Position numbers and translations under genes: made by a program. Below, piece by piece: positions 1 to 64,000 of a stretch of DNA of 64,000 nt; the stretch's first letter is position 1, and each line of letters begins with the position of its first letter. The notes under the pieces are model-generated. The model was given only the letters and a program-made list of their open reading frames with translations, was not told the DNA's origin and did no database searches. Source of the stretch: Streptomyces sp. R44 (GTDB lineage: Bacteria; Actinomycetota; Actinomycetes; Streptomycetales; Streptomycetaceae); NCBI RefSeq assembly GCF_041053105.1, contig NZ_CP163444.1:5456001-5520000 (forward strand). The letters are read 5' to 3'.

Positions 1-366
1 CCGTCTGTACGGGTAAGGCAGTTGGCGCCGCCCGGCGAAGCGCAGGAGCTTAGCCGGGCGGCGCCCTGCTGTCCCGTGGATCCGTCAAAACACCTGCGCC
101 CACCGAGGTGTGAGCTTTCACACGCAACACGGAATTGCCTTGCGGCCTCGCCGTCCGGCAGAGTCTTGCTTCCGTCAGGCCCCGCATACGGCACACGTGC
201 ACCCTCAGGGGTGCGCACAGCACCACACAACTCCACAGCCGTCGTCGTATGCCGCCCACAGCACCACGGGCCCGTGTCTTCTGTGACCCCGTACGTCGGA
301 GACCAGTGCCAGGGGCAAGATTTCGCCCGCGTGGTCACCTGTGCGGGCGTGCTGGAAGGAAACCGT
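1..366 (+). promoter_or_regulatory. Untranslated leader of the secreted transglycosylase-like gene
   Basis: This 366-base stretch has no convincing gene. It opens with a very strong hairpin: a perfect 13-bp stem (24-36 with 53-65) and a 16-nt loop, extended by GCAG/CTGC (18-21 with 66-69). A second weaker inverted repeat lies around 198-220. Long structured leaders are typical of cell-wall hydrolase genes in Streptomyces, where c-di-AMP (ydaO) riboswitches occur. I do not see the conserved ydaO core, so I do not call one. The RBS GGAAGGA is at 355-361. Confidence 0.4.
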
Positions 367-1077
367 GTGAGCCGGATCTCGGTCCGGGGATTCGCGGTGG
401 CTTCGGCCACTGCGGTCACCACTGTCGGCGCCATCGCCGGTGTTGCCACGGGCAACGCCGCGCAGCCCTCGGGCGACAACTTCGAGGCCACCGCTGCGGA
501 CACCTCGCTGCTCGCGGACATCCCCGCGGGAGAGCAGGCCCAGGTACAGGTCTCGTCCCTCGCGGAGCAGGCCGACGTCCAGGCCGCCGCCGCCGACGCC
601 GCCGCGAAGAAGTCCGCGGAGGAGTCCGCCCGCATCCGCGCGGCCAAGGACGCCGAGGCGAAGAAGGAGGCCGCCGACAAGGAGGCCGCCGAGGCCAAGG
701 CCGAGAAGGAGCGCAAGGAGGCCGAGGAGCGCGCCAACCGTTCCTCCATCCGCAGCGCCAGCACCTTCGCCACGCAGGGCTCCTACAGCGTCGCCGAGGT
801 CAAGGCGATGGCCCGGCAGATGATGTCGTCCGACCAGTTCTCGTGCTTCAGCAACATCGTGGACCACGAGTCCGGCTGGAACTACCGCGCGACCAACCCG
901 TCCTCGGGTGCCTACGGTCTCGTGCAGGCCCTGCCCGGCTCCAAGATGTCCACGGCCGGCGCCGACTGGCAGACCAACCCGGCCACCCAGATCAAGTGGG
1001 GCCTCAACTACATGGACAGCCGCTACGGCAGCCCGTGCGGTGCCTGGTCCTTCTGGCAGGCCAACCGCTGGTACTAG
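367..1077 (+). CDS. Secreted transglycosylase-like (aggregation-promoting-factor type) protein
   Basis: Predicted 236-residue exported cell-wall protein. The GTG at 367 is chosen because GGAAGGA lies 5-6 nt upstream and the product then begins with a signal peptide (SRISVRGFAVASATA, cleavage near GNAAQPS). Residues about 70-125 form an Ala/Glu/Lys-rich, coiled-coil-like linker. The C-terminal ~100 residues look like a lysozyme-fold SLT domain: a Glu in VDHESGWNY as likely catalytic acid, then ASSGAYGLVQALPGSKM-type residues and a Trp-rich end (GAWSFWQANRWY). This architecture is common in Streptomyces exported hydrolases related to Rpf-like proteins. The exact bond cleaved is inferred. It is monocistronic and followed by a strong hairpin. 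Confidence 0.8.
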   Translation: MSRISVRGFAVASATAVTTVGAIAGVATGNAAQPSGDNFEATAADTSLLADIPAGEQAQVQVSSLAEQADVQAAAADAAAKKSAEESARIRAAKDAEAKKEAADKEAAEAKAEKERKEAEERANRSSIRSASTFATQGSYSVAEVKAMARQMMSSDQFSCFSNIVDHESGWNYRATNPSSGAYGLVQALPGSKMSTAGADWQTNPATQIKWGLNYMDSRYGSPCGAWSFWQANRWY

Positions 1078-1100
1078 ACCCAGCGCGCTCAACCTCCGGG

Positions 1101-1129
1101 AGCCCCTCGCCGTCCTACGGTGAGGGGCT
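1101..1129 (+). terminator. Rho-independent-type terminator
   Basis: The stem AGCCCCTC/GAGGGGCT (1101-1108 with 1122-1129) continues inward through GCCGT/ACGGT with one G-U pair. It lies 24 nt after the transglycosylase stop and is followed by TCTTGCGT. Confidence 0.75.
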
Positions 1130-1185
1130 TCTTGCGTGTAGGTTCGCGAGAAGACGGAGCGGGCGGCGGGGGGAAGAGGAAAGAG

Positions 1186-2622
1186 ATGTCCGGAGTGCCA
1201 GGCTGGCTGGGCCGGCTGGGCGAGAGCCTGAGCCGCATGGGAGAACGACTCGACGAGCGCCGGGCCGAGGCGGAGCGGGAAGACCCGCTCGGACCGCCGT
1301 ACGGCCACGACGTCCCGTACGAGGCCGCGCCCGCGGCTCCCGTACGGCCCGACGTCGACCCCGACACCGCCGCGCCGCTCCCGGAGCCCGAGGCCGCCGC
1401 GGCGGCCGACGCCCCCGCCGAGCAGGGCCGTTCCGTCCCCGCACCCCCCTCGTACGCACCGGCCGTCGCCGCCCGGCCCGACCCCGTCGCCGCCATCCCC
1501 TGGGGCATGCGCGTGGCCGCCGAGGCGGGCTGGCGACTGCTCGTCCTGGCCGGCACGGTCTGGGTGCTGATGAAGGTGATCAGCTCCGTGCAGCTGGTCG
1601 TCCTCGCCTTCGTCGCCGCGCTCCTCGTCACCGCGCTGCTCCAGCCCACCGTCGCCATGCTGCGCCGCAAGGGGCTGCCCCGCGGGCTCGCCACCGCCGT
1701 CACGGCCGTCTCCGGCTTCGTCGTGATGGGCCTGGTCGGCTGGTTCGTGGTCTGGCAGGTCATGGACAACATCGACAACCTGTCCGACCGCGTCAAGGAC
1801 GGCATCGAGGAACTCAAGCACTGGCTGCTCGACAGCCCGTTCCACGTCACCGAGCAGCAGATCAACGACATCGCCAAGAACCTCAGCGAGGCCATCGGCG
1901 CCAACGCCGAGCAGATCACCTCCGCCGGACTCCAGGGCGTCACCGTCATCGTGGAGGCCATGACCGGCATCCTGCTCGCCATGTTCTGCACCCTCTTCCT
2001 GCTCTACGACGGGAAGAAGGTCTGGGAGTGGACGCTCAAGCTGGTGCCCGCCCAGGCCCGGCCCGGCGTCGCCGGCGCGGGCCCCCGCGCCTGGCGCACC
2101 CTCACCGCCTACGTCCGCGGCACCGTCCTCGTCGCCCTCATCGACGCCGTCTTCATCGGCCTCGGACTGTGGTTCCTCGACGTGCCGATGGCGGTGCCGC
2201 TGGCCGTCTTCATCTTCCTGTTCGCCTTCATCCCGCTGGTCGGCGCGGTCATCTCCGGCGCCCTCGCCTGTGTCGTCGCCCTCGTCACCAACGGCGTGTT
2301 CACCGCCCTCATGGTGCTCGTCGTCGTGCTCGCCGTGCAGCAGATCGAAGGCCACGTCCTCCAGCCGTTCATCCTCGGCCGGGCCGTCCGCGTCCACCCG
2401 CTCGCCGTCGTCCTCGCCGTCGCCGCCGGCGGCCTCACCGCCGGGATCGGCGGCGCCGTCGTCGCCGTACCGCTGGTCGCCGTCCTCAACACGGTGGTCG
2501 GCTACCTGCGCGCGTACACCACCGAACAGGCCCTCCGCAGCACCCCCGAGCCGCGCGGGGCGACGGCCTTCGCCGTGGCGCCGGTCCCGGCGCCGGGCGC
2601 CGTCGAGGGGGAGGCCACGTGA
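1186..2622 (+). CDS. AI-2E family (PF01594-like) membrane permease
   Basis: Predicted 478-residue polytopic membrane protein of the AI-2E exporter/YdiK/PerM family, whose substrate in actinomycetes is unknown. The ATG at 1186 follows GGAAGAGGAAAGAG. The N-terminal ~100 residues are Pro/Ala/Glu-rich and probably cytosolic. Hydrophobic segments then cover roughly residues 110-175, 250-275 and 320-440, with the usual central soluble stretch (DNIDNLSDRVKDGIEEL). The C-terminus contains the family-typical QQIEGHVLQPFILG, with aromatic and Pro residues before the last membrane hairpin. The next gene overlaps its stop by 4 bp, implying translational coupling. Confidence 0.85.
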   Translation: MSGVPGWLGRLGESLSRMGERLDERRAEAEREDPLGPPYGHDVPYEAAPAAPVRPDVDPDTAAPLPEPEAAAAADAPAEQGRSVPAPPSYAPAVAARPDPVAAIPWGMRVAAEAGWRLLVLAGTVWVLMKVISSVQLVVLAFVAALLVTALLQPTVAMLRRKGLPRGLATAVTAVSGFVVMGLVGWFVVWQVMDNIDNLSDRVKDGIEELKHWLLDSPFHVTEQQINDIAKNLSEAIGANAEQITSAGLQGVTVIVEAMTGILLAMFCTLFLLYDGKKVWEWTLKLVPAQARPGVAGAGPRAWRTLTAYVRGTVLVALIDAVFIGLGLWFLDVPMAVPLAVFIFLFAFIPLVGAVISGALACVVALVTNGVFTALMVLVVVLAVQQIEGHVLQPFILGRAVRVHPLAVVLAVAAGGLTAGIGGAVVAVPLVAVLNTVVGYLRAYTTEQALRSTPEPRGATAFAVAPVPAPGAVEGEAT

Positions 2623-3293
2623 TATCCGAGCCCGAGCTGGTCGGCGGCGCGGAGTTCGACGACCCCGAGATACTCACCGAGGCGCCGCCGCCGCGCCCGC
2701 CCCGGGCCCGGCGCCCCTGGCTGTGGGCGCTCGGCGGCGCGGTCCTCGCCTCGGCCGTGTGGGGCGGCGGGCTCTACGCGTACGGGCAGAAGAAGGAGCC
2801 GGGCCCGGACCTCGGCGGCTACACCGCGGAGGTGAAGCTCTGCGAGGTGGCGAAGCTGAAGGCGCTCGGCGGGATCCTCGGCAAGCGGAGCCAGGACGGC
2901 GTCGGGCCCGAGATGGACGATCCGTCGGTGTACGAGACGTCCTGCCAGATGACCTTCGGCGATCCGGACGCCGGGTACAGCGCCTCCCTCACGTACACCC
3001 TGCACAAGGTGACCGACCCGGGGCCCGAGTTCATGGCCCGGTCGAAGTACTACGACCTCACCACGCCGGTCGGCGGTCTCGGGGAGCAGGCCTTCTTCGA
3101 CGGCCGCGGCGGCGAGGGCGGGGACCTCAGGATCCTCGACGGGCAGGCCGAGATCGCGCTCAACATCTACCGGCAGTACTCGACCGACGCGCAGGGGCGC
3201 CCGCTCGGGGAGGGCAAGGAGATCGACCTCTCCGGCATCGACGTCCCCATGACCCAGGACATGCTGGCCGTCCTGGCGCAGCTGAAGAAATGA
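2619..3293 (+). CDS. Small membrane-anchored protein of unknown function
   Basis: 224-residue protein starting at a GTG inside the GTGA overlap with the permease gene, so the two are probably co-translated. Residues 1-40 are acidic and Pro-rich. A single transmembrane segment (WLWALGGAVLASAVWGGGLYAYG, split as WLWALGGAVLAS and AVWGGGLYAYG) lies at about 42-65, followed by an exported ~155-residue domain with two Cys (LCEVAKL and TSCQMTF). I do not recognise a named family. The layout resembles DUF3558-like sensor or anchor proteins of actinomycetes. A function linked to the permease is inference from coupling only. Confidence 0.7.
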   Translation: MISEPELVGGAEFDDPEILTEAPPPRPPRARRPWLWALGGAVLASAVWGGGLYAYGQKKEPGPDLGGYTAEVKLCEVAKLKALGGILGKRSQDGVGPEMDDPSVYETSCQMTFGDPDAGYSASLTYTLHKVTDPGPEFMARSKYYDLTTPVGGLGEQAFFDGRGGEGGDLRILDGQAEIALNIYRQYSTDAQGRPLGEGKEIDLSGIDVPMTQDMLAVLAQLKK

Positions 3294-3296
3294 CGG

Positions 3297-3329
3297 AAGG
3301 GCCCCGGGGCGCGAAGCCCCGGGGCCCTT
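3297..3329. terminator. Bidirectional terminator
   Basis: A 14-bp perfect stem (3297-3310 with 3316-3329) and loop GCGAA lie between the convergent membrane-protein and ahpD genes, 3 nt after the former's stop. Confidence 0.85.
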
Positions 3330-3353
3330 CTCGTACCGCTCGTACGGCCGTGC

Positions 3354-3887
3354 CTACTCGGCGAGGACCGCTTCCGCGTCGAGGGTGACGCCGACCGCCT
3401 GGATCACCGCGGCGATCTTCACGGCCTCCTGGATCGTGGCGCGGTCGACACCGGCCTGGCGCAGGACCTGCTCGTGCGAGTCCAGGCACTGGCCGCAGCC
3501 GTTGATCGCGGAGACGGCCAGCGACCAGAGCTCGAAGTCGACCTTCTCGACGCCCGGGTTGCCGATGACGTTCATCCGCAGGCCGGCGCGCATCGTCCCG
3601 TACTCGGGGTCCGACAGCAGGTGCCGGGTCCGGTAGAAGACGTTGTTCATCGCCATGATCGCGGCGGCGGACTTGGCGGCCTGGTACGCCTCGGGCTTCA
3701 GGTTGGCCTGGGCCTCGGGCTCCAGCTCCTTGAGCACCTTCGGCGAGCGCGAGGCGATCGCGCAGGCGAGGACGGTGCCCCACAGCTGCTGCTGCGGCAG
3801 GTCGCTGTTACCGATGACCGAACCGAGGTTCAGCTTCAGGTCCTTGGCGAAGTCCGGTATGGCGGACTTCAGTTCGTCGAGAGCCAT
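3354..3887 (-). CDS. ahpD: Alkyl hydroperoxidase AhpD
   Basis: 177-residue CMD-family protein, the usual AhpD length. The catalytic CxxC is visible as CGQC (Cys131/Cys134) followed by a conserved His (DSHEQ, His138), matching the Cys130-Cys133-His137 centre of mycobacterial AhpD. In the family, AhpD reduces AhpC, through lipoyl carriers in Mycobacterium, and has weak peroxidase activity itself. It lies 12 bp downstream of ahpC on the same strand, so the two form an operon. The divergent oxyR points to peroxide induction. Confidence 0.95.
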
Positions 3888-3899
3888 GTCGGATCGCCC

Positions 3900-4454
3900 T
3901 TACTCGCCGGCGAGGAGGGCGGCGGCGTCGAGGGTGCCCTCGCCCTTGTTCCAGTTGCACGGGCAGAGCTCGTCGGTCTGCAGGGCGTCGAGGACCCGCA
4001 GGACCTCCTTGGGGTTACGGCCGACGGAGCCGGCGGTCACCATCGTGAACTGGATCTCGTTGTTCGGGTCGACGATGAAGACGGCGCGCTGGGCGAAGCC
4101 GTCCTCGCCGCGGACGCCGCAGTCGCTCATGAGCTCGTGCTTCGAGTCGGCCAGCATCGGGAAGGGCAGGTCACGCAGGTCGGCGTGGTCCTTGCGCCAG
4201 GCGTGGTGGACGAACTCGGAGTCGCCGGAGACGCCGAGGATCTGGGCGTCGCGGTCGGCGAACTCGTCGTTCAGCTTGCCGAACGCGGCGATCTCGGTCG
4301 GGCAGACGAAGGTGAAGTCCTTCGGCCAGAAGAACACCACGCGCCACTTGCCCTCGTAGGACTTGTGGTCGATCTGCGCGAACTCCTTGCCGCTCTCCAG
4401 CGACACGCAGGCGGTCAGGTCGTAGGTGGGGAACTTGTCACCGACAGTGAGCAC
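3900..4454 (-). CDS. ahpC: Peroxiredoxin AhpC
   Basis: 184-residue 2-Cys peroxiredoxin that reduces organic hydroperoxides and H2O2. The peroxidatic cysteine is Cys51 in FVCPTE. The C-terminal DELCPCNW supplies Cys164/Cys166, the two-cysteine arrangement known from mycobacterial AhpC with three redox cysteines. It starts at GTG 4454, preceded by AAGGAG. It is the first gene of the ahpC-ahpD operon and is divergent from oxyR with a 133-bp shared control region. Confidence 0.95.
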   Translation of the reverse strand: MLTVGDKFPTYDLTACVSLESGKEFAQIDHKSYEGKWRVVFFWPKDFTFVCPTEIAAFGKLNDEFADRDAQILGVSGDSEFVHHAWRKDHADLRDLPFPMLADSKHELMSDCGVRGEDGFAQRAVFIVDPNNEIQFTMVTAGSVGRNPKEVLRVLDALQTDELCPCNWNKGEGTLDAAALLAGE

Positions 4455-4587
4455 GCGCTCTCCTTGCAGGGTGGAAGGTGCCCTTTTGGGGTCTTCCGTG
4501 AGGGGTTGGACGGCTCACAGCATGGCACGGAGTGCATTGATCAGTGAAATAGCTAGAGTGGGTCGTGTTGATCGAAGGTGGTTATCA
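4455..4587. promoter_or_regulatory. ahpC/oxyR divergent control region
   Basis: This short divergent region contains a LysR-type T-N11-A box, TGAT-N11-ATCA at 4569-4572/4584-4587, directly before the oxyR start. A second related element (GATCAGTGAAATAG) lies near 4538-4551. TAGAGT (4553-4558) could be the oxyR -10. OxyR binding here is expected from the known Streptomyces oxyR-ahpC arrangement. The exact sites are my reading. Confidence 0.5.
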
Positions 4588-5556
4588 GTGGCATCCCCGT
4601 ACAGCACCCCGCACGGCCCGCACCGAGGCAAGCAGCCGAGCCTCTCGCAGCTCAGAGCGTTCGCGGCGGTCGCCGAGCATCTGCACTTCCGCGATGCGGC
4701 GGCCGCCATCGGCATGAGCCAGCCCGCGCTCTCGGGCGCGGTTTCGGCTCTCGAAGAGGCACTCGGTGTCCAGCTTCTTGAGCGTACGACGCGGAAGGTG
4801 CTGCTCTCGCCCGCGGGGGAGCGGCTCGCGGTCCGCGCCCGGACGGTCCTCGACGCGGTGGCGGAGCTCATGGAGGAGGCGGAGGCCGCCCAGGCCCCCT
4901 TCACCGGGGTCCTCCGGCTCGGCGTGATCCCGACCGTCGCGCCGTATCTGCTGCCCACCGTCCTGCGGCTCGTCCACCGCCGCTACCCCGAGCTCGACCT
5001 CCAGGTCCACGAGGAGCAGACCTCCTCGCTCCTGGAGGGGCTCGGCGCCGGGCGGCTCGACCTGCTGCTGCTCGCCGTGCCGCTCGGCGTGCCCGGTGTC
5101 GCCGAACTCCCCCTCTTCGACGAGGACTTCGTCCTGGTCACCCCCGAGGGGCATCCGCTGGCCGGGCGCGACGACATCCCGCGCGAGGCCCTCAAGGAGC
5201 TCCGGCTGCTGCTCCTCGACGAGGGGCACTGCCTGCGCGACCAGGCCCTCGACATCTGCCGGGAGGCCGGGCGCACCGACGGTGCCGAGGTCACCACCAC
5301 CGCCGCCGGGCTCGCCACCCTGGTCCAGCTCGTCGCCGGCGGCCTCGGGGTGACCCTGCTGCCGCGCACCGCCGTGACCGTCGAGACCGCCCGTAACACC
5401 GCCCTGTGGACCGGGAGGTTCGCCGAACCGGCGCCCTCGCGGCGGATCGCCCTCGCGATGCGGACGGGCGCGGCCCGGCACGCCGAGTTCGAGGAGCTGG
5501 CGGCAGCCCTGCGCGGGGCGATGAAGGGACTTCCCGTACGGGTGCTGGGCGCCTGA
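4588..5556 (+). CDS. oxyR: LysR-family peroxide sensor OxyR
   Basis: 322 residues from the GTG at 4588, chosen for AAGGTGG about 8 nt upstream. An N-terminal LysR HTH (SLSQLRAFAAVAEHLHFRDAA region) and an effector domain follow. The redox pair is visible in GHCLRDQALDIC, with the same 9-residue Cys spacing as Cys199/Cys208 of E. coli OxyR. The protein should activate or repress ahpCD according to peroxide and autoregulate through the box overlapping its own start. It stands alone, closed by a long terminator. Confidence 0.93.
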   Translation: MASPYSTPHGPHRGKQPSLSQLRAFAAVAEHLHFRDAAAAIGMSQPALSGAVSALEEALGVQLLERTTRKVLLSPAGERLAVRARTVLDAVAELMEEAEAAQAPFTGVLRLGVIPTVAPYLLPTVLRLVHRRYPELDLQVHEEQTSSLLEGLGAGRLDLLLLAVPLGVPGVAELPLFDEDFVLVTPEGHPLAGRDDIPREALKELRLLLLDEGHCLRDQALDICREAGRTDGAEVTTTAAGLATLVQLVAGGLGVTLLPRTAVTVETARNTALWTGRFAEPAPSRRIALAMRTGAARHAEFEELAAALRGAMKGLPVRVLGA

Positions 5557-5568
5557 CCCCGTACGGGT

Positions 5569-5618
5569 GAGGGGCGCCGGTTCCTGGCACCCCCCGGTGT
5601 CAGGAGCCGACGCCCCTC
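5569..5618. terminator. Bidirectional terminator between oxyR and the ABC permease
   Basis: The outer stem GAGGGGCG/CGCCCCTC (5569-5576 with 5611-5618) encloses a 13-bp inner stem (5579-5591 with 5596-5608) containing two G-U pairs. It serves the two convergent genes. Confidence 0.85.
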
Positions 5619-5638
5619 TCGTACATGCGAACGGCGGG

Positions 5639-8011
5639 TTACTCCGTGCGCAGCCCGTCCGCCCGCATCAGCCGCCACAGCACGGGCATGCTCAGCAGCG
5701 TCACGACCGCGATGAGACCGAGGCCGATCCCGACCACGGGCAGGAAGACCCACCAGTCGTGCACCCGCTGACCGCCCATCCTCAGCAGGACCACCCCGAG
5801 GCCGAGGCCGCCCGCCACGGCGAGGGCGAGTCCGAGGAGGATCGGCACCGCCGTCTGCCAGAGCACCGACCAGCTCAGGGTCGAGCGCCGGGTGCCGAAG
5901 GCGACGAGCGAGGACAGCAGCCGCTTCCGGTCCCGCAGTTGCTCCAGGGTCGCGACCAGGAGCGAGGCCGCCACCAGGAGCATCGTCAGGGTGGAGCCGA
6001 CGAGGATGCCGGTGCGGACGCTGGAGAACGCCGCGTCGCGCTCGGTGTCCTTCAGGGTGCGGACCCAGGACGTCGGATCGATGGCGTCCGCCGTGTTCCG
6101 CACGAGGTCGGCGGCGTCGGGCACGGCCGGGTCGAGCCGGACCATGGCCTGCGCGTCGGGCTCGTCGAGTTCGGCGGTGCCGATCGCCGACGGGGTGGCG
6201 AGGACGCCGTACTGGTACATGCCCGTCGGGTCGGGGCGGGCGTCCACGACCCTGGCGGCGGTGGGGATGCGCCACTCCGGCAGCGGGGTGCCCTTCGGGC
6301 GCTGCGGCGCGCTCGGGTGCGGATGCGGGTCGCGCAGGGCGACCGTGGCGCCGGGCCGGGCGGTCCTGGTGACGAGGGAGTCGTCCGGGTTGCCCTGCTT
6401 GCCGTGCGCGAGGAAGACGAACACGTCGCCGTCCGTGCAGGAGGGAAGCGTCGCGAACTCCCGGAGGGAGGCGCAGTCGCCGACCCGGAGCGAGGCCTGC
6501 GGGGAGAACTCCTCGCCGCCCTTCAGGGGGCCGGGCCGCCACACGCGCGACTCGACGATGCCGATCACGCCGGCGACGCCCTCGGTCCCGCGGAGGCGGT
6601 CGATCATCCCGCGGGCCTCCTCGGCGTTCTCGGCGTCGACGCCGATCGCGATCTGGGCGCGGGAGGTGTCCTCGCCGGTGGGGCTCGTGAAGTCGCTCTC
6701 CATCGCCTGGAAGAGCATCTGGAGGGCGATCGCCCCGGTCGCCGCGACGACGATCCCGCTGACCGCGCGGGCCGCCGTGCCGCTGCTCAGCTGGAGCCTG
6801 CGGACCGCCAGCTGCCAGGCCACGGGACCGGCGTGCAGCCGCTTCACGCCGGCCTCGACGAGCCACGGCAGCAGCGTGGTGAGGCCGATCAGGGCGAGTG
6901 TCGTGCCGAGCACGACGCTCACGCTGTCGATGCTCGTCTGGTTCGCGCGGATGTCGCCGATGAGCGGGACGAGGAAGGCGACGCCGGCCGCGATCAGCAG
7001 CAGTCGCCACCACAGCCGGCGGCGGCGCGGGGTGGAGGTGCGGACGACGCCGAGCGGTTCGATGGCCACCCCGCGCAGCGCGAAGAGGGTGACCACGACC
7101 GAGGCGACCGGGACGACGGCGAGGACGAGCACGGCGAGCGCGGTCATCGGGACGACGTCGCCGGGGTAGGCGTTGACGTCCCAGATGGTGAACGCCCCCG
7201 CGAACTGCCGGGCCACCGCGAAGAGTCCGAGGCCCACGAGCAGGCCGAGCAGCGCGCTCGCGAGGGATTCGCCGGCCGCGATCCGACGGGTCATGGCGGT
7301 GTCCGCGCCGATCAGCCGGAGTGCCGCGAGCCGCCGGTCGCGCTGCTCGCCGCCGAAGCGGACGGCGGTCGCGACGAAGACCAGTACGGGGAGGAGCAGG
7401 ACGACGCAGGCGACGACGACGAGGAGGATCAGGAACGCGTTCATCGGTTCCTCGGGCACCGACCAGCCGTAGCGCGTGCCGCGCCCGTCGAGGTTGTCGG
7501 CGTCGAGGAAGCCGACGTGGGCGACGTACCGGAGTTCGGCGGGGCCGATGAGTCCGGCCGGGCCGATCGTTCCGGCGACCTCGTAGGGGAGCCGCTTCTT
7601 CAGGAGGGCGCCCTCGGGGGAGTCGAGCAGCTCGCCGAGCGCGGGGGAGACCAGCATCTCGCCGGTCCGGGGGAAGGCCGGGGCGCCCGGCGGGAGCGGG
7701 GGAGCGTCGCCCTCGGGGCGCAGCAGCAGTCCGCTGATGACGTCGTCCCGGTAGACGGTGGTCCGGCTCAGGTGGAGGAAGGAGTCGGGGCGGGGCGAGG
7801 TGACCTCCTCGCTGCCGTCGACGGCCCGGACCGACTCCCGCACCTCCCGCTGGAAGAGCATGTTCGGGAAGGAGGCGGCGAGCAGCAGGAGGGCCACGCC
7901 GAAGCCGACGCCGGTGGCGGTCAGTACGGTGCGGAGCAGGCCGGAGCGGCCGCCGGTGACCGCGAACCGGGCGCCGAGCGTCAGGTCGCGGGCCCAGGTG
8001 CCGAGGCTCAT
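5639..8011 (-). CDS. FtsX-like ABC transporter permease
   Basis: 790-residue membrane protein. The ATG at 8011 overlaps the ATPase stop (ATGA). The N-terminal segment (TVLTATGVGFGVALLLLAAS) is the first membrane helix, followed by a large extracytoplasmic domain. FtsX-type membrane bundles then lie near residues 185-330, and a second extracellular domain and membrane bundle follow, ending with GLIAVVTLLSMPVLWRLM. This duplicated layout is typical of MacB/FtsX-family permeases exporting peptides, drugs or lipids. The substrate is unknown. It is third in a PadR-ATPase-permease operon. Confidence 0.9.
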   Translation of the reverse strand: MSLGTWARDLTLGARFAVTGGRSGLLRTVLTATGVGFGVALLLLAASFPNMLFQREVRESVRAVDGSEEVTSPRPDSFLHLSRTTVYRDDVISGLLLRPEGDAPPLPPGAPAFPRTGEMLVSPALGELLDSPEGALLKKRLPYEVAGTIGPAGLIGPAELRYVAHVGFLDADNLDGRGTRYGWSVPEEPMNAFLILLVVVACVVLLLPVLVFVATAVRFGGEQRDRRLAALRLIGADTAMTRRIAAGESLASALLGLLVGLGLFAVARQFAGAFTIWDVNAYPGDVVPMTALAVLVLAVVPVASVVVTLFALRGVAIEPLGVVRTSTPRRRRLWWRLLLIAAGVAFLVPLIGDIRANQTSIDSVSVVLGTTLALIGLTTLLPWLVEAGVKRLHAGPVAWQLAVRRLQLSSGTAARAVSGIVVAATGAIALQMLFQAMESDFTSPTGEDTSRAQIAIGVDAENAEEARGMIDRLRGTEGVAGVIGIVESRVWRPGPLKGGEEFSPQASLRVGDCASLREFATLPSCTDGDVFVFLAHGKQGNPDDSLVTRTARPGATVALRDPHPHPSAPQRPKGTPLPEWRIPTAARVVDARPDPTGMYQYGVLATPSAIGTAELDEPDAQAMVRLDPAVPDAADLVRNTADAIDPTSWVRTLKDTERDAAFSSVRTGILVGSTLTMLLVAASLLVATLEQLRDRKRLLSSLVAFGTRRSTLSWSVLWQTAVPILLGLALAVAGGLGLGVVLLRMGGQRVHDWWVFLPVVGIGLGLIAVVTLLSMPVLWRLMRADGLRTE

Positions 8012-8691
8012 GCGGCCCACTCCGAGTCCCGTACCGAACCGTCCCGCACGACGACCTCGCGGTCGGAGTAGGCGGCGACCCGGGCCTCGTGGGTGACGAG
8101 GACGACGGCGGCGCCGGTGTCCCGGGAGGCGTCGGTGAGGAGCCGCATGACCCGCTCGCCGTTGAGGGAGTCGAGCGCGCCGGTCGGCTCGTCGGCGAAG
8201 ATCACGCGCGGGGCGGTGACGAGGGCGCGGGCGACGGCGACGCGCTGGCCCTGGCCGCCGGATATCTCGCCGGGGCGCTTGCCGCCGATGCTGTCGACCT
8301 CCAGGCGGGCGAGCCACTCGGCGGCCCTGGCCTCGGCGGTCCTCCGCTTCTCGCCGTTGAGGCGGAGCGGGAGGGCGACGTTCTCGACGCAGGTCAGCTC
8401 GGGGACGAGCTGGCCGAACTGGAAGACGAAGCCGAAGTCGGTGCGGCGCAGGGAGCTGCGGGCCCCGTCGGAGAGCGCGGTGAGCTCGCGTCCGTCGTAG
8501 GTGATGGTGCCGGCGTCGGGGCGCACGATGCCGGCCAGGCAGTGCAGGAGGGTCGACTTGCCGGAGCCGGAGGGGCCCATGACGGCGACGACCTCGCCGG
8601 CCCGGAGGGCGAAGTCGGCGCCCGCGAGCGCCGGGGTCGGGCCGTAGGCCTTGTCCAGTCCTGTGGCGCGCAGGAGGGGGGTGGAGCTCAT
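8008..8691 (-). CDS. ABC transporter ATP-binding protein (MacB/LolD-type)
   Basis: 227 residues. Walker A is GPSGSGKST, the signature motif SGGQGQRVAVARAL, and Walker B VIFADEPTGALDS followed by the H-loop (VTHEA). The DEPTGALDS sequence is typical of MacB/LolD-class ATPases that partner FtsX-like permeases. Start and stop overlap the neighbouring genes by 4 bp on each side, so the three products are probably made in fixed ratio. Confidence 0.95.
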   Translation of the reverse strand: MSSTPLLRATGLDKAYGPTPALAGADFALRAGEVVAVMGPSGSGKSTLLHCLAGIVRPDAGTITYDGRELTALSDGARSSLRRTDFGFVFQFGQLVPELTCVENVALPLRLNGEKRRTAEARAAEWLARLEVDSIGGKRPGEISGGQGQRVAVARALVTAPRVIFADEPTGALDSLNGERVMRLLTDASRDTGAAVVLVTHEARVAAYSDREVVVRDGSVRDSEWAA

Positions 8692-9212
8692 CGGCGGATC
8701 TCCTCGGCGAGCGCGTCGAGGCGGGCGGCGGTCAGTTCGAGCCAGCGCAGGTCCGCTTCCAGGTGGAAGAGGGCGTGGTCGCAGATGAGCTGGTCGGCGA
8801 GGTCGCCGTCCCGCTTGCGCCGGGTGAGCTCGCGCATCAGACGGAGGTGCTCGGCGCGCTGGGTGTCGAGGAGCTCGGCGGCGCCGCGGCCGGTGAGCAG
8901 GGCCAGGACGACCTTGGTGTAGAGCGTGGACTGAAGGTACGGCTCCGGCTTCTCGGGGGTGGCGAGCCACTGGGCGACATCGGTGATGCCGGCCTCGGTG
9001 ATCGCGTACCGCTTCCGCTCCGGGCCGCCGCCGGCCTCGATGCCGTCGACGACGACCAGGCCGTTCTTCAGGAGCCGGGACATCGTCGAGTAGACCTGGC
9101 CGTAGTGGAGCGGCCGGTCCTGGCCGAACTTCTCGTCGAAGGCGCGCTTGAGGTCGTAGCCGTGGCGCGGGCCGGACTCCAGGAGTCCGAGGAGGGTGTG
9201 ACCGATGGACAT
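8688..9212 (-). CDS. PadR-family transcriptional regulator
   Basis: 174 residues. The N-terminal winged helix (LGLLESGPRHGYDLKRAF..., YGQVYSTMSRLLKNGLV) is the PadR signature. The C-terminal helices form the PadR dimerisation region (vir-like domain). PadR proteins commonly repress adjacent ABC exporter operons and release on ligand binding. Here the gene is first in the operon and an operator-like repeat lies immediately upstream, so autoregulation of the whole transporter operon is the likely mode. Confidence 0.92.
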   Translation of the reverse strand: MSIGHTLLGLLESGPRHGYDLKRAFDEKFGQDRPLHYGQVYSTMSRLLKNGLVVVDGIEAGGGPERKRYAITEAGITDVAQWLATPEKPEPYLQSTLYTKVVLALLTGRGAAELLDTQRAEHLRLMRELTRRKRDGDLADQLICDHALFHLEADLRWLELTAARLDALAEEIRR

Positions 9213-9220
9213 GGCACCAC

Positions 9221-9252
9221 TCTACACGGGGTGTATACGCACGATGTATAGC
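9221..9252. promoter_or_regulatory. Probable PadR operator
   Basis: A perfect palindrome TACAC-N3-GTGTA (9223-9235) overlaps a direct repeat TGTATA (9232-9237 and 9245-9250), 9-38 bp upstream of the padR start. AT-rich palindromes of this kind are typical PadR targets. Confidence 0.5.
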
Positions 9253-9478
9253 CCGACCCCACTGTGTCGGTCACTAAGCGGAACTGGGCCTTCACGCAAC
9301 CATCCGCCCGGCCCGAGCGTCGGTTCCTCTGGGCGTGGGTGCTGATTCTCACGTCCGGAAAAGGCGTGATCGGTTGTCCTTTGTCCGGCTCGTCGGTGTT
9401 AGCTTGCTGAGCTGATCCGGCGCGGACGGGCTCAGCACCGAGGGCGCCGGACACACGACGAGCGGAGCGACTGGACAC

Positions 9479-11695
9479 ATGGGCCGACCGGACAAGGGCA
9501 AGGCGAAGAAGCGCGGCATACGCCGCCTCTTCACCTGGAAGAAGCTCCTGGGCACCTTCTTCGTGTTCTGCCTGCTCGGCATGGGTGCCCTCTACGTCGT
9601 CTACCTGCTGGTCCCGGTGCCGTCGGCCAACGCCGAGGCGACGATGCAGAGCAACATCTACAAGTACTCCAACGGCAAGATCCTCGCCCGCACCGGCAAG
9701 ATCAACCGCGAGATCGTCGGCCTCGACAAGATCCCCCTGCAGGTCCAGAAGGCGTTCGTCGCCGCCGAGAACAAGACCTTCTACAAGGACAACGGCGTCG
9801 ACATCAAGGGCACCACCCGCGCCGCCTGGAACACCGTCACCGGCAAGGGCAAGCAGGGCGGCTCGACCATCACCCAGCAGTACGTCAAGAACTTCTACCT
9901 GAGCCAGGACCAGACGGCCACGCGCAAGCTCAAGGAAATGGTCATCGCCATCAAGGTGGACCAGAACATGAGCAAGAGCGAGATCCTCGCCGGCTACATG
10001 AACACCAGCTACTACGGGCGCAGCGCCTACGGCATCCAGGCCGCCGCCCGCTCGTACTACGGCGTCGACGCCACCCAGCTCACCACCGCGCAGGGCGCCT
10101 ACCTCGCCTCGCTGCTCCAGGCGCCCAACCAGTACGACTGGACGTCCGCGAGCGCCACCGGCCGCAAGCTCGTCGAGGAGCGCTGGAACTACGTCCTCGA
10201 CAACATGGTCGGCGAGGGCTGGCTCAGCCCCTCCGAGCGCGCCGGCATGAAGTTCCCCGTCCCGCAGAAGCCCAAGCCCGCCCCCGGCATGGAGGGCCAG
10301 ACCGGCTACATCGTCGAGGCCGCCAACCAGGAGCTGATCCGCCAGGGCGTCAGCGAGGAGAACATCAAGGCCGGCGGCTGGACGATCACCCTCAACATCG
10401 ACGAGAAGAAGCAGAAGGACCTCGTCAAGGCGGTCGACAAGCAGCTGGAGTCCAAGCTCGACCGCAAGGGCGACAAGAAGCAGGCCACCGTCCAGGCCGG
10501 CGCCACCTCGGTCGACCCGAAGACCGGCGCGGTCGTCGCGCTGTACGGCGGCGTCGGCGCCACCGAGCACTGGCTGTCCAACGCGACCCGCCGCGACTAC
10601 CAGCCCGCCTCCACCTTCAAGCCGCTCGTCCTCGCCTCCGCCGTCGACAACCAGGCGGTCACCCAGGACGGCCGGAAGATCGGCCTCGGCACCGTCTACG
10701 ACGGAGACAGCAAGCGCCCGGTCGTCGGCAGCCCCATCGACTTCGCGCCGGAGAACGAGGACGACTACAGCTACGGCCCCGTCACCGTCCAGAAGGCCAC
10801 CAACAAGTCGATCAACTCGGTCTACGCCCAGATGATCGTCGACGTCACCCCGGCCAAGGCCAAGAAGACCGCCCTCGCCCTCGGCATGAAGGACGGCGCG
10901 GACTTCCCCGAGAGCCCCGCCATCTCCCTCGGCACCATGGGCGCCTCGACCATGGACATGGCCGGCGCCTACGCCACGCTCGACAACCACGGCAAGAAGG
11001 TCACCCCGACCCTGGTGAAGACCGCCACCCACAAGGACCGCACGGTCCAGGGCGACCAGGCGATCGGCGACCAGGTCATCAGCCGCGAGGCCGCCGACAC
11101 CGCCACCCAGGCCATGACGGGCGTCGTGAAGAACGGCTCCGGCTTCCGCGCCGCCGGCGACTACGAGGCCGCCGGCAAGACCGGCACCTCCGAGAACAAC
11201 CGCTCCGCCTGGTTCGTGGGCTACACCCCCGAACTCGTCACCGCCGTCGGCCTCTTCGGCGAGGACGCCCAGGGCAACCAGGTCACCCTCACCGACACCA
11301 TCAACGAGGGCCGCGCCAACGGTGGCCGTACGCCCGCCCAGATCTGGGGCGACTACACCGAGCGCGCGCTGAACGGCGGCTCGGACGCCTCCTTCGACCT
11401 GGAGACCGACGGCGCCGCCCCCGACGGCACCCTGCCGGAGCCCACCGAGAGCAGCGAGGCCCCGTCGACCGAGGAGCCGACCGAGGAGCCGACCAAGGAC
11501 CCCACGGGCCCGACGGCCCCGCCGACCTCGACGGCCACCACCCCTCCGCAGCCGACCGGCGACCCCGTCACCACACCGCCGGAGCCCACCCGGGAGCCGA
11601 CGGCCACCCAGGAGCCGACGACGGCGCCGACCACCATCCAGCCGCCGGACGCGGGCGACCCCGTCGCGAACAGCACCGCCCGCCCGCCCCGCTGA
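9479..11695 (+). CDS. Class A penicillin-binding protein (transglycosylase/transpeptidase)
   Basis: 738 residues. A Lys/Arg-rich cytosolic start and one TM helix (about 22-45) are followed by a GT51 glycosyltransferase domain with the catalytic Glu in AAENKTFYKDNGVD and the GGSTITQQYVKN motif. The penicillin-binding domain shows SxxK (STFKPL) and KTGTSE. The middle motif appears as NKSINSVY. The last ~85 residues are a Pro/Thr/Glu-rich, disordered extracellular tail. It polymerises and cross-links peptidoglycan outside the membrane. The upstream 266-bp gap holds its promoter. TAGCTT (9399-9404) is a possible -10. Confidence 0.95.
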   Translation: MGRPDKGKAKKRGIRRLFTWKKLLGTFFVFCLLGMGALYVVYLLVPVPSANAEATMQSNIYKYSNGKILARTGKINREIVGLDKIPLQVQKAFVAAENKTFYKDNGVDIKGTTRAAWNTVTGKGKQGGSTITQQYVKNFYLSQDQTATRKLKEMVIAIKVDQNMSKSEILAGYMNTSYYGRSAYGIQAAARSYYGVDATQLTTAQGAYLASLLQAPNQYDWTSASATGRKLVEERWNYVLDNMVGEGWLSPSERAGMKFPVPQKPKPAPGMEGQTGYIVEAANQELIRQGVSEENIKAGGWTITLNIDEKKQKDLVKAVDKQLESKLDRKGDKKQATVQAGATSVDPKTGAVVALYGGVGATEHWLSNATRRDYQPASTFKPLVLASAVDNQAVTQDGRKIGLGTVYDGDSKRPVVGSPIDFAPENEDDYSYGPVTVQKATNKSINSVYAQMIVDVTPAKAKKTALALGMKDGADFPESPAISLGTMGASTMDMAGAYATLDNHGKKVTPTLVKTATHKDRTVQGDQAIGDQVISREAADTATQAMTGVVKNGSGFRAAGDYEAAGKTGTSENNRSAWFVGYTPELVTAVGLFGEDAQGNQVTLTDTINEGRANGGRTPAQIWGDYTERALNGGSDASFDLETDGAAPDGTLPEPTESSEAPSTEEPTEEPTKDPTGPTAPPTSTATTPPQPTGDPVTTPPEPTREPTATQEPTTAPTTIQPPDAGDPVANSTARPPR

Positions 11696-11702
11696 CGACG
11701 AA

Positions 11703-11742
11703 CACCGAAGGGCGGACCCCGCACGGGGTCCGGCCTTCGGTG
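11703..11742. terminator. Bidirectional terminator
   Basis: CACCGAAG/CTTCGGTG (11703-11710 with 11735-11742) encloses GGACCCCG/CGGGGTCC. It lies between the convergent PBP and phosphatase genes. Confidence 0.85.
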
Positions 11743-11788
11743 CTTTCCCGCAGGTACGGGGCTCAGGTGCGAGGCTCAGGTACGGGGC

Positions 11789-13789
11789 TCAGGTACGGGT
11801 CGCCAGCTCGAACCAGACCACCTTGCCGCCCGAGAGCCGGGTCGCCCCCCACCGCCGGGCCAGCCGGTTCACCAGGAAGAGCCCGCGCCCGCCCTCGTCC
11901 GTGTCGCGCGCCCGCCGCTGCCGGGGCAGCTGCGGCGAATCGTCGCCGACCTCGCAGCGCAGCACGTCCGTACGGAGCAGCCGCAGGGTCACCGGGCGCT
12001 CCGCGTACCGCACGGCGTTCGTCACGACCTCGCTGATCAGCAGCTCCACCGAGTCCGTCAGCTCCTCCAGGTCCCAGCGGGCGAGCGCCCGCCGGGCGAG
12101 CCGCCTGGCCCGCCCCGGGGCGGCGTCCTCCGGCTCCAGGAACCAGTACGCCACGTCGCTCGGCGCGATCCCGTCGAACCGGGCCGCGAGCAGCGCGATG
12201 TCGTCGTCCCGGTCGCCCGGGCCCAGCATGTCCAGGACGTCGTCGCAGAGCGCTTCGAGCGGCGGCGAGTGGTCCGGGCCCGTCAGCTGCGCGGTCGCCG
12301 CGAGGCGCTCCCGCAGCTGCTCGATGCCCGTCCACACGTCCCGCAGCCGGGACTCGACGAGCCCGTCCGTGTACAGCAGCAGCGTGGCGCCGGCCGGGGC
12401 GTCCAGCTCGACCGCCTCGAAGTCCACCCCGCCGACCCCGATCGGGGCGCCGGGCGGCACCCGCAGCACCTCGGCGCGGCCGCCCAGGTGGAGCAGTATC
12501 GGCGGCGGATGGCCCGCGTTGGCGACCGTGATCCGGTGCGAGACCGGGTCGTACACCGCGTACATGCAGGTCGCCATGCGGTTCTCGCCGAGCCGCTGCG
12601 CCTGCTCGTCCAGGTGGTGCAGGACCTCCTGCGGCGGCAGGTCGAGACCGGCCAGGGTCTGCGCCGTGGTGCGCAGCTGGCCCATGATCGCCGCCGACGT
12701 CATGGAGTGGCCCATGACGTCGCCGACGACCAGGGCGACCCTGCTGCCGGGCAGCGGGATCGCGTCGTACCAGTCGCCGCCGACCCGGGCCGTCTCGGCC
12801 GCCGGCAGATAGCGCGAGGCCAGCTTGACGCCGGTCGGCTGCGGCAGCGAGTCCGGCAGCATCGTCCGCTGGAGCTCGTCCGCGATGTACGCCTCGCGGC
12901 CGTACAGCACGGCCTTGTCGATGCCGAGGGCCGTGTGCGTGGCCAACTGGGCCGCGACGAGCAGGTCGTTCGGCTCGAAGCCGGCCCGCTCGGGACGGCG
13001 CAGGAACACGGCCGCGCCGATCACCCGGCGCCGGCCGCGCAGCGGCGCGAGCACCGCCCGCAGCCCGCCGGGCAGCGGGTGCTCGGGGCCGAGCAGTTCG
13101 GTGAGGGCCGACTTCGCGGCCGCGGAGTCGCCGAAGACCGGCCGCACCCCGCGCAGCACCTCGGCGAGCGCCCCGCCGTTCCGTACCTCGCAGAGTTCGG
13201 CCGCGGGGGTCGGATCCGGATCGGGTACGAGGACGAGCTCCTCGCCCTCCAGATCGCTTAACCGGAGCCGGTCCGTGCGCCGCAGCCGCAGCACGAACGG
13301 CGCCACCGGCCGCTCGTCGCCCACCGGGAGCGGGTCGCGGAGGTAGACCAGGATCTCGTCGGAGAAGGTCGGCACGGTGGCCCGGCACAGGCCGAGGACG
13401 ATCTCGTCCAGGTCGATGCCGCGCGCGATGCGCCGGGTCGCGGCCCCGACGAACCGCAGCCGGTCGCCCTCCCGCCGCGCGGAGGTGTCCCCGCCGCGCG
13501 CCCCGCCGGGAGGCTGCGGGGAGACGGCGACGGCGACGGCACCGGGGGAGCCGGGGTGGCCCGAGCCGCCTGTGACGTCCGGGTGGACCGGCCCGCCGGT
13601 CGCGTTCGGTGCGGTGGGCTGCGCGGGGGCCTCCGCGCCCGGGGTCGCCGGGGTCGCCGGGCCGCCCGCCGGGGCGGGCAGGTCGGAGGGCAGGCCGGCC
13701 GCCGCCGCCTCCTGGCGAGGGCGCGCGCGTTCCTGCGGCCGGGCAGCCAGGGGCTGCCGGCCTTCGTGGGAGGTGGGATGCTCCGTCAC
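11789..13789 (-). CDS. SpoIIE/PP2C-type phosphatase with GAF and HATPase domains
   Basis: 666 residues. The first ~85 are low-complexity Pro/Ala. A GAF-like sensor domain follows (about 95-320), then a PP2C/RsbU phosphatase domain (GGDWYDAIPLPGSRVALVVGDVMGHS supplies metal-binding Asp residues, split as GGDWYDA and GDVMGHS; LYTDGLVESR near 480). A C-terminal HATPase_c anti-sigma-kinase domain (ELLISEVVTNAVRYAE with N-box; GRGLFLVNRLARRWG) completes it. These multidomain proteins control partner-switching sigma-factor pathways. The target is unknown. Three near-identical 13-bp repeats surround its stop. Confidence 0.93.
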   Translation of the reverse strand: MTEHPTSHEGRQPLAARPQERARPRQEAAAAGLPSDLPAPAGGPATPATPGAEAPAQPTAPNATGGPVHPDVTGGSGHPGSPGAVAVAVSPQPPGGARGGDTSARREGDRLRFVGAATRRIARGIDLDEIVLGLCRATVPTFSDEILVYLRDPLPVGDERPVAPFVLRLRRTDRLRLSDLEGEELVLVPDPDPTPAAELCEVRNGGALAEVLRGVRPVFGDSAAAKSALTELLGPEHPLPGGLRAVLAPLRGRRRVIGAAVFLRRPERAGFEPNDLLVAAQLATHTALGIDKAVLYGREAYIADELQRTMLPDSLPQPTGVKLASRYLPAAETARVGGDWYDAIPLPGSRVALVVGDVMGHSMTSAAIMGQLRTTAQTLAGLDLPPQEVLHHLDEQAQRLGENRMATCMYAVYDPVSHRITVANAGHPPPILLHLGGRAEVLRVPPGAPIGVGGVDFEAVELDAPAGATLLLYTDGLVESRLRDVWTGIEQLRERLAATAQLTGPDHSPPLEALCDDVLDMLGPGDRDDDIALLAARFDGIAPSDVAYWFLEPEDAAPGRARRLARRALARWDLEELTDSVELLISEVVTNAVRYAERPVTLRLLRTDVLRCEVGDDSPQLPRQRRARDTDEGGRGLFLVNRLARRWGATRLSGGKVVWFELATRT

Positions 13790-14100
13790 GCGTGGGATTC
13801 CGTCCGTCCGGGCCGGTGGTGCGATGCACTCGCTCTTCTCGCCGATGCCGCGCCTTCGGCGGGGGTAAACCCCTCGTATGCAGCGGATGTGGACGTTCCG
13901 CGAGCTGCGGCAACGGCAGGGGTCGCAACACCCGGGCGCACGTCCGGCACTGCTCTCCCCCTCGTGGATGACTTCTGGTCAGGTCCTGCGCTGTGCTGAG
14001 TCGTTGACGTGCTGTTCGGTCGGTCTGACGTGGTGTCGGGTCCGTCTCTGCCGTGCGGAGGACGATCCTACGTTTGAACCCCGGGGGCGCATCAAGGGTC
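13790..14100. other. Gene-free spacer upstream of the phosphatase gene
   Basis: This 311-bp stretch has no convincing coding signal. It contains a GGGGGTAAACCCC near-palindrome (13861-13873), which could be a hairpin or a sigma-B-like element. No clear -35/-10 pair or terminator could be assigned. Confidence 0.4.
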
Positions 14101-14766
14101 TCACGGCGCCGTGTGCGCCGGAGTGCGATCCCAGTCCGCCGGCAGCTGGGGAACCCGCCATCCCGGATCGGGCCGCCAGTCCTCCCAGCCGTCCGCGAAC
14201 GGCGTCCCCCACCTCTTGATCCGCTCCACCGCCCGCTCCCCGGCCGCCCGCACCCCGGCGGCCTGCTCCGGGCTCATCAGGCCGGACCGCTGGGCCTGCG
14301 CGAACTCGTCCTCGTCCCGCCACAGCCAGCTGCGGTCGGGGTAGACGGAGATGTCGAGGAAGTGGTCCTCGGAGTCGAAGCCGCCGGACCACCGGACCCG
14401 CGGCTCCTCGAGGTTCACGTACCAGCTGCGGAAGCGCCAGCCGCGCTCCCAGAACAGCCACACCGACCACGGCTCGCCGGGCCGCGCCAGCTTGAGCACC
14501 CCGCTGCCGGCCCAGCGGGTGCGCTCGGTGGTGCGGGGGGCGGTGTAGCGGGTGGCGAGCGGCTCCTCGTGGACGGCCGTGCCGTCGGCGAGGACGGGCC
14601 GGACGCACTCGGTGCCGGGCGCCATCCAGACCGCGAGCAGCTCGGGCGTGTCCTGGACGACCGTCACCGGTCGGCAGATGTGCACCGCTCCGGTGCCGTT
14701 GCCGCGGTAGCGCCAGAGGATGTGATCCCCCGGCGCCCAGTGCTGAGAGCCGCCCGATCCTGTCAT
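14101..14766 (-). CDS. DUF402-family protein
   Basis: 221 residues. The fold signature (WLFWERGWRFRSWYVNLEEP, DSEDHFLDISVYPDRSWLWRDEDEF) is that of DUF402 proteins (FomD-like barrel; nucleoside di/triphosphatase Ntdp-type). The conserved acidic residues for divalent metal are present (DHFLDI, RDEDEF). In the family these enzymes hydrolyse nucleotide phosphoanhydrides. Activity here is inferred. It is monocistronic, between the phosphatase and fumC. Confidence 0.85.
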   Translation of the reverse strand: MTGSGGSQHWAPGDHILWRYRGNGTGAVHICRPVTVVQDTPELLAVWMAPGTECVRPVLADGTAVHEEPLATRYTAPRTTERTRWAGSGVLKLARPGEPWSVWLFWERGWRFRSWYVNLEEPRVRWSGGFDSEDHFLDISVYPDRSWLWRDEDEFAQAQRSGLMSPEQAAGVRAAGERAVERIKRWGTPFADGWEDWRPDPGWRVPQLPADWDRTPAHTAP

Positions 14767-14849
14767 GCGCAGATCTTAGGGGCGCGCTCCCACGACCGCT
14801 GCGGCACAGATCACCAAGGAGTCGGCTACCGGTCACGGACGAAACCGCT

Positions 14850-14873
14850 ACCGGCCGGTCGCCACCGGCCGGT
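14850..14873 (-). terminator. Putative fumC terminator
   Basis: Two copies of the palindrome ACCGGCCGGT (14850-14859, 14864-14873) are separated by CGCC and would form a 10-bp hairpin 54 nt downstream of the fumC stop. Confidence 0.5.
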
Positions 14874-14926
14874 CATCCGAGGACCGGAGTGCGTGCCCCG
14901 GTCGCCGTCTGCGGGTCTCTCCCGGC

Positions 14927-16327
14927 CTACGGGTGCGTCATGCGCAGCACGTCCAGCGCCTCGTCGAGCTGCTCGACGGTGAGGTCGCCGCGCTCCACGT
15001 AGCCGGACTCCAGGACCACCTCGCGGATGGTCTTCCGCTCGGCGAGGGACTTCTTCGCGACCTTCGCGGCCTCCTCGTAGCCGATGTACTTGTTCAGCGG
15101 CGTGACCACGGACGGCGAGGACTCGGCGTACTCGCGGGCGCGCTCCACGTTCGCCGTGATCCCGTCGACCGTGCGGTCGGCGAGCAGTCGGGAGGCGTTG
15201 GCCAGAAGCCGTACGGATTCCAGGAGGTTCTTGGCCATCACCGGCAGCATCACGTTGAGCTCGAAGTTCCCGGCCGCGCCCGCCACCGCCACGGTGGTGT
15301 CGTTCCCGGTCACCTGGGCGGCGACCATCAGGACCGCCTCGGGGATCACCGGGTTCACCTTGCCGGGCATGATCGAGGAGCCGGGCTGGAGGTCGGGGAG
15401 GTTGATCTCGGCGAGGCCGGTGCGCGGGCCGCTGGCCATCCAGCGAAGGTCGTTGGCGATCTTCGTGAGGGAGACGGCGATGGTCCTGAGCTGCCCGGAC
15501 GTCTCCACCAGGGCGTCGCGGGCGCCCTGGGCCTCGAAGTGGTCGCGGGCCTCGGTCAGCGGCAGGCCGGTGGCGCGGGCGACCTCGGCGATGACGGCCG
15601 GGGAGAAGCCGGCCGGGGTGTTGATGCCGGTGCCCACCGCCGTACCGCCGAGGGGGAGTTCGGCGAGCCGGGGGAGTGCCGCGCGCAGCCGCTCGGCGCC
15701 GTACCGGACCTGGGCCGCGTAACCGCCGAACTCCTGGCCCAGGGTGACCGGAGTGGCGTCCATCAGATGCGTACGGCCGGACTTCACCACCGACGAGAAT
15801 TCGGCCGATTTTCGCTCCAGGGCGGCGGCCAGGTGGTCGAGGGCGGGGATCAGGTCGCGGGTGACGGCGGCCGTGGCCGCGATGTGGATGGAGGAGGGGA
15901 AGACGTCGTTCGAGGACTGCGAGGCGTTGACGTGGTCGTTGGGGTGGACCTCACGGCCCTCGGGCAGTCGCTCGGTGGCGAGGGTGGCGATCACCTCGTT
16001 GGTGTTCATGTTGGACGAGGTGCCCGAGCCGGTCTGGAAGACGTCCACGGGGAAGTGCTCGTCCCAGCGCCCCTCCGCGACCTCGTCGGCGGCCGAGGCG
16101 ATCGCCTGCGCGCGGTCCTCGTCGATCACGCCGAGCTCGGCGTTGACCTTGGCGGCGGCCGCCTTGATCCGGGCCAGGGCCTCGATGTGGGCGCGCTCAA
16201 GGCGCTGCCCGGAGACCGGGAAGTTCTCCACGGCCCGCTGGGTCTGGGCCCGCCACTTGGCGTGCGCGGGGACCCGCACCTCGCCCATGGAGTCGTGCTC
16301 GACGCGGTACCCGTCTGCCTCGTTCAT
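14927..16327 (-). CDS. fumC: Class II fumarate hydratase
   Basis: 466 residues, normal for FumC. The family signature [11 protein letters not shown] is present, as are the substrate-site [13 protein letters not shown] and [11 protein letters not shown] regions. It catalyses reversible hydration of fumarate to malate in the TCA cycle without an iron-sulfur cluster. The ATG at 16327 is favoured by AGGAGG about 9 nt upstream. An iron-dependent class I fumarase lies about 4 kb away on the same strand, so the pair may be an oxidative-stress or iron-limitation alternative. Confidence 0.96.
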
Positions 16328-16470
16328 GTTGTTCAACCTCCTGCTGTGCTGGTCGGGGGGGACGACCCCCCAACCCCCCGAAAAAGATGAGCACTTGTCT
16401 TGTTCGATGTATTCCCAAGGTGCGTACCGGCCAGTAAAAACCGTGGGTAACCCCACTTCCAGGAGGCGCA

Positions 16471-18000
16471 GTGAAGCGCACCAGGTACAGACTCCGCTGG
16501 CCCGTCGCGGCCGTCGCCGCCGCCGCGGCGGCCCTCGGCAGCATGACCGCCGCCGCCCCCGCCGGCGCGGCCGACACGAGCAGCGCGGCCGGAATCACCT
16601 CCGTACCGCTCTCTCCCGAGCTGGAGGCGATCCGGGCGGCCGAGGCCACCAGGATCTACGGCAGCCCCGAGGAGCGCCCGCTCGCCGAGCGCAGGACCGG
16701 CCTCATCTCGCTGGGCGACAGCGAGATCTCCGGCGAGGGCGTCGGCACGTACGAGTCGCCCACCAACGGGCCCACCAACTGGTGCCACCGCTCCCCGGAC
16801 GCCGCCATCCACCGCACCGGGATCCCCGCGGACCTCACCTTCAACGTGTCCTGCTCCGGCGCCTACACCGGGAACATCCGGATCGGCGGCTCCAAGCAGT
16901 ACGCCGACGAGCTCGTCCAGAGCGACAACCTCGCCGTCAAGGCCCGCAACACCCGCATCAAGATGGTCCTGCTCGTCGCCGGCGCCAACGACGACCTCCA
17001 GTTCGGGCCCGTCATGACCGACTGCGTCCAGCGGTACGTCCTCAGCCAGGGCACCTGCGAGCCCAAGTACGCCCCCGGCTGGCAGGCCCGCGTCGACGGA
17101 CTCGTCCCCAAGGTCGAGCAGACCGTCCGCGACCTCAAGACCGTCATGCGCGACGCCGGATACGCCGACGGCGACTACAAGCTGGTCGTCATGGGCTACC
17201 CCAGCCCGATCGGCCCCGACTTCTACGACAACCCGAACTTCCCCGGCAAGCTCTCCTGCGGCGGCATGGGCTACGACTCCGACACCAAGTGGGGCCGCAA
17301 CACCGCCGTTCCCGCCTTCGAGCGCGGCATGCGCAGGATCGCGGCCGACACCGGCGCCACCTACCTCGACAACTCGCGCCTCTTCCACGGCCACGAGGTC
17401 TGTATGGAGGACACCTGGGCCCGGGGCCTCTACATCGACCTCTCCAAGCCCGGCGGCCTCGACGAGAACTCCGTACGCCAGTCCTTCCACCCCAACAGGA
17501 GCGGCCACGGCGCCTTCGCGTCCTGCCTGACCCAGATCTACAACTCGGGCCTGCGCGAGGCGAGCTGCGCCGACGTCAACTCCTCCGGCACCCCGACGCT
17601 CTTCCCGCTCGCCTGGGACGACGCGTACCAGCCGCTGAGGAACCAGGCGACCGGCAACTGCCTGGACGTCAACGCCTCCGAGTCGGCCAACGGCACCGCC
17701 GTCCTCGGCTGGGACTGCCACGGCGGCCGCAACCAGGGCTGGTGGTACGACTCCGCCCGGAAGACCGTCCACACCCAGCTCACCCAGGACCGCTGCCTGG
17801 ACGTGCCGGGCGCCGCCTATCAGGCCGGCAAGGCCCTCATCGTCTGGAACTGCAGCGGCGCCGCCAACCAGAAGTTCGTCCGTGACGGCGCCACGATCCG
17901 GCCCGCCGCCGCGACCGGACTCTGCCTCGCCCAGGGCGCGGCGAAGGAGCCGGTCAGGCTCCAGAACTGCGACGGCTCCGCGAACCAGAAGTTCGCGTAG
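16471..18000 (+). CDS. Secreted SGNH hydrolase with ricin-type lectin domain
   Basis: 509 residues starting at GTG after AGGAGG. A Sec signal peptide (cleaved near AGAADTSS, about residue 34) is followed by an SGNH/GDSL esterase domain: nucleophile in GDSEISGEG (Ser84), GANDD (about 171), and the catalytic His in SFHPNRSGH (about 340). Residues about 385-509 form a ricin-B beta-trefoil with QxW-type repeats (NQGWWYD, NQKFV, NQKFA), expected to bind carbohydrate. It probably deacylates or hydrolyses ester substrates on polysaccharides or lipids outside the cell. Confidence 0.9.
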
Positions 18001-18015
18001 GAGCCTGCGGATACC

Positions 18016-18051
18016 CCGTGGCCTCCGTCCGGTGCGGGACGGGGGCCACGG
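18016..18051. terminator. Bidirectional terminator
   Basis: CCGTGGCC/GGCCACGG (18016-18023 with 18044-18051) has an imperfect inner stem (CCGTCC/GGACGG). It lies between the hydrolase gene and the convergent lipoprotein gene. Confidence 0.7.
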
Positions 18052-18057
18052 TCATGC

Positions 18058-18693
18058 TCAGAGCGCCTTCGTCGTGCTCCTCGCCAGCTCGTAGGCCGGG
18101 AGCATCGCCCGGTGCTCGTCGGTGTCGAACCCGCCGAGGTGGACGATGACGACCGCGCCCTTCGGGGTGGAGACGGCGAAGGCCCGCTCCTCCTTGGACT
18201 CGTCCGTGAGCTCGCTGTACGTCGTGTACGTGACCTCGACAGCGGCCAGCGCGCCCGCCCTCGTGTCCCGATAGGTGACGGCGGAGGGCCTGCTCGCCGC
18301 CGTCACGAAGCCTTCGAGCGCGGTCCGGGCCGGTCCTTTCGCGGCCGTCCACACCCGCAGGAAGCCGATGTTCCCGGAGGGCTTGGCGTCGACCTCGCAG
18401 CGCATGACGGCCGGCCCCTGCCGGACGAGCTCCGCGAAGTCCGGGTCCGCGGGCTCCTTGACCGCGGCCGGCTTCCAGTCCGCCGCCAGCCCGAAGGAGA
18501 CGGGCAGCGCGCAGGCCGAACCAGGACCGCCGAGGGTCGCGGCGGCCTTGACGGCCGGGGCGGTGGCGCTGGTCTTCCCCGGGGTCGCCGGAGCCGCCGG
18601 GGCGTCGGGCGCCGGGGTCGTCCCGCAGCCGGTGAGCAGGGCCGCGGTCACCAGGGCGGCGGCGGTCGTACGTATCGGGAGTCTGTCTGGCAT
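18058..18693 (-). CDS. Putative lipoprotein of unknown function
   Basis: 211 residues from the ATG at 18693, which directly gives a lipoprotein signal peptide with lipobox LTGC (Cys about 21). A longer upstream reading frame would bury it. An Ala/Pro/Thr linker follows, then a ~150-residue domain with two Cys (SACALPVS, MRCEVDA) and a YTTYSELTDESKEERAF stretch. It resembles DUF8017/DUF3558-like exported proteins of Streptomyces, but I cannot name the family with confidence. Anchoring to the outer face of the membrane is well supported. Confidence 0.7.
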   Translation of the reverse strand: MPDRLPIRTTAAALVTAALLTGCGTTPAPDAPAAPATPGKTSATAPAVKAAATLGGPGSACALPVSFGLAADWKPAAVKEPADPDFAELVRQGPAVMRCEVDAKPSGNIGFLRVWTAAKGPARTALEGFVTAASRPSAVTYRDTRAGALAAVEVTYTTYSELTDESKEERAFAVSTPKGAVVIVHLGGFDTDEHRAMLPAYELARSTTKAL

Positions 18694-18809
18694 GGCGCCA
18701 TGATCCCCGACGCGGCCGCCGCGGATTGCGCCGGACGGGCGAATCCGGCGTGATCGCCGCACAATGTGAAGCGTGCCGAGGGGGACCCCCATCCCACGGG
18801 AGGCAGGAC

Positions 18810-19310
18810 ATGACCCGCACCTTCAGGAGGATCGGCGCGCTCTGCGCCGGTACGGTCGCGGCGGTCACCTTCGCCGCCGCCGCCCCCGCCCAGGCCGACA
18901 ACGGAGACGGCTTCGAGTTCACGCTCTACGCCAAGGAGGTCCCCGGCCCGGGGACCGACTCGAGCGGGCCGCCGCCCAAGGTCGGGGACGTCTTCACGGC
19001 CGCCGACGACCTGTACAAGACCAAGGGCGGCAGCAAGGTCGGCCGCGACGGCGTGACCTGCGCCGTCGTGCGCGTCTCCGGTGACCAGGCCGACGTGAAC
19101 TGCGTGGGCACCTTCGTCCTGAACGGCGGACCGGGCGGACAGCTCACCGCCCAGGCCCTCGTCACCTTCGACATCTCGAACGTGGCCCCGGCCGCCTATG
19201 ACGTCGCCATCACCGGAGGCACCGGCGACTTCACGCAGGCGCGTGGATACGTGAGTACGAGCCCCGACGGGGACTACTCGCGGATGGAGTTCCACGTCAC
19301 CACGAGGTGA
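18810..19310 (+). CDS. Secreted allene-oxide-cyclase-barrel-like protein
   Basis: 166 residues with a clear Sec signal peptide (TVAAVTFAAAAPAQADN). The mature part has the pattern of AOC/dirigent-like beta-barrels: GDVFTAADDLY, CVGTFVLNGGPGGQLTAQA, YDVAITGGTGDFTQARGYV. In plants this barrel family cyclises allene oxides or guides phenol coupling. Bacterial members are mostly uncharacterised, so the activity is unknown. Two Cys (TCAVV, NCVG) may form a disulfide. Its stop is 5 bp from the stop of the convergent phosphatase gene. Confidence 0.75.
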   Translation: MTRTFRRIGALCAGTVAAVTFAAAAPAQADNGDGFEFTLYAKEVPGPGTDSSGPPPKVGDVFTAADDLYKTKGGSKVGRDGVTCAVVRVSGDQADVNCVGTFVLNGGPGGQLTAQALVTFDISNVAPAAYDVAITGGTGDFTQARGYVSTSPDGDYSRMEFHVTTR

Positions 19311-19315
19311 GCCCG

Positions 19316-19936
19316 TTACGACAGCTTGCCGCCGTAGTCCGGGAGCTTGAAGGCGCGCTCGGCGTGGCCGCCGACGAGGTCGGTCGTGTTGTTGCCGATG
19401 TTCGCGATGATCGTGTAGCCCTTGGCCTCGATCTCGGCGCGCTTCTCGGTCTTGTACGCGCTGACCTCGGCGAACAGGTCGGGGAGCGAGCGCACGTACA
19501 GCCCGTCGACGGGGTAGCCGGCCTTCTTCAGGTTCCAGTCCGTCAGGGAGTAGATGATCCCGGGGCGGGCGGTGACGAAGAAGACGGCCACCCCGCGCGC
19601 GTGGGCGTCGTCGACGAGCGCGCGCACGTCCGCGATGGCCGGGGTCGGCAGCTCCCAGAACGGGTGGAAGTCCGTCTCCAGGGAGCTGTTGTCGATGTCG
19701 AGGACGATGGCCTGCTTCTCGCGGCCGGCGTCCTTCGAGCGCGCCTCGATGTACGGGCGGGCCTCGGCGACGACGGCGGCGACGTCATGACGCCAGGTCG
19801 CGTAGTCGACGTCCGCGAGGGCCGCGGCCGAGGTGATGTGGGTGTCGGGGTCGGCGGCGGAGGCGGCGGGCGCGGCACCGACGACGAGGACGGCCGTCAG
19901 GCCGAGGGCCGCGGCGGTGGTCTTGGCGGAGGGCAT
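19316..19936 (-). CDS. Secreted HAD-family acid phosphatase
   Basis: 206 residues from the ATG at 19936, supported by GGGAG upstream. The ATG at 19978 lacks an RBS. A signal peptide (ALGLTAVLVVGAAPAASA) is followed by the class B/HAD-type acid phosphatase core: nucleophile motif IVLDIDNSSLETD (DxDxS), FFVTARPG (motif II Thr) and the NIGNNTTDLVGG C-terminal motif. It probably removes phosphate from external monoesters. The gene is monocistronic and convergent with the AOC-like gene. Confidence 0.88.
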   Translation of the reverse strand: MPSAKTTAAALGLTAVLVVGAAPAASAADPDTHITSAAALADVDYATWRHDVAAVVAEARPYIEARSKDAGREKQAIVLDIDNSSLETDFHPFWELPTPAIADVRALVDDAHARGVAVFFVTARPGIIYSLTDWNLKKAGYPVDGLYVRSLPDLFAEVSAYKTEKRAEIEAKGYTIIANIGNNTTDLVGGHAERAFKLPDYGGKLS

Positions 19937-20084
19937 GGGGGGCTCCCGAGTGGGTCGAACCGGCTCAGTGGTTGACATGCTCGCGACCCATACTGGCCAG
20001 TAGGTGACGGGAGGGCTACCGGTCGGTAGCGACTTTCTGAGCGAAAGATCTTTCTGGGCGGAGACCCTTCCGAGCGGAGACCGA

Positions 20085-20120
20085 CGACGCCCCCCGGCCC
20101 GGAAGGGCCGAGGGGCGTCG
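20085..20120 (-). terminator. Terminator of the class I fumarase gene
   Basis: CGACGCCCC/GGGGCGTCG (20085-20093 with 20112-20120) encloses a CGGCCC..GGGCCG inner stem. It lies 27 nt after the fumarase stop on the minus strand. Confidence 0.8.
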
Positions 20121-20146
20121 CGAGAGCCCTGCGAGATCGGGCGAGA

Positions 20147-21817
20147 TCAGGCGAGACCGGGACCGCGCACCGGGATGTGCGTGAAGGTCGGCTCCGGGGC
20201 CGGGTTCTGGAAGAAGTCGTTGCCCTTGTCGTCCACCACGATGAACGCCGGGAAGTCCTCGACCTCGATCTTCCAGACCGCTTCCATGCCGAGCTCCTCG
20301 TACTCGACGACCTCGACCTTCTTGATGCAGTCCTGCGCCAGACGCGCCGCCGGGCCGCCGATCGAGCCCAGGTAGAAGCCGCCGTGCGCACCGCACGCGT
20401 CGGTGACCTGCTTCGACCGGTTGCCCTTGGCCAGCATGACCTTCGAGCCGCCCGCCGCCTGGAACTGCTCCACGTACGAGTCCATGCGGCCGGCCGTCGT
20501 CGGACCGAAGGAGCCGGAGGCGTAACCCTCGGGGGTCTTCGCGGGGCCCGCGTAGTAGACCGGGTGGTCCTTCAGGTACTGCGGCATCTCCTCGCCCGCG
20601 TCCAGGCGCTCCTTGATCTTGGCGTGCGCGATGTCGCGCGCCACGACCAGCGGGCCGTTGAGGGAGAGGCGGGTCTTGACCGGGTACTTCGTCAGCTCGG
20701 CGAGGATCTCGTCCATCGGCTGGTTGAGGTCGATCTTCACGACGTCCGAGGACTCGTCCAGGTGGGAGTCCTCGGTCTCCGGCAGGAAGCGCGCCGGGTC
20801 GGTCTCCAGCTGCTCCAGGAAGACGCCCTCGGCGGTGATCTTCGCGACGGCCTGGCGGTCGGCCGAGCAGGACACGGCGATCGCGACGGGCAGCGAGGCG
20901 CCGTGACGGGGGAGGCGGACGACACGGACGTCGTGGCAGAAGTACTTGCCGCCGAACTGCGCGCCGATGCCGATCTTCTGCGTCAGCTCGAAGACCTTCT
21001 CCTCCAGCTCCTTGTCGCGGAAGCCGTGGCCGGTCTCGGCCGAGCCCTCGGTGGGCAGCTCGTCCAGGTAGTGCGCGGAGGCGTACTTCGCGGTCTTGAG
21101 CGCGAACTCGGCGCTGGTGCCGCCGACGACGATCGCCAGGTGGTACGGCGGGCAGGCGGCCGTGCCGAGCGAACGGATCTTCTCCTCCAGGAACTTCATC
21201 ATGGAGGCCTCGTTCAGGACCGCCTTGGTCTCCTGGTAGAGGAAGGACTTGTTGGCCGAGCCGCCGCCCTTGGCCATGAAGAGGAACTTGTACGCGCCGC
21301 CGTCGGTCGCGTACAGCTCGATCTGCGCGGGCAGGTTCGAGCCGGTGTTCTTCTCCTCCCACATGGTCACCGGGGCCATCTGCGAGTAGCGCAGGTTGAG
21401 CTTGGTGTACGCGTCGTAGACGCCCTTGGACAGGGCCTCCTCGTCACGGCCCGAGGTCAGCACGTTCTGGCCGCGCTTGCCCATGACGATCGCGGTGCCG
21501 GTGTCCTGGCACATGGGCAGCACGCCCGCGGCGGCGATGTTCGCGTTCTTGAGGAGGTCGAGCGCGACGAACTTGTCGTTGCTCGACGCCTCCGGGTCGT
21601 CGATGATCCGGCGCAGCTGGGCAAGGTGGGCCGGGCGCAGGAAGTGCTGGATGTCGTGGATGGCCTCGGCGGCCAGCCGGCGCAGCGCCTCCGGCTCGAC
21701 CTTGAGGAACGTACGCCCGTCGGCCTCGAAGGTGGAGACACCTTCGGAGGTCACCAGGCGGTAGGGCGTGGTGTCCTCTCCCAGGGGGAGCAGATCGGAG
21801 TACGCAAACTCAGGCAT
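20147..21817 (-). CDS. Class I (iron-sulfur) fumarate hydratase
   Basis: 556 residues from ATG 21817 (568 bp-scale N-terminal choice uncertain: an in-frame ATG at 21829 adds four residues but has GAGGA abutting it). Alpha and beta domains are fused as in E. coli FumA/FumB. Cluster-ligand cysteines are seen in [17 protein letters not shown] and AVSCSADR contexts, and C-terminal beta-domain motifs include [12 protein letters not shown] and [10 protein letters not shown]. It interconverts fumarate and malate using an oxygen-labile [4Fe-4S] cluster. A second, cluster-free fumarase (fumC) is nearby. From memory, S. coelicolor has the same pair at the equivalent locus. Confidence 0.95.
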
Positions 21818-22043
21818 GACGGCGGCCATTCCTCACTCGGCAGACAGCTGCGCCGCCTCCATTGGCGGCGCGCCCTCCAGCGTATGACGCGGCGGCCGCG
21901 CCGATCCTGTGAGGTAAGGCTCAGTAGGGGGTGGGAGCGCACCGGAATGGCGTGTTTCCGTGCCCCCGCCGTCGCGTCCCGGGGTGTCCCCTAGGGGACG
22001 GGACCAGGGTCTGTCCCTCTGGTTGCGATCTATCGCGTTTCGC

Positions 22044-22055
22044 TAGGCTGACTTC
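22044..22055 (+). promoter_or_regulatory. -10 element for a leaderless start
   Basis: TAGGCT (22044-22049) lies 6 nt before the GTG at 22056. TTGCGA (22023-22028) is a weakly spaced -35 candidate (15-bp spacer). No RBS is present, which suggests leaderless transcription. Confidence 0.45.
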
Positions 22056-22775
22056 GTGGACCTCGAAAAGCAGCCCGAACCCGAGAAGCAGCCGCAGCCG
22101 CAGCGGCCGGTCGCCCCCGCCGAGCCCGCTCTCGCCGGGCCCGCCCACGTCGATCCGCAGGGTTCGCTGCGGGCCTCGGACGCGGACCGCGACCGCGTCG
22201 CGGACATCCTCAGGGACGCCCTCGCCGAGGGACGGCTCGACGCCGAGGAGCACTCGGACCGGATCGACGCGGTCTACCGGGCCAAGACCGTAGGGGAGCT
22301 GGAGCCGATCGTCCGCGACCTGCCGGCCGCCCGGACCGCCCACGAGCCCGAAGCGGCCGTGGCCTGGGGCTCGGACGACCCCGAGGGCCCCGCGGAGAGC
22401 CTCGTCGCGATCTTCTCCAGCACGACCCGCAGGGGCCGCTGGCGGGTGAGCCGCCGGACGAACGCCTTCGCTCTCTTCGGGAACGTCGAGATCGACCTGA
22501 CCGAGGCGATCTTCGCCCAGCGGCTGACCACCATCAACGCCACCTCCATCTTCGGCAACGTGGAGGTGCGGGTCCCGGAGAACATCAGCCTGCGCGGCAG
22601 CGGCAGCGGCGTCTTCGGGAACTTCGAGGTCGTGACCCTGGAAGGGGCCGACCCGCAGGCCCCGGTCGTCGTCATCAACGGCTACTCGGTCTTCGGGAAC
22701 GTGGAGGCCAGACCCAAGCGCGGCAAGTGGATCACCGACCTCCAGGGCAGGCTCCGCAAGCACCTCGGGCACTGA
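22056..22775 (+). CDS. DUF1707 domain protein with cell-wall-active-antibiotic-response-like C-domain
   Basis: 239 residues. After a Pro/Glu/Gln-rich start, residues about 37-90 match DUF1707 (LRASDADRDRVADILRDAL, then AEGRLDAEEHSDRI; AKTVGELEPIVRDLP). The C-terminal half has the repeated beta-helix motif LFGNVEI / IFGNVEV / VFGNFEV / VFGNVEA, typical of LiaF-like/DUF2154-type domains that in Bacillus modulate cell-envelope stress sensing. There is no membrane segment, so it is probably cytosolic or peripheral. Its role is inferred. The start appears leaderless. Confidence 0.85.
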   Translation: MDLEKQPEPEKQPQPQRPVAPAEPALAGPAHVDPQGSLRASDADRDRVADILRDALAEGRLDAEEHSDRIDAVYRAKTVGELEPIVRDLPAARTAHEPEAAVAWGSDDPEGPAESLVAIFSSTTRRGRWRVSRRTNAFALFGNVEIDLTEAIFAQRLTTINATSIFGNVEVRVPENISLRGSGSGVFGNFEVVTLEGADPQAPVVVINGYSVFGNVEARPKRGKWITDLQGRLRKHLGH

Positions 22776-22957
22776 CGACGGGCGTCGCTCGGGGAGCCCG
22801 CGCGGGAGCCGTTGCCGGGTGTCCGCGGAGGTGACCGGAATTCGCCCTCGGGTATCCGCAGTGCGGAACGGCGGGGCACGCAGTGCATAGGCGCGCGCAC
22901 AGCGGGTAGGGCTGGTGCATCGCCGCTCGCTCGCGAAGCCGTCGTCAGGAGTAGACC

Positions 22958-23329
22958 GTGCTGCAACTGCCGCATCAGCCCCTCCAGGTCGCCGCCGTAC
23001 CCCCTCAGCGCGTTCCTGCCCGGGAGGACGAGGCCGGTCCTTGGCACGCGGAGGCGGTGTGCCGCCGGGACGAGGCCGGGCTCTTCTTCGCGCCCTCCAA
23101 GGAGCCGACCGCCGCGCGGCTCGCCCGGGAGGAGGCGGCCAAGCGGGTCTGCGCGCGCTGTCCGGTCATGGTCGAGTGCCGGGAGCACGCCCTGCTCCAG
23201 CCCGAGCCGTACGGGGTGTGGGGCGGGCTCACCGCGGCGGAGCGCCGTGTCGTCCTCGCCCGGCGCCGGCGGCGTGAGGTGGAGCTGCGGAAGGCCGCCG
23301 CGACCGAGCGGATCGCCCAGGCGGGTTGA
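22958..23329 (+). CDS. wblI: WhiB-family iron-sulfur transcription factor (WblI by position)
   Basis: 123 residues starting at GTG after AGGAG. The four cluster-binding cysteines are Cys35, Cys65, Cys68 and Cys74 (AVCRRDEA, VCARCPVMVEC), the GVWGG turn is at 86-90, and a basic Arg/Lys tail binds DNA. WhiB-like proteins carry a [4Fe-4S] cluster and act with the principal sigma factor. The wblI symbol rests on gene order (upstream of glpX, downstream of DUF1707), not on sequence comparison. It is followed by a strong terminator. Confidence 0.9.
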   Translation: MLQLPHQPLQVAAVPPQRVPAREDEAGPWHAEAVCRRDEAGLFFAPSKEPTAARLAREEAAKRVCARCPVMVECREHALLQPEPYGVWGGLTAAERRVVLARRRRREVELRKAAATERIAQAG

Positions 23330-23364
23330 CGGGACCGGAGAGCTTCCCCCGCGCCCGTACGAGA

Positions 23365-23397
23365 AGGGGCGCCCCCACCGCACATGGGGGCGCCCCT
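23365..23397. terminator. Bidirectional terminator
   Basis: A 13-bp perfect stem (23365-23377 with 23385-23397) has a 7-nt loop and is followed by TCTT. It lies between the convergent whiB-like and glpX genes. Confidence 0.85.
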
Positions 23398-23468
23398 CTT
23401 CGTACCGTCGCGTCCTCGTACCCGCGCGCCTTCGTACCGCGGCGCCTTCGTACTGTCGCGCTGAAGCG

Positions 23469-24503
23469 TTACTTCGCGCGGTCGAAGTCGATCGCGCTGT
23501 AGGCGCGCAGCTTCGAGAGGCGGTGCGTCGAGTCGATCTGGCGGATCGTGCCGGACTTCGAGCGCATGACCAGCGACTGCGTGGTCGCCGTCTCGGCGCG
23601 GTAGCGCACGCCGCGCAGCAGCTCGCCGTCGGTGATGCCGGTCGCGACGAAGAACACGTTGTCGCCGGAGACCAGGTCGTTCGTGGAGAGCACACGGTCC
23701 AGGTCGTGGCCCGCGTCCAGCGCCTTCTGGCGCTCGGCGTCGTCCTTCGGCCACAGCTTGCCCTGGATCACGCCGCCGAGGCACTTGATGGCGCAGGCGG
23801 AGATGATGCCCTCGGGGGTGCCGCCGATGCCCATGAGCATGTCGACGCCGGTGCCCTCGCGGACGGCCATGATCGAACCGGCGACGTCGCCGTCCGAGAT
23901 GAACTTGATCCGGGCGCCGGTCTCGCGGATCTCCTTGACGATGCCCTCGTGGCGGGGGCGGTCCAGGATGACGACCGTGATGTCCTCGGGCGAGGAGTTC
24001 TTGGCCTTGGCGACCCGGCGGATGTTGACCGAGACGGGGGCGTTGATGTCGACGAAGTCGGCGGCCTCGGGGCCCGTGACCAGCTTGTCCATGTAGAAGA
24101 CCGCGGACGGGTCGAACATGGTGCCGCGGTCGGCGGCGGCCAGGACGGCGATCGCGTTCGGCATGCCCTTGGCGTTGAGGGTGGTGCCGTCGATCGGGTC
24201 GACGGCGATGTCGACCTCGGCGCCGGTGCCGTCGCCGACCCGCTCGCCGTTGAAGAGCATCGGGGCTTCGTCCTTCTCGCCCTCGCCGATGACGACGACG
24301 CCGTTCATCGAGACGGTGGAGATCAGGGTCCGCATGGCGTTGACCGCCGCCCCGTCCGCGCCGATCTTGTCGCCGCGGCCGACCCAGCGGCCGGCGGCCA
24401 TGGCGGCGGCCTCGGTGACGCGGACCAGCTCAAGGGCGAGGTTGCGGTCGGGGGCCTCGGGAGAAACGACAAGCTCGGGCGGAAGGTGGTGGTGCTCGGT
24501 CAT
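23469..24503 (-). CDS. glpX: Class II fructose-1,6-bisphosphatase
   Basis: 344 residues from ATG 24503. GlpX landmarks: [15 protein letters not shown] and [16 protein letters not shown] (metal-binding Asp/Glu), the [16 protein letters not shown] phosphate loop and the LDR at VVILDRPRH. It removes the 1-phosphate of fructose 1,6-bisphosphate in gluconeogenesis. Streptomyces use this class II enzyme as their main FBPase. It is monocistronic and divergent from the DUF4245 gene (117-bp gap). Confidence 0.96.
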
Positions 24504-24620
24504 CGGAGCGCACCTTTCTGTACGGCGACGGCCGGGAAAAAGAGGGTGCTGCGACTCTATCGGTACGTCGACAAAATGAGCAGAGGGGCCCACGTATGAG
24601 CACAACACCATGATGCGACC

Positions 24621-25154
24621 ATGGTGGGCGTGGCAGGTATGCGAGGCAGGCAGACGGTACGCGGGATGTTCCAGTCCCTCGGGGTGATCATGGTCGCCGC
24701 GGGCGTGATGTATCTCTTCATCCCGCACGACGAGAACGCGGACCCGGTCAAGGCGAAGGACTACCGGGTCGAGCTCCTCACGGCCCAGCGGGCGGCGCCG
24801 TATCCGGTGCTGGCGCCCGAGGGCCTGGGTGAGGGCTGGAAGGCGACGGTGGTGTCGTACAAGCGCGAGAAGGCCGACGCCTGGCAGCTCGGATTCCTCT
24901 CCCCGGACACCCAGTACGTGGCCGTGAACCAGTCCACGGCCGAGCCGGGGAAGTTCGTGCCCGAGGTGACCCAGAAGGCGAAGAACACCGGGAAGACCCA
25001 GACGGTCGCCGGTCAGGTCTGGCAGCGCTGGGAGGGCCCGAAGTACGACGCGCTGGTCCGCACGGAGAACGGCGCGACGACCGTGGTGACCGGCACGGCC
25101 TCCTTCGAGCGGCTGGCCGAGATGGCCGGCTCGCTCCGGTCGCAGAAGGTCTGA
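24621..25154 (+). CDS. DUF4245 membrane-anchored protein
   Basis: 177 residues. A short basic start is followed by one TM helix ([19 protein letters not shown], about 17-35) and an exported domain with the DUF4245 pattern ([20 protein letters not shown], then [14 protein letters not shown], then [14 protein letters not shown]). The family is conserved beside glpX in actinobacteria, but its function is unknown. ATG 24621 and ATG 24639 are both possible starts with similar support. Confidence 0.85.
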
Positions 25155-25164
25155 GACGCACGGG

Positions 25165-25199
25165 GAAGGGCCCCGCACTCATGGAGTGCGGGGCCCTTC
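25165..25199. terminator. Bidirectional terminator
   Basis: A 16-bp perfect stem (25165-25180 with 25184-25199) and an ATG triloop lie between convergent genes. Confidence 0.88.
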
Positions 25200-25210
25200 T
25201 CGCGTACCAC

Positions 25211-25801
25211 TCAGACGGTGGTGACGACCTCGTCGAAGGAGAGGCGCGGGGAGCGCGGGAACCAGGCGTCCTCGCCCGGCTTGCCGATGTTGACGATCAT
25301 CAGCGGGGTGTGGTCGTCGTCCAGGAACTCCTTCTGGATGCCGGCGAGGTCCGCACCGGTCATCGGGCCGGCGGCCAGGCCGGCGGCGCGGACGCCCACG
25401 ATGAAGTACGCGGCCTGGAGGGCGGCGTTCAGCAGGGCGGAGCCCTCGCGGACCGGGCGCTCCGAGAAGAACATGTCCTTGGCCTGCGGGAAGTGCGGGA
25501 GCAGCGCCGGGAGGTCCTCGTGGAACTCGTTGTCGGCGGAGAGGATCGCGACCAGCGGGGCGGTGGAGGTCTTGGCCGCGTTGCCCTCGGCCATGTGCTT
25601 CACCAGGCGCTCGCGGGCCTCGGGGGAGCGGACCAGGGTGATGCGCAGCGGGGTCTGGTTGAAGGCGGTCGGGCCGTACTTCACCAGGTCGTAGATCGCC
25701 TGGACCTGCTCGTCGGTCACCGGCTCGTCGGTGAACGTGTTGGCGGTGCGGGCCTCGCGGAAGAGGAGGTCCTGGGCGACGGCGTCAAGGGCGAGAGACA
25801 T
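25211..25801 (-). CDS. Nitroreductase-family protein (RutE/HadB-like)
   Basis: 196 residues from ATG 25801. It shows the RutE-type nitroreductase signature: ARTANTFTDEPVTDEQVQ, YGPTAFNQTPLRITLV, LNAALQAAYFIVGVRAAGL and the final NIGKPGEDAWFPRSPRLS with conserved C-terminal DEVV. Members are FMN-dependent NAD(P)H reductases. RutE reduces malonic semialdehyde in pyrimidine breakdown, but no rut genes are present, so the substrate is open. The upstream reading frame could be longer but has no RBS. Confidence 0.88.
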   Translation of the reverse strand: MSLALDAVAQDLLFREARTANTFTDEPVTDEQVQAIYDLVKYGPTAFNQTPLRITLVRSPEARERLVKHMAEGNAAKTSTAPLVAILSADNEFHEDLPALLPHFPQAKDMFFSERPVREGSALLNAALQAAYFIVGVRAAGLAAGPMTGADLAGIQKEFLDDDHTPLMIVNIGKPGEDAWFPRSPRLSFDEVVTTV

Positions 25802-26016
25802 GCTGCGTACCTTCCGGACTGCAAAGGGGGGTCGCTCGTACGAAGTTCGAACGATGCCTCGACAGTACGCCCAGGATTGGTGAAAATTCAACTAATCCAT
25901 CCGGATAGTGATCCGCTTCACTTGGAGTCTACATGTCCGGGTGCCCCTCGCCCCGGGGCCTCGGGCGGCTACTCGCCCCGGGGGCTACTCGTGCCGGGGA
26001 CTCGTGCCCCGGGGGC

Positions 26017-26277
26017 CTACTCGTCCTCGTCCTCCGCCTCCGCGGCCCGCTCGGCGGCCAGCGAGGCGTCCAGGCGGGCCCGGGCGCCCTCCAGGCGGCG
26101 CCGGCACACCTTCGCCAGCTCCTCGCCGCGCTCCCAGAGCGCCAGGGACTCCTCCAGGGACGTCCCGCCCGCTTCGAGCCGCCGGACGACCTCGATCAGC
26201 TCGTCCCGCGCCTGCTCGTAGCCGAGGGCCGCCTCTTCGGCGCTCGTGTCCGCACCCGCGTCCGTACCCGCTGCCAT
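26017..26277 (-). CDS. xseB: Exodeoxyribonuclease VII small subunit
   Basis: 86 residues from ATG 26277, preferred to ATG 26289 because GGAG lies 7 nt upstream of it. The XseB core is clear: YEQARDELIEVVRRLEAGG, SLEESLALWERGEELAKVC, RLEGARARLDA. Several copies wrap the XseA tail to form the single-strand-specific nuclease. The acidic end (AEAEDEDE) is usual in actinomycetes. It sits 36 bp downstream of xseA, in one operon. The 90 bp after its stop are GC-rich degenerate CTACTCG/CCGGGGG repeats. Confidence 0.93.
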   Translation of the reverse strand: MAAGTDAGADTSAEEAALGYEQARDELIEVVRRLEAGGTSLEESLALWERGEELAKVCRRRLEGARARLDASLAAERAAEAEDEDE

Positions 26278-26313
26278 CTGCCGCTCCATCCTTGGTATCC
26301 GTTATCTCTTCGC

Positions 26314-27531
26314 TCAGGCCGGGTCGGCCACGCGCCGCACCGTGAACTCGCCCTCGGCGACCCTGGCCCGCAGCTCCTCGCCCTCCGCGACCTCCTCGGG
26401 CGAGCGGACCACCGCCCCGTCCGCCCGCTGGAGCACCGCGTACCCCCGCTCCATCGTCGCGGCGGGGGACAGCGCCCGGACCCGCGCCCGCGTGTGCGAG
26501 AGCTCCGAGTCCGCCCGGTCCAGGAGGTGTCCGAGGACCCGCCGGCTCCGGGCGAGGAGGGCCGCGAGCTCGTCCTCGCGGACCTCGACCATGCGCTGCG
26601 GGTGCTCCATGACGGGCCGCGCGAGCGCGTGCGCCAGGCCGCGCTCCTCCCGCTCCAGGAGGCCGCGCACGGTCCGCAGGGCCCGGTCCCGCAGCCCGCG
26701 CACCCGGTCCAGCTCCTCGCCCACGTCCGGGACGACCTTCTTGGCCGCGTCCGTCGGCGTCGAGGCGCGCAGGTCGGCCACCAGATCGAGCAGCGGCGAG
26801 TCCGGCTCGTGCCCGATCGCGGACACCACCGGCGTACGGCACTCGGCGATCGCCCGGACCAGCTGCTCGTCCGAGAAGGGCAGCAGGTCCTCGACGCTGC
26901 CGCCGCCGCGGGCCACGATGATCACGTCCACGTCCTCGTGCGCGTCCAGCTCCTTGACCGCCTGGACGACCTGCGGGACCGCCTTCACGCCCTGCACCGC
27001 GACGTTCCGCACCTCGAAGCGGACCGCGGGCCAGCGCCGGCGCGCGTTCTCCAGGACGTCCCGCTCGGCCGCCGAGGCGCGGCCGCAGACCAGGCCGACG
27101 AGGTGCGGCAGGAACGGCAGCGGCTTCTTCCGGTCGAGAGCGAAGAGACCCTCCGAGGCCAGGCTCCGCTTCAGCTGCTCCAGGCGCGCGAGCAGCTCGC
27201 CGATCCCGACCGGCTTGATCTCCACGGCCCGCAGCGACAGCTGCCCGCGCGGCGCGTACCACTCGGGCTTGGCGTGCACGACGACCCGGGCGCCCTCCGA
27301 GACGACGTCCGCGACCGCGTCGAAGACCTGGCGGTAGCAGGTGACGCCGATGGAGATGTCGTACGAGGGATCCCGCAGCGTCAGGAAGACGACCCCGGCG
27401 CCGGGGCGCCGCGACAGCTGCGTGATCTGCCCCTCGACCCAGATCGCCCCGAGCCGGTCGATCCACCCCCCGATCATCCGGGAGACCTCACCGACGGGAA
27501 GCGGTGCTTCTGCGGACGTAGTCAGACCCAT
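26314..27531 (-). CDS. xseA: Exodeoxyribonuclease VII large subunit
   Basis: 405 residues, starting at ATG 27531 as set by the usual N-terminus ([20 protein letters not shown]). An OB fold ([20 protein letters not shown]) is followed by the catalytic core ([64 protein letters not shown], split for length) and the C-terminal coiled coil that binds XseB. It degrades single-stranded DNA from both ends in repair. It is co-transcribed with xseB. The spacer upstream holds palindromic tandem repeats. Confidence 0.96.
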
Positions 27532-27610
27532 GGACCGAGCGTAACCGCGCGGTACGACAACGTCAGGGCCGCGCGGGCGGTCCGGGGCGGCCGGGACGCA
27601 CCGGACGCCT

Positions 27611-27764
27611 CCACGCGCGCGTGGACGCCGTGCCGGGCCCGCTTCACGCGTGGACGTCGTTCCGGGCGGCCTCACGCGCGCGTGGACGCCGTGCCGTTTC
27701 CGCCTCCACGCGCGCGTGGACCCCGTGCCGGTTCCGCCGTCACGCGCGCGTGGACGTGCGGTTC
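27611..27764. repeat. Five imperfect tandem copies of a palindromic ~25-bp unit
   Basis: The unit is (C/T)CACGCGCGCGTGGACGCCGTGCCG-like, with copies at 27611, 27644 (shortened CACGCG core), 27672, 27706 and 27740, spaced 28-34 bp. Each CACGCGCGCGTG core is a self-complementary palindrome. The last copy encodes the final residues of the permease (TSTRA). The array fills the spacer between the permease stop and xseA. Confidence 0.8.
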
Positions 27765-29092
27765 GCGCCCTGGACCGCGAGGACGACGAGGCCGATGCCC
27801 AGCCACACCACGCCCACCACCTGCGCGGCGGCCGAGGCCTCGACGATCACGGCGATCAGGATCGCCGCGCCGACCACCGGCAGGACGACGTGCTTCAGCC
27901 AGTGCGGCGGCCCCTCCGCCCGCCGCACGGCGAACCAGCCGACCACGCTCGCGTGCAGCAGGACGAAGGCGGTCAGCGCGCCGACGTCGACCACCGAGAC
28001 CAGATGGTCGAGGCCGTCGTCGCGGCGGGCCGCCCACAGCGCCGCGATCATCGTCACCGTCGCCGCCACGAGCAGCGCCACGCGCGGGACACCGCCGTCG
28101 GTGCGGGCCAGCAGGTGCGGCAGGCGCCGCTCGCGGCCCATCGCGAACAGCAGCCTGCCGCCGGCCGCCTGCCCCGCGAGCGCCGCGAAGGCCGCGCCGA
28201 TCGCCTTGGAGACGGCCACCAGGTCGTGCAGCCAGCCGCCGACCGAGGTGTCCACCGCGTCGTAGAAGGCCGAGCCCTGCTTGGCGGGGTCGGCGGCGAG
28301 CTCGGCGGAGGAGACCGGTTCGAGGAGCGCCACCAGCCAGGTCTGGGCCACGAACAGGGCGCCCGCGAGCGCCAGGCAGAACAGCACCGCCCGCGCCACC
28401 TTCGCCGAGCCCCCCGTCACCTCCTCGGCGAACGAGGCGATCGCGTCGAAGCCCAGGTACGACAGGACGGCCACCGACACCGCGCCCACCACCGCGGCGA
28501 GTGAGAACGAGCCGTCGCCGGTGAGCGGCGACCACCAGTCGCGCCGTGCCCCGTCCCGTACGAGCATCACCACCGCCGAGACGACGAAGACGAGGAGGAC
28601 CACGATCTCCATGGCGAGCACCGCGAAGCCGACCCGGGCCGCGGCCCGCACGCCCCACAGGTTCAGCAGGGTGGTGACCACCACGGCGATCCCGGTCCAC
28701 ACCCACCGGTCCACCTCCGGGACCAGCGCCTCCATCGCGATGCCCGCGAAGAGGTAGGCGACGGCCGGGATCAGCAGGTAGTCGAGCATGGCCATCCAGC
28801 CGGCGATGAAACCCGGCCCTTCTCCGAGGCCCTTGCGCGCGTACGTGAAGACGGAACCGGCCTGTGGCGCGACCCGCACCATCTGGGCGTAGCTGAACGC
28901 CGTGAACGCCATGGCGACGGTGGCCACGACGTACACCAGTGCGACGGCCCCGCGCGACTTCGCGTCGAGCGTGCCGAAGACGCCGACCGGCGCCATCGGG
29001 GCGATGAACAGCAGCCCGTACACCACCAGGTCGCGGAATCCGAGATTCCGCCGGAGCCCCTCGTGGTCCGCCACCTGCGTCTCCTGAGCCAT
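27740..29092 (-). CDS. APC-family amino-acid/polyamine permease
   Basis: 450 residues from ATG 29092 ([19 protein letters not shown]). About 12 hydrophobic helices are visible. The family signature region is [18 protein letters not shown] with the substrate-site glycine stretch, then [21 protein letters not shown], and a helix-6-like [18 protein letters not shown]. It is a proton- or substrate-coupled importer of an amino acid or amine. It is divergent from ispH with a 63-bp shared region. Its C-terminus runs into the palindromic repeat array. Confidence 0.92.
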
Positions 29093-29142
29093 GGCGCCAG
29101 TTTCGGCCACGGAGCCGCTCCATCCGCTCTCCGACGCGGCCT

Positions 29143-29155
29143 TACGATGGGACGC
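29143..29155 (+). promoter_or_regulatory. -10 element for leaderless ispH
   Basis: TACGAT (29143-29148) ends 7 nt before ATG 29156 and no RBS is visible. This spacing is typical of leaderless actinobacterial genes. Confidence 0.55.
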
Positions 29156-30175
29156 ATGACTGCAACGCCCGCGACGAACCGCCCGAAGCGTGTCCTGCTC
29201 GCCGCCCCCCGCGGCTACTGCGCGGGCGTGGACCGTGCCGTGATCGCCGTGGAGAAGGCCCTGGAGCAGTACGGGGCGCCGATCTACGTCCGGCACGAGA
29301 TCGTCCACAACAAGTACGTCGTCCAGACCCTGGAGCGGAAGGGCGCGATCTTCGTCGACCAGGCGACCGAGGTGCCGCCGGGCAACATCGTGATGTTCTC
29401 CGCGCACGGCGTCGCCCCGACCGTCCACGAGGAGGCCCGCCAGGGCCGCCTCAAGACCATCGACGCGACCTGCCCGCTGGTCACCAAGGTGCACAAGGAA
29501 GCCGTCCGCTTCGCCAACGAGGACTTCGACATCCTCCTCATCGGCCACGAGGGCCACGAGGAGGTCATCGGCACCTCCGGCGAGGCCCCCGACCACATCC
29601 AGCTGGTCGACGGCCCCGAGGACGTCGCCAAGGTCGAGGTCCGCGACCCCTCCCGGGTCGTCTGGCTCTCCCAGACCACGCTCTCGGTCGACGAGACGAT
29701 GGAGACGGTCGACGCGCTGAAGGAGAAGTTCCCGCAGCTGATCTCCCCGCCGTCCGACGACATCTGCTACGCCACGCAGAACCGCCAGACCGCCATCAAG
29801 GAGCTCGCCGGACAGGCCGAGCTGGTGATCGTCGTCGGCTCCAAGAACTCCTCCAACTCGATCCGCATGGTCGAGGTCGCCAAGCAGGCCGGCGTCCCCG
29901 CCGCGTACCTCGTCGACTTCGCCAGCGAGATCGACGAGGCCTGGCTGGAGGGCGTCACCAGCGTCGGCCTCTCCTCCGGAGCCTCCGTCCCGGACGTCCT
30001 GGTGCAGGAGGTCCTGGAGTGGCTCGCCGAGCGCGGCTACGCGGACGTGGAGATCGTCAAGACGGCCGACGAGTCCCTGACCTTCTCGCTCCCCAAGGAG
30101 CTCCGCAACAAGGACCTGCGGGCCGAGGCGGAGAAGCTCGCCGCGGCCGCGTCCGTCGCTTCCGTCAAGGAGTAG
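29156..30175 (+). CDS. ispH: 4-hydroxy-3-methylbut-2-enyl diphosphate reductase
   Basis: 339 residues. It is the last enzyme of the MEP isoprenoid pathway, reducing HMBPP to IPP and DMAPP. The three [4Fe-4S] cysteines are in GYCAGVDRA (Cys22), DATCPLVTK and DDICYATQN. The catalytic Glu region and HGVAP/HKEAVRF histidines are present. Start at ATG 29156 ([10 protein letters not shown]) is supported by the leaderless promoter; ATG 29147 is the alternative. Streptomyces often carry two copies, and this one lies next to ppgK. Confidence 0.96.
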
Positions 30176-30192
30176 CGCGGCGCGCCAACCCT

Positions 30193-30205
30193 TACCGTGG
30201 GGTCC
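30193..30205 (+). promoter_or_regulatory. -10 element for leaderless ppgK
   Basis: TACCGT (30193-30198) ends 7 nt before ATG 30206, the same layout as for ispH. No RBS is visible. Confidence 0.5.
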
Positions 30206-30949
30206 ATGAACGTCTTCGGAGTGGACATCGGCGGCTCGGGCATCAAGGGCGCCCCCGTGGACCTGGAGCGCGGCACGCTCGCCGAGGAGCGCCACAAGGT
30301 ACTGACCCCGCAGCCCGCCACACCCGACGGTGTGGCGGGCTGCGTCGCGGAGGTCGTGGAGCACTTCGGCTGGACGGGACCGGTGGGGGTGACCTTCCCG
30401 GGCGTCGTGACGGGCTCCACCATCCGTACGGCAGCCAACGTCGACAGGTCCTGGATCGGCGTCGACGCCGGCACCCTCCTGAGCGAGCGGCTCGGCGGGC
30501 TCCCGGTGACCGTTCTGAACGACGCGGACGCGGCCGGGGTCGCGGAGATGACCTTCGGCGCGGGCCGGGGCCGCAAGGGCACGGTGATCCTGCTGACCCT
30601 CGGCACGGGCATCGGCTCCGCCCTCTTCGTCGACGGCCGGCTCGTCCCCAACACCGAGCTCGGCCACCTGGAGCTCAAGGGCCACGACGCGGAGACCCGG
30701 GCCTCGACGAAGGCCAAGGAGGACGAGGACCTCAGCTGGGAGCACTGGGCGACCCGGCGGCTGCGCAAGTACCTCGCGCACGTGGAGATGCTCTTCTCGC
30801 CGGAGCTGTTCATCATCGGCGGCGGAGTGAGCCGCAAGGCCGACAAGTTCCTGCCGCTGATCGAGGGCATCCGCGCGGAGATCGTCCCGGCGGAGCTCCA
30901 GAACAACGCCGGGATCGTGGGGGCGGGGATGGCGGCGGGGGCGGCCTGA
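30206..30949 (+). CDS. ppgK: Polyphosphate glucokinase
   Basis: 247 residues, ROK-fold kinase of the actinobacterial PpgK type. The N-terminal phosphate motif is FGVDIGGSGIKGAPVDLERG. The glucose-binding ELGHLELKG and catalytic LNDADAAG follow, with LGTGIGSALFVDG as the second phosphate loop. The enzyme phosphorylates glucose with inorganic polyphosphate or ATP. The family insert around GHDAETRASTKAKEDEDLSW with a Lys/Asp-rich loop fits polyphosphate binding. It stops 12 bp before the convergent DUF6542 gene stop. Confidence 0.95.
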   Translation: MNVFGVDIGGSGIKGAPVDLERGTLAEERHKVLTPQPATPDGVAGCVAEVVEHFGWTGPVGVTFPGVVTGSTIRTAANVDRSWIGVDAGTLLSERLGGLPVTVLNDADAAGVAEMTFGAGRGRKGTVILLTLGTGIGSALFVDGRLVPNTELGHLELKGHDAETRASTKAKEDEDLSWEHWATRRLRKYLAHVEMLFSPELFIIGGGVSRKADKFLPLIEGIRAEIVPAELQNNAGIVGAGMAAGAA

Positions 30950-30961
30950 GCGCCCGAAGCG

Positions 30962-31666
30962 TTACGCGACGGGCCGGCGCCCCGCGGTGGGCGTCCGCCC
31001 GCCCGGGCCCTCGCCCGACCCCGTGCGGGGCGCCTTGCGCTGGTGCCGGCGCCCCATGTCCCGGACCTTGCGGACGCTCGCGATGACGCCGGCGACGAGC
31101 GTGCCGCCGTAGAGCCAGCCCGCGTGCACGGCGAGGGCGGTCACGACGGCCATCGCCTGGCCGCCGAAGCCGCCCGTGCCGCCCGCGATGGGGACGACGC
31201 CGACGGCGAAGGCGATGGGGACGCCGATCGGGGCCGTGACCAGGTCGGCGGTCCGGACCCACAGCGCGGTCAGAGCGCTGACCGGCAGGAACAGCAGCCC
31301 GTAGACGACGGGGGAGCCGTCGAGGAGCAGCTGGTCGAGGAGACCGAGGGCCAGCATGACGGCCGAGGCGAACAGCCCGGCGCCGAGCCCGGTCAGGCGC
31401 GGCGAGGGGAGCCGGCGCAGGGCGAGGACGACGGGCGGCACGGGCCGGCGCCCGGCGGGCCGCCCGGAGGTGCGCCCGGCGGGGGCGCCGGGCGCGGCCG
31501 CCGCTCCGGCCCGCTCCACGCGGGCGCGACCGGGCGCGCGTTCGGCCCTGCCGGTCACGCGGTAGACCGCCGCGCCCTCCACGAGCGCGCCGGGCGGTGC
31601 GACCGGCGTGGCGGGGGTCTGCGGCCTTCGGCGGCCTTGCGGCTGACTTGTCCTGTGCTGCTCCAC
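30962..31666 (-). CDS. DUF6542 integral membrane protein
   Basis: 234 residues. The first ~85 are Arg/Pro/Ala-rich and disordered, followed by about four membrane helices (RLTGLGAGLFASAVMLALGL, VYGLLFLPVSALTALWV, PIGVPIAFAVGVVPIA, AMAVVTALAVHAGWLYGGTL) and a basic tail. This is the DUF6542 pattern, conserved in Streptomyces between ppgK and ychF. Its function is unknown. Confidence 0.8.
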   Translation of the reverse strand: MEQHRTSQPQGRRRPQTPATPVAPPGALVEGAAVYRVTGRAERAPGRARVERAGAAAAPGAPAGRTSGRPAGRRPVPPVVLALRRLPSPRLTGLGAGLFASAVMLALGLLDQLLLDGSPVVYGLLFLPVSALTALWVRTADLVTAPIGVPIAFAVGVVPIAGGTGGFGGQAMAVVTALAVHAGWLYGGTLVAGVIASVRKVRDMGRRHQRKAPRTGSGEGPGGRTPTAGRRPVA

Positions 31667-31780
31667 ACGACCAACGTAGGTCGGAAAGGTGCGGGAACCG
31701 GGTCCGGGACACGCCCTTTGGGTGACCTTGCCCGTGAGAACGGCCGAAGGTGTGCGTCACCGGCCGGTTCGGCCCGCCCG

Positions 31781-31786
31781 TAAACT
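31781..31786 (+). promoter_or_regulatory. Possible ychF -10 element
   Basis: TAAACT lies 43 nt upstream of the ychF start and is an isolated AT-rich hexamer in GC-rich DNA. The -35 is not evident. Confidence 0.35.
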
Positions 31787-31828
31787 GGGGGATCGGCCCA
31801 CCATCCACACCTTCAGGAAGTCGCCACC

Positions 31829-32917
31829 GTGTCGCTCACGATCGGAATCGTCGGTCTGCCGAATGTCGGCAAGTCGACCCTGTTCAACGCCCTGACCAAG
31901 AACGACGTGCTGGCGGCCAACTACCCGTTCGCCACGATCGAGCCCAACGTCGGCGTCGTCGGTGTCCCCGACGCCCGCCTGACCAAGCTCGCGGAGATCT
32001 TCGGCTCCCAGCGCATCCTCCCGGCGACGGTCGACTTCGTCGACATCGCGGGCATCGTGCGCGGCGCGAGCGAGGGCGAGGGCCTGGGCAACAAGTTCCT
32101 CGCGAACATCCGCGAGTCGGACGCGATCTGCCAGGTCATCCGCGCCTTCAAGGACGAGAACGTCGTCCACGTCGACGGCAAGGTCTCGCCCAAGGACGAC
32201 ATCGAGACGATCAACACGGAGCTGATCCTCGCGGACCTCCAGACGATCGAGAAGGTCCTGCCGCGCCTCCAGAAGGAGATGCGGATCAAGAAGGACACGG
32301 CGCCCAAGGTCGCCGCCGTCGAGGCCGCCCAGGCGATCCTGGAGAAGGGCGACACCCTCTTCTCGCAGGGCATCGTCCAGGGCTCGGAGAAGGCGGAGCT
32401 CCTGCACGACCTCCACCTCCTCACCACCAAGCCGTTCCTGTACGTCTTCAACGTCGACGAGGACGAGCTGACGGACGACGCCTTCAAGGCCGAGCAGAGC
32501 GCCCTGGTCGCCCCGGCCGAGGCGATCTTCCTCAACGCCAAGCTGGAGCAGGACCTCGCCGAGCTCGACGAGGAGGACGCCATGGAGCTCCTCCAGTCCG
32601 TCGGCGCCGAGGAGCCCGGCCTGGCCACCCTCGCCCGCGTCGGCTTCGCCACCCTCGGCCTCCAGACCTACCTGACGGCCGGCCCGAAGGAATCCCGCGC
32701 CTGGACGATCAAGCAGGGCGCGACGGCCCCCGAGGCGGCCGGTGTCATCCACACCGACTTCCAGAAGGGCTTCATCAAGGCCGAGGTCATCTCCTTCGCC
32801 GACCTCGTCGACACGGGCTCGGTAGCCGACGCCCGCGCGGCCGGCAAGGCCCGCATGGAGGGCAAGGAGTACGTCATGCAGGACGGCGACGTCGTGGAGT
32901 TCCGCTTCAACGTCTGA
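31829..32917 (+). CDS. ychF: Redox-regulated ribosome-associated ATPase YchF/OLA1
   Basis: 362 residues, the normal YchF length. The P-loop is GLPNVGKST. The G4 position is NVDED rather than NKxD, the change that gives YchF its ATP preference. The DxxG motif appears as DIAGIVRGASEGEGLGNKFL, split as DIAGIVRG and ASEGEGLGNK. The C-terminal TGS domain ends with the usual GDVVEFRFNV. It starts at GTG 31829 after AGGAAG. From memory this gene family marks the conserved edge next to the S. coelicolor actinorhodin region. Confidence 0.96.
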   Translation: MSLTIGIVGLPNVGKSTLFNALTKNDVLAANYPFATIEPNVGVVGVPDARLTKLAEIFGSQRILPATVDFVDIAGIVRGASEGEGLGNKFLANIRESDAICQVIRAFKDENVVHVDGKVSPKDDIETINTELILADLQTIEKVLPRLQKEMRIKKDTAPKVAAVEAAQAILEKGDTLFSQGIVQGSEKAELLHDLHLLTTKPFLYVFNVDEDELTDDAFKAEQSALVAPAEAIFLNAKLEQDLAELDEEDAMELLQSVGAEEPGLATLARVGFATLGLQTYLTAGPKESRAWTIKQGATAPEAAGVIHTDFQKGFIKAEVISFADLVDTGSVADARAAGKARMEGKEYVMQDGDVVEFRFNV

Positions 32918-32931
32918 TCCGCGCAGCACGT

Positions 32932-32969
32932 CGGAAGGGGCCGGGCTCTCGTGGGGCCGGCCCCTTCCG
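32932..32969. terminator. Bidirectional terminator
   Basis: CGGAAGGGGCCGG/CCGGCCCCTTCCG (32932-32944 with 32957-32969) has a 12-nt loop. It lies between ychF and the convergent ABM-like gene. Confidence 0.85.
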
Positions 32970-32986
32970 TGTGGGTGGGTGCGGGG

Positions 32987-33601
32987 TCAGGCGTGGGGGA
33001 CCGCCGTGGCGAGGACCACCTCGAACTCCTCCAGGCTGCGGGTGGTCACGCGGGCCTTCGTCGTGGCCTCTCCGCGGACCGCCGCGATGGCGCCGCGGGA
33101 TGCGACGAGTGCGTCGCGGTCGGTGTAGAGCGCGCCGATGGCGGCTCTGCCCAGGTCGCGGTCGACGAGCAGGGAGATGCCGGCCAGTCCGGGGATCTTC
33201 TGGACCTTGGGCAGTGCGGTGTCGCGGAACGTGTCCACCAGCAGGTCGATGCCGGACGGCTCGACGTCCATGCGGAGCAGCCGGAACCCCGCGCCCGGCC
33301 CGAGTTCCTCGGCGCGCCGGGCGACCGCCGCTTCCCAGTTGTCGACCGTCGTGGTCCGCGCGAAGGGGGCGAGGAGCTCGTCCCGGCGCGTGCTCAGCTT
33401 CTCGAAGCTGGCCTGCCGGGAGGCCTCGTCGTCCCACCACGAGCCCACCAGGAGCTTGCCGAGCTCGCGGTCGGCGAACAGGCCCATCCCGCGATAGCCC
33501 GGCTGCGCCGACAACAGCGCCCGCCCTTCGGTCCGGAGGGCCTCGGCGACCCCGTCGAGTTCGGCGGGGTCGCCCGTTGCGTAGATGCTGCGAACGTACA
33601 T
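32987..33601 (-). CDS. Two-domain dimeric alpha/beta-barrel (ABM-like) protein
   Basis: 204 residues made of two related halves. RALLSAQPGYRGMGLFADRELGKLLVGSWWDDEA (split: AQPGYRGMGLFADRELGK) aligns with PKVQKIPGLAGISLLVDRDLGRAAIGALYTDRDA (split: IPGLAGISLLVDRDLGR). Each half has the ferredoxin-like pattern of antibiotic-biosynthesis-monooxygenase domains. Such proteins can be cofactor-free oxygenases, haem-degrading enzymes or non-enzymatic. No catalytic residues are assignable. It is monocistronic and begins the accessory-looking zone before the biosynthetic cluster. Confidence 0.75.
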   Translation of the reverse strand: MYVRSIYATGDPAELDGVAEALRTEGRALLSAQPGYRGMGLFADRELGKLLVGSWWDDEASRQASFEKLSTRRDELLAPFARTTTVDNWEAAVARRAEELGPGAGFRLLRMDVEPSGIDLLVDTFRDTALPKVQKIPGLAGISLLVDRDLGRAAIGALYTDRDALVASRGAIAAVRGEATTKARVTTRSLEEFEVVLATAVPHA

Positions 33602-33676
33602 GGCGCTCTTTCCTGTCTTTCCGTGGCCCCGCGCGCGCGACGGCCGGAGCGGATGGGGGTCGATGGGGCAGGGGGA

Positions 33677-36600
33677 TCACTCCCGGCGGTGGTGTTGAGC
33701 GGGCGCCACCTCCGGCGGGGGCATGTCCCGGGCCCGGTCCCCCATCTCGTCCCAGAACTGCCGGAGCCCCGTGAAGGACGTCCTCCGCTGCCACCGGGCC
33801 CTGCGTCGAAACCGGAGCTGGAACCACGACCGGGGCTGCAGCAGAGCGTGCTGGTTCATGCAGAAGACCTCGCTGAGTTCCACCCGCAGGTCCGGTATCT
33901 TCGGCGGGCTCGGGCACAGCTTGAACGGGCAGCCGTCGGCGCACTTCGACCCCGGTGGCGTCGACGTCGCGTGGGTGGTCGTCCAGGTGGGATCCATCGT
34001 GGTGCGGTCGTGGGTCAGGCAGGGCGGGAGCTGCGGCGGGATGCAGCTGTTCCGCTCCATACGGCGGAAGAGCTCCCTCGGGCGGTCGGCCCGTTCGGTG
34101 AGCGATATCAAGAGGACGACGTCCGCGAGGAGTTGCTGGGCGTCGGGGTCCAGGGTGCTCCAGCCCGTGGAGGGCGGGATCCAGAGGTTCTGCCGATGGG
34201 GTTCGTTGGGAGACCCGGTCTCCGAACCCACCTGGGAGGCGACGCACGCCTCGTCGATCCACAGGAACCGCTCGGGGCGCCGCGTCTGCAGGGCCCGGAC
34301 CGCGAGCCTTCCGGCCGCCGCCACGAAGGGATGCTCGTGCTGGCCGGGAGGCAGCTGCAGCCACCGCCGGACCTGCTCCTTCGGGTCGGCCCCGTGCCCG
34401 TGCTCGGGCCGTTCCTCCGTGACGTCGTCCGGGAGAGCCCACAGGGTGAGTGCGTGCAGCAGGGTCAGCCGGGTGAACCAGAAGCGGCTGGCGTCCAGCA
34501 TCTCCCAGGCCTGTTCGGCCAGGAACTCACGTGCCTCCCCTCGGGCGGCCGGATGGACCCGACGGTTGGCCGCGTGCTTGAAACCGTGGGCCAGGGCCAC
34601 TTCCAGGCCCCGCTTCCCGAAGGGATCCTGACGGTCCTCGCCACGAGGACGGGCGGTGAGGGTGCGCAGCCAGGCTTCGAGGTCGTCATACGGGGTGTCG
34701 ACGTGGTGTGCCATCGCGACGGAGTCGACCAGCATCGGGATCAGCCGTGCGCTCATCGTGTTCTGGTTCCAATTGCACCGCTCCTGCCTGGACTCGTCCT
34801 CCTCCTGCTCCTGTTCCACCAGGGTCTGTTCCGCCCTCGTCCTCCGCTCCCGCTTGCGGCGCTCACGCTCCCCTCCCGGTCCCGTGACTCGTCCCGCCAC
34901 CGGAGGGGCCACCGGACCGGCGAGGGACGTCGCCCAGTCGGTGACGGTGGGGGTGGGTGCGAGCAGCCGGTCGCGCAGCGCCGTGAACGCCTTGTCGCCA
35001 CCGGCCCCGATCTCGTCCGCGATCGCGATCCGCACCCGGTAGGCGGGCTCCTGGCGGGCGATGGAGAACAGCTGGTCGTAGGCCGGCTTGCCGCCGTTCA
35101 GGGCCGCACGACGCGAGGCGGCGCCCAGCCGCCTCACCAGCGACAGTTTGGCCGCTCTGATCCGTTGCGGGTCCCGTCCCTGCAGCCTGCTCCATTGCTG
35201 GGAGAGCGGCGCGGCGATGGTGCTCGGATCGGGATGGTTCTCGACGCTGTCGATGTCCAGGGCCGCCCCGTACATGTCGAGCAGTTTGGCGGACGACGTA
35301 CTGTCCTCGGCGCATTTCAGGAGGAGGTGTCGGATGACTCCGATCGGGCATGCGGGATTCGTTCCGCCCGTGATCGCACAGATGCACCGAGAATTTTCGT
35401 TCAGTGAGCGCGAGTGGAACACCAAGGAGATGAGGATCTCTCGCCCGGGGTTCTTGAGTGCCGCCGGGAAGTAGTTCTCGCGTGCCGGTGTCGCGGTCGG
35501 GTCGAATTCATCGAGAACCGCGCCCAGATAGCGGGAGCCGAGATACGCCTGCAGGATGCTGTGCTGGAAGCGCACGTACTTGCCGGACTCCTCGACGATT
35601 CCCATGCGGGTGCCCCAGGTGGCGGCGAGCCGGAGGTCGAGCTGGCTGTCCCCCCTCCTTCTCTCCATTTCTCTGTGTATGGTCGGGTGGGCCGTGAGTT
35701 GATTGAATTTCACCTGGGCCGTGTCGGATCTCAACCCGATGCACGCCAGTGCCGAGAGGCACTCCACGGTGACCCGCCGTTCGTCGCGGGTGAGGGGCAG
35801 TTCGGGATGGAGGGCGCCGTCGAGGAGGGCGTCGATCCAGGTCTCGAGAAGGTCGAGCTTCAGTTCCCACGCGTCGTGGTTCGCGTGGTCTCCGTTCCCG
35901 TCCTCATCGCTGACCCACACCTGGTCCAGCAGGTTCCTCCGGTGCAGGTCCTTCGCGATCTGCAGGTAGAGCGGGGACTCCGTGACGTTGGCGACCTCGA
36001 TGATCCGGGCGAGCCGCCGCCTGTCGGCACGCCAGTCGCCGCTCTCGGCGATGTATTCGAGTGCGGATTCCTCGCTCAGGGGCTCCAGTTCGGTGACCGC
36101 CGCTTCCATGGCGCGCAGGGGGTCGTGCGGCCGGGACGTGATGACCAGCGGCAGTCGCGCCTCGCCCGCCGCGCGGATGGCCTTCCGGATCACGTTGTCC
36201 CGGTCGGCCGCCATGCTGTCGTCGGACAGGGCTTCCTCGAGACCGTCGGCGAGCACGACGATCTTGTCGTGGCGTCTGAGCAATCGCCACACCTTCTCCG
36301 CCTCGGCGTCGGAATGGGTCTTCGACTCCACGACGCTGCGGAAGCGGCTGTACGCGAGTTCGCCGAAGTCCAGTTTTCCCTGGGCGTCCCGCAGCCGGAC
36401 GGGGACCGGGAACGCGCCTTTTCTGGCCAGCATCTCCGTAAGGCGCACCATCAGTGCGGTCTTTCCCGTTCCGATCGAACCGACGACCACGTGGGGGCGC
36501 CGGGCCTTGCCGTCCCGCATATTGTCCATGAGGGCGTTGCACAGCTGATCGCGCCCGACCACGTGCCCCATCAGGCTGCCCGACGTCTCCACGAGCGACC

Positions 36601-37075
36601 GCGATTCCCGCTTGGCCTTGCGCATGTAGAACGAGCGGACCGACCGGAACCGCCAGACGAGGAAGAAAATGGTGGTCAGGGACAGCGTGAGGACGGGCAG
36701 CACGAGGCTGTTCACCACGCCGCACGAATAGCCGGAAGGCTGACAGCTCGCGTCCGGGTTGATTTTCCAGGGCCAGCTGGGCCAGATCACCTCACCCTTG
36801 GTGAACACCGAGATGGCGGCCTTGGTGACCCAGAAGACGAGGCACAGCGCCAGGATCCCGGCGAGCGAGATTCCGACCGTTCTCAGGAGGGGGGATCGCC
36901 AGCGTTTCGCCGAGGACACCCCTCGGGTCAGCAGCCACACGCAGTGAAACTGCCTGCCGAACGAGACGAACGGCCAGCGTACGCGAGACCAGCCCCGCCG
37001 GAGCACCCCCGAAACAGGCGGATCAGGATTCTTGAGGGTGAACCTGATGCGGAGAAACTCGCTTGCGCGACGCAT
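33677..37075 (-). CDS. Membrane-anchored NACHT/STAND-type ATPase
   Basis: 1132 residues from ATG 37075, which has GGAGGGAAGGG upstream. Two TM helices (about 66-90 and 121-142) flank a short exported loop with two Cys. The STAND ATPase core follows: Walker A GSIGTGKT at 199-206, Walker B IVVLADGLEE near 272-281, and sensor VITSRPHDPLR. The remaining ~700 residues are helical, with a charged coil (RERRKRERRTRAEQTLVEQE) and a C-terminal Cys motif (CADGCPFKLC). No known effector domain is visible. STAND proteins act as ligand-triggered switches, several in anti-phage defence. That role here is speculation. Confidence 0.85.
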   Translation of the reverse strand: MRRASEFLRIRFTLKNPDPPVSGVLRRGWSRVRWPFVSFGRQFHCVWLLTRGVSSAKRWRSPLLRTVGISLAGILALCLVFWVTKAAISVFTKGEVIWPSWPWKINPDASCQPSGYSCGVVNSLVLPVLTLSLTTIFFLVWRFRSVRSFYMRKAKRESRSLVETSGSLMGHVVGRDQLCNALMDNMRDGKARRPHVVVGSIGTGKTALMVRLTEMLARKGAFPVPVRLRDAQGKLDFGELAYSRFRSVVESKTHSDAEAEKVWRLLRRHDKIVVLADGLEEALSDDSMAADRDNVIRKAIRAAGEARLPLVITSRPHDPLRAMEAAVTELEPLSEESALEYIAESGDWRADRRRLARIIEVANVTESPLYLQIAKDLHRRNLLDQVWVSDEDGNGDHANHDAWELKLDLLETWIDALLDGALHPELPLTRDERRVTVECLSALACIGLRSDTAQVKFNQLTAHPTIHREMERRRGDSQLDLRLAATWGTRMGIVEESGKYVRFQHSILQAYLGSRYLGAVLDEFDPTATPARENYFPAALKNPGREILISLVFHSRSLNENSRCICAITGGTNPACPIGVIRHLLLKCAEDSTSSAKLLDMYGAALDIDSVENHPDPSTIAAPLSQQWSRLQGRDPQRIRAAKLSLVRRLGAASRRAALNGGKPAYDQLFSIARQEPAYRVRIAIADEIGAGGDKAFTALRDRLLAPTPTVTDWATSLAGPVAPPVAGRVTGPGGERERRKRERRTRAEQTLVEQEQEEDESRQERCNWNQNTMSARLIPMLVDSVAMAHHVDTPYDDLEAWLRTLTARPRGEDRQDPFGKRGLEVALAHGFKHAANRRVHPAARGEAREFLAEQAWEMLDASRFWFTRLTLLHALTLWALPDDVTEERPEHGHGADPKEQVRRWLQLPPGQHEHPFVAAAGRLAVRALQTRRPERFLWIDEACVASQVGSETGSPNEPHRQNLWIPPSTGWSTLDPDAQQLLADVVLLISLTERADRPRELFRRMERNSCIPPQLPPCLTHDRTTMDPTWTTTHATSTPPGSKCADGCPFKLCPSPPKIPDLRVELSEVFCMNQHALLQPRSWFQLRFRRRARWQRRTSFTGLRQFWDEMGDRARDMPPPEVAPAQHHRRE

Positions 37076-37604
37076 GTCCCTTCCCTCCGTCGCGCGGAAC
37101 TCGGCACACTGATCCACGCGATGAACGCTGAAGGTCCGACAGTCATGAGACTCTCTGGCAAACAGTGCCGGCCGGGTGCGATTTCGACGTCGCCGACGCG
37201 AAGAGATGATGTCTGCTGTCGATCTCAGGCTAGCTTCGATCCCCCACCCGCGCGCGCCGGCGCGGGGAGTCGGCCGGGGTGCCGGCTCCCCGGGCGGGCG
37301 AGCGCCCGCCCACCCGGAGGCCGCCTCCTCGATCAGGTGGCGGCGAACCGTTCGTGGTGCGGCGTCCGTCGGGCCGCGGGGCACGGTCGTCGGCCTGCAG
37401 CTGCTCGAAGGAGTCGGGCGTCGGGCGGGGGCGAGCGGCTCGTCGGCCGGCGGAACCGGGCCCCCGTCGCCGTTCGACACGTCCGCGAAAGTTCCATCAG
37501 AGAAGGGGAAGGTTGATTACAGAGGTTTGACAGGGCGCCGGAGATTCCTTGCCCGGCGGCGAATCCGCGAAATACATTCCTGCCCAGTCGAGACCGGGGG
37601 CACC
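37076..37604. other. Divergent intergenic region with two stem-loops
   Basis: This 529-bp region between the STAND ATPase and OvmZ-like genes has no convincing ORF. It contains hairpins GGGGAG..CTCCCC (37264-37291) and GGGCGGGCG-AG-CGCCCGCCC (37292-37311), and TTGACA at 37527-37532. Reading frames through it are open only because of GC bias. Confidence 0.5.
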
Positions 37605-38489
37605 ATGACACGCGGATTCAGTGGCACGACACGAGCGGCCCGTGCGGTGGCGCGGCCCGCGCGCTGCGAGGGGATCGCGTGTCGCGGTGGAGAGGAGACG
37701 GCCGGACGGTCCCCGGGGGTCGCCGGGGACGGGAAGCGGCTCTGTGCGGGCTGTGTCGTCCGGCTGACCGGGGGGCTCGCGCGGCTGCCCCGGCTCTACG
37801 AGGAGTGCGGGCTGCTCCTCGGGGGATCCGACCGGCCTCGGGAGCGGACGTCCGGTGGCGGTGCGGCGCCCGGACTTCCGTTCAACACCGCGGCCGCCGA
37901 GGCCCGCTCCGTCATCGTCGGCGTCCTGCGCTCCTGGGCCGGTCTCGTCGTGGGGGAGCGGGTCGTCGCGGCGCCCCGGGACACGGTGGCCGGGGTCGTC
38001 GGGTTCCTCATCCGGCACGCCGGCTGGCTGGCCGCCCACGAGGCCGCGGGCGAGCTGTCCGAGGAGGTGGCGCGGGCGGTGCGCCGGGCGCGGTACGTCG
38101 TCGAGCCGTCCCCGGGACGGGGCATGCGGGTCGGGACGTGCGTCGTGGCGGGGTGCGGGGGCGCGTTGACGGCGGTGGCCCGTGCCGACCGGGCGGACGC
38201 GCCGGTCGAGATCGGCTGCGGGGCGGACTCCTCGCACCGATGGACGGCGCAGGAGTGGATGGCGCTGAGCCGCGACGTACAGGAGCCCGAGCGGGCCGCC
38301 GCTCCGGCGGCGGCGGTGCGCTGGCTGGGGGCCCGGGACATCTCCCTGCTCTGGGGGATCCCCTCCGGCAGCGTGTACCGGCGCGCCAGCGAGCAGCAGT
38401 GGCGGCGGCGTAGCGGCAAGGGCCGGACCTTCTATCACGAGGAGGACGTGCTGCGGTCCCTCGGAGCGAGGGGTGCCGGTCGCCGCTGA
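37605..38489 (+). CDS. OvmZ-like putative DNA-binding protein
   Basis: 294 residues from ATG 37605 after GGGGG. It has paired cysteines near the N-terminus (RCEGIACRGG, RLCAGCVVRL), the LYEECGLLLGG and FNTAAAEARS motifs, and a second Cys pair (GTCVVAGCGG, IGCGAD). The C-terminal winged-helix-like end (ARDISLLWGIPSGSVYRRAS, FYHEEDVLRSL) resembles a helix-turn-helix that reads mobile or regulatory DNA. I recognise the pattern as OvmZ-type proteins of Streptomyces, which are frequent in accessory regions. Their role is undefined. Zinc binding is inferred. Confidence 0.75.
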   Translation: MTRGFSGTTRAARAVARPARCEGIACRGGEETAGRSPGVAGDGKRLCAGCVVRLTGGLARLPRLYEECGLLLGGSDRPRERTSGGGAAPGLPFNTAAAEARSVIVGVLRSWAGLVVGERVVAAPRDTVAGVVGFLIRHAGWLAAHEAAGELSEEVARAVRRARYVVEPSPGRGMRVGTCVVAGCGGALTAVARADRADAPVEIGCGADSSHRWTAQEWMALSRDVQEPERAAAPAAAVRWLGARDISLLWGIPSGSVYRRASEQQWRRRSGKGRTFYHEEDVLRSLGARGAGRR

Positions 38490-38504
38490 CGCGGCGGGCA
38501 CGGG

Positions 38505-38588
38505 AGCGGCCAAGAGAGCGGCCAAGAGAGCGGCCAAGAGAGCGGGCACGAGAGCGGCCAAGAGAGCGGGTACGAGAGCGGGTACGGC
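38505..38588 (+). repeat. 12-bp tandem repeat, seven units
   Basis: Units alternate between AGCGGCCAAGAG and AGCGGGCACGAG/AGCGGGTACGAG. They lie directly after the ovmZ-like stop, and the last unit forms the 5' arm of the following terminator. Confidence 0.85.
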
Positions 38589-38608
38589 CTTCGGGTCGTG
38601 CCCGCTCT
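38575..38608 (+). terminator. Terminator of the OvmZ-like gene
   Basis: AGAGCGGGTACG (38575-38586) pairs with CGTGCCCGCTCT (38597-38608), 12 bp with one G-U pair, followed by TCTGTTT. Confidence 0.8.
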
Positions 38609-38631
38609 TCTGTTTCCCGTGGATTTGTGAT

Positions 38632-38660
38632 TTGACCTTTCTCTGACGCGGTCCTGTCGC
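38632..38660 (+). promoter_or_regulatory. Candidate SARP operator before the glycosyltransferase gene
   Basis: TTGAC (38632), CTGAC (38643) and CTGTC (38654) are direct repeats at exact 11-bp spacing, the helical period used by Streptomyces antibiotic regulatory proteins. TTTAAG (38664-38669) follows as a possible -10. Confidence 0.4.
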
Positions 38661-38842
38661 TGCTTTAAGGAAGTGGCATTGACATCCTCCGGTTCGTCGA
38701 AGAAGCTGTTCAGTAACTTCCTCAGTGCTGTGCCCGGATATTGTTTTCCGGGTTCCGGGGAATGTTTCTCTTTAGTTCGAGGCGCATCGGTGGATTGTTT
38801 CGGTGCGCCTTTTCGGCGTGCCACGACAGTTAAGGCATTCAC

Positions 38843-40114
38843 ATGCGGATTCTCATCGCAGTCGCGCCGTTGCCCGCCCATCTGTATCCCGGCGTCCCCC
38901 TGGCGTGGGCGCTGCAGAGCGCCGGACACGAGGTGCGGGTGGCGAGCAACGACAGTCTCGTCGAGCACATCACCGCGGCCGGTCTCACGGCGGTCGGGAT
39001 CGGCGAGCGCACCTCCCCGCCCGTGCCCGCCACGGACGAGGAGCTGGAGCGCTTCAGCGACGCGCTGGCGTTCGAGGCCGGCTCCGACTTCGACCGGCTG
39101 TTCCGGGCGACCCGCTTCTATCTGATGGCCGCCTACACGCGGTACCACCCGGACGCGGAGGGCCGGCAGGAGCTCGCCGACGGTCTGGTCGAGGCCGCCC
39201 GGAACTGGCGGCCGGACCTGGTGATCTGGGACCCGGCCTGTCCGGTGGGGGCGGTCGCCGCCCGCGAGGCCGGCGCCGCGTCGGCCCGGCTGCTCTGGGG
39301 CCCCGACTACTTCGGCTGGATCCGCAAGCGTCTGGTCGAGCGGGCGGCCGACCCGGCGTCCGGAGTGACCGCGGCGACGGATCCGCTGGCCGCGGCCCTG
39401 GCGCCGGTGTTCGGCCGCTTCGGCCACGAGTTCTCCGAGGAGCTGCTGCTCGGCGACTTCACCGTCGACCCGCTCCCCTCACAACTGCCCAGGCCCGAAG
39501 GACTCCGCAGGGTCCCGATGCGCTGGGTGCCGTACACCGGGGCCGTGCCGGTTCCCCCGTGGCTGTCCCAGCCACCGGCACGGCCCCGGGTCTGTCTCTC
39601 GCTCGGCGTCACCGGGCGTACGGTCCACGACGGCCGGGACGAGCGGGTCGCCGCCGTCCTGGAGGCGGTGGCCGGGATGGACGTCGAGGTGGTCGCCACC
39701 GTCAACGCCGACCAACTGGGCCCGGATCCGGTCGTCCCCGACAACGTGCGGATCGTGGACTTCCTGCCGCTGACCCAGGTGATGCCGACCTGCGCGGCGA
39801 TCGTCCACCACGGCGGCTTCGGCACGTTCTTCGCCGCCGCCGCCCACCGGGTGCCCCAGCTGATCATCGGCGAGGACCTGGGGAGCGCGCTGAACAGCAC
39901 CCGCTACCTGGAGGCCAGGGGAGCGGGCGTGACCCTCCACGCCGAGGGCCTGACCGCCGCCGAGGTGGGCAAGCAGCTCGAACGGCTGCTGACGGAGCCG
40001 TCGTTCCGCGACGGGGCGGCCGCCGTGCACGCGGACCTCACGGCCGCGCCCTCGCCCGGCGAGCTGGTGCCCGTACTGGAACGGCTGACCGCCCAGTACC
40101 GCGGACGGGGCTGA
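38843..40114 (+). CDS. GT-B glycosyltransferase for a deoxysugar
   Basis: 423 residues, GT1/EryCIII-like. The N-terminal acceptor domain opens with MRILIAVAPLPAHLYPGVPLAW-type residues (split). The C-terminal donor domain has HHGGFGTFFAAAAHRVPQLI with the nucleotide-binding HHGGxGT motif. It probably transfers an NDP-deoxyhexose to the aglycone. EryCIII/DesVII-type enzymes need a P450-like activator protein, and none is present here. It is the first gene of the cluster, 4 bp ahead of the sugar epimerase gene, with a low-GC leader upstream. Confidence 0.88.
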   Translation: MRILIAVAPLPAHLYPGVPLAWALQSAGHEVRVASNDSLVEHITAAGLTAVGIGERTSPPVPATDEELERFSDALAFEAGSDFDRLFRATRFYLMAAYTRYHPDAEGRQELADGLVEAARNWRPDLVIWDPACPVGAVAAREAGAASARLLWGPDYFGWIRKRLVERAADPASGVTAATDPLAAALAPVFGRFGHEFSEELLLGDFTVDPLPSQLPRPEGLRRVPMRWVPYTGAVPVPPWLSQPPARPRVCLSLGVTGRTVHDGRDERVAAVLEAVAGMDVEVVATVNADQLGPDPVVPDNVRIVDFLPLTQVMPTCAAIVHHGGFGTFFAAAAHRVPQLIIGEDLGSALNSTRYLEARGAGVTLHAEGLTAAEVGKQLERLLTEPSFRDGAAAVHADLTAAPSPGELVPVLERLTAQYRGRG

Positions 40115-40118
40115 CGGG

Positions 40119-40721
40119 ATGCGCGTGGAGGAGACACGGGTTCCCGGCGCGTACGTGTTCACCCCGGACCCGATCCCCGATCCGCGGGGCGTGTTCTTCG
40201 AGGCCTTCCGGAGCGACCTCGTCGAGGAGACGGTCGGCCGCCCGTTCCGGCCGGCGCAGATCAACTACTCGACGTCCGTACGCAACACCCTCCGCGGCAT
40301 CCACGGCGTGGCGGTGCCGCCCGGGCAGGCCAAGTACGTGACGTGCGTGCGGGGAGCGGCCCGCGACATCGTCGTCGACCTGCGGGTCGGCTCGCCCACC
40401 TTCGGAGAGCACCAGGAGACCGTGCTCGACGCGGAGTCGGGGCGGTCCGTGTACGTGCCCGAGGGCGTCGGTCACGGCTTCCTGACGCTCACCGACGACA
40501 CCTGCATCTGCTACGTGGTCTCCACGCTCTACGTACCGGGCACACAGATCGACATCGACCCCCTCGACCCCGACCTGGCGCTCCCCTGGGGCTTCGACGA
40601 GCCGCCGCTGATGTCGGAGAAGGACGCGAAGGCGCCCGGCGTGCGGGAGGCGCGCGCCGCGGGGCTGCTCGCGGACTGGCACGACCTGCGCCGAGCCGAT
40701 CTTGACCTCAAGTCGACTTGA
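40119..40721 (+). CDS. dTDP-4-dehydro-6-deoxyhexose 3,5-epimerase (RmlC family)
   Basis: 200 residues, cupin-fold RmlC type. The catalytic His lies in LRGIHGVAVPPGQAKYV, and the substrate-site EGVGHGFLTLTDD and CYVVSTLYVPG with the conserved Tyr are present. It epimerises C5 and possibly C3 of a 4-keto-6-deoxy sugar, giving the L-series. It is coupled to the glycosyltransferase gene. Its last codons overlap the SoxR-box promoter of the following exporter gene. Confidence 0.93.
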   Translation: MRVEETRVPGAYVFTPDPIPDPRGVFFEAFRSDLVEETVGRPFRPAQINYSTSVRNTLRGIHGVAVPPGQAKYVTCVRGAARDIVVDLRVGSPTFGEHQETVLDAESGRSVYVPEGVGHGFLTLTDDTCICYVVSTLYVPGTQIDIDPLDPDLALPWGFDEPPLMSEKDAKAPGVREARAAGLLADWHDLRRADLDLKST

Positions 40722-40732
40722 GGTTTTAGGGT
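40702..40732 (+). promoter_or_regulatory. SoxR-type promoter with perfect 20-bp SoxR box
   Basis: ACCTCAAGTC and its exact reverse complement GACTTGAGGT form a perfect palindrome at 40705-40724, matching the SoxR box known from E. coli soxS (CCTCAAGTTAACTTGAGG) and S. coelicolor SoxR targets. It lies between TTGACC (-35, 40702-40707) and TAGGGT (-10, 40727-40732) with a 19-bp spacer, the over-long spacing that MerR-family activators require. It precedes the MFS exporter gene. Confidence 0.85.
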
Positions 40733-40772
40733 CTCGGCGACCAGCGCCGAACGACAACGCAAGGAGAATCCT

Positions 40773-42413
40773 TTGAGTACCGACGCCGGTACGTCGGCAG
40801 TGCCGCAGGCGACCCGCAGAGAATGGCTGGGCCTCGCGGTCCTCGGGCTTCCCACCCTGCTCATCGCCATGGACCTGACGGTTCTGCACCTGGCACTCCC
40901 CACGCTCACCGCGGACCTCAGGCCGGGCAACACCGAGCTGTTATGGATCGTCGACGTCTACGGCTTCCTCATCGCCGGCTTCCTCCTCCCCATGGGCGCG
41001 ATCGGGGACCGGATCGGCCGTAGGAAGCTGCTGCTGATCGGCGGCGCCGCGTTCGGAGTGGCCTCGGTGCTCTCCGCGTTCGCGACGAGCCCGACGATGC
41101 TCATCGCCGCCCGGGCCCTGCTCGGCATCGCGGGCGCCACCCTGATGCCCTCGACGCTCTCCCTGATCCGGGTCATGTTCCAGGACCCCAAGCAGCAGGG
41201 CGCCGCCATCGGCGCGTGGACCGGCTTCTTCGGACTCGGCACGGTCATCGGCCCGCTGGTCGGCGGAACGTTCCTGGAGCTCTTCTGGTGGGGCGCGGTC
41301 TTCCTGATCGGCGTTCCCGTGATGGCGCTGCTGCTCGTCCTCGGCCCGATCCTGCTCCCCGAGTACCGGGACCGCTCGGTCGCCCGCCCCGACCTGCTCT
41401 CCGCGGTCATGTCCGTCCTCGCCATGCTCGCCCTGATCTACGGTCTCAAGCGGATCGCCCAGGACGGGCTGCAGCTGGAGTCGGGGCTCTCCCTCGTCCT
41501 CGGCGTGCTGCTCGCGGCGCTGTTCCTGTACCGGCAGACCCGCCTCGACCAGCCCCTCGTGGACCTCAAGCTGTTCCGCAACAGCCTGTTCGGCACGGCC
41601 CTCGGCATGCTGGTGCTCGCCACCCTGCTCTCCGCCGGCCTGCAGTTCCTCGTCATGCAGTACCTCCAGCTCGTCAAGGGCCTCAGCCCGATCCAGGCCG
41701 GGCTGTGGTCCCTGCCGATCACCCTCGGCGTCATGATCGGCGCCATGGGCGGGCCGGGGCTCGCCGGAAAGATGAAGCTCAGCACCCTGCTCTCCGGCGG
41801 CCTGGTGGTCTCCGCGCTCGGCATGGTCCTGCTGACCTTCGTCAGCGGCCCCTCCGACCTGTACCTCGCGGTGGGCGGCACGGCCGTCATCGGCATGGGC
41901 CTCGGCCCGATGATCTCCCTCGGCACCGGACTCATCGTCGGGGCGGCCCCGCCCGAGCGGGCCGGCGCCGCGTCCGCGATGGCCTCGACCGGCACCGAAC
42001 TCGGCAGCGCCCTCGGCGTCGCCCTGATCGGCAGCATCGGCTTCGCGGTGTACCGCTCCCGGCTGTCCGACCGGCTCCCCGAGGGCCTGTCGGCGGGCGA
42101 CGCCCACGCGGCGAAGGACACCCTCGGCGCCGCCGTGGACACCGCGCGCGGGCTCCCCGCCGAACTCGCCGACCGCCTCCTCGCGGTGGCCCGCGACGCC
42201 TTCGTGCACGGCCTGCGGACGACGGCGATCGTCGGCGCGGTGCTCGCCGTGCTCCTCGCCGTGGTCGCCGCGACCCTGCTGCGCGGCGCCACGATGCCCG
42301 GCCCGCCGCCGGCTGCGGAAGCGGACGGCGACACGGACGGCGACACGGACGGCGGGACCGGCAGCGAGGCGGCCGGCGACGGCGCCAAGTCCCTGGAGCG
42401 GGTGGACAACTAG
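40773..42413 (+). CDS. MFS exporter, DHA2 (QacA/SmvA-like) family
   Basis: 546 residues with about 14 hydrophobic helices. Family motifs are the helix-1 acid in LIAMDLTVLHLALPTL, the loop 2-3 motif GDRIGRRKLL, and helix-5 motif C-like GTVIGPLVGG. A TTG start at 40773 is supported by AAGGAG at 40761. The C-terminal tail is Asp/Gly/Thr-rich with a short repeat. It exports lipophilic or quinone-like drugs by proton antiport. The SoxR-type promoter implies induction by redox-active compounds, so it is the likely self-resistance pump of the cluster. Confidence 0.93.
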   Translation: MSTDAGTSAVPQATRREWLGLAVLGLPTLLIAMDLTVLHLALPTLTADLRPGNTELLWIVDVYGFLIAGFLLPMGAIGDRIGRRKLLLIGGAAFGVASVLSAFATSPTMLIAARALLGIAGATLMPSTLSLIRVMFQDPKQQGAAIGAWTGFFGLGTVIGPLVGGTFLELFWWGAVFLIGVPVMALLLVLGPILLPEYRDRSVARPDLLSAVMSVLAMLALIYGLKRIAQDGLQLESGLSLVLGVLLAALFLYRQTRLDQPLVDLKLFRNSLFGTALGMLVLATLLSAGLQFLVMQYLQLVKGLSPIQAGLWSLPITLGVMIGAMGGPGLAGKMKLSTLLSGGLVVSALGMVLLTFVSGPSDLYLAVGGTAVIGMGLGPMISLGTGLIVGAAPPERAGAASAMASTGTELGSALGVALIGSIGFAVYRSRLSDRLPEGLSAGDAHAAKDTLGAAVDTARGLPAELADRLLAVARDAFVHGLRTTAIVGAVLAVLLAVVAATLLRGATMPGPPPAAEADGDTDGDTDGGTGSEAAGDGAKSLERVDN

Positions 42414-42460
42414 CCGGCCGACCACGCGGAAGCCGACGACTCGAAAGTGGACGACTGACC

Positions 42461-44224
42461 ATGCCGGACGCGCACGTACCGGCCGGACCGGCCCGGACCC
42501 CCGTCGGGGTCTGGGCCGGTTCGGTCCGTCACGACGACCAGACCGACCCCTACGTCATCTCCTTCGCACCGGACGGAACGATCGCGCTCCGCACGTCCGG
42601 CACCGTCGGCACCGGGACCTGGGCCGAGGGGCAGGCGGGACGCTTCTCGTACGAACTCACCGAGACCTTCACCCCGGCGAGCGGCCGGGCGGGCCGGATC
42701 GAGGCGCACGTCGAGGCCCACCTCGACGGCGACGCCCACCACGGCACCGGCACCGCCCGGATCAGCACCCCCGACGGCGTACCGCTGCACACCACCACCG
42801 CCGAGTTCGCCGGGGAGCGCCTCGCCCGCGAACCGGCCGGCTGGCACGGGCTCGTGACCCTGGGCGCGCCGGTCCGCGGACGGGTCCTCTTCCCCGGGGA
42901 CGAGGGCTTCGAGGAGGCGGTGGGCTCCGGCTGGCTGCTCACCGTCGAGCACCGGCCCGCCGCGGTCGTCCTCGCCGCCGACGCCGAGGACGTGGCCGCC
43001 GCCGTCCGGTTCGCCGCCGCGGCCGGCCGGCCGGTGGCCGTGGAGTCGACCGGCCACGGCAGGTCGGTGCCCTCCGACGGCGCGGTCTTCGTCTCGACCC
43101 GGGAGCTGCGCGGGCTCTCGGTCGATCCGGAGGCCGCGACCGCCCGGATCGGGGCGGGGCTGACCTGGGGCGAGGTGCTCGACGCCACCGCCGGGCACGG
43201 CCTCGCGCCGCTGAGCGGCTCCTCGGCGGACGTCGGGGCGATCGGCTTCCTGACCGGCGGCGGGCTCCCGCTGGCCTGCCGCACGTACGGCTTCGCCGCG
43301 GACCGGGTCCGCTCCCTGGAGCTGGTCACCGCCGACGGCCGGATCCGCACCGTCTCGCCGGTCCAGGACCCCGACCTGTTCTGGGCGGTACGGGGCGGCC
43401 GGAGCAACTTCGGCGTGGTGACCTCGGCCGAGATCGACCTGGTCCCGCTGCGGGACGTCTTCGCCGGCGAGCTGTACTACCCGGGCGAGGACCCCGCGCA
43501 CGCGGCGCACGTCGTGCGGTCGTACCTGGCCTGGGCCAAGGACCAGCCGGACGAGATGTCGTCCTCGCTGACCCTCGTACGGTTCCTGGACCTGCCGAAG
43601 GTGCCCGAGGAGTACCGCGGCCGGTCCTTCGTCCTCGTGCACGTCCTGTGCACCGCCGGGGAGCGGCTCGGCGAGCGGCTCGTGGCGCCGCTGCGCGCGC
43701 TCGCCCCCGAGCGAGACAACTGCGCCACCATGCCCTACGCGCGGGTCACCGAGCTCCACCACGACCCGAAGCAGCCGGTACGCGTCCACTTCCGCAGCGC
43801 GCTCCTCGACGAGCTCGACGACTCGGCGGCCGAGACGCTGGTCTCGTTCATCGACCCGGCGCTGCCCGGCGGGCCGTACCCCAACATCGAGCTGCGGCAC
43901 CTGGGCGGGGCGGTCGGCCGACCGCCCCGGCGGCCGCACGCGGTGGGCGGCAGGACCGCGGCCTTCCATCTGTGGACGCGGATACCGGCCCCCGCCGAGA
44001 CGGCCGACGAGGCCCGCCGGCTCTCGGACGAGGTGCTGGCACGGCTGAGGCCGTGGGACACCGGCGAGCTGCTGCCGGGGTTCCTCTTCGACCACGACTC
44101 CGACCCCGAGCGGGTCCGGCGGGCCTACGCGGAGCCCGACCACCGGCGGCTGACCGAGCTGAAGGCCCGGTACGACCCGCAGAACCTGTTCCGCATCAAC
44201 CACAACATCCCGCCCGTCCCGTGA
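42461..44224 (+). CDS. FAD-linked oxidase (berberine-bridge-like) with extra N-terminal domain
   Basis: 587 residues, about 120 longer than the usual ~460. Residues about 1-125 form an unrecognised beta-rich domain (GVWAGSVRHDDQTDPYVISF, TGTWAEGQAGRFSYEL, HGTGTARISTPDGVPLHTTT). The FAD_binding_4 domain follows: STGHGRSVPSDGAVF (His for 8-alpha-histidyl FAD) and GAIGFLTGGGLPLACRTYG. The position of the second, cysteinyl attachment is Ser/Ala (LSGSSADVGA). The BBE C-terminal motif is NLFRINHNI. It oxidises alcohols or phenols with O2 during tailoring; the substrate is unknown. Confidence 0.9.
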   Translation: MPDAHVPAGPARTPVGVWAGSVRHDDQTDPYVISFAPDGTIALRTSGTVGTGTWAEGQAGRFSYELTETFTPASGRAGRIEAHVEAHLDGDAHHGTGTARISTPDGVPLHTTTAEFAGERLAREPAGWHGLVTLGAPVRGRVLFPGDEGFEEAVGSGWLLTVEHRPAAVVLAADAEDVAAAVRFAAAAGRPVAVESTGHGRSVPSDGAVFVSTRELRGLSVDPEAATARIGAGLTWGEVLDATAGHGLAPLSGSSADVGAIGFLTGGGLPLACRTYGFAADRVRSLELVTADGRIRTVSPVQDPDLFWAVRGGRSNFGVVTSAEIDLVPLRDVFAGELYYPGEDPAHAAHVVRSYLAWAKDQPDEMSSSLTLVRFLDLPKVPEEYRGRSFVLVHVLCTAGERLGERLVAPLRALAPERDNCATMPYARVTELHHDPKQPVRVHFRSALLDELDDSAAETLVSFIDPALPGGPYPNIELRHLGGAVGRPPRRPHAVGGRTAAFHLWTRIPAPAETADEARRLSDEVLARLRPWDTGELLPGFLFDHDSDPERVRRAYAEPDHRRLTELKARYDPQNLFRINHNIPPVP

Positions 44225-44251
44225 CGGCGCGTGAGAGGGGGATCAACCGGA

Positions 44252-45367
44252 ATGACAGTCTCCACTGAGATACGGACGACGGTGGCCGAGGCCGCCGCAC
44301 TGGCCGGCACCCAGGCCGCGAAGGCCGACGCCGAGCGCAGGGTGAGCGAGGAGGTCGTACGGGCGGTGGTCGACGCCGGCTTCGCCCGGTGGCTCGTGCC
44401 GGCCCGCTGGGGCGGCTCCGACCGCGGCTACACCGAACTGACCGAGGCCGTGGCGGAGATCGGCGCGGAGTGCTCCTCCGCCGCCTGGCTCGCCTGCCTC
44501 GCCGCCCACGCCGCCCGGTACGTCGCCTGTCTGCCCGAGCAGGGCCAGGCCGACATCTGGGGCGACGGCCCCGACACCCTGGTCGCGGCCGTCATCAAGC
44601 CGCAGGGCACGGCGTCCGCCGTCGACGGCGGCTTCCGGCTCTCCGGCTCCTGGACCTACGTCAGCGGTGTCGAGCACTCCGACTGGGCGCTGCTCACCGG
44701 CCCCACGCCCGGCCCGAAGTCCGGCGGCCAGCCCATGCGGCTCTTCGCCGTCCCGCGCCGGGACTACACCTTCGAGGACACCTGGTCCTCCCTCGGCATG
44801 CGGGGCACCGGCAGCCACACCCTCGTCCTGGACGACGTGTTCGTGCCCGAGCACCGGGTCTGCCTGCGCGAGGACGCCTTCCGGGGCGCCACCGTCGGCC
44901 TGCCCGGACGGGCCCCGCTGCCCAACCCGGCCGTCAGCGGCCTGACGTTCGTCGCTCCCGTGCTCGGCGCCGCGCGCGGCGCGCTCGCCGTCGCCGCGCA
45001 GCTCGTGGCGGTCGCCCCGACCGGCCCCCGGGCCGCCGCGGGCCAGGCCTACCAGGTGGAGTTCGCGCGGGCCGCCGGCGAGATCGACGCGGCCCAGCTG
45101 CTCCTGGAGCGGGCCACCGCCGTCGTGGACGGCGGCACCCTGACGCCGGAGCTCGCCCGCCGCAACCGCCGCGACTTCGCGCTGGCGCTCCAGCTCCTCG
45201 CGGACGCCACCGACCGGCTGCTGCGGATCGGCGGCACCCGTGCCCAGGAGGACGGGCACCCGCTCCAGCGGTACTGGCGGGACGTCCGCTCGGTCACGAG
45301 CCACGCGGTCATGCAGTTCGAGCCCGCGGCCCTCGACTACACCCAGGGCCTCGCCGGTCCGGCCTGA
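44252..45367 (+). CDS. Acyl-CoA-dehydrogenase-like flavin monooxygenase (group D)
   Basis: 371 residues with the acyl-CoA dehydrogenase fold: N-terminal helical domain (RRVSEEVVRAVVDAGFARWL), the middle beta-domain around GGFRLSGSWTYVSGVEHSDW, and WSSLGMRGTGSHTLVLDDVFVP (split across the strand). Ser/Thr-rich FMN contacts replace the CoA dehydrogenase Glu base. It matches HpaB/ActVA-ORF5/DszC-type oxygenases that use reduced flavin from a partner. The partner flavin reductase is encoded about 1.7 kb downstream in the same operon. Probably hydroxylates an aromatic or quinone intermediate. Confidence 0.85.
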   Translation: MTVSTEIRTTVAEAAALAGTQAAKADAERRVSEEVVRAVVDAGFARWLVPARWGGSDRGYTELTEAVAEIGAECSSAAWLACLAAHAARYVACLPEQGQADIWGDGPDTLVAAVIKPQGTASAVDGGFRLSGSWTYVSGVEHSDWALLTGPTPGPKSGGQPMRLFAVPRRDYTFEDTWSSLGMRGTGSHTLVLDDVFVPEHRVCLREDAFRGATVGLPGRAPLPNPAVSGLTFVAPVLGAARGALAVAAQLVAVAPTGPRAAAGQAYQVEFARAAGEIDAAQLLLERATAVVDGGTLTPELARRNRRDFALALQLLADATDRLLRIGGTRAQEDGHPLQRYWRDVRSVTSHAVMQFEPAALDYTQGLAGPA

Positions 45368-45378
45368 AGGAGACGACG

Positions 45379-46209
45379 ATGATCCTGGTATCCGGAGCCA
45401 CCGGCCACGTCGGCCGGCCGCTCGTGGACGAACTGCTCGCCGCCGGCCGCAAGGTGCGGGCGCTCAGCCGCGACCCGCACGGGGCCGGCCTGCCCGCCGG
45501 CGTCGAGGTGGCCGCCACCGCCGACCTGCCCCTGGAGGGCATCACCTCGGCGTTCTTCGTCATGGCCGCCTTCCCCGGGGGTACGGCGGAGCCGATCGCC
45601 CGGCTGAAGGAGGCGGGCGTGCGCCGTATCGTCGCCCTCTCCTCGTACTCGGTCCTCGACGACGACCCGAAGAACATGATCGCCGTGAAGCACCGGGACC
45701 TGGAGCGCCAGATCCGGGAGACCGGCGCCGAGTGGACGTTCCTGCGGCCCGCCGGAGGACTCGCGGCCACCGCCCTGGAGTGGGCCGGACAGATCCGTAC
45801 CGAGGGCGTCGCCCGCTTCCCCTTCGGGGAGGCGTGGACCGCCCCCGTCCACGAGCGGGACATCGCCGCCGTGGCCGCCCGTGCCCTGCTCACCGACGAA
45901 CTCGTCGGCGAGGCCCCGCTGTTCAGCGGGCCCGAGTCGATCACGTACGCCGACCGCGCGCGGATCATCGGCGAAGCCACCGGCCAGCCGGTCCGGTTCG
46001 CCGAGCTCTCGCACGACGAGGCGCGGCAGGCATGGCGCGCGGCCGGCATCCCGCCGCACGCCGTCGAGGCGCGGCTGCGGATGTTCGCCACGATGGTCGG
46101 CCGCCCGCACGAGATCTCACCGGTCGACCCCTACCTGGGAAGGCCCGGGCTGAGCTTCGCCCAGTGGGCCGCCGACCACGCCGACGCGTTCCGGAAGGGG
46201 ACGAAATGA
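45379..46209 (+). CDS. NmrA-like NAD(P)-binding protein 1
   Basis: 276 residues, atypical SDR. The Rossmann motif is GATGHVGRPL at the N-terminus, followed by RALSRDP, IVALSSYSV and TFLRPAGG. No Tyr-x3-Lys catalytic pair is evident. The C-terminus (LSFAQWAADHADAF) is shared in pattern with the two related genes downstream. Such NmrA/HSCARG-like proteins in polyketide clusters act as quinone or ketone reductases. Clear AAGGAG upstream; the next gene overlaps by 4 bp. Confidence 0.88.
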   Translation: MILVSGATGHVGRPLVDELLAAGRKVRALSRDPHGAGLPAGVEVAATADLPLEGITSAFFVMAAFPGGTAEPIARLKEAGVRRIVALSSYSVLDDDPKNMIAVKHRDLERQIRETGAEWTFLRPAGGLAATALEWAGQIRTEGVARFPFGEAWTAPVHERDIAAVAARALLTDELVGEAPLFSGPESITYADRARIIGEATGQPVRFAELSHDEARQAWRAAGIPPHAVEARLRMFATMVGRPHEISPVDPYLGRPGLSFAQWAADHADAFRKGTK

Positions 46210-47030
46210 TTCTGGTAGCCGGTGCCACGGGCAACGTGGGCGGCGAGCTGCTGCGGCAGCTGCGGGCCGAGGGAGCCCCCGTCCGGGCCCTCACCCGCGA
46301 CCCCGCCCGGGCCGGACTGCCGGCCGATGTGGAGGTCGCCGAGGGGGACTTCGCCACACCGGAGTCCCTGGCCAAGGCCTTCTCCGGGGTCGAGTCCCTG
46401 TTCCTGATGATGTCCGGGAACGAGACTGCGGTGGTCGAGGAGGCGGCCCGCGCCGGTGTGCGGCGGATCGTGCTGCTCTCCAGCGTCGCCGTGGAGACCC
46501 GCCCGGACTCCCTGATCGGCCGCGTCCACGGCGAGGCCGAGCGGGCCGTCGAGAAGTCCGGACTCGCCTGGACCTTCCTGCGGCCCGGCCAGTTCGCCTC
46601 CAACACCCGCGGCTGGGCCGCCCAGATCGCGCAGGGGGACGTCGTCCGCACGCCCTTCGGACAGGTGGGCCTGCCCGCCGTCCACCCCGGCGACATCGCG
46701 GCGGTCGCCCGGACCGCGCTCACCCGCGACGGCCACGACGGCGCGGTGTACGCGCTCAGCGGCCCCGCGCCCGTCACGCCCGTCGAGCAGGTCGCGGCGA
46801 TCGGCGCCGCGATCGGCCGGGAGCTGCGCCACGAGGAGTCCACCCCGGAGGAGGCCGCCGCCGACATGGCCGCCTTCATGCCGGCCGAGATCGTCGCCGC
46901 CACCCTGGAGTTCCTCGGCAGCCCCACCGCGACGGAGACCCGGGTGCTGCCCACCGTCGAGCAGGTGACGGGCCGTCCGGCGAGGACCTTCGCCGAGTGG
47001 GCGCGCGACAACGCCGACGGGTTCCGCTGA
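46206..47030 (+). CDS. NmrA-like NAD(P)-binding protein 2
   Basis: 274 residues, ATGA overlap with the previous gene. GATGNVGGELL opens the Rossmann fold, followed by RALTRDPARAGLPA, RRIVLLSSVAV and TFLRPGQFASN. The C-terminal signature VEQVTGRPARTFAEWA is nearly repeated in the third paralogue (VEEITGRPARTFDAWA). The tandem genes probably arose by duplication. Predicted NAD(P)H-dependent reductase of a tailoring intermediate; the substrate is unknown. Confidence 0.88.
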   Translation: MILVAGATGNVGGELLRQLRAEGAPVRALTRDPARAGLPADVEVAEGDFATPESLAKAFSGVESLFLMMSGNETAVVEEAARAGVRRIVLLSSVAVETRPDSLIGRVHGEAERAVEKSGLAWTFLRPGQFASNTRGWAAQIAQGDVVRTPFGQVGLPAVHPGDIAAVARTALTRDGHDGAVYALSGPAPVTPVEQVAAIGAAIGRELRHEESTPEEAAADMAAFMPAEIVAATLEFLGSPTATETRVLPTVEQVTGRPARTFAEWARDNADGFR

Positions 47031-47059
47031 CACCCGGGAGAGAGCATGGGGGCGCGACA

Positions 47060-47548
47060 GTGTTGACCCAGCGCGGATTCCGCGACGTACTGGGACGTTT
47101 CGGCACCGGAGTGGTGCTGGTGACCGCGGAGTCGGAGCGCGGGCCGGTCGGCATGGCGGTGAACTCCTTCACCTCCGTGTCCCTCGACCCGCCCCTGATC
47201 GCGTTCTGCGCCGCGCTGACCTCGACCACCTGGCCGGCCGTCCGCGCGACGGGCGGCTTCGCCGTCACGATCCTCAGCGACGGCCAGGAAGAGATCTGCC
47301 GGACCTTCTCGGCCCGCGACGCGGACCGGTTCGCCGGCGGGAACTGGCTGCGGACCGCCGCCGGACACCCGGTGGCGGCGGACGGACTCGGCTGGCTGGA
47401 CTGCCGCATCAGGTCGGTCCAGCGCGCGGGCGATCACGAACTGGTGATCGCCGAAGCGGCGGACTGGTCCCTCGGGGCCGAGACGAGACCGCTGATCTTT
47501 CACTCCGGTCGCTACGCCGGCCTGACGGAGCGATCACATGCACGATGA
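47060..47548 (+). CDS. NAD(P)H:flavin reductase (HpaC/ActVB-like)
   Basis: 162 residues from GTG 47060. Flavin reductase domain: FGTGVVLVTAESERGPVGMA, NSFTSVSLDPPLIAFCAALT, FAVTILSDGQEEICRTFS, then LDCRIRSV and the terminal HSGRYAGL. It supplies reduced FMN or FAD to the acyl-CoA-dehydrogenase-like oxygenase two genes upstream, as ActVB does for ActVA-ORF5. It ends 13 bp before the third NmrA-like gene. Three paralogous NmrA genes flank it. Confidence 0.92.
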   Translation: MLTQRGFRDVLGRFGTGVVLVTAESERGPVGMAVNSFTSVSLDPPLIAFCAALTSTTWPAVRATGGFAVTILSDGQEEICRTFSARDADRFAGGNWLRTAAGHPVAADGLGWLDCRIRSVQRAGDHELVIAEAADWSLGAETRPLIFHSGRYAGLTERSHAR

Positions 47549-47561
47549 TGGGGAGAAATCT

Positions 47562-48401
47562 GTGTTCCTGGTGACCGGAGCGACCGGCAACGTCGGCCGT
47601 CACGTCGTCGAAGGGCTGCTCGCCGAGGGGCAGGCCGTACGGGCCCTCACCCGCGACCCCGCGGCGGCCCGCCTGCCCGCCGGGGCCGAGGTGGCGGTCG
47701 GCGACCTCACCCGGCCGGAGACGGTCGAGCCCGCCCTGAAGGACGTCTCCGCGCTCTTCCTCTTCCCCTCGCCGGGCACGGCGGGGCCGGTCGTCCGGGC
47801 CGCGAAGCGGCAGGGCGTCCGCCGGATCGTCCTGCTGTCCTCCTCGGCCGTCGCGTACGAGACCGAGGGCGCCGACAACGCGATCGTGGCGTTCCACAAG
47901 GAGATCGAGCGCGAGGTCGAGGCCTCCGGCCTGGAGTGGACCTTCGTCCGGCCCGGCGCCTTCGCCGTCAACACCCTCCAGTGGGCTCCGCAGATCCGCG
48001 CCGGGGACGTCGTGCGCGGGCCGCACGCCGGGGCCGAGATGTCCATGATCCACGAGCGGGACATCGCGGACGTCGCCGTCCGGGCGCTGCTCACGGACGG
48101 CCACGCGGGCGCGAAGTACGTGCTGACCGGCCCGGAATCCCTCAACCAGGCCGAGCAGGCCCGGCGCATCGGCCAGGCCATCGGACGGCCCGTCCGGTAC
48201 GAGGAGCTGGCGCCCGCCGCCGCGCGCGAGGAGATGCTCCGCAACGGCGTCCCGGCCGCCTTCGCGGACATGCTCCTCGCCTTCCAGGCCGGGCTCGTCG
48301 GCGTCCCCGCGGAGGTCACGACGGCGGTCGAGGAGATCACCGGCCGCCCCGCCCGCACCTTCGACGCATGGGCCGCCGAGCGCGCGGCCGACTTCCGCTA
48401 G
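47562..48401 (+). CDS. NmrA-like NAD(P)-binding protein 3
   Basis: 279 residues from GTG 47562, chosen because GGGGAG lies 7-8 nt upstream and the product then aligns with its two paralogues (FLVTGATGNVGRHVVEGL). An ATG at 47538 would add eight residues and overlap the flavin reductase gene by 11 bp. RRIVLLSSSAV, WTFVRPGAFAVN and the C-terminal TGRPARTFDAWA are shared with paralogue 2. Likely reductase in the same tailoring pathway. Confidence 0.88.
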   Translation: MFLVTGATGNVGRHVVEGLLAEGQAVRALTRDPAAARLPAGAEVAVGDLTRPETVEPALKDVSALFLFPSPGTAGPVVRAAKRQGVRRIVLLSSSAVAYETEGADNAIVAFHKEIEREVEASGLEWTFVRPGAFAVNTLQWAPQIRAGDVVRGPHAGAEMSMIHERDIADVAVRALLTDGHAGAKYVLTGPESLNQAEQARRIGQAIGRPVRYEELAPAAAREEMLRNGVPAAFADMLLAFQAGLVGVPAEVTTAVEEITGRPARTFDAWAAERAADFR

Positions 48402-48410
48402 GGCCCGTCC

Positions 48411-48482
48411 GGCGGCCCGGGGCCCGGCCCCGGGCCCCGTCCGGCAAGAGGCCCGGCCCCTCCCGTCGGGCCCGGCCCGTAC
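48411..48482 (+). other. GC-rich hairpin spacer inside the tailoring operon
   Basis: The 114-bp gap before the FAD hydroxylase gene is almost pure G/C in its first 70 bp with nested GGGGCCC/GGGCCCC repeats. It could be a weak terminator, a processing site, or simply drift. Confidence 0.35.
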
Positions 48483-48515
48483 GAGACACGAACGAACCAC
48501 GAGAGAGGTGTCCTC

Positions 48516-50045
48516 ATGGCAGATGTGATCATCGCCGGCGGCGGCCCGACCGGGCTGATGCTCGCCTGCGAGCTGCGGCTCGCCGGAGTGGACGTGCTGG
48601 TCCTGGAGAAGCTCGCGCGCCGGACCGGTGAGTCACGGGCCGGCGGCCTCCACGCCCGCAGCGTCGAACTCCTCGACCAGCGCGGGATCGTGGACCGGTT
48701 CCTCGCGGAGGGCAGCGCGCAGCCGCTCGCCCACTTCGCCTTCATGCACCTGGACATCGACGACTTCCCGACGAGGCACCCGTACGCCGTCGCCATCCAC
48801 CAGTCCCGGATCGAGCAGCTCCTGGAGGACCGCGCCCTGGAGCTCGGCGTGCAACTGCGCCGGCCCGCCGAGGTGATCGGCCTGGAGCAGGACGAGACCG
48901 GCATCGAGGTGGAGGTCGCCGTCGACGGCGGCACCGAACGGCTGCGCGCCGACTACCTGGTGGGCTGCGACGGCGGCCGCAGCAAGGTCCGCAAGCTGGC
49001 CGGCGTCGGCTTCCCCGGCACCCCGGCCACGCTGACCGCGCTCCTCGGCGACGTCGAGCTCACCGACCCGCCCTCCGAGATCGTCTTCGGCCAGGAGGGG
49101 CGCCGGGACAACGGCTTCTACATGAACTTCCAGTCCGAGTACCCCGGCCTGCGCCGGATCATCACGGTGGAGTTCGGCAAGGTCACGGACCGGGACGCCC
49201 CGGTGACCGTCGAGACGCTCAGCGAGGCGTGTGTCGAGATCGTCGGTACGGACTGGGGCATGCACAGCCCGCGCCGGCTGGACCGCTTCAGCGACGCCTG
49301 CCGGCTCGTGGACTCGTTCCGTCAGGGCCGGGTCCTGCTCGCCGGGGACGCGGCGCACGTCCACTTCCCCTCCAGCGGCCAGGGGCTGAACCTGGGACTC
49401 CAGGACGCCGTCAACCTGGGCTGGAAGCTCGCCGCGGTCGTGAAGGGCGAGGCCCCCGACGAGCTGCTCGACACGTACCACTCCGAGCGGCACCTGCACA
49501 CCACGCACATGCTCAACAACATCCGCGCCCAGACGGCCCTCTGGCCCGCGGGCTCCGAGGCCGACGCGCTTCGCCGGGTCTTCGAGGACCTCATCGAGTT
49601 CGAGCACGGCAACCGGTACCTGGGCGGCGTCATCAGCCAGCTCGACACCCACTACCCGGTGGGCGACGGGCACCCGGCCCTCGGCCGCCGGATGACCGAC
49701 CTCGACATCAAGTCGCCGAACGGCCGGGTGAGCGTCTACGAGCTATTGCACGGCGCTCGGCCCCTGCTGCTCGACTTCAGCGGCCGTCCCGACGTGCGCG
49801 CCGCCGCCGACGGCTGGACGGACCGGGTGGACCTGGTCGAGGCGGAGCCCCAGGACGACCGCTGGGCCTTCCCGGTCATCGGCGACGTCCCGGCCCCCGC
49901 GGCCGTCCTCATCCGCCCCGACGGCCACGTCGCCTGGGCCACGCCCACCGCGGCCGCCGCGGGGAGCGAGGCCGAGGGCCTCACGGACGCCCTCACCCGG
50001 TGGTTCGGACCCGCCCGGGCCCGCCGGGAACAGGACGCGGCCTGA
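48516..50045 (+). CDS. FAD-dependent aromatic hydroxylase (PHBH/PgaE-like)
   Basis: 509 residues. N-terminal FAD dinucleotide motif IIAGGGPTGLMLACEL. The second FAD/NAD(P)H motif VGCDGGRSKVRKLAG contains DG. The GD motif is VLLAGDAAHVHFPSSGQGLN. A thioredoxin-like C-terminal domain (about 400-509) is present, typical of the polyketide aromatic hydroxylase subgroup (PgaE, RdmE, MtmOIV-like). It hydroxylates an aromatic ring or performs Baeyer-Villiger-type oxidation. Its presence is consistent with an aromatic polyketide-like substrate. RBS GAGAGGTG. Confidence 0.93.
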   Translation: MADVIIAGGGPTGLMLACELRLAGVDVLVLEKLARRTGESRAGGLHARSVELLDQRGIVDRFLAEGSAQPLAHFAFMHLDIDDFPTRHPYAVAIHQSRIEQLLEDRALELGVQLRRPAEVIGLEQDETGIEVEVAVDGGTERLRADYLVGCDGGRSKVRKLAGVGFPGTPATLTALLGDVELTDPPSEIVFGQEGRRDNGFYMNFQSEYPGLRRIITVEFGKVTDRDAPVTVETLSEACVEIVGTDWGMHSPRRLDRFSDACRLVDSFRQGRVLLAGDAAHVHFPSSGQGLNLGLQDAVNLGWKLAAVVKGEAPDELLDTYHSERHLHTTHMLNNIRAQTALWPAGSEADALRRVFEDLIEFEHGNRYLGGVISQLDTHYPVGDGHPALGRRMTDLDIKSPNGRVSVYELLHGARPLLLDFSGRPDVRAAADGWTDRVDLVEAEPQDDRWAFPVIGDVPAPAAVLIRPDGHVAWATPTAAAAGSEAEGLTDALTRWFGPARARREQDAA

Positions 50046-50091
50046 CCGGCCACAGCCCGACCATCACCACCCTCCGAACGGGAGAAACAGC

Positions 50092-51174
50092 GTGTCGCTG
50101 GACGAACCGACGACCGACACCGCCGACACCTCCACCGGCTTCGCCGCACTCCGGCGGCTCGCCGACCTGGTGACCCCCATGGCGGTGAGAGTGGCCGCCC
50201 ACCTGCGGCTCGTCGACCACCTGCGCGACGGTGCGCACGACCTGGCATCGCTGGCGAAGGCGACCGGTTCCCACCAGGACACGCTGAGACGACTGATCCG
50301 GCACCTGGTCGCCGTCGGCGTCCTGACGGAGCCCGCCCCGGACCACTACGAGGCCACCGCCGTGGGCGAGTTGCTCGCTCACGGCCACCCGGCCACCCAG
50401 GTCGGGTGGCTGGATCCGAGCCACATGGTCGGCCGGGCGGACCTCGCCCTCGTCCACCTCTTCGAGGCCGTGCGCGACGGCGAAGCCGTCTACCGGCAGC
50501 GGTACGGCAAGGAGTTCTGGGAGGAGGTCTCCGACGACCCCACCCTCGGCGCCACCTTCTACGACATGATGGCCAACGGCCAGCGGACCGTCTTCCGGCA
50601 GGTGGCGGAGCGGCACGACTGGACCGGCGTACGGCACGTCCTCGACGTGGGCGGCGCCGACGGCGACCTCCTCGCCGCCGTCCTCGCGCGGGAGCCCGGA
50701 ATCAGCGCCGGCCTGCTGGAACTGCCCGGCCCGGCGGCCCGGGCGCGGACGAAGTTCGAGGGCACCGAACTGGCCGACCGGGTCACCGTGTTCGACGGCA
50801 GCTTCTTCGACCCGCTCCCGGTGACCGCCGACACCATCACGCTGTCCTTCGTCCTCCACAACTGGTCGGACGACGACGCCGTACGTATCCTGCGCCGCTG
50901 CGCGGAAGCGCTGGAGCCGGGCGGATCCGTGCTGCTCGTCGAGTGCGCCGACCAGTCGCCCAGCGCGCCGGATCCGGCCTTCACGAGCGCCGATCTCCGG
51001 ATGCTGGTCTACTTCGGCGGCCGCGAACGCACCCAGGAGGAATGGCGGGAAATCGCCGTCGCCGCGGGCCTGGACATCGCCTCGCTGTCCCCCGCCCTCG
51101 CCTATGGCGCACGCGTCATCACCTTGGTGAGGACGCCCTCCTGTTTTCCGGGAACACCCGGACAGCGGGAATGA
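50092..51174 (+). CDS. SAM-dependent O-methyltransferase (acetylserotonin OMT family)
   Basis: 360 residues. An N-terminal winged-helix dimerisation domain (FAALRRLADLVTPMAVRVA, LAKATGSHQDTLRRLIRHLV) is followed by the Rossmann methyltransferase core with the SAM loop HVLDVGGADGDLLAAVLA, then FFDPLPVTADTITLSFVLHNW carrying the catalytic His in LHNWSDDDA. It matches DnrK/TcmN-type enzymes that methylate phenolic hydroxyls of polyketides. Starts at GTG with GGGAGA upstream. Confidence 0.93.
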   Translation: MSLDEPTTDTADTSTGFAALRRLADLVTPMAVRVAAHLRLVDHLRDGAHDLASLAKATGSHQDTLRRLIRHLVAVGVLTEPAPDHYEATAVGELLAHGHPATQVGWLDPSHMVGRADLALVHLFEAVRDGEAVYRQRYGKEFWEEVSDDPTLGATFYDMMANGQRTVFRQVAERHDWTGVRHVLDVGGADGDLLAAVLAREPGISAGLLELPGPAARARTKFEGTELADRVTVFDGSFFDPLPVTADTITLSFVLHNWSDDDAVRILRRCAEALEPGGSVLLVECADQSPSAPDPAFTSADLRMLVYFGGRERTQEEWREIAVAAGLDIASLSPALAYGARVITLVRTPSCFPGTPGQRE

Positions 51175-51278
51175 AGGACCGTGTCCGAATTCGATCGGGA
51201 CTTTCCTTCCCCGGTTGACACGAAAAAGTCACGACTGACACGGTCCGAAGATCTGGAAGCACATTAAGGAGTCACTCT
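51175..51278 (+). promoter_or_regulatory. Internal promoter/leader candidate before the second FAD oxidase
   Basis: This 104-bp gap contains an exact 10-bp inverted repeat (GGACCGTGTC at 51176-51185, GACACGGTCC at 51237-51246) enclosing TTGACA at 51215. It may be a promoter, an attenuator or a protein-binding site; no clear -10 was found. Confidence 0.35.
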
Positions 51279-52670
51279 GTGACAGCACCTCACGGCCGAG
51301 CCGCCCTCGCGATCGAGGAGCTCACCGATGAGCAGTACGGACAGGTCGTCCGGCCCGGCGACGCCGAGTACGACGCGGCCCGCACCGTGTACGTGGGCGA
51401 TGTCGACCGCAGGCCCGCCGTGATCCTGCGCCCGCGGAACGCCGAACAGGTGGCGCGCGTCGTGACGCTCGCCCGGGAGACCGGGACCGAGCTGGCCGTC
51501 CGCGGCGGCGGACACAGCGGCGCCGGGCACGGCGTCTGCGAGGGCGGCATCGTCCTCGACCTGCACCACCTGAAGGGCCTGGAGATCGACGTCGAGGCCC
51601 GCACGGCCTGGGCCGAGGCCGGGATCTCCGCCGGCGAGTACACCGCGGCGGCCGCGGAGCACGGGCTCGCCACGGGCTTCGGCGACAGCACCATGGTCGG
51701 CGTCGCCGGCATCACCCTGGGCGGCGGCATCGGCTTCCTGTCCCGCAAGTACGGCATGACCATCGACGACCTGCTGGCCGCGGAGATCGTCACGGCCGAC
51801 GGCGAACTGCTCTCGGTGGACGAGCGGCACCACCCGGACCTGTTCTGGGCGATCCGCGGCGGCGGCGGCAACTTCGGCGTCGTGACCCGCCTCAAGCTCC
51901 GCCTCCACGAGGTCGACGGCGTCTACGGCGGCATCATGGTGCTCCCCGTGACCCCCGAGATCCTGGAAGACTTCATCGCCGAGGCGGAGGCCGCCCCCGA
52001 GGAGCTCACCACGATCGTGAACGTGTGGACGGCGCCGCCGTTCCCGTTCATCCCCGCCGAGCAGCACGGCAAGCCGATCATCCTGGCGGTGATGTGCTAC
52101 GCCGGACCCGCCGAGGACGGCGAGAAGGTCATCGGCCGGTTCCGGGCGATCGCCCCGCCGCTCGCCGACATGGTGCGGGCCATTCCCTACCCGGCGATGT
52201 TCGGCCCCGCGGACCCCTCGGCACACCCGATCTCCGCGGTGCGCAACATCTTCATCGACCGCGTCGACCGGGCGACCGCCGAGACCATCCTGGACCGCAC
52301 GGCCGCCTCCGACGCGATCACCGCCGGTGTGCAGCTGCGGGTCCTCGGCGGTGCCATCGCGCGCGTGGCCGACGACGCCACGGCCTACCCGCACCGACAG
52401 AGCCGGATCATGGCCCATCTGACCGCCGTCTACGCGGACCTGGCGGACGCCGACCGGTACGAGGCCTGGGTCGAGGAGTTCATGACCGCGATCCGGCAGT
52501 CCGACACCGGCTCCTACGTCAATTTCGTGGTGCGCGCGGATGAGGAAGACGTCCGGGAGGCGCTCTACCCGGGCGCCACCGGAGAACGCCTCGCCCGGAT
52601 CAAGGCGGAATACGACCCGGCCAATCTTTTCCGCTCCAATCACAACATCGTGCCCGCGACATCGGGGTGA
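51279..52670 (+). CDS. FAD-linked oxidase (berberine-bridge-like)
   Basis: 463 residues, standard BBE length. The His of the covalent FAD site is in VRGGGHSGAGHG. The expected second, Cys site is replaced (FGDSTMVGVAG instead of xxCxxVGxxG), followed by LGGGIGFLSRKYGM. The C-terminal BBE motif is NLFRSNHNI. It is unrelated in detail to the first FAD oxidase and lacks its N-terminal extension. Starts at GTG after AAGGAG. A strong terminator follows at 52698-52731. Confidence 0.93.
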   Translation: MTAPHGRAALAIEELTDEQYGQVVRPGDAEYDAARTVYVGDVDRRPAVILRPRNAEQVARVVTLARETGTELAVRGGGHSGAGHGVCEGGIVLDLHHLKGLEIDVEARTAWAEAGISAGEYTAAAAEHGLATGFGDSTMVGVAGITLGGGIGFLSRKYGMTIDDLLAAEIVTADGELLSVDERHHPDLFWAIRGGGGNFGVVTRLKLRLHEVDGVYGGIMVLPVTPEILEDFIAEAEAAPEELTTIVNVWTAPPFPFIPAEQHGKPIILAVMCYAGPAEDGEKVIGRFRAIAPPLADMVRAIPYPAMFGPADPSAHPISAVRNIFIDRVDRATAETILDRTAASDAITAGVQLRVLGGAIARVADDATAYPHRQSRIMAHLTAVYADLADADRYEAWVEEFMTAIRQSDTGSYVNFVVRADEEDVREALYPGATGERLARIKAEYDPANLFRSNHNIVPATSG

Positions 52671-52697
52671 CGTAACGGGGCGATGCTCCGGATTCCC

Positions 52698-52731
52698 AGG
52701 AAGGGGACGCCGTTTTCGGCGTCCCCTTCCT
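52698..52731 (+). terminator. Intracluster terminator
   Basis: A perfect 15-bp stem (52698-52712 with 52717-52731) and TTTT loop lie 27 nt after the FAD oxidase stop, so the following sugar and acyltransferase genes probably form a separate unit or are attenuated. Confidence 0.8.
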
Positions 52732-52759
52732 GTCGTTCTCTCGTCGTTTTCCAGTCGTT
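52732..52759 (+). repeat. Three GTCGTT direct repeats at 11-bp spacing
   Basis: GTCGTT occurs at 52732, 52743 and 52754, exactly one helical turn apart, between the intracluster terminator and the RBS of the acyltransferase gene. It resembles a SARP-type operator, but it sits closer to the start codon than usual. Confidence 0.5.
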
Positions 52760-52772
52760 TGGAGGAAAGTCA

Positions 52773-53972
52773 ATGACAGCCGACAGAGCGGAGACCCGGA
52801 CGCGGGCGGCGGCGCCCCGGGAGGGGGCGCCACCCGCCACCGGCCGTGCCCGGCTCGACTCGCTGACCGGACTGCGCTTCTTCGCGGCGCTCGCGGTCTT
52901 CGTCACCCACTCCTCCTTCCTCCTCATCGGCTCGGCGAGCCTGATCTTCCCCACCTTCGCCGACCCGGAGACCGGCGCCGCCTTCCAGGCCTGGGCCGGG
53001 CAGGCCGGCAGCCTCGGAGTGGCGTTCTTCTTCGTCCTCAGCGGCTTCGTCCTCACCTGGTCCGCCCGCCCCGGCGACCGCACGGGCAGCTTCTACCGCC
53101 GCCGCTTCGTCAAGATCCTGCCGCTGTACTACGTGGCCGGCGCCGCGGCGACCGTCCTCCTGTGGGACCTCGGCGTCCGCTGGCAGGACCTCCTCGCCTA
53201 CGCGACCTTCCTCCAGGTGTGGGTGCCGAACCCCGAGGTGAACTTCAGCGTCCTCACGCCCGGCTGGTCCCTCGCCGTCGAGGCCGTGTTCTACCTCGTC
53301 TTCCCGCTCGTCATCGGCAGGTTCCGCCGCCTGGGCCGGGGCGCCGCCTGGACGGGCCTCGCCCTCAGCGTGGCCGTCGCCTTCCTCGTACCGGTCCTCG
53401 CCTACGTCCTGCCCGCCGGGGCCGGCGAGCTCGTGGGCGCCCCGAACCAGGCCGGATTCCAGACGTGGTTCGCGTACGTGCTGCCGCTCGGCCGCCTCTG
53501 CGACTTCTTCGCCGGCATGTTCGCCGCGCTCCTGGTGACCTCCGGCCACTTCCCCCGGATGAGCCTGCCGTGGGTCCTCGTCTCCTTCGTGCCCTGCTAC
53601 GTCTGGGCGGCCGAGAGCCCGTGGCTGTTCGGCCAGCGGGCACCCCTGCTGGTCTCCTGCGTGCTGCTCATCGTGGCCGCCGCGCAGCGGGACATCGCGG
53701 GGCGCCCCTCGTTCCTGTCGTCGAGCACGATGGTCCTACTCGGCAACGTGTCGTTCGCGTTCTACCTCGTCCACCACCTGGTGCTCTACGCCCTCAACAC
53801 CAAGGTGCTGCACGGCCCCTTCGGCTCGGTGCCGATGGTCGCCGCCTACATGGCGTCGGCCCTCCTCGTCTCCGTCGGCGTGGCATGGCTGCTCCACCGG
53901 TACGTGGAGATGCCCCTCGTCCGACGCTTCAGCACGCCCCACAGGCACACCCGCACGGAGGTCGCGGCATGA
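52773..53972 (+). CDS. Membrane O-acyltransferase (acyltransferase 3 family)
   Basis: 399 residues from ATG 52773 after GGAGGAAAG. About 10 TM helices of the OafA/acyltransferase-3 fold. Characteristic residues are RLDSLTGLRFFAALAVFVTH with the conserved Arg and His, the RRRFVKILPLYYVAG region, and a late HH pair in YLVHHLVLY. It probably acetylates or acylates a sugar or aglycone hydroxyl on the membrane. Its stop overlaps the 4,6-dehydratase start (ATGA), linking it to sugar decoration. Confidence 0.9.
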   Translation: MTADRAETRTRAAAPREGAPPATGRARLDSLTGLRFFAALAVFVTHSSFLLIGSASLIFPTFADPETGAAFQAWAGQAGSLGVAFFFVLSGFVLTWSARPGDRTGSFYRRRFVKILPLYYVAGAAATVLLWDLGVRWQDLLAYATFLQVWVPNPEVNFSVLTPGWSLAVEAVFYLVFPLVIGRFRRLGRGAAWTGLALSVAVAFLVPVLAYVLPAGAGELVGAPNQAGFQTWFAYVLPLGRLCDFFAGMFAALLVTSGHFPRMSLPWVLVSFVPCYVWAAESPWLFGQRAPLLVSCVLLIVAAAQRDIAGRPSFLSSSTMVLLGNVSFAFYLVHHLVLYALNTKVLHGPFGSVPMVAAYMASALLVSVGVAWLLHRYVEMPLVRRFSTPHRHTRTEVAA

Positions 53973-54952
53973 GGATCCTGGTCACCGGAGCGGCCGGATT
54001 CATCGGCTCCCACTTCGTCCGCCGGCTGCTCGCCGACGCGTACACCGGCTGGGAGGGCGCCCACGTCACCGCCCTGGACAAGCTGACGTACGCCGGCAAC
54101 AGGGACAACCTGCCCGCCTCGCACGAGCGCCTGGAGTTCGTCCGCGGCGACGTCTGCGACCGCGAGCTGATGCAGGCGCTCGTGCCCGGCCACGACGCCG
54201 TGGTGCACTTCGCGGCCGAGTCCCACGTCGACCGCTCCCTGGACGGCGCCGGCGAGTTCTTCCGTACGAACGTCCTCGGCACCCAGACCCTCCTCGACGC
54301 GGTACGGGACAGCGGCGTGGAACGGGTCGTGCACGTCTCCACGGACGAGGTGTACGGCTCGATCGACGAGGGCTCCTGGACCGAGGAGTGGCCGCTCGCG
54401 CCCAACTCCCCGTACGCCGCGTCGAAGGCCTCCTCGGACCTGGTCGCCCGGGCGTACTGGCGCACCCACGGCGTCGACGTGTCCGTCACGCGCTGCTCCA
54501 ACAACTACGGGCCCCACCAGCACCCCGAGAAGCTCATCCCGCTGTTCGTCACGAACCTCCTGGAGGGCCGGCAGGTCCCGCTGTACGGCGACGGGCGCAA
54601 CGTCCGCGAGTGGCTGCACGTGGACGACCACTGCCGCGGCATCCACCTGGTGCTCGACAAGGGCAAGGCGGGCGAGATCTACAACATCGGCGGCGGCAAC
54701 GAGTACACGAACCGCGCCCTCACCGAGAAGCTGCTCGAACTCACCGGAGCGGGCGAGGAGATGATCCGCCGGGTCCCGGACCGCAAGGGGCACGACCTGC
54801 GCTACTCGCTCGACGAGTCCAAGATCCGCGAACAGCTCGGCTACGTCCCGCTGACCGGTTTCGAGGAGGGCCTGGCCGCGACGGTCGCCTGGTACCGGGA
54901 CAACCCGGACTGGTGGAAGGCCGTCAAGGACGGGCCGGACCGTGCGCACTGA
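53969..54952 (+). CDS. dTDP-glucose 4,6-dehydratase
   Basis: 327 residues, RmlB family. NAD motif GAAGFIGSHFVRRLL; catalytic STDEVYGS (Thr, Asp, Glu) and the SPYAASKASSDLVARAY Tyr-x3-Lys pair; CSNNYGPHQHPEKLIP substrate loop. It converts dTDP-glucose to dTDP-4-keto-6-deoxyglucose, the common precursor for the downstream epimerase, ketoreductase and 3-dehydratase. It is fused by overlap to the acyltransferase gene and followed by the ketoreductase gene, which overlaps it by 11 bp. No thymidylyltransferase is in the window. Confidence 0.96.
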   Translation: MRILVTGAAGFIGSHFVRRLLADAYTGWEGAHVTALDKLTYAGNRDNLPASHERLEFVRGDVCDRELMQALVPGHDAVVHFAAESHVDRSLDGAGEFFRTNVLGTQTLLDAVRDSGVERVVHVSTDEVYGSIDEGSWTEEWPLAPNSPYAASKASSDLVARAYWRTHGVDVSVTRCSNNYGPHQHPEKLIPLFVTNLLEGRQVPLYGDGRNVREWLHVDDHCRGIHLVLDKGKAGEIYNIGGGNEYTNRALTEKLLELTGAGEEMIRRVPDRKGHDLRYSLDESKIREQLGYVPLTGFEEGLAATVAWYRDNPDWWKAVKDGPDRAH

Positions 54953-55985
54953 CGCCGGCGGGGCGGTGCGCTCCGAAGCCCGCCCCGTCGCCGGGCTCTC
55001 CGTCGTCGTCCTCGGCGGCACCGGGTTCCTGGGCCGGCACCTCGCCGAGGGCTTCGCCGCGCGCGGCGCCCGGGTCCATGCCGTCTCCCGTACGGGCGGG
55101 CCCGCCGCCCTGCGCCTCGATCTGCTCGCGGCGCCGCCGGAGCGGATCGCCCGGCTCCTCGCCTCGACCGGCGCCGACGTGGTCGTCAACGCGGCCGGCC
55201 GGGCCTGGCGGGCCGACGAGCGGCAGATGGCCGAGGGCAACGCCGAACTGGTCGAGCGGCTCGTCACGGCGCTCGCCGCGCACCCGGGCCCGCCGGTCCG
55301 GCTCGTCCAGCTCGGCAGCGTCCACGAGTACGGGGCCGGTGCGGCGGGCGCCGCGACCGCCGAGGACCACGAGCCGGCCCCGGTCACCCCGTACGGACGC
55401 ACCAAGCTCCAGGGCACCCTGGCCGTGCAGCGCGCCGCGTCCGGGCGCGGTGTCGACGGCGTGGTGCTCCGGCTCGCGAACGTGCTCGGCGCCGGAGTGC
55501 CGGAGGGCAGCCTCTTCGGCCGGGTCGCGGCCGAGCTCGGCGAGGCGGCGCACGCCGTCGCACGCGGCGACGAGCCCGCCGAGCTGCGCCTCCCGCCGCT
55601 GCGCGCGGCCCGCGACCTGGTGGACGCCGGCGACACGGTCGCCGCGGTCCTCGCCGCGGCCACGGCACCGGCCGCCGCGGTCTCCGGACGCGTCATCAAC
55701 ATCGGCCGCGGCGAGGCGGTCCCGATGCGGGATCTGATCCACCGCATGGTGGCGCTCAGCGGGGTCGACGTGCCGGTCGTGGAGGACGCCGAAGGGCCGG
55801 CCTCGCGCACCGACGTCGCCTCGCAGTGCCTGGACATCGGCCGCGCGGAGCGGCTCCTCGGCTGGCGGCCGCGCCGGCCTCTCGACGACTCACTGCGCGA
55901 TCTCCTCGCGCCCGTACTTCAGCAGGGACGTCCGCCGCTCGGCGTCACTCCCCACGCATCCGACATGGAAGAGGAATCACCGTGA
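54942..55985 (+). CDS. NAD-dependent epimerase/dehydratase family, probable NDP-hexose 4-ketoreductase
   Basis: 347 residues from GTG 54942. An SDR-extended fold with GGTGFLGRHLAEGF, LGSVHEYG, and TPYGRTKLQ carrying Tyr-x3-Lys. It resembles deoxysugar 4-ketoreductases (UrdR/OleU class) more than RmlD. It should reduce the 4-keto group after 3-deoxygenation and 5-epimerisation. The catalytic stereochemistry cannot be told from the sequence. It overlaps the following 3-dehydratase by 4 bp (GTGA). Confidence 0.82.
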   Translation: MRTDAGGAVRSEARPVAGLSVVVLGGTGFLGRHLAEGFAARGARVHAVSRTGGPAALRLDLLAAPPERIARLLASTGADVVVNAAGRAWRADERQMAEGNAELVERLVTALAAHPGPPVRLVQLGSVHEYGAGAAGAATAEDHEPAPVTPYGRTKLQGTLAVQRAASGRGVDGVVLRLANVLGAGVPEGSLFGRVAAELGEAAHAVARGDEPAELRLPPLRAARDLVDAGDTVAAVLAAATAPAAAVSGRVINIGRGEAVPMRDLIHRMVALSGVDVPVVEDAEGPASRTDVASQCLDIGRAERLLGWRPRRPLDDSLRDLLAPVLQQGRPPLGVTPHASDMEEESP

Positions 55986-57289
55986 GCGACCGCAAGGAAC
56001 TCGTGCTGGAAGAGGTCCGCAAGTACCACCACGAGGCGTCCCCCGTAAGGGAGTTCGTCCCGGGTACGACGGAGATCTGGCCGTCCGGCGCGGTGCTGGA
56101 CGAGACGGACCGGGCGGCCCTGGTGGAGGCCGCGCTGGAGATGCGCATCGCGGCCGGGCGGAGCTCCCGCAAGTTCGAGTCGGCCTTCGCCCGGCGCCTG
56201 AAGCGCCGCAAGGCCCATCTGACGAACTCCGGCTCGTCGGCGAACCTGCTGGCCGTGTCGGCGCTCACCTCCCACGTCCTGGAGGACCGGCGGCTGAAGC
56301 CGGGCGACGAGGTGATCACCGTCGCGGCGGGCTTCCCGACCACGGTCAACCCGATCCTGCAGAACGGCCTCGTCCCCGTCTTCGTGGACGTCGACCTCAC
56401 CACCTGCAACGCGACGGCCGACCGGGTGGCGGCCGCGATCGGCCCGAAGACCCGGGCGATCATCATCGCGCACGCCCTCGGCAACCCGTTCCCCGTCACC
56501 GAGATCGCCCAGCTCGCCGAGGAGCACGACCTGTTCCTCATCGAGGACAACTGCGACGCGGTCGGCTCGCTCTACGACGGGAAGCTCACCGGCACCTTCG
56601 GCGACATGACCACCGTCAGCTTCTATCCGGCGCACCACCTCACCATGGGCGAGGGCGGCTGCGTCCTGACCTCGAACCTGGGCCTGGCCCGGATCGTGGA
56701 GTCGCTGCGGGACTGGGGCCGGGACTGCTGGTGCGAGCCCGGCGAGAACGACAAGTGCCTGAAGCGCTTCCAGTACCAGATGGGCACCCTGCCCGCCGGG
56801 TACGACCACAAGTACATCTTCTCGCACGTCGGTTACAACCTGAAGGCGACCGACATCCAGGCGGCCCTGGGACTGACCCAGCTGGCCAAGCTGGACGACT
56901 TCATCGACGCGCGGAAGCGGAACTGGCGCCGGCTGCGGGACGGCCTGGACGGCGTGCCGGGGCTGCTGCTTCCGGAGGCGACGCCCCGCTCCGACCCGAG
57001 CTGGTTCGGCTTCGTGCTCACGGTGGACCCGGAGGCGGCGTACAGCAGGGCCGAGCTCGTGGCCTTCCTGGAGGACCGGAAGATCGGCACGCGCCGGCTG
57101 TTCGCGGGCAATCTGACCCGCCACCCGGCCTACATCGACCAGCCGCACCGGATCGTGGGCGAGCTCACGAACAGCGACATCATCACCGAGCACACCTTCT
57201 GGATCGGGGTGTACCCGGGGCTGACCGACGAGATGCTGGACTACGTCATCGCCTCGATCAAGGAGTTCGTGGCCGCGCGCGGCCGGTGA
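55982..57289 (+). CDS. E1-type NDP-4-keto-6-deoxyhexose 3-dehydratase (PMP/2Fe-2S)
   Basis: 435 residues, DegT/DnrJ/EryC1 fold of the E1/SpnQ/UrdQ subgroup. The usual PLP lysine is replaced by His: FYPAHHLTMGEGG (His218/His219), the mark of PMP-dependent dehydratases. Cluster cysteines are in DWGRDCWC (249, 251) and NDKCL (259), plus Cys191 (NCDAVGS). It removes the C3 hydroxyl with electrons from a reductase. SpnQ/UrdQ homologues act in 2,3,6-trideoxyhexose (rhodinose-like) pathways and E1 in 3,6-dideoxyhexose pathways. A 2,3-dehydratase gene is absent here. Confidence 0.93.
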   Translation: MSDRKELVLEEVRKYHHEASPVREFVPGTTEIWPSGAVLDETDRAALVEAALEMRIAAGRSSRKFESAFARRLKRRKAHLTNSGSSANLLAVSALTSHVLEDRRLKPGDEVITVAAGFPTTVNPILQNGLVPVFVDVDLTTCNATADRVAAAIGPKTRAIIIAHALGNPFPVTEIAQLAEEHDLFLIEDNCDAVGSLYDGKLTGTFGDMTTVSFYPAHHLTMGEGGCVLTSNLGLARIVESLRDWGRDCWCEPGENDKCLKRFQYQMGTLPAGYDHKYIFSHVGYNLKATDIQAALGLTQLAKLDDFIDARKRNWRRLRDGLDGVPGLLLPEATPRSDPSWFGFVLTVDPEAAYSRAELVAFLEDRKIGTRRLFAGNLTRHPAYIDQPHRIVGELTNSDIITEHTFWIGVYPGLTDEMLDYVIASIKEFVAARGR

Positions 57290-57293
57290 CGCG

Positions 57294-57331
57294 TTCCCGG
57301 GGGCGCCGGCTGGGCGGCGCCCCGACGGGAA
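57294..57331. terminator. Bidirectional terminator
   Basis: TTCCCG/CGGGAA (57294-57299 with 57326-57331) encloses GGGCGCCG/CGGCGCCC. It lies between the convergent 3-dehydratase and response-regulator genes, touching the latter's stop. Confidence 0.8.
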
Positions 57332-58087
57332 TCAGGAGCTTCCGAAACGGAAACCGACACCGCGTACGGTGGTGATCCACCGGCTGGAGCCGAGTTTGCC
57401 GCGCAGACTGCTCACATGCGTGTCTATGGTCCGGCCGGGTTTCGCCCGGGGATCGCTCCACACCTGGGCCATGATCTGCCGCCGGGAGAAAACACTGCCC
57501 GGCCGCGAGGCGAGCAGGTAGAGGAGATCGAATTCCTTCCGGGTCACCTCTATGTACCGTCCGTCGAGACGGACTTCCCGGGAGCGGTGGTCGATGTGCA
57601 GCGAGCCGACCGCGATGACGTCGTCCGGGGTGGAGGACTGGAGCCGCACCCGGCGCAGCACGGCCTCCATTCGGGCCGTCAATTCGGTCAGGCTGCACGG
57701 TTTCACGATGAAATCGTCCGCTCCGGCGCGCAGGCTGAGGACCCGGTCGAGTTCCGTGTCGCGCGAGGTGACGACGACCAGGGCGACGTCGCAGAGGGCC
57801 CGGATGCTCCGGCAGAGCTCCATGCCGTCCAGGTCCGGAAGGTCCAGGTCGACGAGGAGCACGTCCGCCCGGCGGTACGCCTGGAGCGCCTCGGCGCCGG
57901 TCCGGGCGTGCTCGGCCTCGTACCCGTGCCGGCGCAGTCCCTGGATGAGTAGATCGGCGTCGTGGGACGCGCTCTCCACGGAGAGCACGCGGGTGGCTTT
58001 GTGCTCCGCCTGTCCCTGCGGTCGAATGGGCTCGGTATTGACGGATAATTGATACGGAATGCGTGCCGTGACCGTTCCTTCACTCAC
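57332..58087 (-). CDS. Orphan atypical OmpR-type response regulator
   Basis: 251 residues starting at GTG 58087 (leaderless). An unusual ~30-residue N-terminal extension precedes a receiver domain: VLLVDLDLPDLDG (phospho-acceptor Asp about 80), VVTSRD and IVKP (Lys). The first acidic pair is degenerate (VLSVESAS instead of VxVVDDD). The OmpR winged helix follows (VTRKEFDLLYLLASRPG, TIDTHVSSLRGKLG). No histidine kinase is nearby. Similar atypical regulators (JadR1, LanI, LndI) control aromatic polyketide clusters and may sense the product. Divergent from the SARP gene. Confidence 0.88.
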   Translation of the reverse strand: MSEGTVTARIPYQLSVNTEPIRPQGQAEHKATRVLSVESASHDADLLIQGLRRHGYEAEHARTGAEALQAYRRADVLLVDLDLPDLDGMELCRSIRALCDVALVVVTSRDTELDRVLSLRAGADDFIVKPCSLTELTARMEAVLRRVRLQSSTPDDVIAVGSLHIDHRSREVRLDGRYIEVTRKEFDLLYLLASRPGSVFSRRQIMAQVWSDPRAKPGRTIDTHVSSLRGKLGSSRWITTVRGVGFRFGSS

Positions 58088-58360
58088 GCAAACAGTCTAC
58101 ACAGGTGAGTTGTGTTGTACACGGGGTTCTGCTCCGTCATTCGGTAAAAGCGAAGGGCGGGTTGCGGTGACGCAAGGATTACGCGGCTATTTCGTGGCGG
58201 CCGATCCTTTCTGGACAACTTTCTGGTCGACCTGGTGTGACCGCGGTCTCCCCGAGGGTGCCGTGGCCGGTCGTCGCCCCGTCTCGGCGCGGGCCGCCCC
58301 CTCGCCCACGTATCCTCGACTCCTCGGGAAATGGGGGAGAGGGATCGCGGAGGTATACAG
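58088..58360. promoter_or_regulatory. Divergent promoter region between response regulator and SARP
   Basis: Contains the leaderless -10 for the regulator (TAGACT on the minus strand, 58099-58094, then 6 nt to GTG 58087), an ACACA-N7-TGTGT palindrome near 58099-58116, and CTTTCTGG direct repeats at 58207 and 58219 (12-bp offset). The SARP start has GGAGG about 8 nt upstream. Confidence 0.5.
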
Positions 58361-61006
58361 GTGGAGTTCCGGCTGCTCGGCTCCGTCGCGCTGGTGACGG
58401 AGGACGGCGACGTAGCCTTGGGGCCCGCCAAGCGGTCCAGTCTGCTCGCCATGCTCCTGCTGCGGCCCAACAGTGCCGTGAACGTCGGCCAGTTGATCGA
58501 CGCCCTGTGGGAGGAGGAGCCGCCCACCCACGCCAAGACCGTCCTCCAGGGCCATGTCTCGCGGCTGCGCGCCCTGCTCGCCGAGCACGGCGCCGAGGCG
58601 TACGGGGTCGAACTCGCCACCCAGGGCACGGCGTACGCCCTGCGGATGCCGGAGTCGCTCGTGGACGCCCACCGCTTCGAGGAGCTCGTCGGGCTCGCCG
58701 GGGTGCAGCGCCGGCCCGCCGACGCCGTACGGATGCTGCGCGAGGCGCTGTCGTACTGGCAGGGGCCCGCGCTCACCGGAACCGTGCACAGCAGGCCCCT
58801 CGAAGCCGCCGCCGGAGGCCTGGAGGAGCTGCGGCTCGCGTCGGTGGAGGCCCTCGCGGAGGCGTACGGGCAGCTCGGCGAGCACGGCAGGGCCGCCGCC
58901 GTCCTCCGTACCGAGGCCGTCGCCCACCCGCTGCGCGAGTCCCTCGCCGCCGCGCTGATGCTCGCGCTCGCCCGCTCCGGCCGCCAGTCGGACGCCATCG
59001 ACTGGTACCACCGGACCCGGCGGCTGCTCGCCGAGGAACTGGGCGTCGACCCCGGCGAGACCCTCAGCGAGGCCTACGCGACGCTGCTCCGCTCCGCCGA
59101 GCCCGTCTCCGTGCCCCGCCCCGCCCCCGAGGTCAGGGCCCCCGCGCCCGAAGGCCTGCCCCGGGCCCCGCGCGGCTTCACCGGGCGCGGCGCCGAACTC
59201 GCCGCCCTCGACGCCGCCGTCCGCGCCGGGGACGGCCCGGTCTGCCTGGTCACCGGGCCCGCCGGCGTGGGCAAGACCGCCTTCGCCGTCCACTGGGCCT
59301 ACGAGCGGCGCGCCGACTTCCCCGACGGACGGCTCTTCGCCGACCTGCGCGGCTTCAGCGACACCCAGGAGCCCGAGACCGCCGCCGTCCTGCGGGAGTT
59401 CCTGCTCGCCCTCGGCGTCCCGCCGCAGCGGATCCCGGAGACCGTCGACGCGCGCGGTGCCCTGTTCCGCTCGCTCACCAGCGGGCGTCGGCTGCTCGTC
59501 GTCCTCGACAACGCCCGCTCCTCCGAGCAGGTCCGGCCGCTGCTGCCCGGCGGCGCCCCGTGCACGACGCTCGTCACCAGCCGCGACCGGCTCGGCGGCC
59601 TCATCGCCTCCGACGCCGCCCGCCCCGTACCGCTCGGACACCTTCAGCCCGCCGCCTCGGCGGCCCTGCTCACCAGCGTGCTCGGCGCGGACCGGGTCGC
59701 CGCCGAACCGGCCGCCGCCACCCGGCTCGCCCGGCTCTGCGACGGCCTGCCGCTCGCCCTCCGGGTGACCGCCGCACGCCTGGCCGAGCGGCCGCACTGG
59801 ACGCTCGACGCGATGGTCGGCGAACTCGCCGACGAACAGAGCCGGCTCGCGCTGCTCGACGTGGAGGACCGGGGCGTCTCCGCCGCACTCCGCCTCACCG
59901 TGCAGCAGCTGCCGGAGTCCGCCGCCCGGATGTTCCGCGCGCTCGGCCTGCACACCGGCTCCGACCTCGACCGGTTCGCGGCGGCCGCGCTCGCCGGGAC
60001 GACGCCCGGGCAGGCCTCCGCCGACCTGGACCGGCTCGCCGCCGCCCACCTGCTCACCGAGGCCGTCCCCGGCCGCTGGACGCCGCACGACCTGGTGCGC
60101 CTCTACGCCCGCCATCTCGCCCCGCAGGCCGACCCCGAGGGCCTGCCCCGGCTGCTCGACCTCTACCTCTACACGGGCCTCGCGGCCGACGCCGCCGCGG
60201 AGCCCGGCTCACAGCCCTGCTACGGGCTGCCCGCCGACGCCCGGCGGCCCGCCGCCACCAGGGAGTTCGAGGACCGTACGGCGGCGCTCGACTGGTACGC
60301 GGCCGAGCGCCCCGCCCTGGAGGGGGCCGTCGCCGCCGCGGCCGCCCTCGGGATGCACGACCGGGCCTGGCGCCTCGCGCTCGTGCAGTGGCCGCTGATG
60401 CTCATGCGGATCGGGGACGGCTGGACCCCGCTCCTGGAGGCCGGGCTCGCCTCGGCCGAGGCGATCGGCGACCTCGACGCGCAGTCGCGCACCTGTGCCC
60501 TGCTCGGCTGGATCCTGCACGAGGAGGGCCGCGACGCCGAGGCGCTGGTCCATCTGGAGAGGGCGCCCGGCCTGGCCGCCCGGGCCGGCGACCCGATCAG
60601 CGAGGCGATCGCGTACATCAACCACGCCGCCGTCCTCGACGCGACCGGGGAGCACGAGCGGGCCGGGCTGCTGATGCTGCACGCCGTCGACCTCGCCGAC
60701 CGCACCGGCCACCCCTCCACCCAGGTGCTGACCCTCCAGCACCTGGCGGGCCACTGCCTGAAGGCGGAGGACTACGAGGCGGCGCTCGCGCACACCCTTC
60801 GCGCCGGGGAACTGGTCGCGCCCGACGCGGTCGTCATCCGGGCCTCGCTGCAGATCACCCGGGGCGAGGCGCTGGCCGGTATCGGCCGACTCGACGAGGC
60901 CGCCGACCAGCTGGAACGCGCGATCGTCGCGGCCGACGCGGCCGGTTTCACCGAAGGTTCGGCGCGGGCCGCGGCGCACCTCTCGCGCCTGTCAGCGGAT
61001 CGTTAG
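58361..61006 (+). CDS. AfsR-like SARP regulator (SARP-BTAD-NB-ARC-TPR)
   Basis: 881 residues from GTG 58361 (GGAGG upstream), preferred to ATG 58331. An N-terminal OmpR-like DNA-binding domain (VEFRLLGSVALV, AKRSSLLAMLLLRPN) is followed by BTAD (VDAHRFEELVGLA, WYHRTRRLLAEELGVDPGE). An NB-ARC ATPase has Walker A GPAGVGKTAF near residue 300 and LLVVLDNARSS Walker B, and TPR-like helices (about 620-881) follow. SARPs activate antibiotic clusters by binding 11-bp-spaced repeats before -10 boxes. It is probably the cluster activator. Confidence 0.95.
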   Translation: MEFRLLGSVALVTEDGDVALGPAKRSSLLAMLLLRPNSAVNVGQLIDALWEEEPPTHAKTVLQGHVSRLRALLAEHGAEAYGVELATQGTAYALRMPESLVDAHRFEELVGLAGVQRRPADAVRMLREALSYWQGPALTGTVHSRPLEAAAGGLEELRLASVEALAEAYGQLGEHGRAAAVLRTEAVAHPLRESLAAALMLALARSGRQSDAIDWYHRTRRLLAEELGVDPGETLSEAYATLLRSAEPVSVPRPAPEVRAPAPEGLPRAPRGFTGRGAELAALDAAVRAGDGPVCLVTGPAGVGKTAFAVHWAYERRADFPDGRLFADLRGFSDTQEPETAAVLREFLLALGVPPQRIPETVDARGALFRSLTSGRRLLVVLDNARSSEQVRPLLPGGAPCTTLVTSRDRLGGLIASDAARPVPLGHLQPAASAALLTSVLGADRVAAEPAAATRLARLCDGLPLALRVTAARLAERPHWTLDAMVGELADEQSRLALLDVEDRGVSAALRLTVQQLPESAARMFRALGLHTGSDLDRFAAAALAGTTPGQASADLDRLAAAHLLTEAVPGRWTPHDLVRLYARHLAPQADPEGLPRLLDLYLYTGLAADAAAEPGSQPCYGLPADARRPAATREFEDRTAALDWYAAERPALEGAVAAAAALGMHDRAWRLALVQWPLMLMRIGDGWTPLLEAGLASAEAIGDLDAQSRTCALLGWILHEEGRDAEALVHLERAPGLAARAGDPISEAIAYINHAAVLDATGEHERAGLLMLHAVDLADRTGHPSTQVLTLQHLAGHCLKAEDYEAALAHTLRAGELVAPDAVVIRASLQITRGEALAGIGRLDEAADQLERAIVAADAAGFTEGSARAAAHLSRLSADR

Positions 61007-61123
61007 CGGTACGCAAGCGGGACGGCAGCGCGGGCCGGGAAGCTGGATACAGCACCGAGCGAGGTGCACCGGCGCGCGTGGACCGCATGCGCCGGCCGAA
61101 CGCGTCAACGGGGGAGTACCACC

Positions 61124-61891
61124 ATGCGCAACCACCGCAAGAACACCGTCCTGGCCGCCGCCGCCATCGCCGCCCTCTCGCTGGGCCTCACCGCCTGCGG
61201 CGGCGGGGACGGCGCCACGGGCGCCAAGGACGCGGGCAGCGCCGGCTCCGCCCAGGTCACCGTCGGTACGGGTGACAGCGCCACGGCCACCGCCGCCGGC
61301 GGCACGGCGGACCAGACCGCGACGAAGAACGGCTCGGGCTCCACGGACGGCTCGACCTCCGGCGGCTCCACGGCGGGCGGCTCCACCGGCGGCTCCACCG
61401 GCGGCTCCAAGGCCGGCTCCACCTCCGGCTCCACGAGCGGCGGCAAGAGCTCCGCCGAGGCCCCCGCCTGTGCCTACGGCGACATCAAGGTCACGGCGGC
61501 GAAGGCGGACGAGGTCCCGACCGAGCACATCGTCCTCACCGCCACCAACACCTCCGGCCGCTCGTGCACCCTGCTCCAGTACCCGCTCATCGCCTTCGGC
61601 CCGATCCAGACCGCCAAGGACGTCCCGGCCGTGGCGAAGAGCAAGCCGGCCGCGCCGATCGTCCTGAAGGCCGGCGAGCCCGCCTACGCGAACGTGCGGA
61701 TCGCGCTCGGCGGCGTCCACGAGGACAACAAGGTCGTGAACGAGTTCAACGTGAACCTCTTCGCCGCCGAGGGCCCGGCCGAGGGCAGCATCGTCGTCAA
61801 GGCCCCGGCCGGCGGCATCGCGGTCGACGAGGCCGCCGCGAAGACGGGCTACTGGACGTACGAGCTCCGCAACGGCGCCGACGAGTTCTGA
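61124..61891 (+). CDS. DUF4232 lipoprotein
   Basis: 255 residues from ATG 61124. Lipoprotein signal peptide with lipobox LTAC (Cys about 24). A ~80-residue low-complexity Ser/Thr/Gly spacer includes GGSTAGGSTGGSTGGS-like repeats, then comes a DUF4232 domain (ACAYGDIKVTAAKADEVPTE, NTSGRSCTLLQYPLIAFG). DUF4232 proteins are exported Streptomyces surface proteins of unknown role. It lies 117 bp downstream of the SARP gene; linkage to the cluster is uncertain. Confidence 0.88.
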   Translation: MRNHRKNTVLAAAAIAALSLGLTACGGGDGATGAKDAGSAGSAQVTVGTGDSATATAAGGTADQTATKNGSGSTDGSTSGGSTAGGSTGGSTGGSKAGSTSGSTSGGKSSAEAPACAYGDIKVTAAKADEVPTEHIVLTATNTSGRSCTLLQYPLIAFGPIQTAKDVPAVAKSKPAAPIVLKAGEPAYANVRIALGGVHEDNKVVNEFNVNLFAAEGPAEGSIVVKAPAGGIAVDEAAAKTGYWTYELRNGADEF

Positions 61892-61925
61892 TCCGTACGG
61901 GAGCGTGCGCGCCCCCGGTGCGGCT

Positions 61926-62618
61926 TCAGGGACGGGTCCAGCCGTCCGCGAAGTCGCACCGGAGGTCGGTCCGCCGCCGTACCGCCTCCGGGGTGAAACC
62001 GGGGTCGTCGCGCAGCGAGGGCAGAGCGCCGACCCAGGTGTCCCAGAGCCCGCCCGGTGGGACGAAGCGCCCGGCGTACGAGGTGCCGAGCCCGGCGTCG
62101 AGCCGCAGCAGGGCGCCGAGGGCCTCGGGCTGGTCGTACCGCAGGTCCGTACGGGGCAGGTAGCGGTCCAGGTAGGCGACGAGGACCTCCGCGTCCGCGC
62201 GGGTGCCGAACCGGGCGAGGGCGAAGCAGTAGGCCGCGCCGGCGAAGCAGACCTCGCTGGCGAGGAGCAGTTCGCCGAGCCGCGCGCGGAACCGGGCCCG
62301 CCGGTCCACGCCGATCAGCCAGGCCGCCGTGAACCGCGACCGCCACTCGTAGGCGAGCAGGGCGTCCAGCTCCTCGTCCGTGACGGCCGCCGCGTCCTCG
62401 ATGATCCGTCGGGTGAAGCCGGGCGGCGCCGGCCGGCCGGGGGCCAGGTACCGGCCGCCGCGCAGATCCATGTAACGCGGCCGGCCCTGGTCCTTCGCGA
62501 TCACGTACCGCTCCACGACCTGGCCGTGCCCGCTGTCCCGGGGGTCTCGTAGGACGACCCGCCCGGTGGCGCCCGCCACATGGGCCTCGATCCCGGTCAC
62601 CTCTCGGCTGCTGCTCAT
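61926..62618 (-). CDS. DUF6000-like protein
   Basis: 230 residues. The mid/C-terminal pattern (VCFAGAAYCFALARFGTRAD, VLVAYLDRYLPRTDLRYDQ, ALGALLRLDAGLGTSYAGRF) matches what I know as the DUF6000 family, found in Streptomyces accessory regions and related in layout to immunity-type proteins. Its function is unknown. No toxin gene is evident beside it. The start abuts the cupin remnant on the opposite strand. Confidence 0.65.
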   Translation of the reverse strand: MSSSREVTGIEAHVAGATGRVVLRDPRDSGHGQVVERYVIAKDQGRPRYMDLRGGRYLAPGRPAPPGFTRRIIEDAAAVTDEELDALLAYEWRSRFTAAWLIGVDRRARFRARLGELLLASEVCFAGAAYCFALARFGTRADAEVLVAYLDRYLPRTDLRYDQPEALGALLRLDAGLGTSYAGRFVPPGGLWDTWVGALPSLRDDPGFTPEAVRRRTDLRCDFADGWTRP

Positions 62619-62970
62619 GTGGGCAGTCTGCCGGGGAACAGCGGTGCGCGGCCACGCGTTTCCCTGTCACCTGATCGCCCGTCAGGACCACCGGACGATC
62701 TCGGAGACCTTCTTCGTGCTCGACGGGACCGTCCGGCTGTACGACGGGGACCGCTGGGTGGACGCGGTCAAGGGCGACTGCCTGTACGTCCCGACGGGCG
62801 GGCTGCACGCCTTCCGCAACGACTCCGACGAGGACGCCTCGATGCTCATGCTCTTCGCCCCGGGGGCGCCCCGCGAGGAGTACTTCGAGAAGATGACGGA
62901 GTTCGCGTCCATGACGGACGAGGAGCGGGCCGAGTTCTTCCTGAGGCACGACACGTTCTGGACGGACTGA
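62617..62970 (+). pseudogene. Probable 5'-truncated cupin gene
   Basis: The frame encodes the C-terminal part of a cupin (ETFFVLDGTVRLYDGDRWVD, GDCLYVPTGGLHAFRNDSDE, FAPGAPREEYFEKM). The usual N-terminal strand with the metal-binding HxH is missing or garbled (FPCHLIARQDHRTIS), and the best ATG (62617) lacks an RBS and overlaps the divergent DUF6000 gene. I read it as a decayed remnant. A small active cupin with a non-canonical start is the alternative. Confidence 0.6.
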
Positions 62971-62980
62971 GGCGCGCGGT

Positions 62981-64000
62981 TCACGGCACCAGGCCCGTCT
63001 TCGCGCCCGCCCCGCACAGCGGCACCACCGTGAGCCCGGAGCGGGGCGGGGTCGCGCTCACCGCCGCCCAGCAGGCCACGCCGGTCGCCTCCACGAAGAG
63101 GCCCCGGCCGGCCAGGTCCCGCTGTGCGGCACGGATCTGTTCCTCCGTCACCGTCAGGAACGTGCCGCCCGTCGCGCGCACCGCCCGCAGGATCTGCCGG
63201 GCGCGGGGCGGGGCCGGGATCGCGATGCCCTCGGCGAGGGTGGGGCGCGCCGCGGCCGGCCCGGTGAGGTCCTCCGCGCCCGCGTGGAAGGCGGCGGCCA
63301 GCGGGGAGACGGCCTCCGCCTGGACGGCGACGAGCGCGGGCCGGCGCTCGACGAGCCCGTGGCCGTACAGCTCCTCGACGGCGAGCGCGGCACCGAGGAG
63401 CAGGGTGCCGTTGCCGACGGGGACGACGATCGTGTCCGGGAGGCGTCCGCCGAGCTCCTCCCACAGCTCGTAGACGTAGGTCTTGGTGCCGTGCAGGAAG
63501 TACGGGTTGTAGACGTGCGAGGCGTAGAAGACGCCCGGCTCGTCCGCCGCCTCGCGCGCCGCCCGGGCCGTCGCCTCGCGGTCGCCGGGCACCTCGACGA
63601 CCCGCGCCCCGTGCGCCCGGATCTGCTCCAGCTTCTTCGGGGACGTGCCCCCGGGGACGTACACGACGCAGTCGAGCCCGGCCCGCGCGCTGTACGCGGC
63701 GATCGCCGTGCCCGCGTTGCCGCTGCTGTCGGCGAGGACCGTGCGGGGCTGCAGGCGGCGGGCGTGCGCGACGAGCAGCGCGGCGCCGCGGTCCTTGAAG
63801 GACAGGGTCGGCATGAGGAAGTCGAGTTTGGCCGAAACCGCGCCGGTGGCCGCGCCGGCGGCCGAGCCGATGGCCGAGCCCATGGCCGAGTCGGTGGCGG
63901 CGCCGGTGAGGCGGACGAGCGGTGTGCGGCCCTCGCCGAGACTCACCTCGGGCCCGTACGGGAGCGGAGGCAGCGCCTCCTCGTAACGCCACAATGAATT
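62981..64000 (-). CDS. Threonine-synthase-like PLP enzyme (partial, runs off the window)
   Basis: The visible reading frame extends past the right edge with no stop, so the true 5' end (usually ~40 residues with a Cys-rich start) is outside. PLP fold of the threonine synthase/PALP family: TLSFKDRGAALLVAHARRL (PLP Lys), DSSGNAGTAIAAYSARAG and VPVGNGTLLLG (phosphate loops). A low-complexity Ala/Gly/Ser/Met/Thr segment (about 63845-63910) is inserted between the TPLVRL and LDFLMPTLSFKDRG elements. Exact substrate unclear. Confidence 0.85.
   Translation of the reverse strand, partial: NSLWRYEEALPPLPYGPEVSLGEGRTPLVRLTGAATDSAMGSAIGSAAGAATGAVSAKLDFLMPTLSFKDRGAALLVAHARRLQPRTVLADSSGNAGTAIAAYSARAGLDCVVYVPGGTSPKKLEQIRAHGARVVEVPGDREATARAAREAADEPGVFYASHVYNPYFLHGTKTYVYELWEELGGRLPDTIVVPVGNGTLLLGAALAVEELYGHGLVERRPALVAVQAEAVSPLAAAFHAGAEDLTGPAAARPTLAEGIAIPAPPRARQILRAVRATGGTFLTVTEEQIRAAQRDLAGRGLFVEATGVACWAAVSATPPRSGLTVVPLCGAGAKTGLVP

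Follow-up and report, generated by a model that had tools for sequence, protein, structure and literature searches.

The window, that is, the whole stretch of 64,000 nucleotides of Streptomyces sp. R44 analysed here, holds a cluster of glycosylation, oxidative tailoring and export genes. Its features are listed below, together with their counterparts in the relatives A3M-1-3 and Streptomyces sp. HNM0575 (G236).

37869..38489, plus strand: uncharacterised protein, 76% to A3M-1-3 and 73% to G236, no Pfam match
38843..40114, plus strand: EryCIII-like glycosyltransferase, from domain and profile matches
40119..40721, plus strand: dTDP-sugar 3,5-epimerase, its stop codon within the box
40702..40707, plus strand: -35-like hexamer TTGACC, identical in A3M-1-3 and G236
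40705..40724, plus strand: perfect 20-bp palindrome, very probably a SoxR box, present with changes in two syntenic orthologues
40727..40732, plus strand: -10-like hexamer TAGGGT, which is TAGGGT in A3M-1-3 and TACGGT in G236
40773..42413, plus strand: DHA2-like MFS exporter with a TTG start, Pfam MFS_1
42461..44224, plus strand: berberine-bridge-type FAD oxidase 1, with an N-terminal extension
44282..45367, plus strand: acyl-CoA-dehydrogenase-like flavin monooxygenase
45379..46209, plus strand: NmrA-like reductase 1
46236..47030, plus strand: NmrA-like reductase 2
47111..47548, plus strand: flavin reductase
47562..48401, plus strand: NmrA-like reductase 3
48525..50045, plus strand: aromatic-ring FAD monooxygenase
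50092..51174, plus strand: O-methyltransferase
51279..52670, plus strand: berberine-bridge-type FAD oxidase 2
52773..53972, plus strand: acyltransferase 3
53969..54952, plus strand: dTDP-glucose 4,6-dehydratase (TIGR01181, 419 bits, over the cut-off)
54966..55985, plus strand: NDP-sugar ketoreductase-like protein of the Epimerase family, a putative role
55982..57289, plus strand: NDP-hexose 3-dehydratase-like protein (DegT/RfbH), 95% to A3M-1-3
57332..57988, minus strand: JadR1-like response regulator, 58% to the regulator of the S. venezuelae jad cluster
58361..61006, plus strand: SARP/AfsR-type regulator (BTAD) at the cluster edge, unmatched in those parts of the relatives' genomes that were compared

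The exporter promoter and its gene cluster

The sixteen frames from 38843 to 57289, the exporter included, are open with a GC3 of 0.90-0.97 (GC3 was the basis for choosing them). With A3M-1-3, the best pieces of these frames share 72-95% identity. The exporter matches NCBIfam drug-efflux models, in every case under the model's cut-off. A gap of 47 bp separates it from the next gene, no terminator-like site lies between the two, and the genes through 57289 run in the same direction. Therefore, the exporter promoter may also drive the tailoring genes downstream. Just ahead of the cluster, a large NACHT-type NTPase is encoded on the minus strand (33677-37006). Against a model of activator-dependent glycosyltransferases, the window glycosyltransferase reaches 431 bits, under the cut-off of 440; none of the cluster proteins tested in the window looked like a P450-like activator protein. 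The extension of oxidase 1 (42461-42850) is 35% like a small stand-alone protein that adjoins the exporter in Streptomyces sp. Je 1-79 (G330, L156:8053-8400), a fusion in one genome and a separate gene in the other. Between 45379 and 48401, three NmrA-like paralogues stand nearly in tandem with the flavin reductase interposed, an order that is the same in both relatives.

As read in the sequence, ACCTCAAGTCGACTTGAGGT at 40705-40724 is a perfect 20-bp palindrome. It lies between the hexamers TTGACC and TAGGGT, whose 19-bp spacer (40708-40726) has the same length in the orthologues. Its arms, CCTCAAG-N4-CTTGAGG, are those of a SoxR operator, and an over-long spacer of 19-20 bp with the operator inside is the layout of a SoxR-activated promoter. 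The epimerase stop TGA (40719-40721) falls within the box, and the exporter start, a TTG at 40773 with AAGGAG ahead of it, is 41 bp past 40732. The preliminary description of this DNA had placed a palindrome in such a spacer, 41 bp before the exporter and overlapping the end of the epimerase gene; every coordinate was re-read and stands.

At up to three mismatches the 20-mer has one copy in the window and none in 100 dinucleotide shuffles of it, so the box is not a product of chance. CCTCAAG-N4-CTTGAGG has two occurrences in the 8.89-Mb genome, and its reversed control has none. At up to two mismatches the box has 13 genomic places versus 18 for the reversed control. Weak boxes are thus meaningless, and promoter-type sites alone were used. 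The full promoter pattern, TTGACCTCAA-N6-TTGAGGTNNTA, is found free of mismatches nowhere else in the genome; at up to three mismatches it has seven sites, versus two for the control; two of the sites have a single mismatch, and four have two or three. In one of these, TTGACC lies ~38 bp ahead of the start of an ABC transporter; the other, with CCTCAAG...CTTGAGG arms, lies ~67 bp ahead of a zinc-type quinone oxidoreductase. A genome scan for other SoxR boxes had been proposed in the preliminary description, and these two next-best sites precede genes of the regulon kind. In passages of PMC4146615, the SoxR targets of S. coelicolor include an ABC transporter, oxidoreductases and a reductase, and a transketolase has a SoxR site in S. 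avermitilis. A3M-1-3 has seven promoter-type sites at up to three mismatches, the cluster exporter included; others precede an ABC transporter (no mismatch), a transketolase and a quinone oxidoreductase (one each) and an FMN reductase (two). A further site in A3M-1-3 (C26:25934-25960, L128:15934-15960; two mismatches) stands ~4 kb upstream of the PKS core, in front of a short quinone-oxidoreductase-like frame of which the N-terminal domain alone was matched.

The preliminary description presumed a genome-encoded SoxR and named absence of the gene as grounds for abandoning its reading. The gene is present, at C1:1919713-1920129, ~3.6 Mb from the window, and scores 237 bits in a profile search of the genome (cut-off 116.9). 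It alone of 24 MerR-like genome matches passes this cut-off, the other 23 scoring at most 49.9 bits. Residues 32-172 align without gaps with the SoxR of PDB 2ZHG, which we take to be the E. coli protein. The cysteines, CIGCGCLSLETC, form the iron-sulphur motif CX2CXCX5C, as defined for SoxR in a passage of PMC4146615. In A3M-1-3, Microtetraspora and Spongiactinospora (G001, G002 and G003), two proteins each pass the SoxR cut-off, compared with one here. Given this single SoxR gene, the regulon-type genes behind the two next-best sites and the conservation of the box in relatives, the palindrome is very probably a SoxR box, and SoxR control of the exporter promoter is, in our estimate, highly probable.

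The promoter and the cluster in relatives

The syntenic exporter orthologues of A3M-1-3 (L022; exporter 83%) and G236 (exporter 81%) carry TTGACCTCAACTCGGCTTGAGGTTCTAGGGT and TTGACCTCAACTGAACTTGAAGTTCTACGGT, respectively, in which one or two arm bases are changed. The 31-bp promoter matches at 28 of 31 positions in A3M-1-3 and at 25 of 31 in G236. The 60 bp on its 5' side match at just 21 and 23 positions, respectively, and the 37 bp from promoter to start at 25 and 14. Since the box of either relative is intergenic, past the epimerase stop, coding overlap of the kind found in the window is not the reason for its conservation; here the promoter is kept in the way expected of a SoxR-activated one.

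Exporters of 85-95% identity occur in Streptomyces sp. NPDC055815 and Qhu_M48. The survey of related exporters covered 95 loci (80 plus 15, our own included, one or two possibly representing the same genome twice). Within 350 bp upstream, the pattern is present with at most one mismatch in five of the 95, again including our own. Three other loci have three, four and five mismatches (one each), and in 87 at least seven specified positions are mismatched; none of 1900 mononucleotide shuffles has five mismatches or fewer. The promoter is also found in G330, which has a related deoxysugar cluster, and in S. capitiformicae (G352), the exporters of both being more distant than the A3M-1-3 and G236 orthologues. 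The box is absent in L023-L028, including Microtetraspora, where the exporter is 76% identical. At the place of the SoxR box, Microtetraspora has another palindrome, GCCAACAATTTTATGTATTGTTGGC (L024:6898-6922), and the regulator has perhaps been swapped. In G352 (L157/L158, C1:5898168-5906168), the related exporter adjoins homologues of genes that flank the window cluster, namely the window GTPase (31829-32917) together with those at 30197 and 29240, and the cluster itself is missing; judged from first residues, this is the same chromosomal spot. A flavin-reductase-like gene is also found there.

Three further exporter loci include L160 and L161, exporters of two genomes from another family, where the pattern has one mismatch and the arms are the symmetric CCTCAAC...GTTGAGG; the remaining locus has five mismatches. 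The L160/L161 promoter, TTGACCTCAAC-N4-GTTGAGGT, is fully symmetric in CAAC/GTTG and perhaps serves a different MerR regulator. These symmetric arms slightly lower our confidence in SoxR and raise that in another MerR protein, to which some exporters of this family may answer. The innermost arm base varies (CAAG or CAAC) before genes of the regulon type as well.

In A3M-1-3 and G236, the cluster is contiguous, spans ~37-38 kb and includes, next to the exporter, a type II PKS of the angucycline type. The SARP has no counterpart in the stretches compared, and G236 also does not have the acyltransferase. The relatives' extra genes encode a cyclase, KS-alpha, KS-beta, ACP, a ketoreductase, an aromatase, two FAD monooxygenases, a SnoaL-like protein, a thymidylyltransferase, a 2,3-dehydratase, a 3-ketoreductase, a phosphopantetheinyl-transferase-like protein and a carboxylase; several of these names are our assumption from position and jad names. 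This core lies between the homologue of the 37869-38489 protein, which directly precedes it, and the glycosyltransferase. In the window, where nothing comparable stands between the two, the 37869-38489 gene marks the place of the missing core. The preliminary description had supposed that the product or an intermediate is redox-active, and the type II PKS beside the exporter in relatives with the same cluster supports this supposition.

A jadomycin-type locus and the missing core

Neither the window nor the following 37 kb encodes a ketosynthase, and the window locus by itself does not hold the KS-alpha, KS-beta, ACP, ketoreductase, aromatase and cyclase set of an angucycline cluster. We rejected a cluster of its own that needs no PKS, as the relatives have a PKS in the same cluster, and a core just downstream of the window, as the 37 kb beyond it hold no ketosynthase. 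A type II PKS at 7.92 Mb was also rejected as the core, its gene content, judged from first residues, being like that of a spore-pigment cluster, presumably the one named whiE; in the 19.5 kb covered there, neither a ketoreductase nor a deoxysugar gene was recognised.

Homologues of the missing genes are located at C1:6736605-6755955, ~1.2 Mb from the window. Apart from the spore-pigment-like one, this second locus is the only type II PKS locus of the genome, with KS-alpha/KS-beta pairs called by position, and it contains the genome's sole 2,3-dehydratase gene. Compared with the relatives' genes, its KS-alpha (C1:6739754-6741025) is 84%, KS-beta 75%, ACP 80%, ketoreductase 83%, aromatase 82%, carboxylase 82% and 2,3-dehydratase 76% identical. 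The FAD monooxygenases are at ~60%, and the thymidylyltransferase and SnoaL at just 33-35%. The second locus is therefore a different angucycline cluster and not simply a relocated piece. Its KS-alpha has a 96% match in S. venezuelae; other homologue searches gave generic names.

S. venezuelae ATCC 10712 (G018) carries the jadomycin cluster. The second locus has the same gene order, from the TetR gene before an AfsA-like gene to RfbA, with 74-98% identity over the shared genes. Unlike the jad cluster, it does not have the two genes after the AfsA-like gene, a 225-aa protein between the two FAD monooxygenases, or the tail of four genes that follows the thymidylyltransferase and encodes a glycosyltransferase, a 4,6-dehydratase, an epimerase and a reductase. 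The 225-aa protein is presumably JadG, the ring-opening oxygenase, and we take the four tail genes to be jadS, T, U and V. In the second locus, the frames of the FAD monooxygenases that flank jadG overlap by four bases, and nothing of the jad tail is present past RfbA. A genome search, run with no positive control, gave no jadG match. The locus thus does not have the jadG and glycosylation tail of a jadomycin cluster. Neither this locus nor its S. venezuelae counterpart contains a further SoxR-type promoter at up to five mismatches.

The window has the kinds of glycosyltransferase, 4,6-dehydratase, epimerase and reductase that the second locus is missing, and has no early sugar genes. One gene set is complete across the two loci combined and incomplete in each alone, and together they hold the minimal PKS, ketoreductase, cyclases and oxygenases of an angucycline cluster. 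Compared with the jad enzymes, the window 4,6-dehydratase is 76%, the epimerase 45% and the glycosyltransferase 29% identical, and the ketoreductase has no match. Since the last three are not close to the jad enzymes, the sugar need not be that of jadomycin. This complementary gene content suggests that the two loci probably form one split angucycline pathway, and an angucycline-type product made through the second locus is moderately likely. In the preliminary description the cluster had no visible core gene. This is true of the window, but the pathway is probably not coreless, as a likely core lies ~1.2 Mb away.

Mechanism, alternatives and known systems

SoxR is activated by quinones, and in Streptomyces it answers to endogenous ones; MerR-type activators untwist the promoter spacer. 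The box, its spacer, soxR, the conservation, the contiguous cluster of two relatives and the complementary gene content are read directly in the sequence; that SoxR binds and induces, that the exporter carries the product, that the two loci cooperate and what the chemistry is, we infer. The genome's single SoxR would sit on the 40705-40724 box. A redox-active metabolite, most likely an angucycline-type quinone glycoside, would oxidise its [2Fe-2S] cluster, and SoxR would then untwist the 19-bp spacer, switching on the DHA2 exporter and possibly the downstream tailoring genes. The aglycone and the first sugar steps would come from the jadomycin-type locus (C1:6.737-6.756 Mb), and the window cluster would carry out the later sugar steps, attach the sugar, perform the oxidative tailoring and export the product. 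Overall, we consider it likely that the SoxR operator in its 19-bp promoter switches on the exporter, with an angucycline-type quinone glycoside from a two-locus pathway as the signal. Slightly better than even, in our estimate, is the chance that two angucycline clusters, now complementary, form one hybrid pathway over ~1.2 Mb in which the quinone signals its own synthesis through SoxR to the exporter, a wiring conserved in the cluster family.

Alternatively, the SoxR site and its target may be real while the window cluster is a remnant that has lost its core. The exporter would then expel redox-active drugs in general, with the jad-type locus working or decaying alone. S. capitiformicae fits this account: its related exporter (50%) has a perfect SoxR-type promoter, and just weak angucycline-gene matches occur within 18-19 kb either side of it. 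In addition, both loci retain a response regulator and an MFS gene of their own and could thus act, or decay, separately. However, the sixteen cluster frames are open, GC3-rich and well conserved in A3M-1-3, and the window has the very kinds of gene that the jad-type locus is missing. We regard the remnant account as unlikely.

Other explanations concern the regulator. Another MerR-family activator may use the box and sense the drug directly, given the 24 MerR-like matches in the genome and the CCTCAAC...GTTGAGG sites that occur elsewhere in it and before the exporters of the two other-family genomes. The arms here are instead CCTCAAG...CTTGAGG, as before the quinone oxidoreductase. In addition, none of seven loci (the window and six related ones) has a SoxR-like match, and eight MerR-type queries gave no match in 23 loci that surround such sites (E<=1e-4, loci mostly of 3-6 kb, no positive control). 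These points make a different MerR activator quite improbable. Cluster exporters are often under TetR repressors, and the different palindrome of the Microtetraspora homologue would suit a repressor, such as a TetR-family protein, that uses the palindrome while the 19-bp spacer is incidental. Yet spacer length and -35 hexamer are kept along with the box in two syntenic orthologues, and no TetR domain occurs among the 20 window proteins examined, which leaves a repressor very improbable.

Passages of PMC4146615 give the S. coelicolor SoxR regulon as SCO7008, SCO1909, SCO1178, SCO4266, SCO2478 and SCO0320ext, and describe its induction by an endogenous quinone antibiotic; for one S. coelicolor target, SoxR binding at about 5 nM is given. 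Like that regulon, the sites predicted here comprise a transporter preceded by a SoxR box together with redox enzymes, a likeness by gene kind. The S. coelicolor study reportedly found the SoxR targets to be separate from the act cluster; here, in contrast, the predicted target is an exporter inside a biosynthetic cluster. In P. aeruginosa, the SoxR-target pump is not known to lie inside the phenazine cluster. Its transporter targets are listed as PA4205-PA4208 and PA3718 in a passage of PMC4146615. There too, the organism makes a redox-active metabolite and SoxR turns on transporters, although the host is Gram-negative. The granaticin cluster contains a soxR-like gene, gra-orf20, with negative action, as stated in PMC8733708. 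This is likewise SoxR-like control of a Streptomyces quinone antibiotic cluster, but in our case the cluster has the operator alone. In the auricin cluster aur1, deoxysugar and tailoring genes are distant from the angucycline-type core on one linear plasmid, according to a passage of PMC6784081. The separation of such genes from an angucycline-type core is shared with our case, but in aur1 they are scattered in the flanks of the core, whereas here two loci stand ~1.2 Mb apart.

In the titles, abstract openings and cited passages covered, with most subscription journals outside this scope, we found no account of this arrangement. An exporter that belongs to a Streptomyces biosynthetic cluster and answers to SoxR, combined with what is probably a split pathway, would be a new form among the known SoxR systems. 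A seemingly coreless cluster becomes a defined hypothesis, with a named second locus and a product class. Since the SoxR operator appears to belong to this cluster family, in front of the exporter gene, such boxes could be used to predict which uncharacterised clusters have redox-active products.
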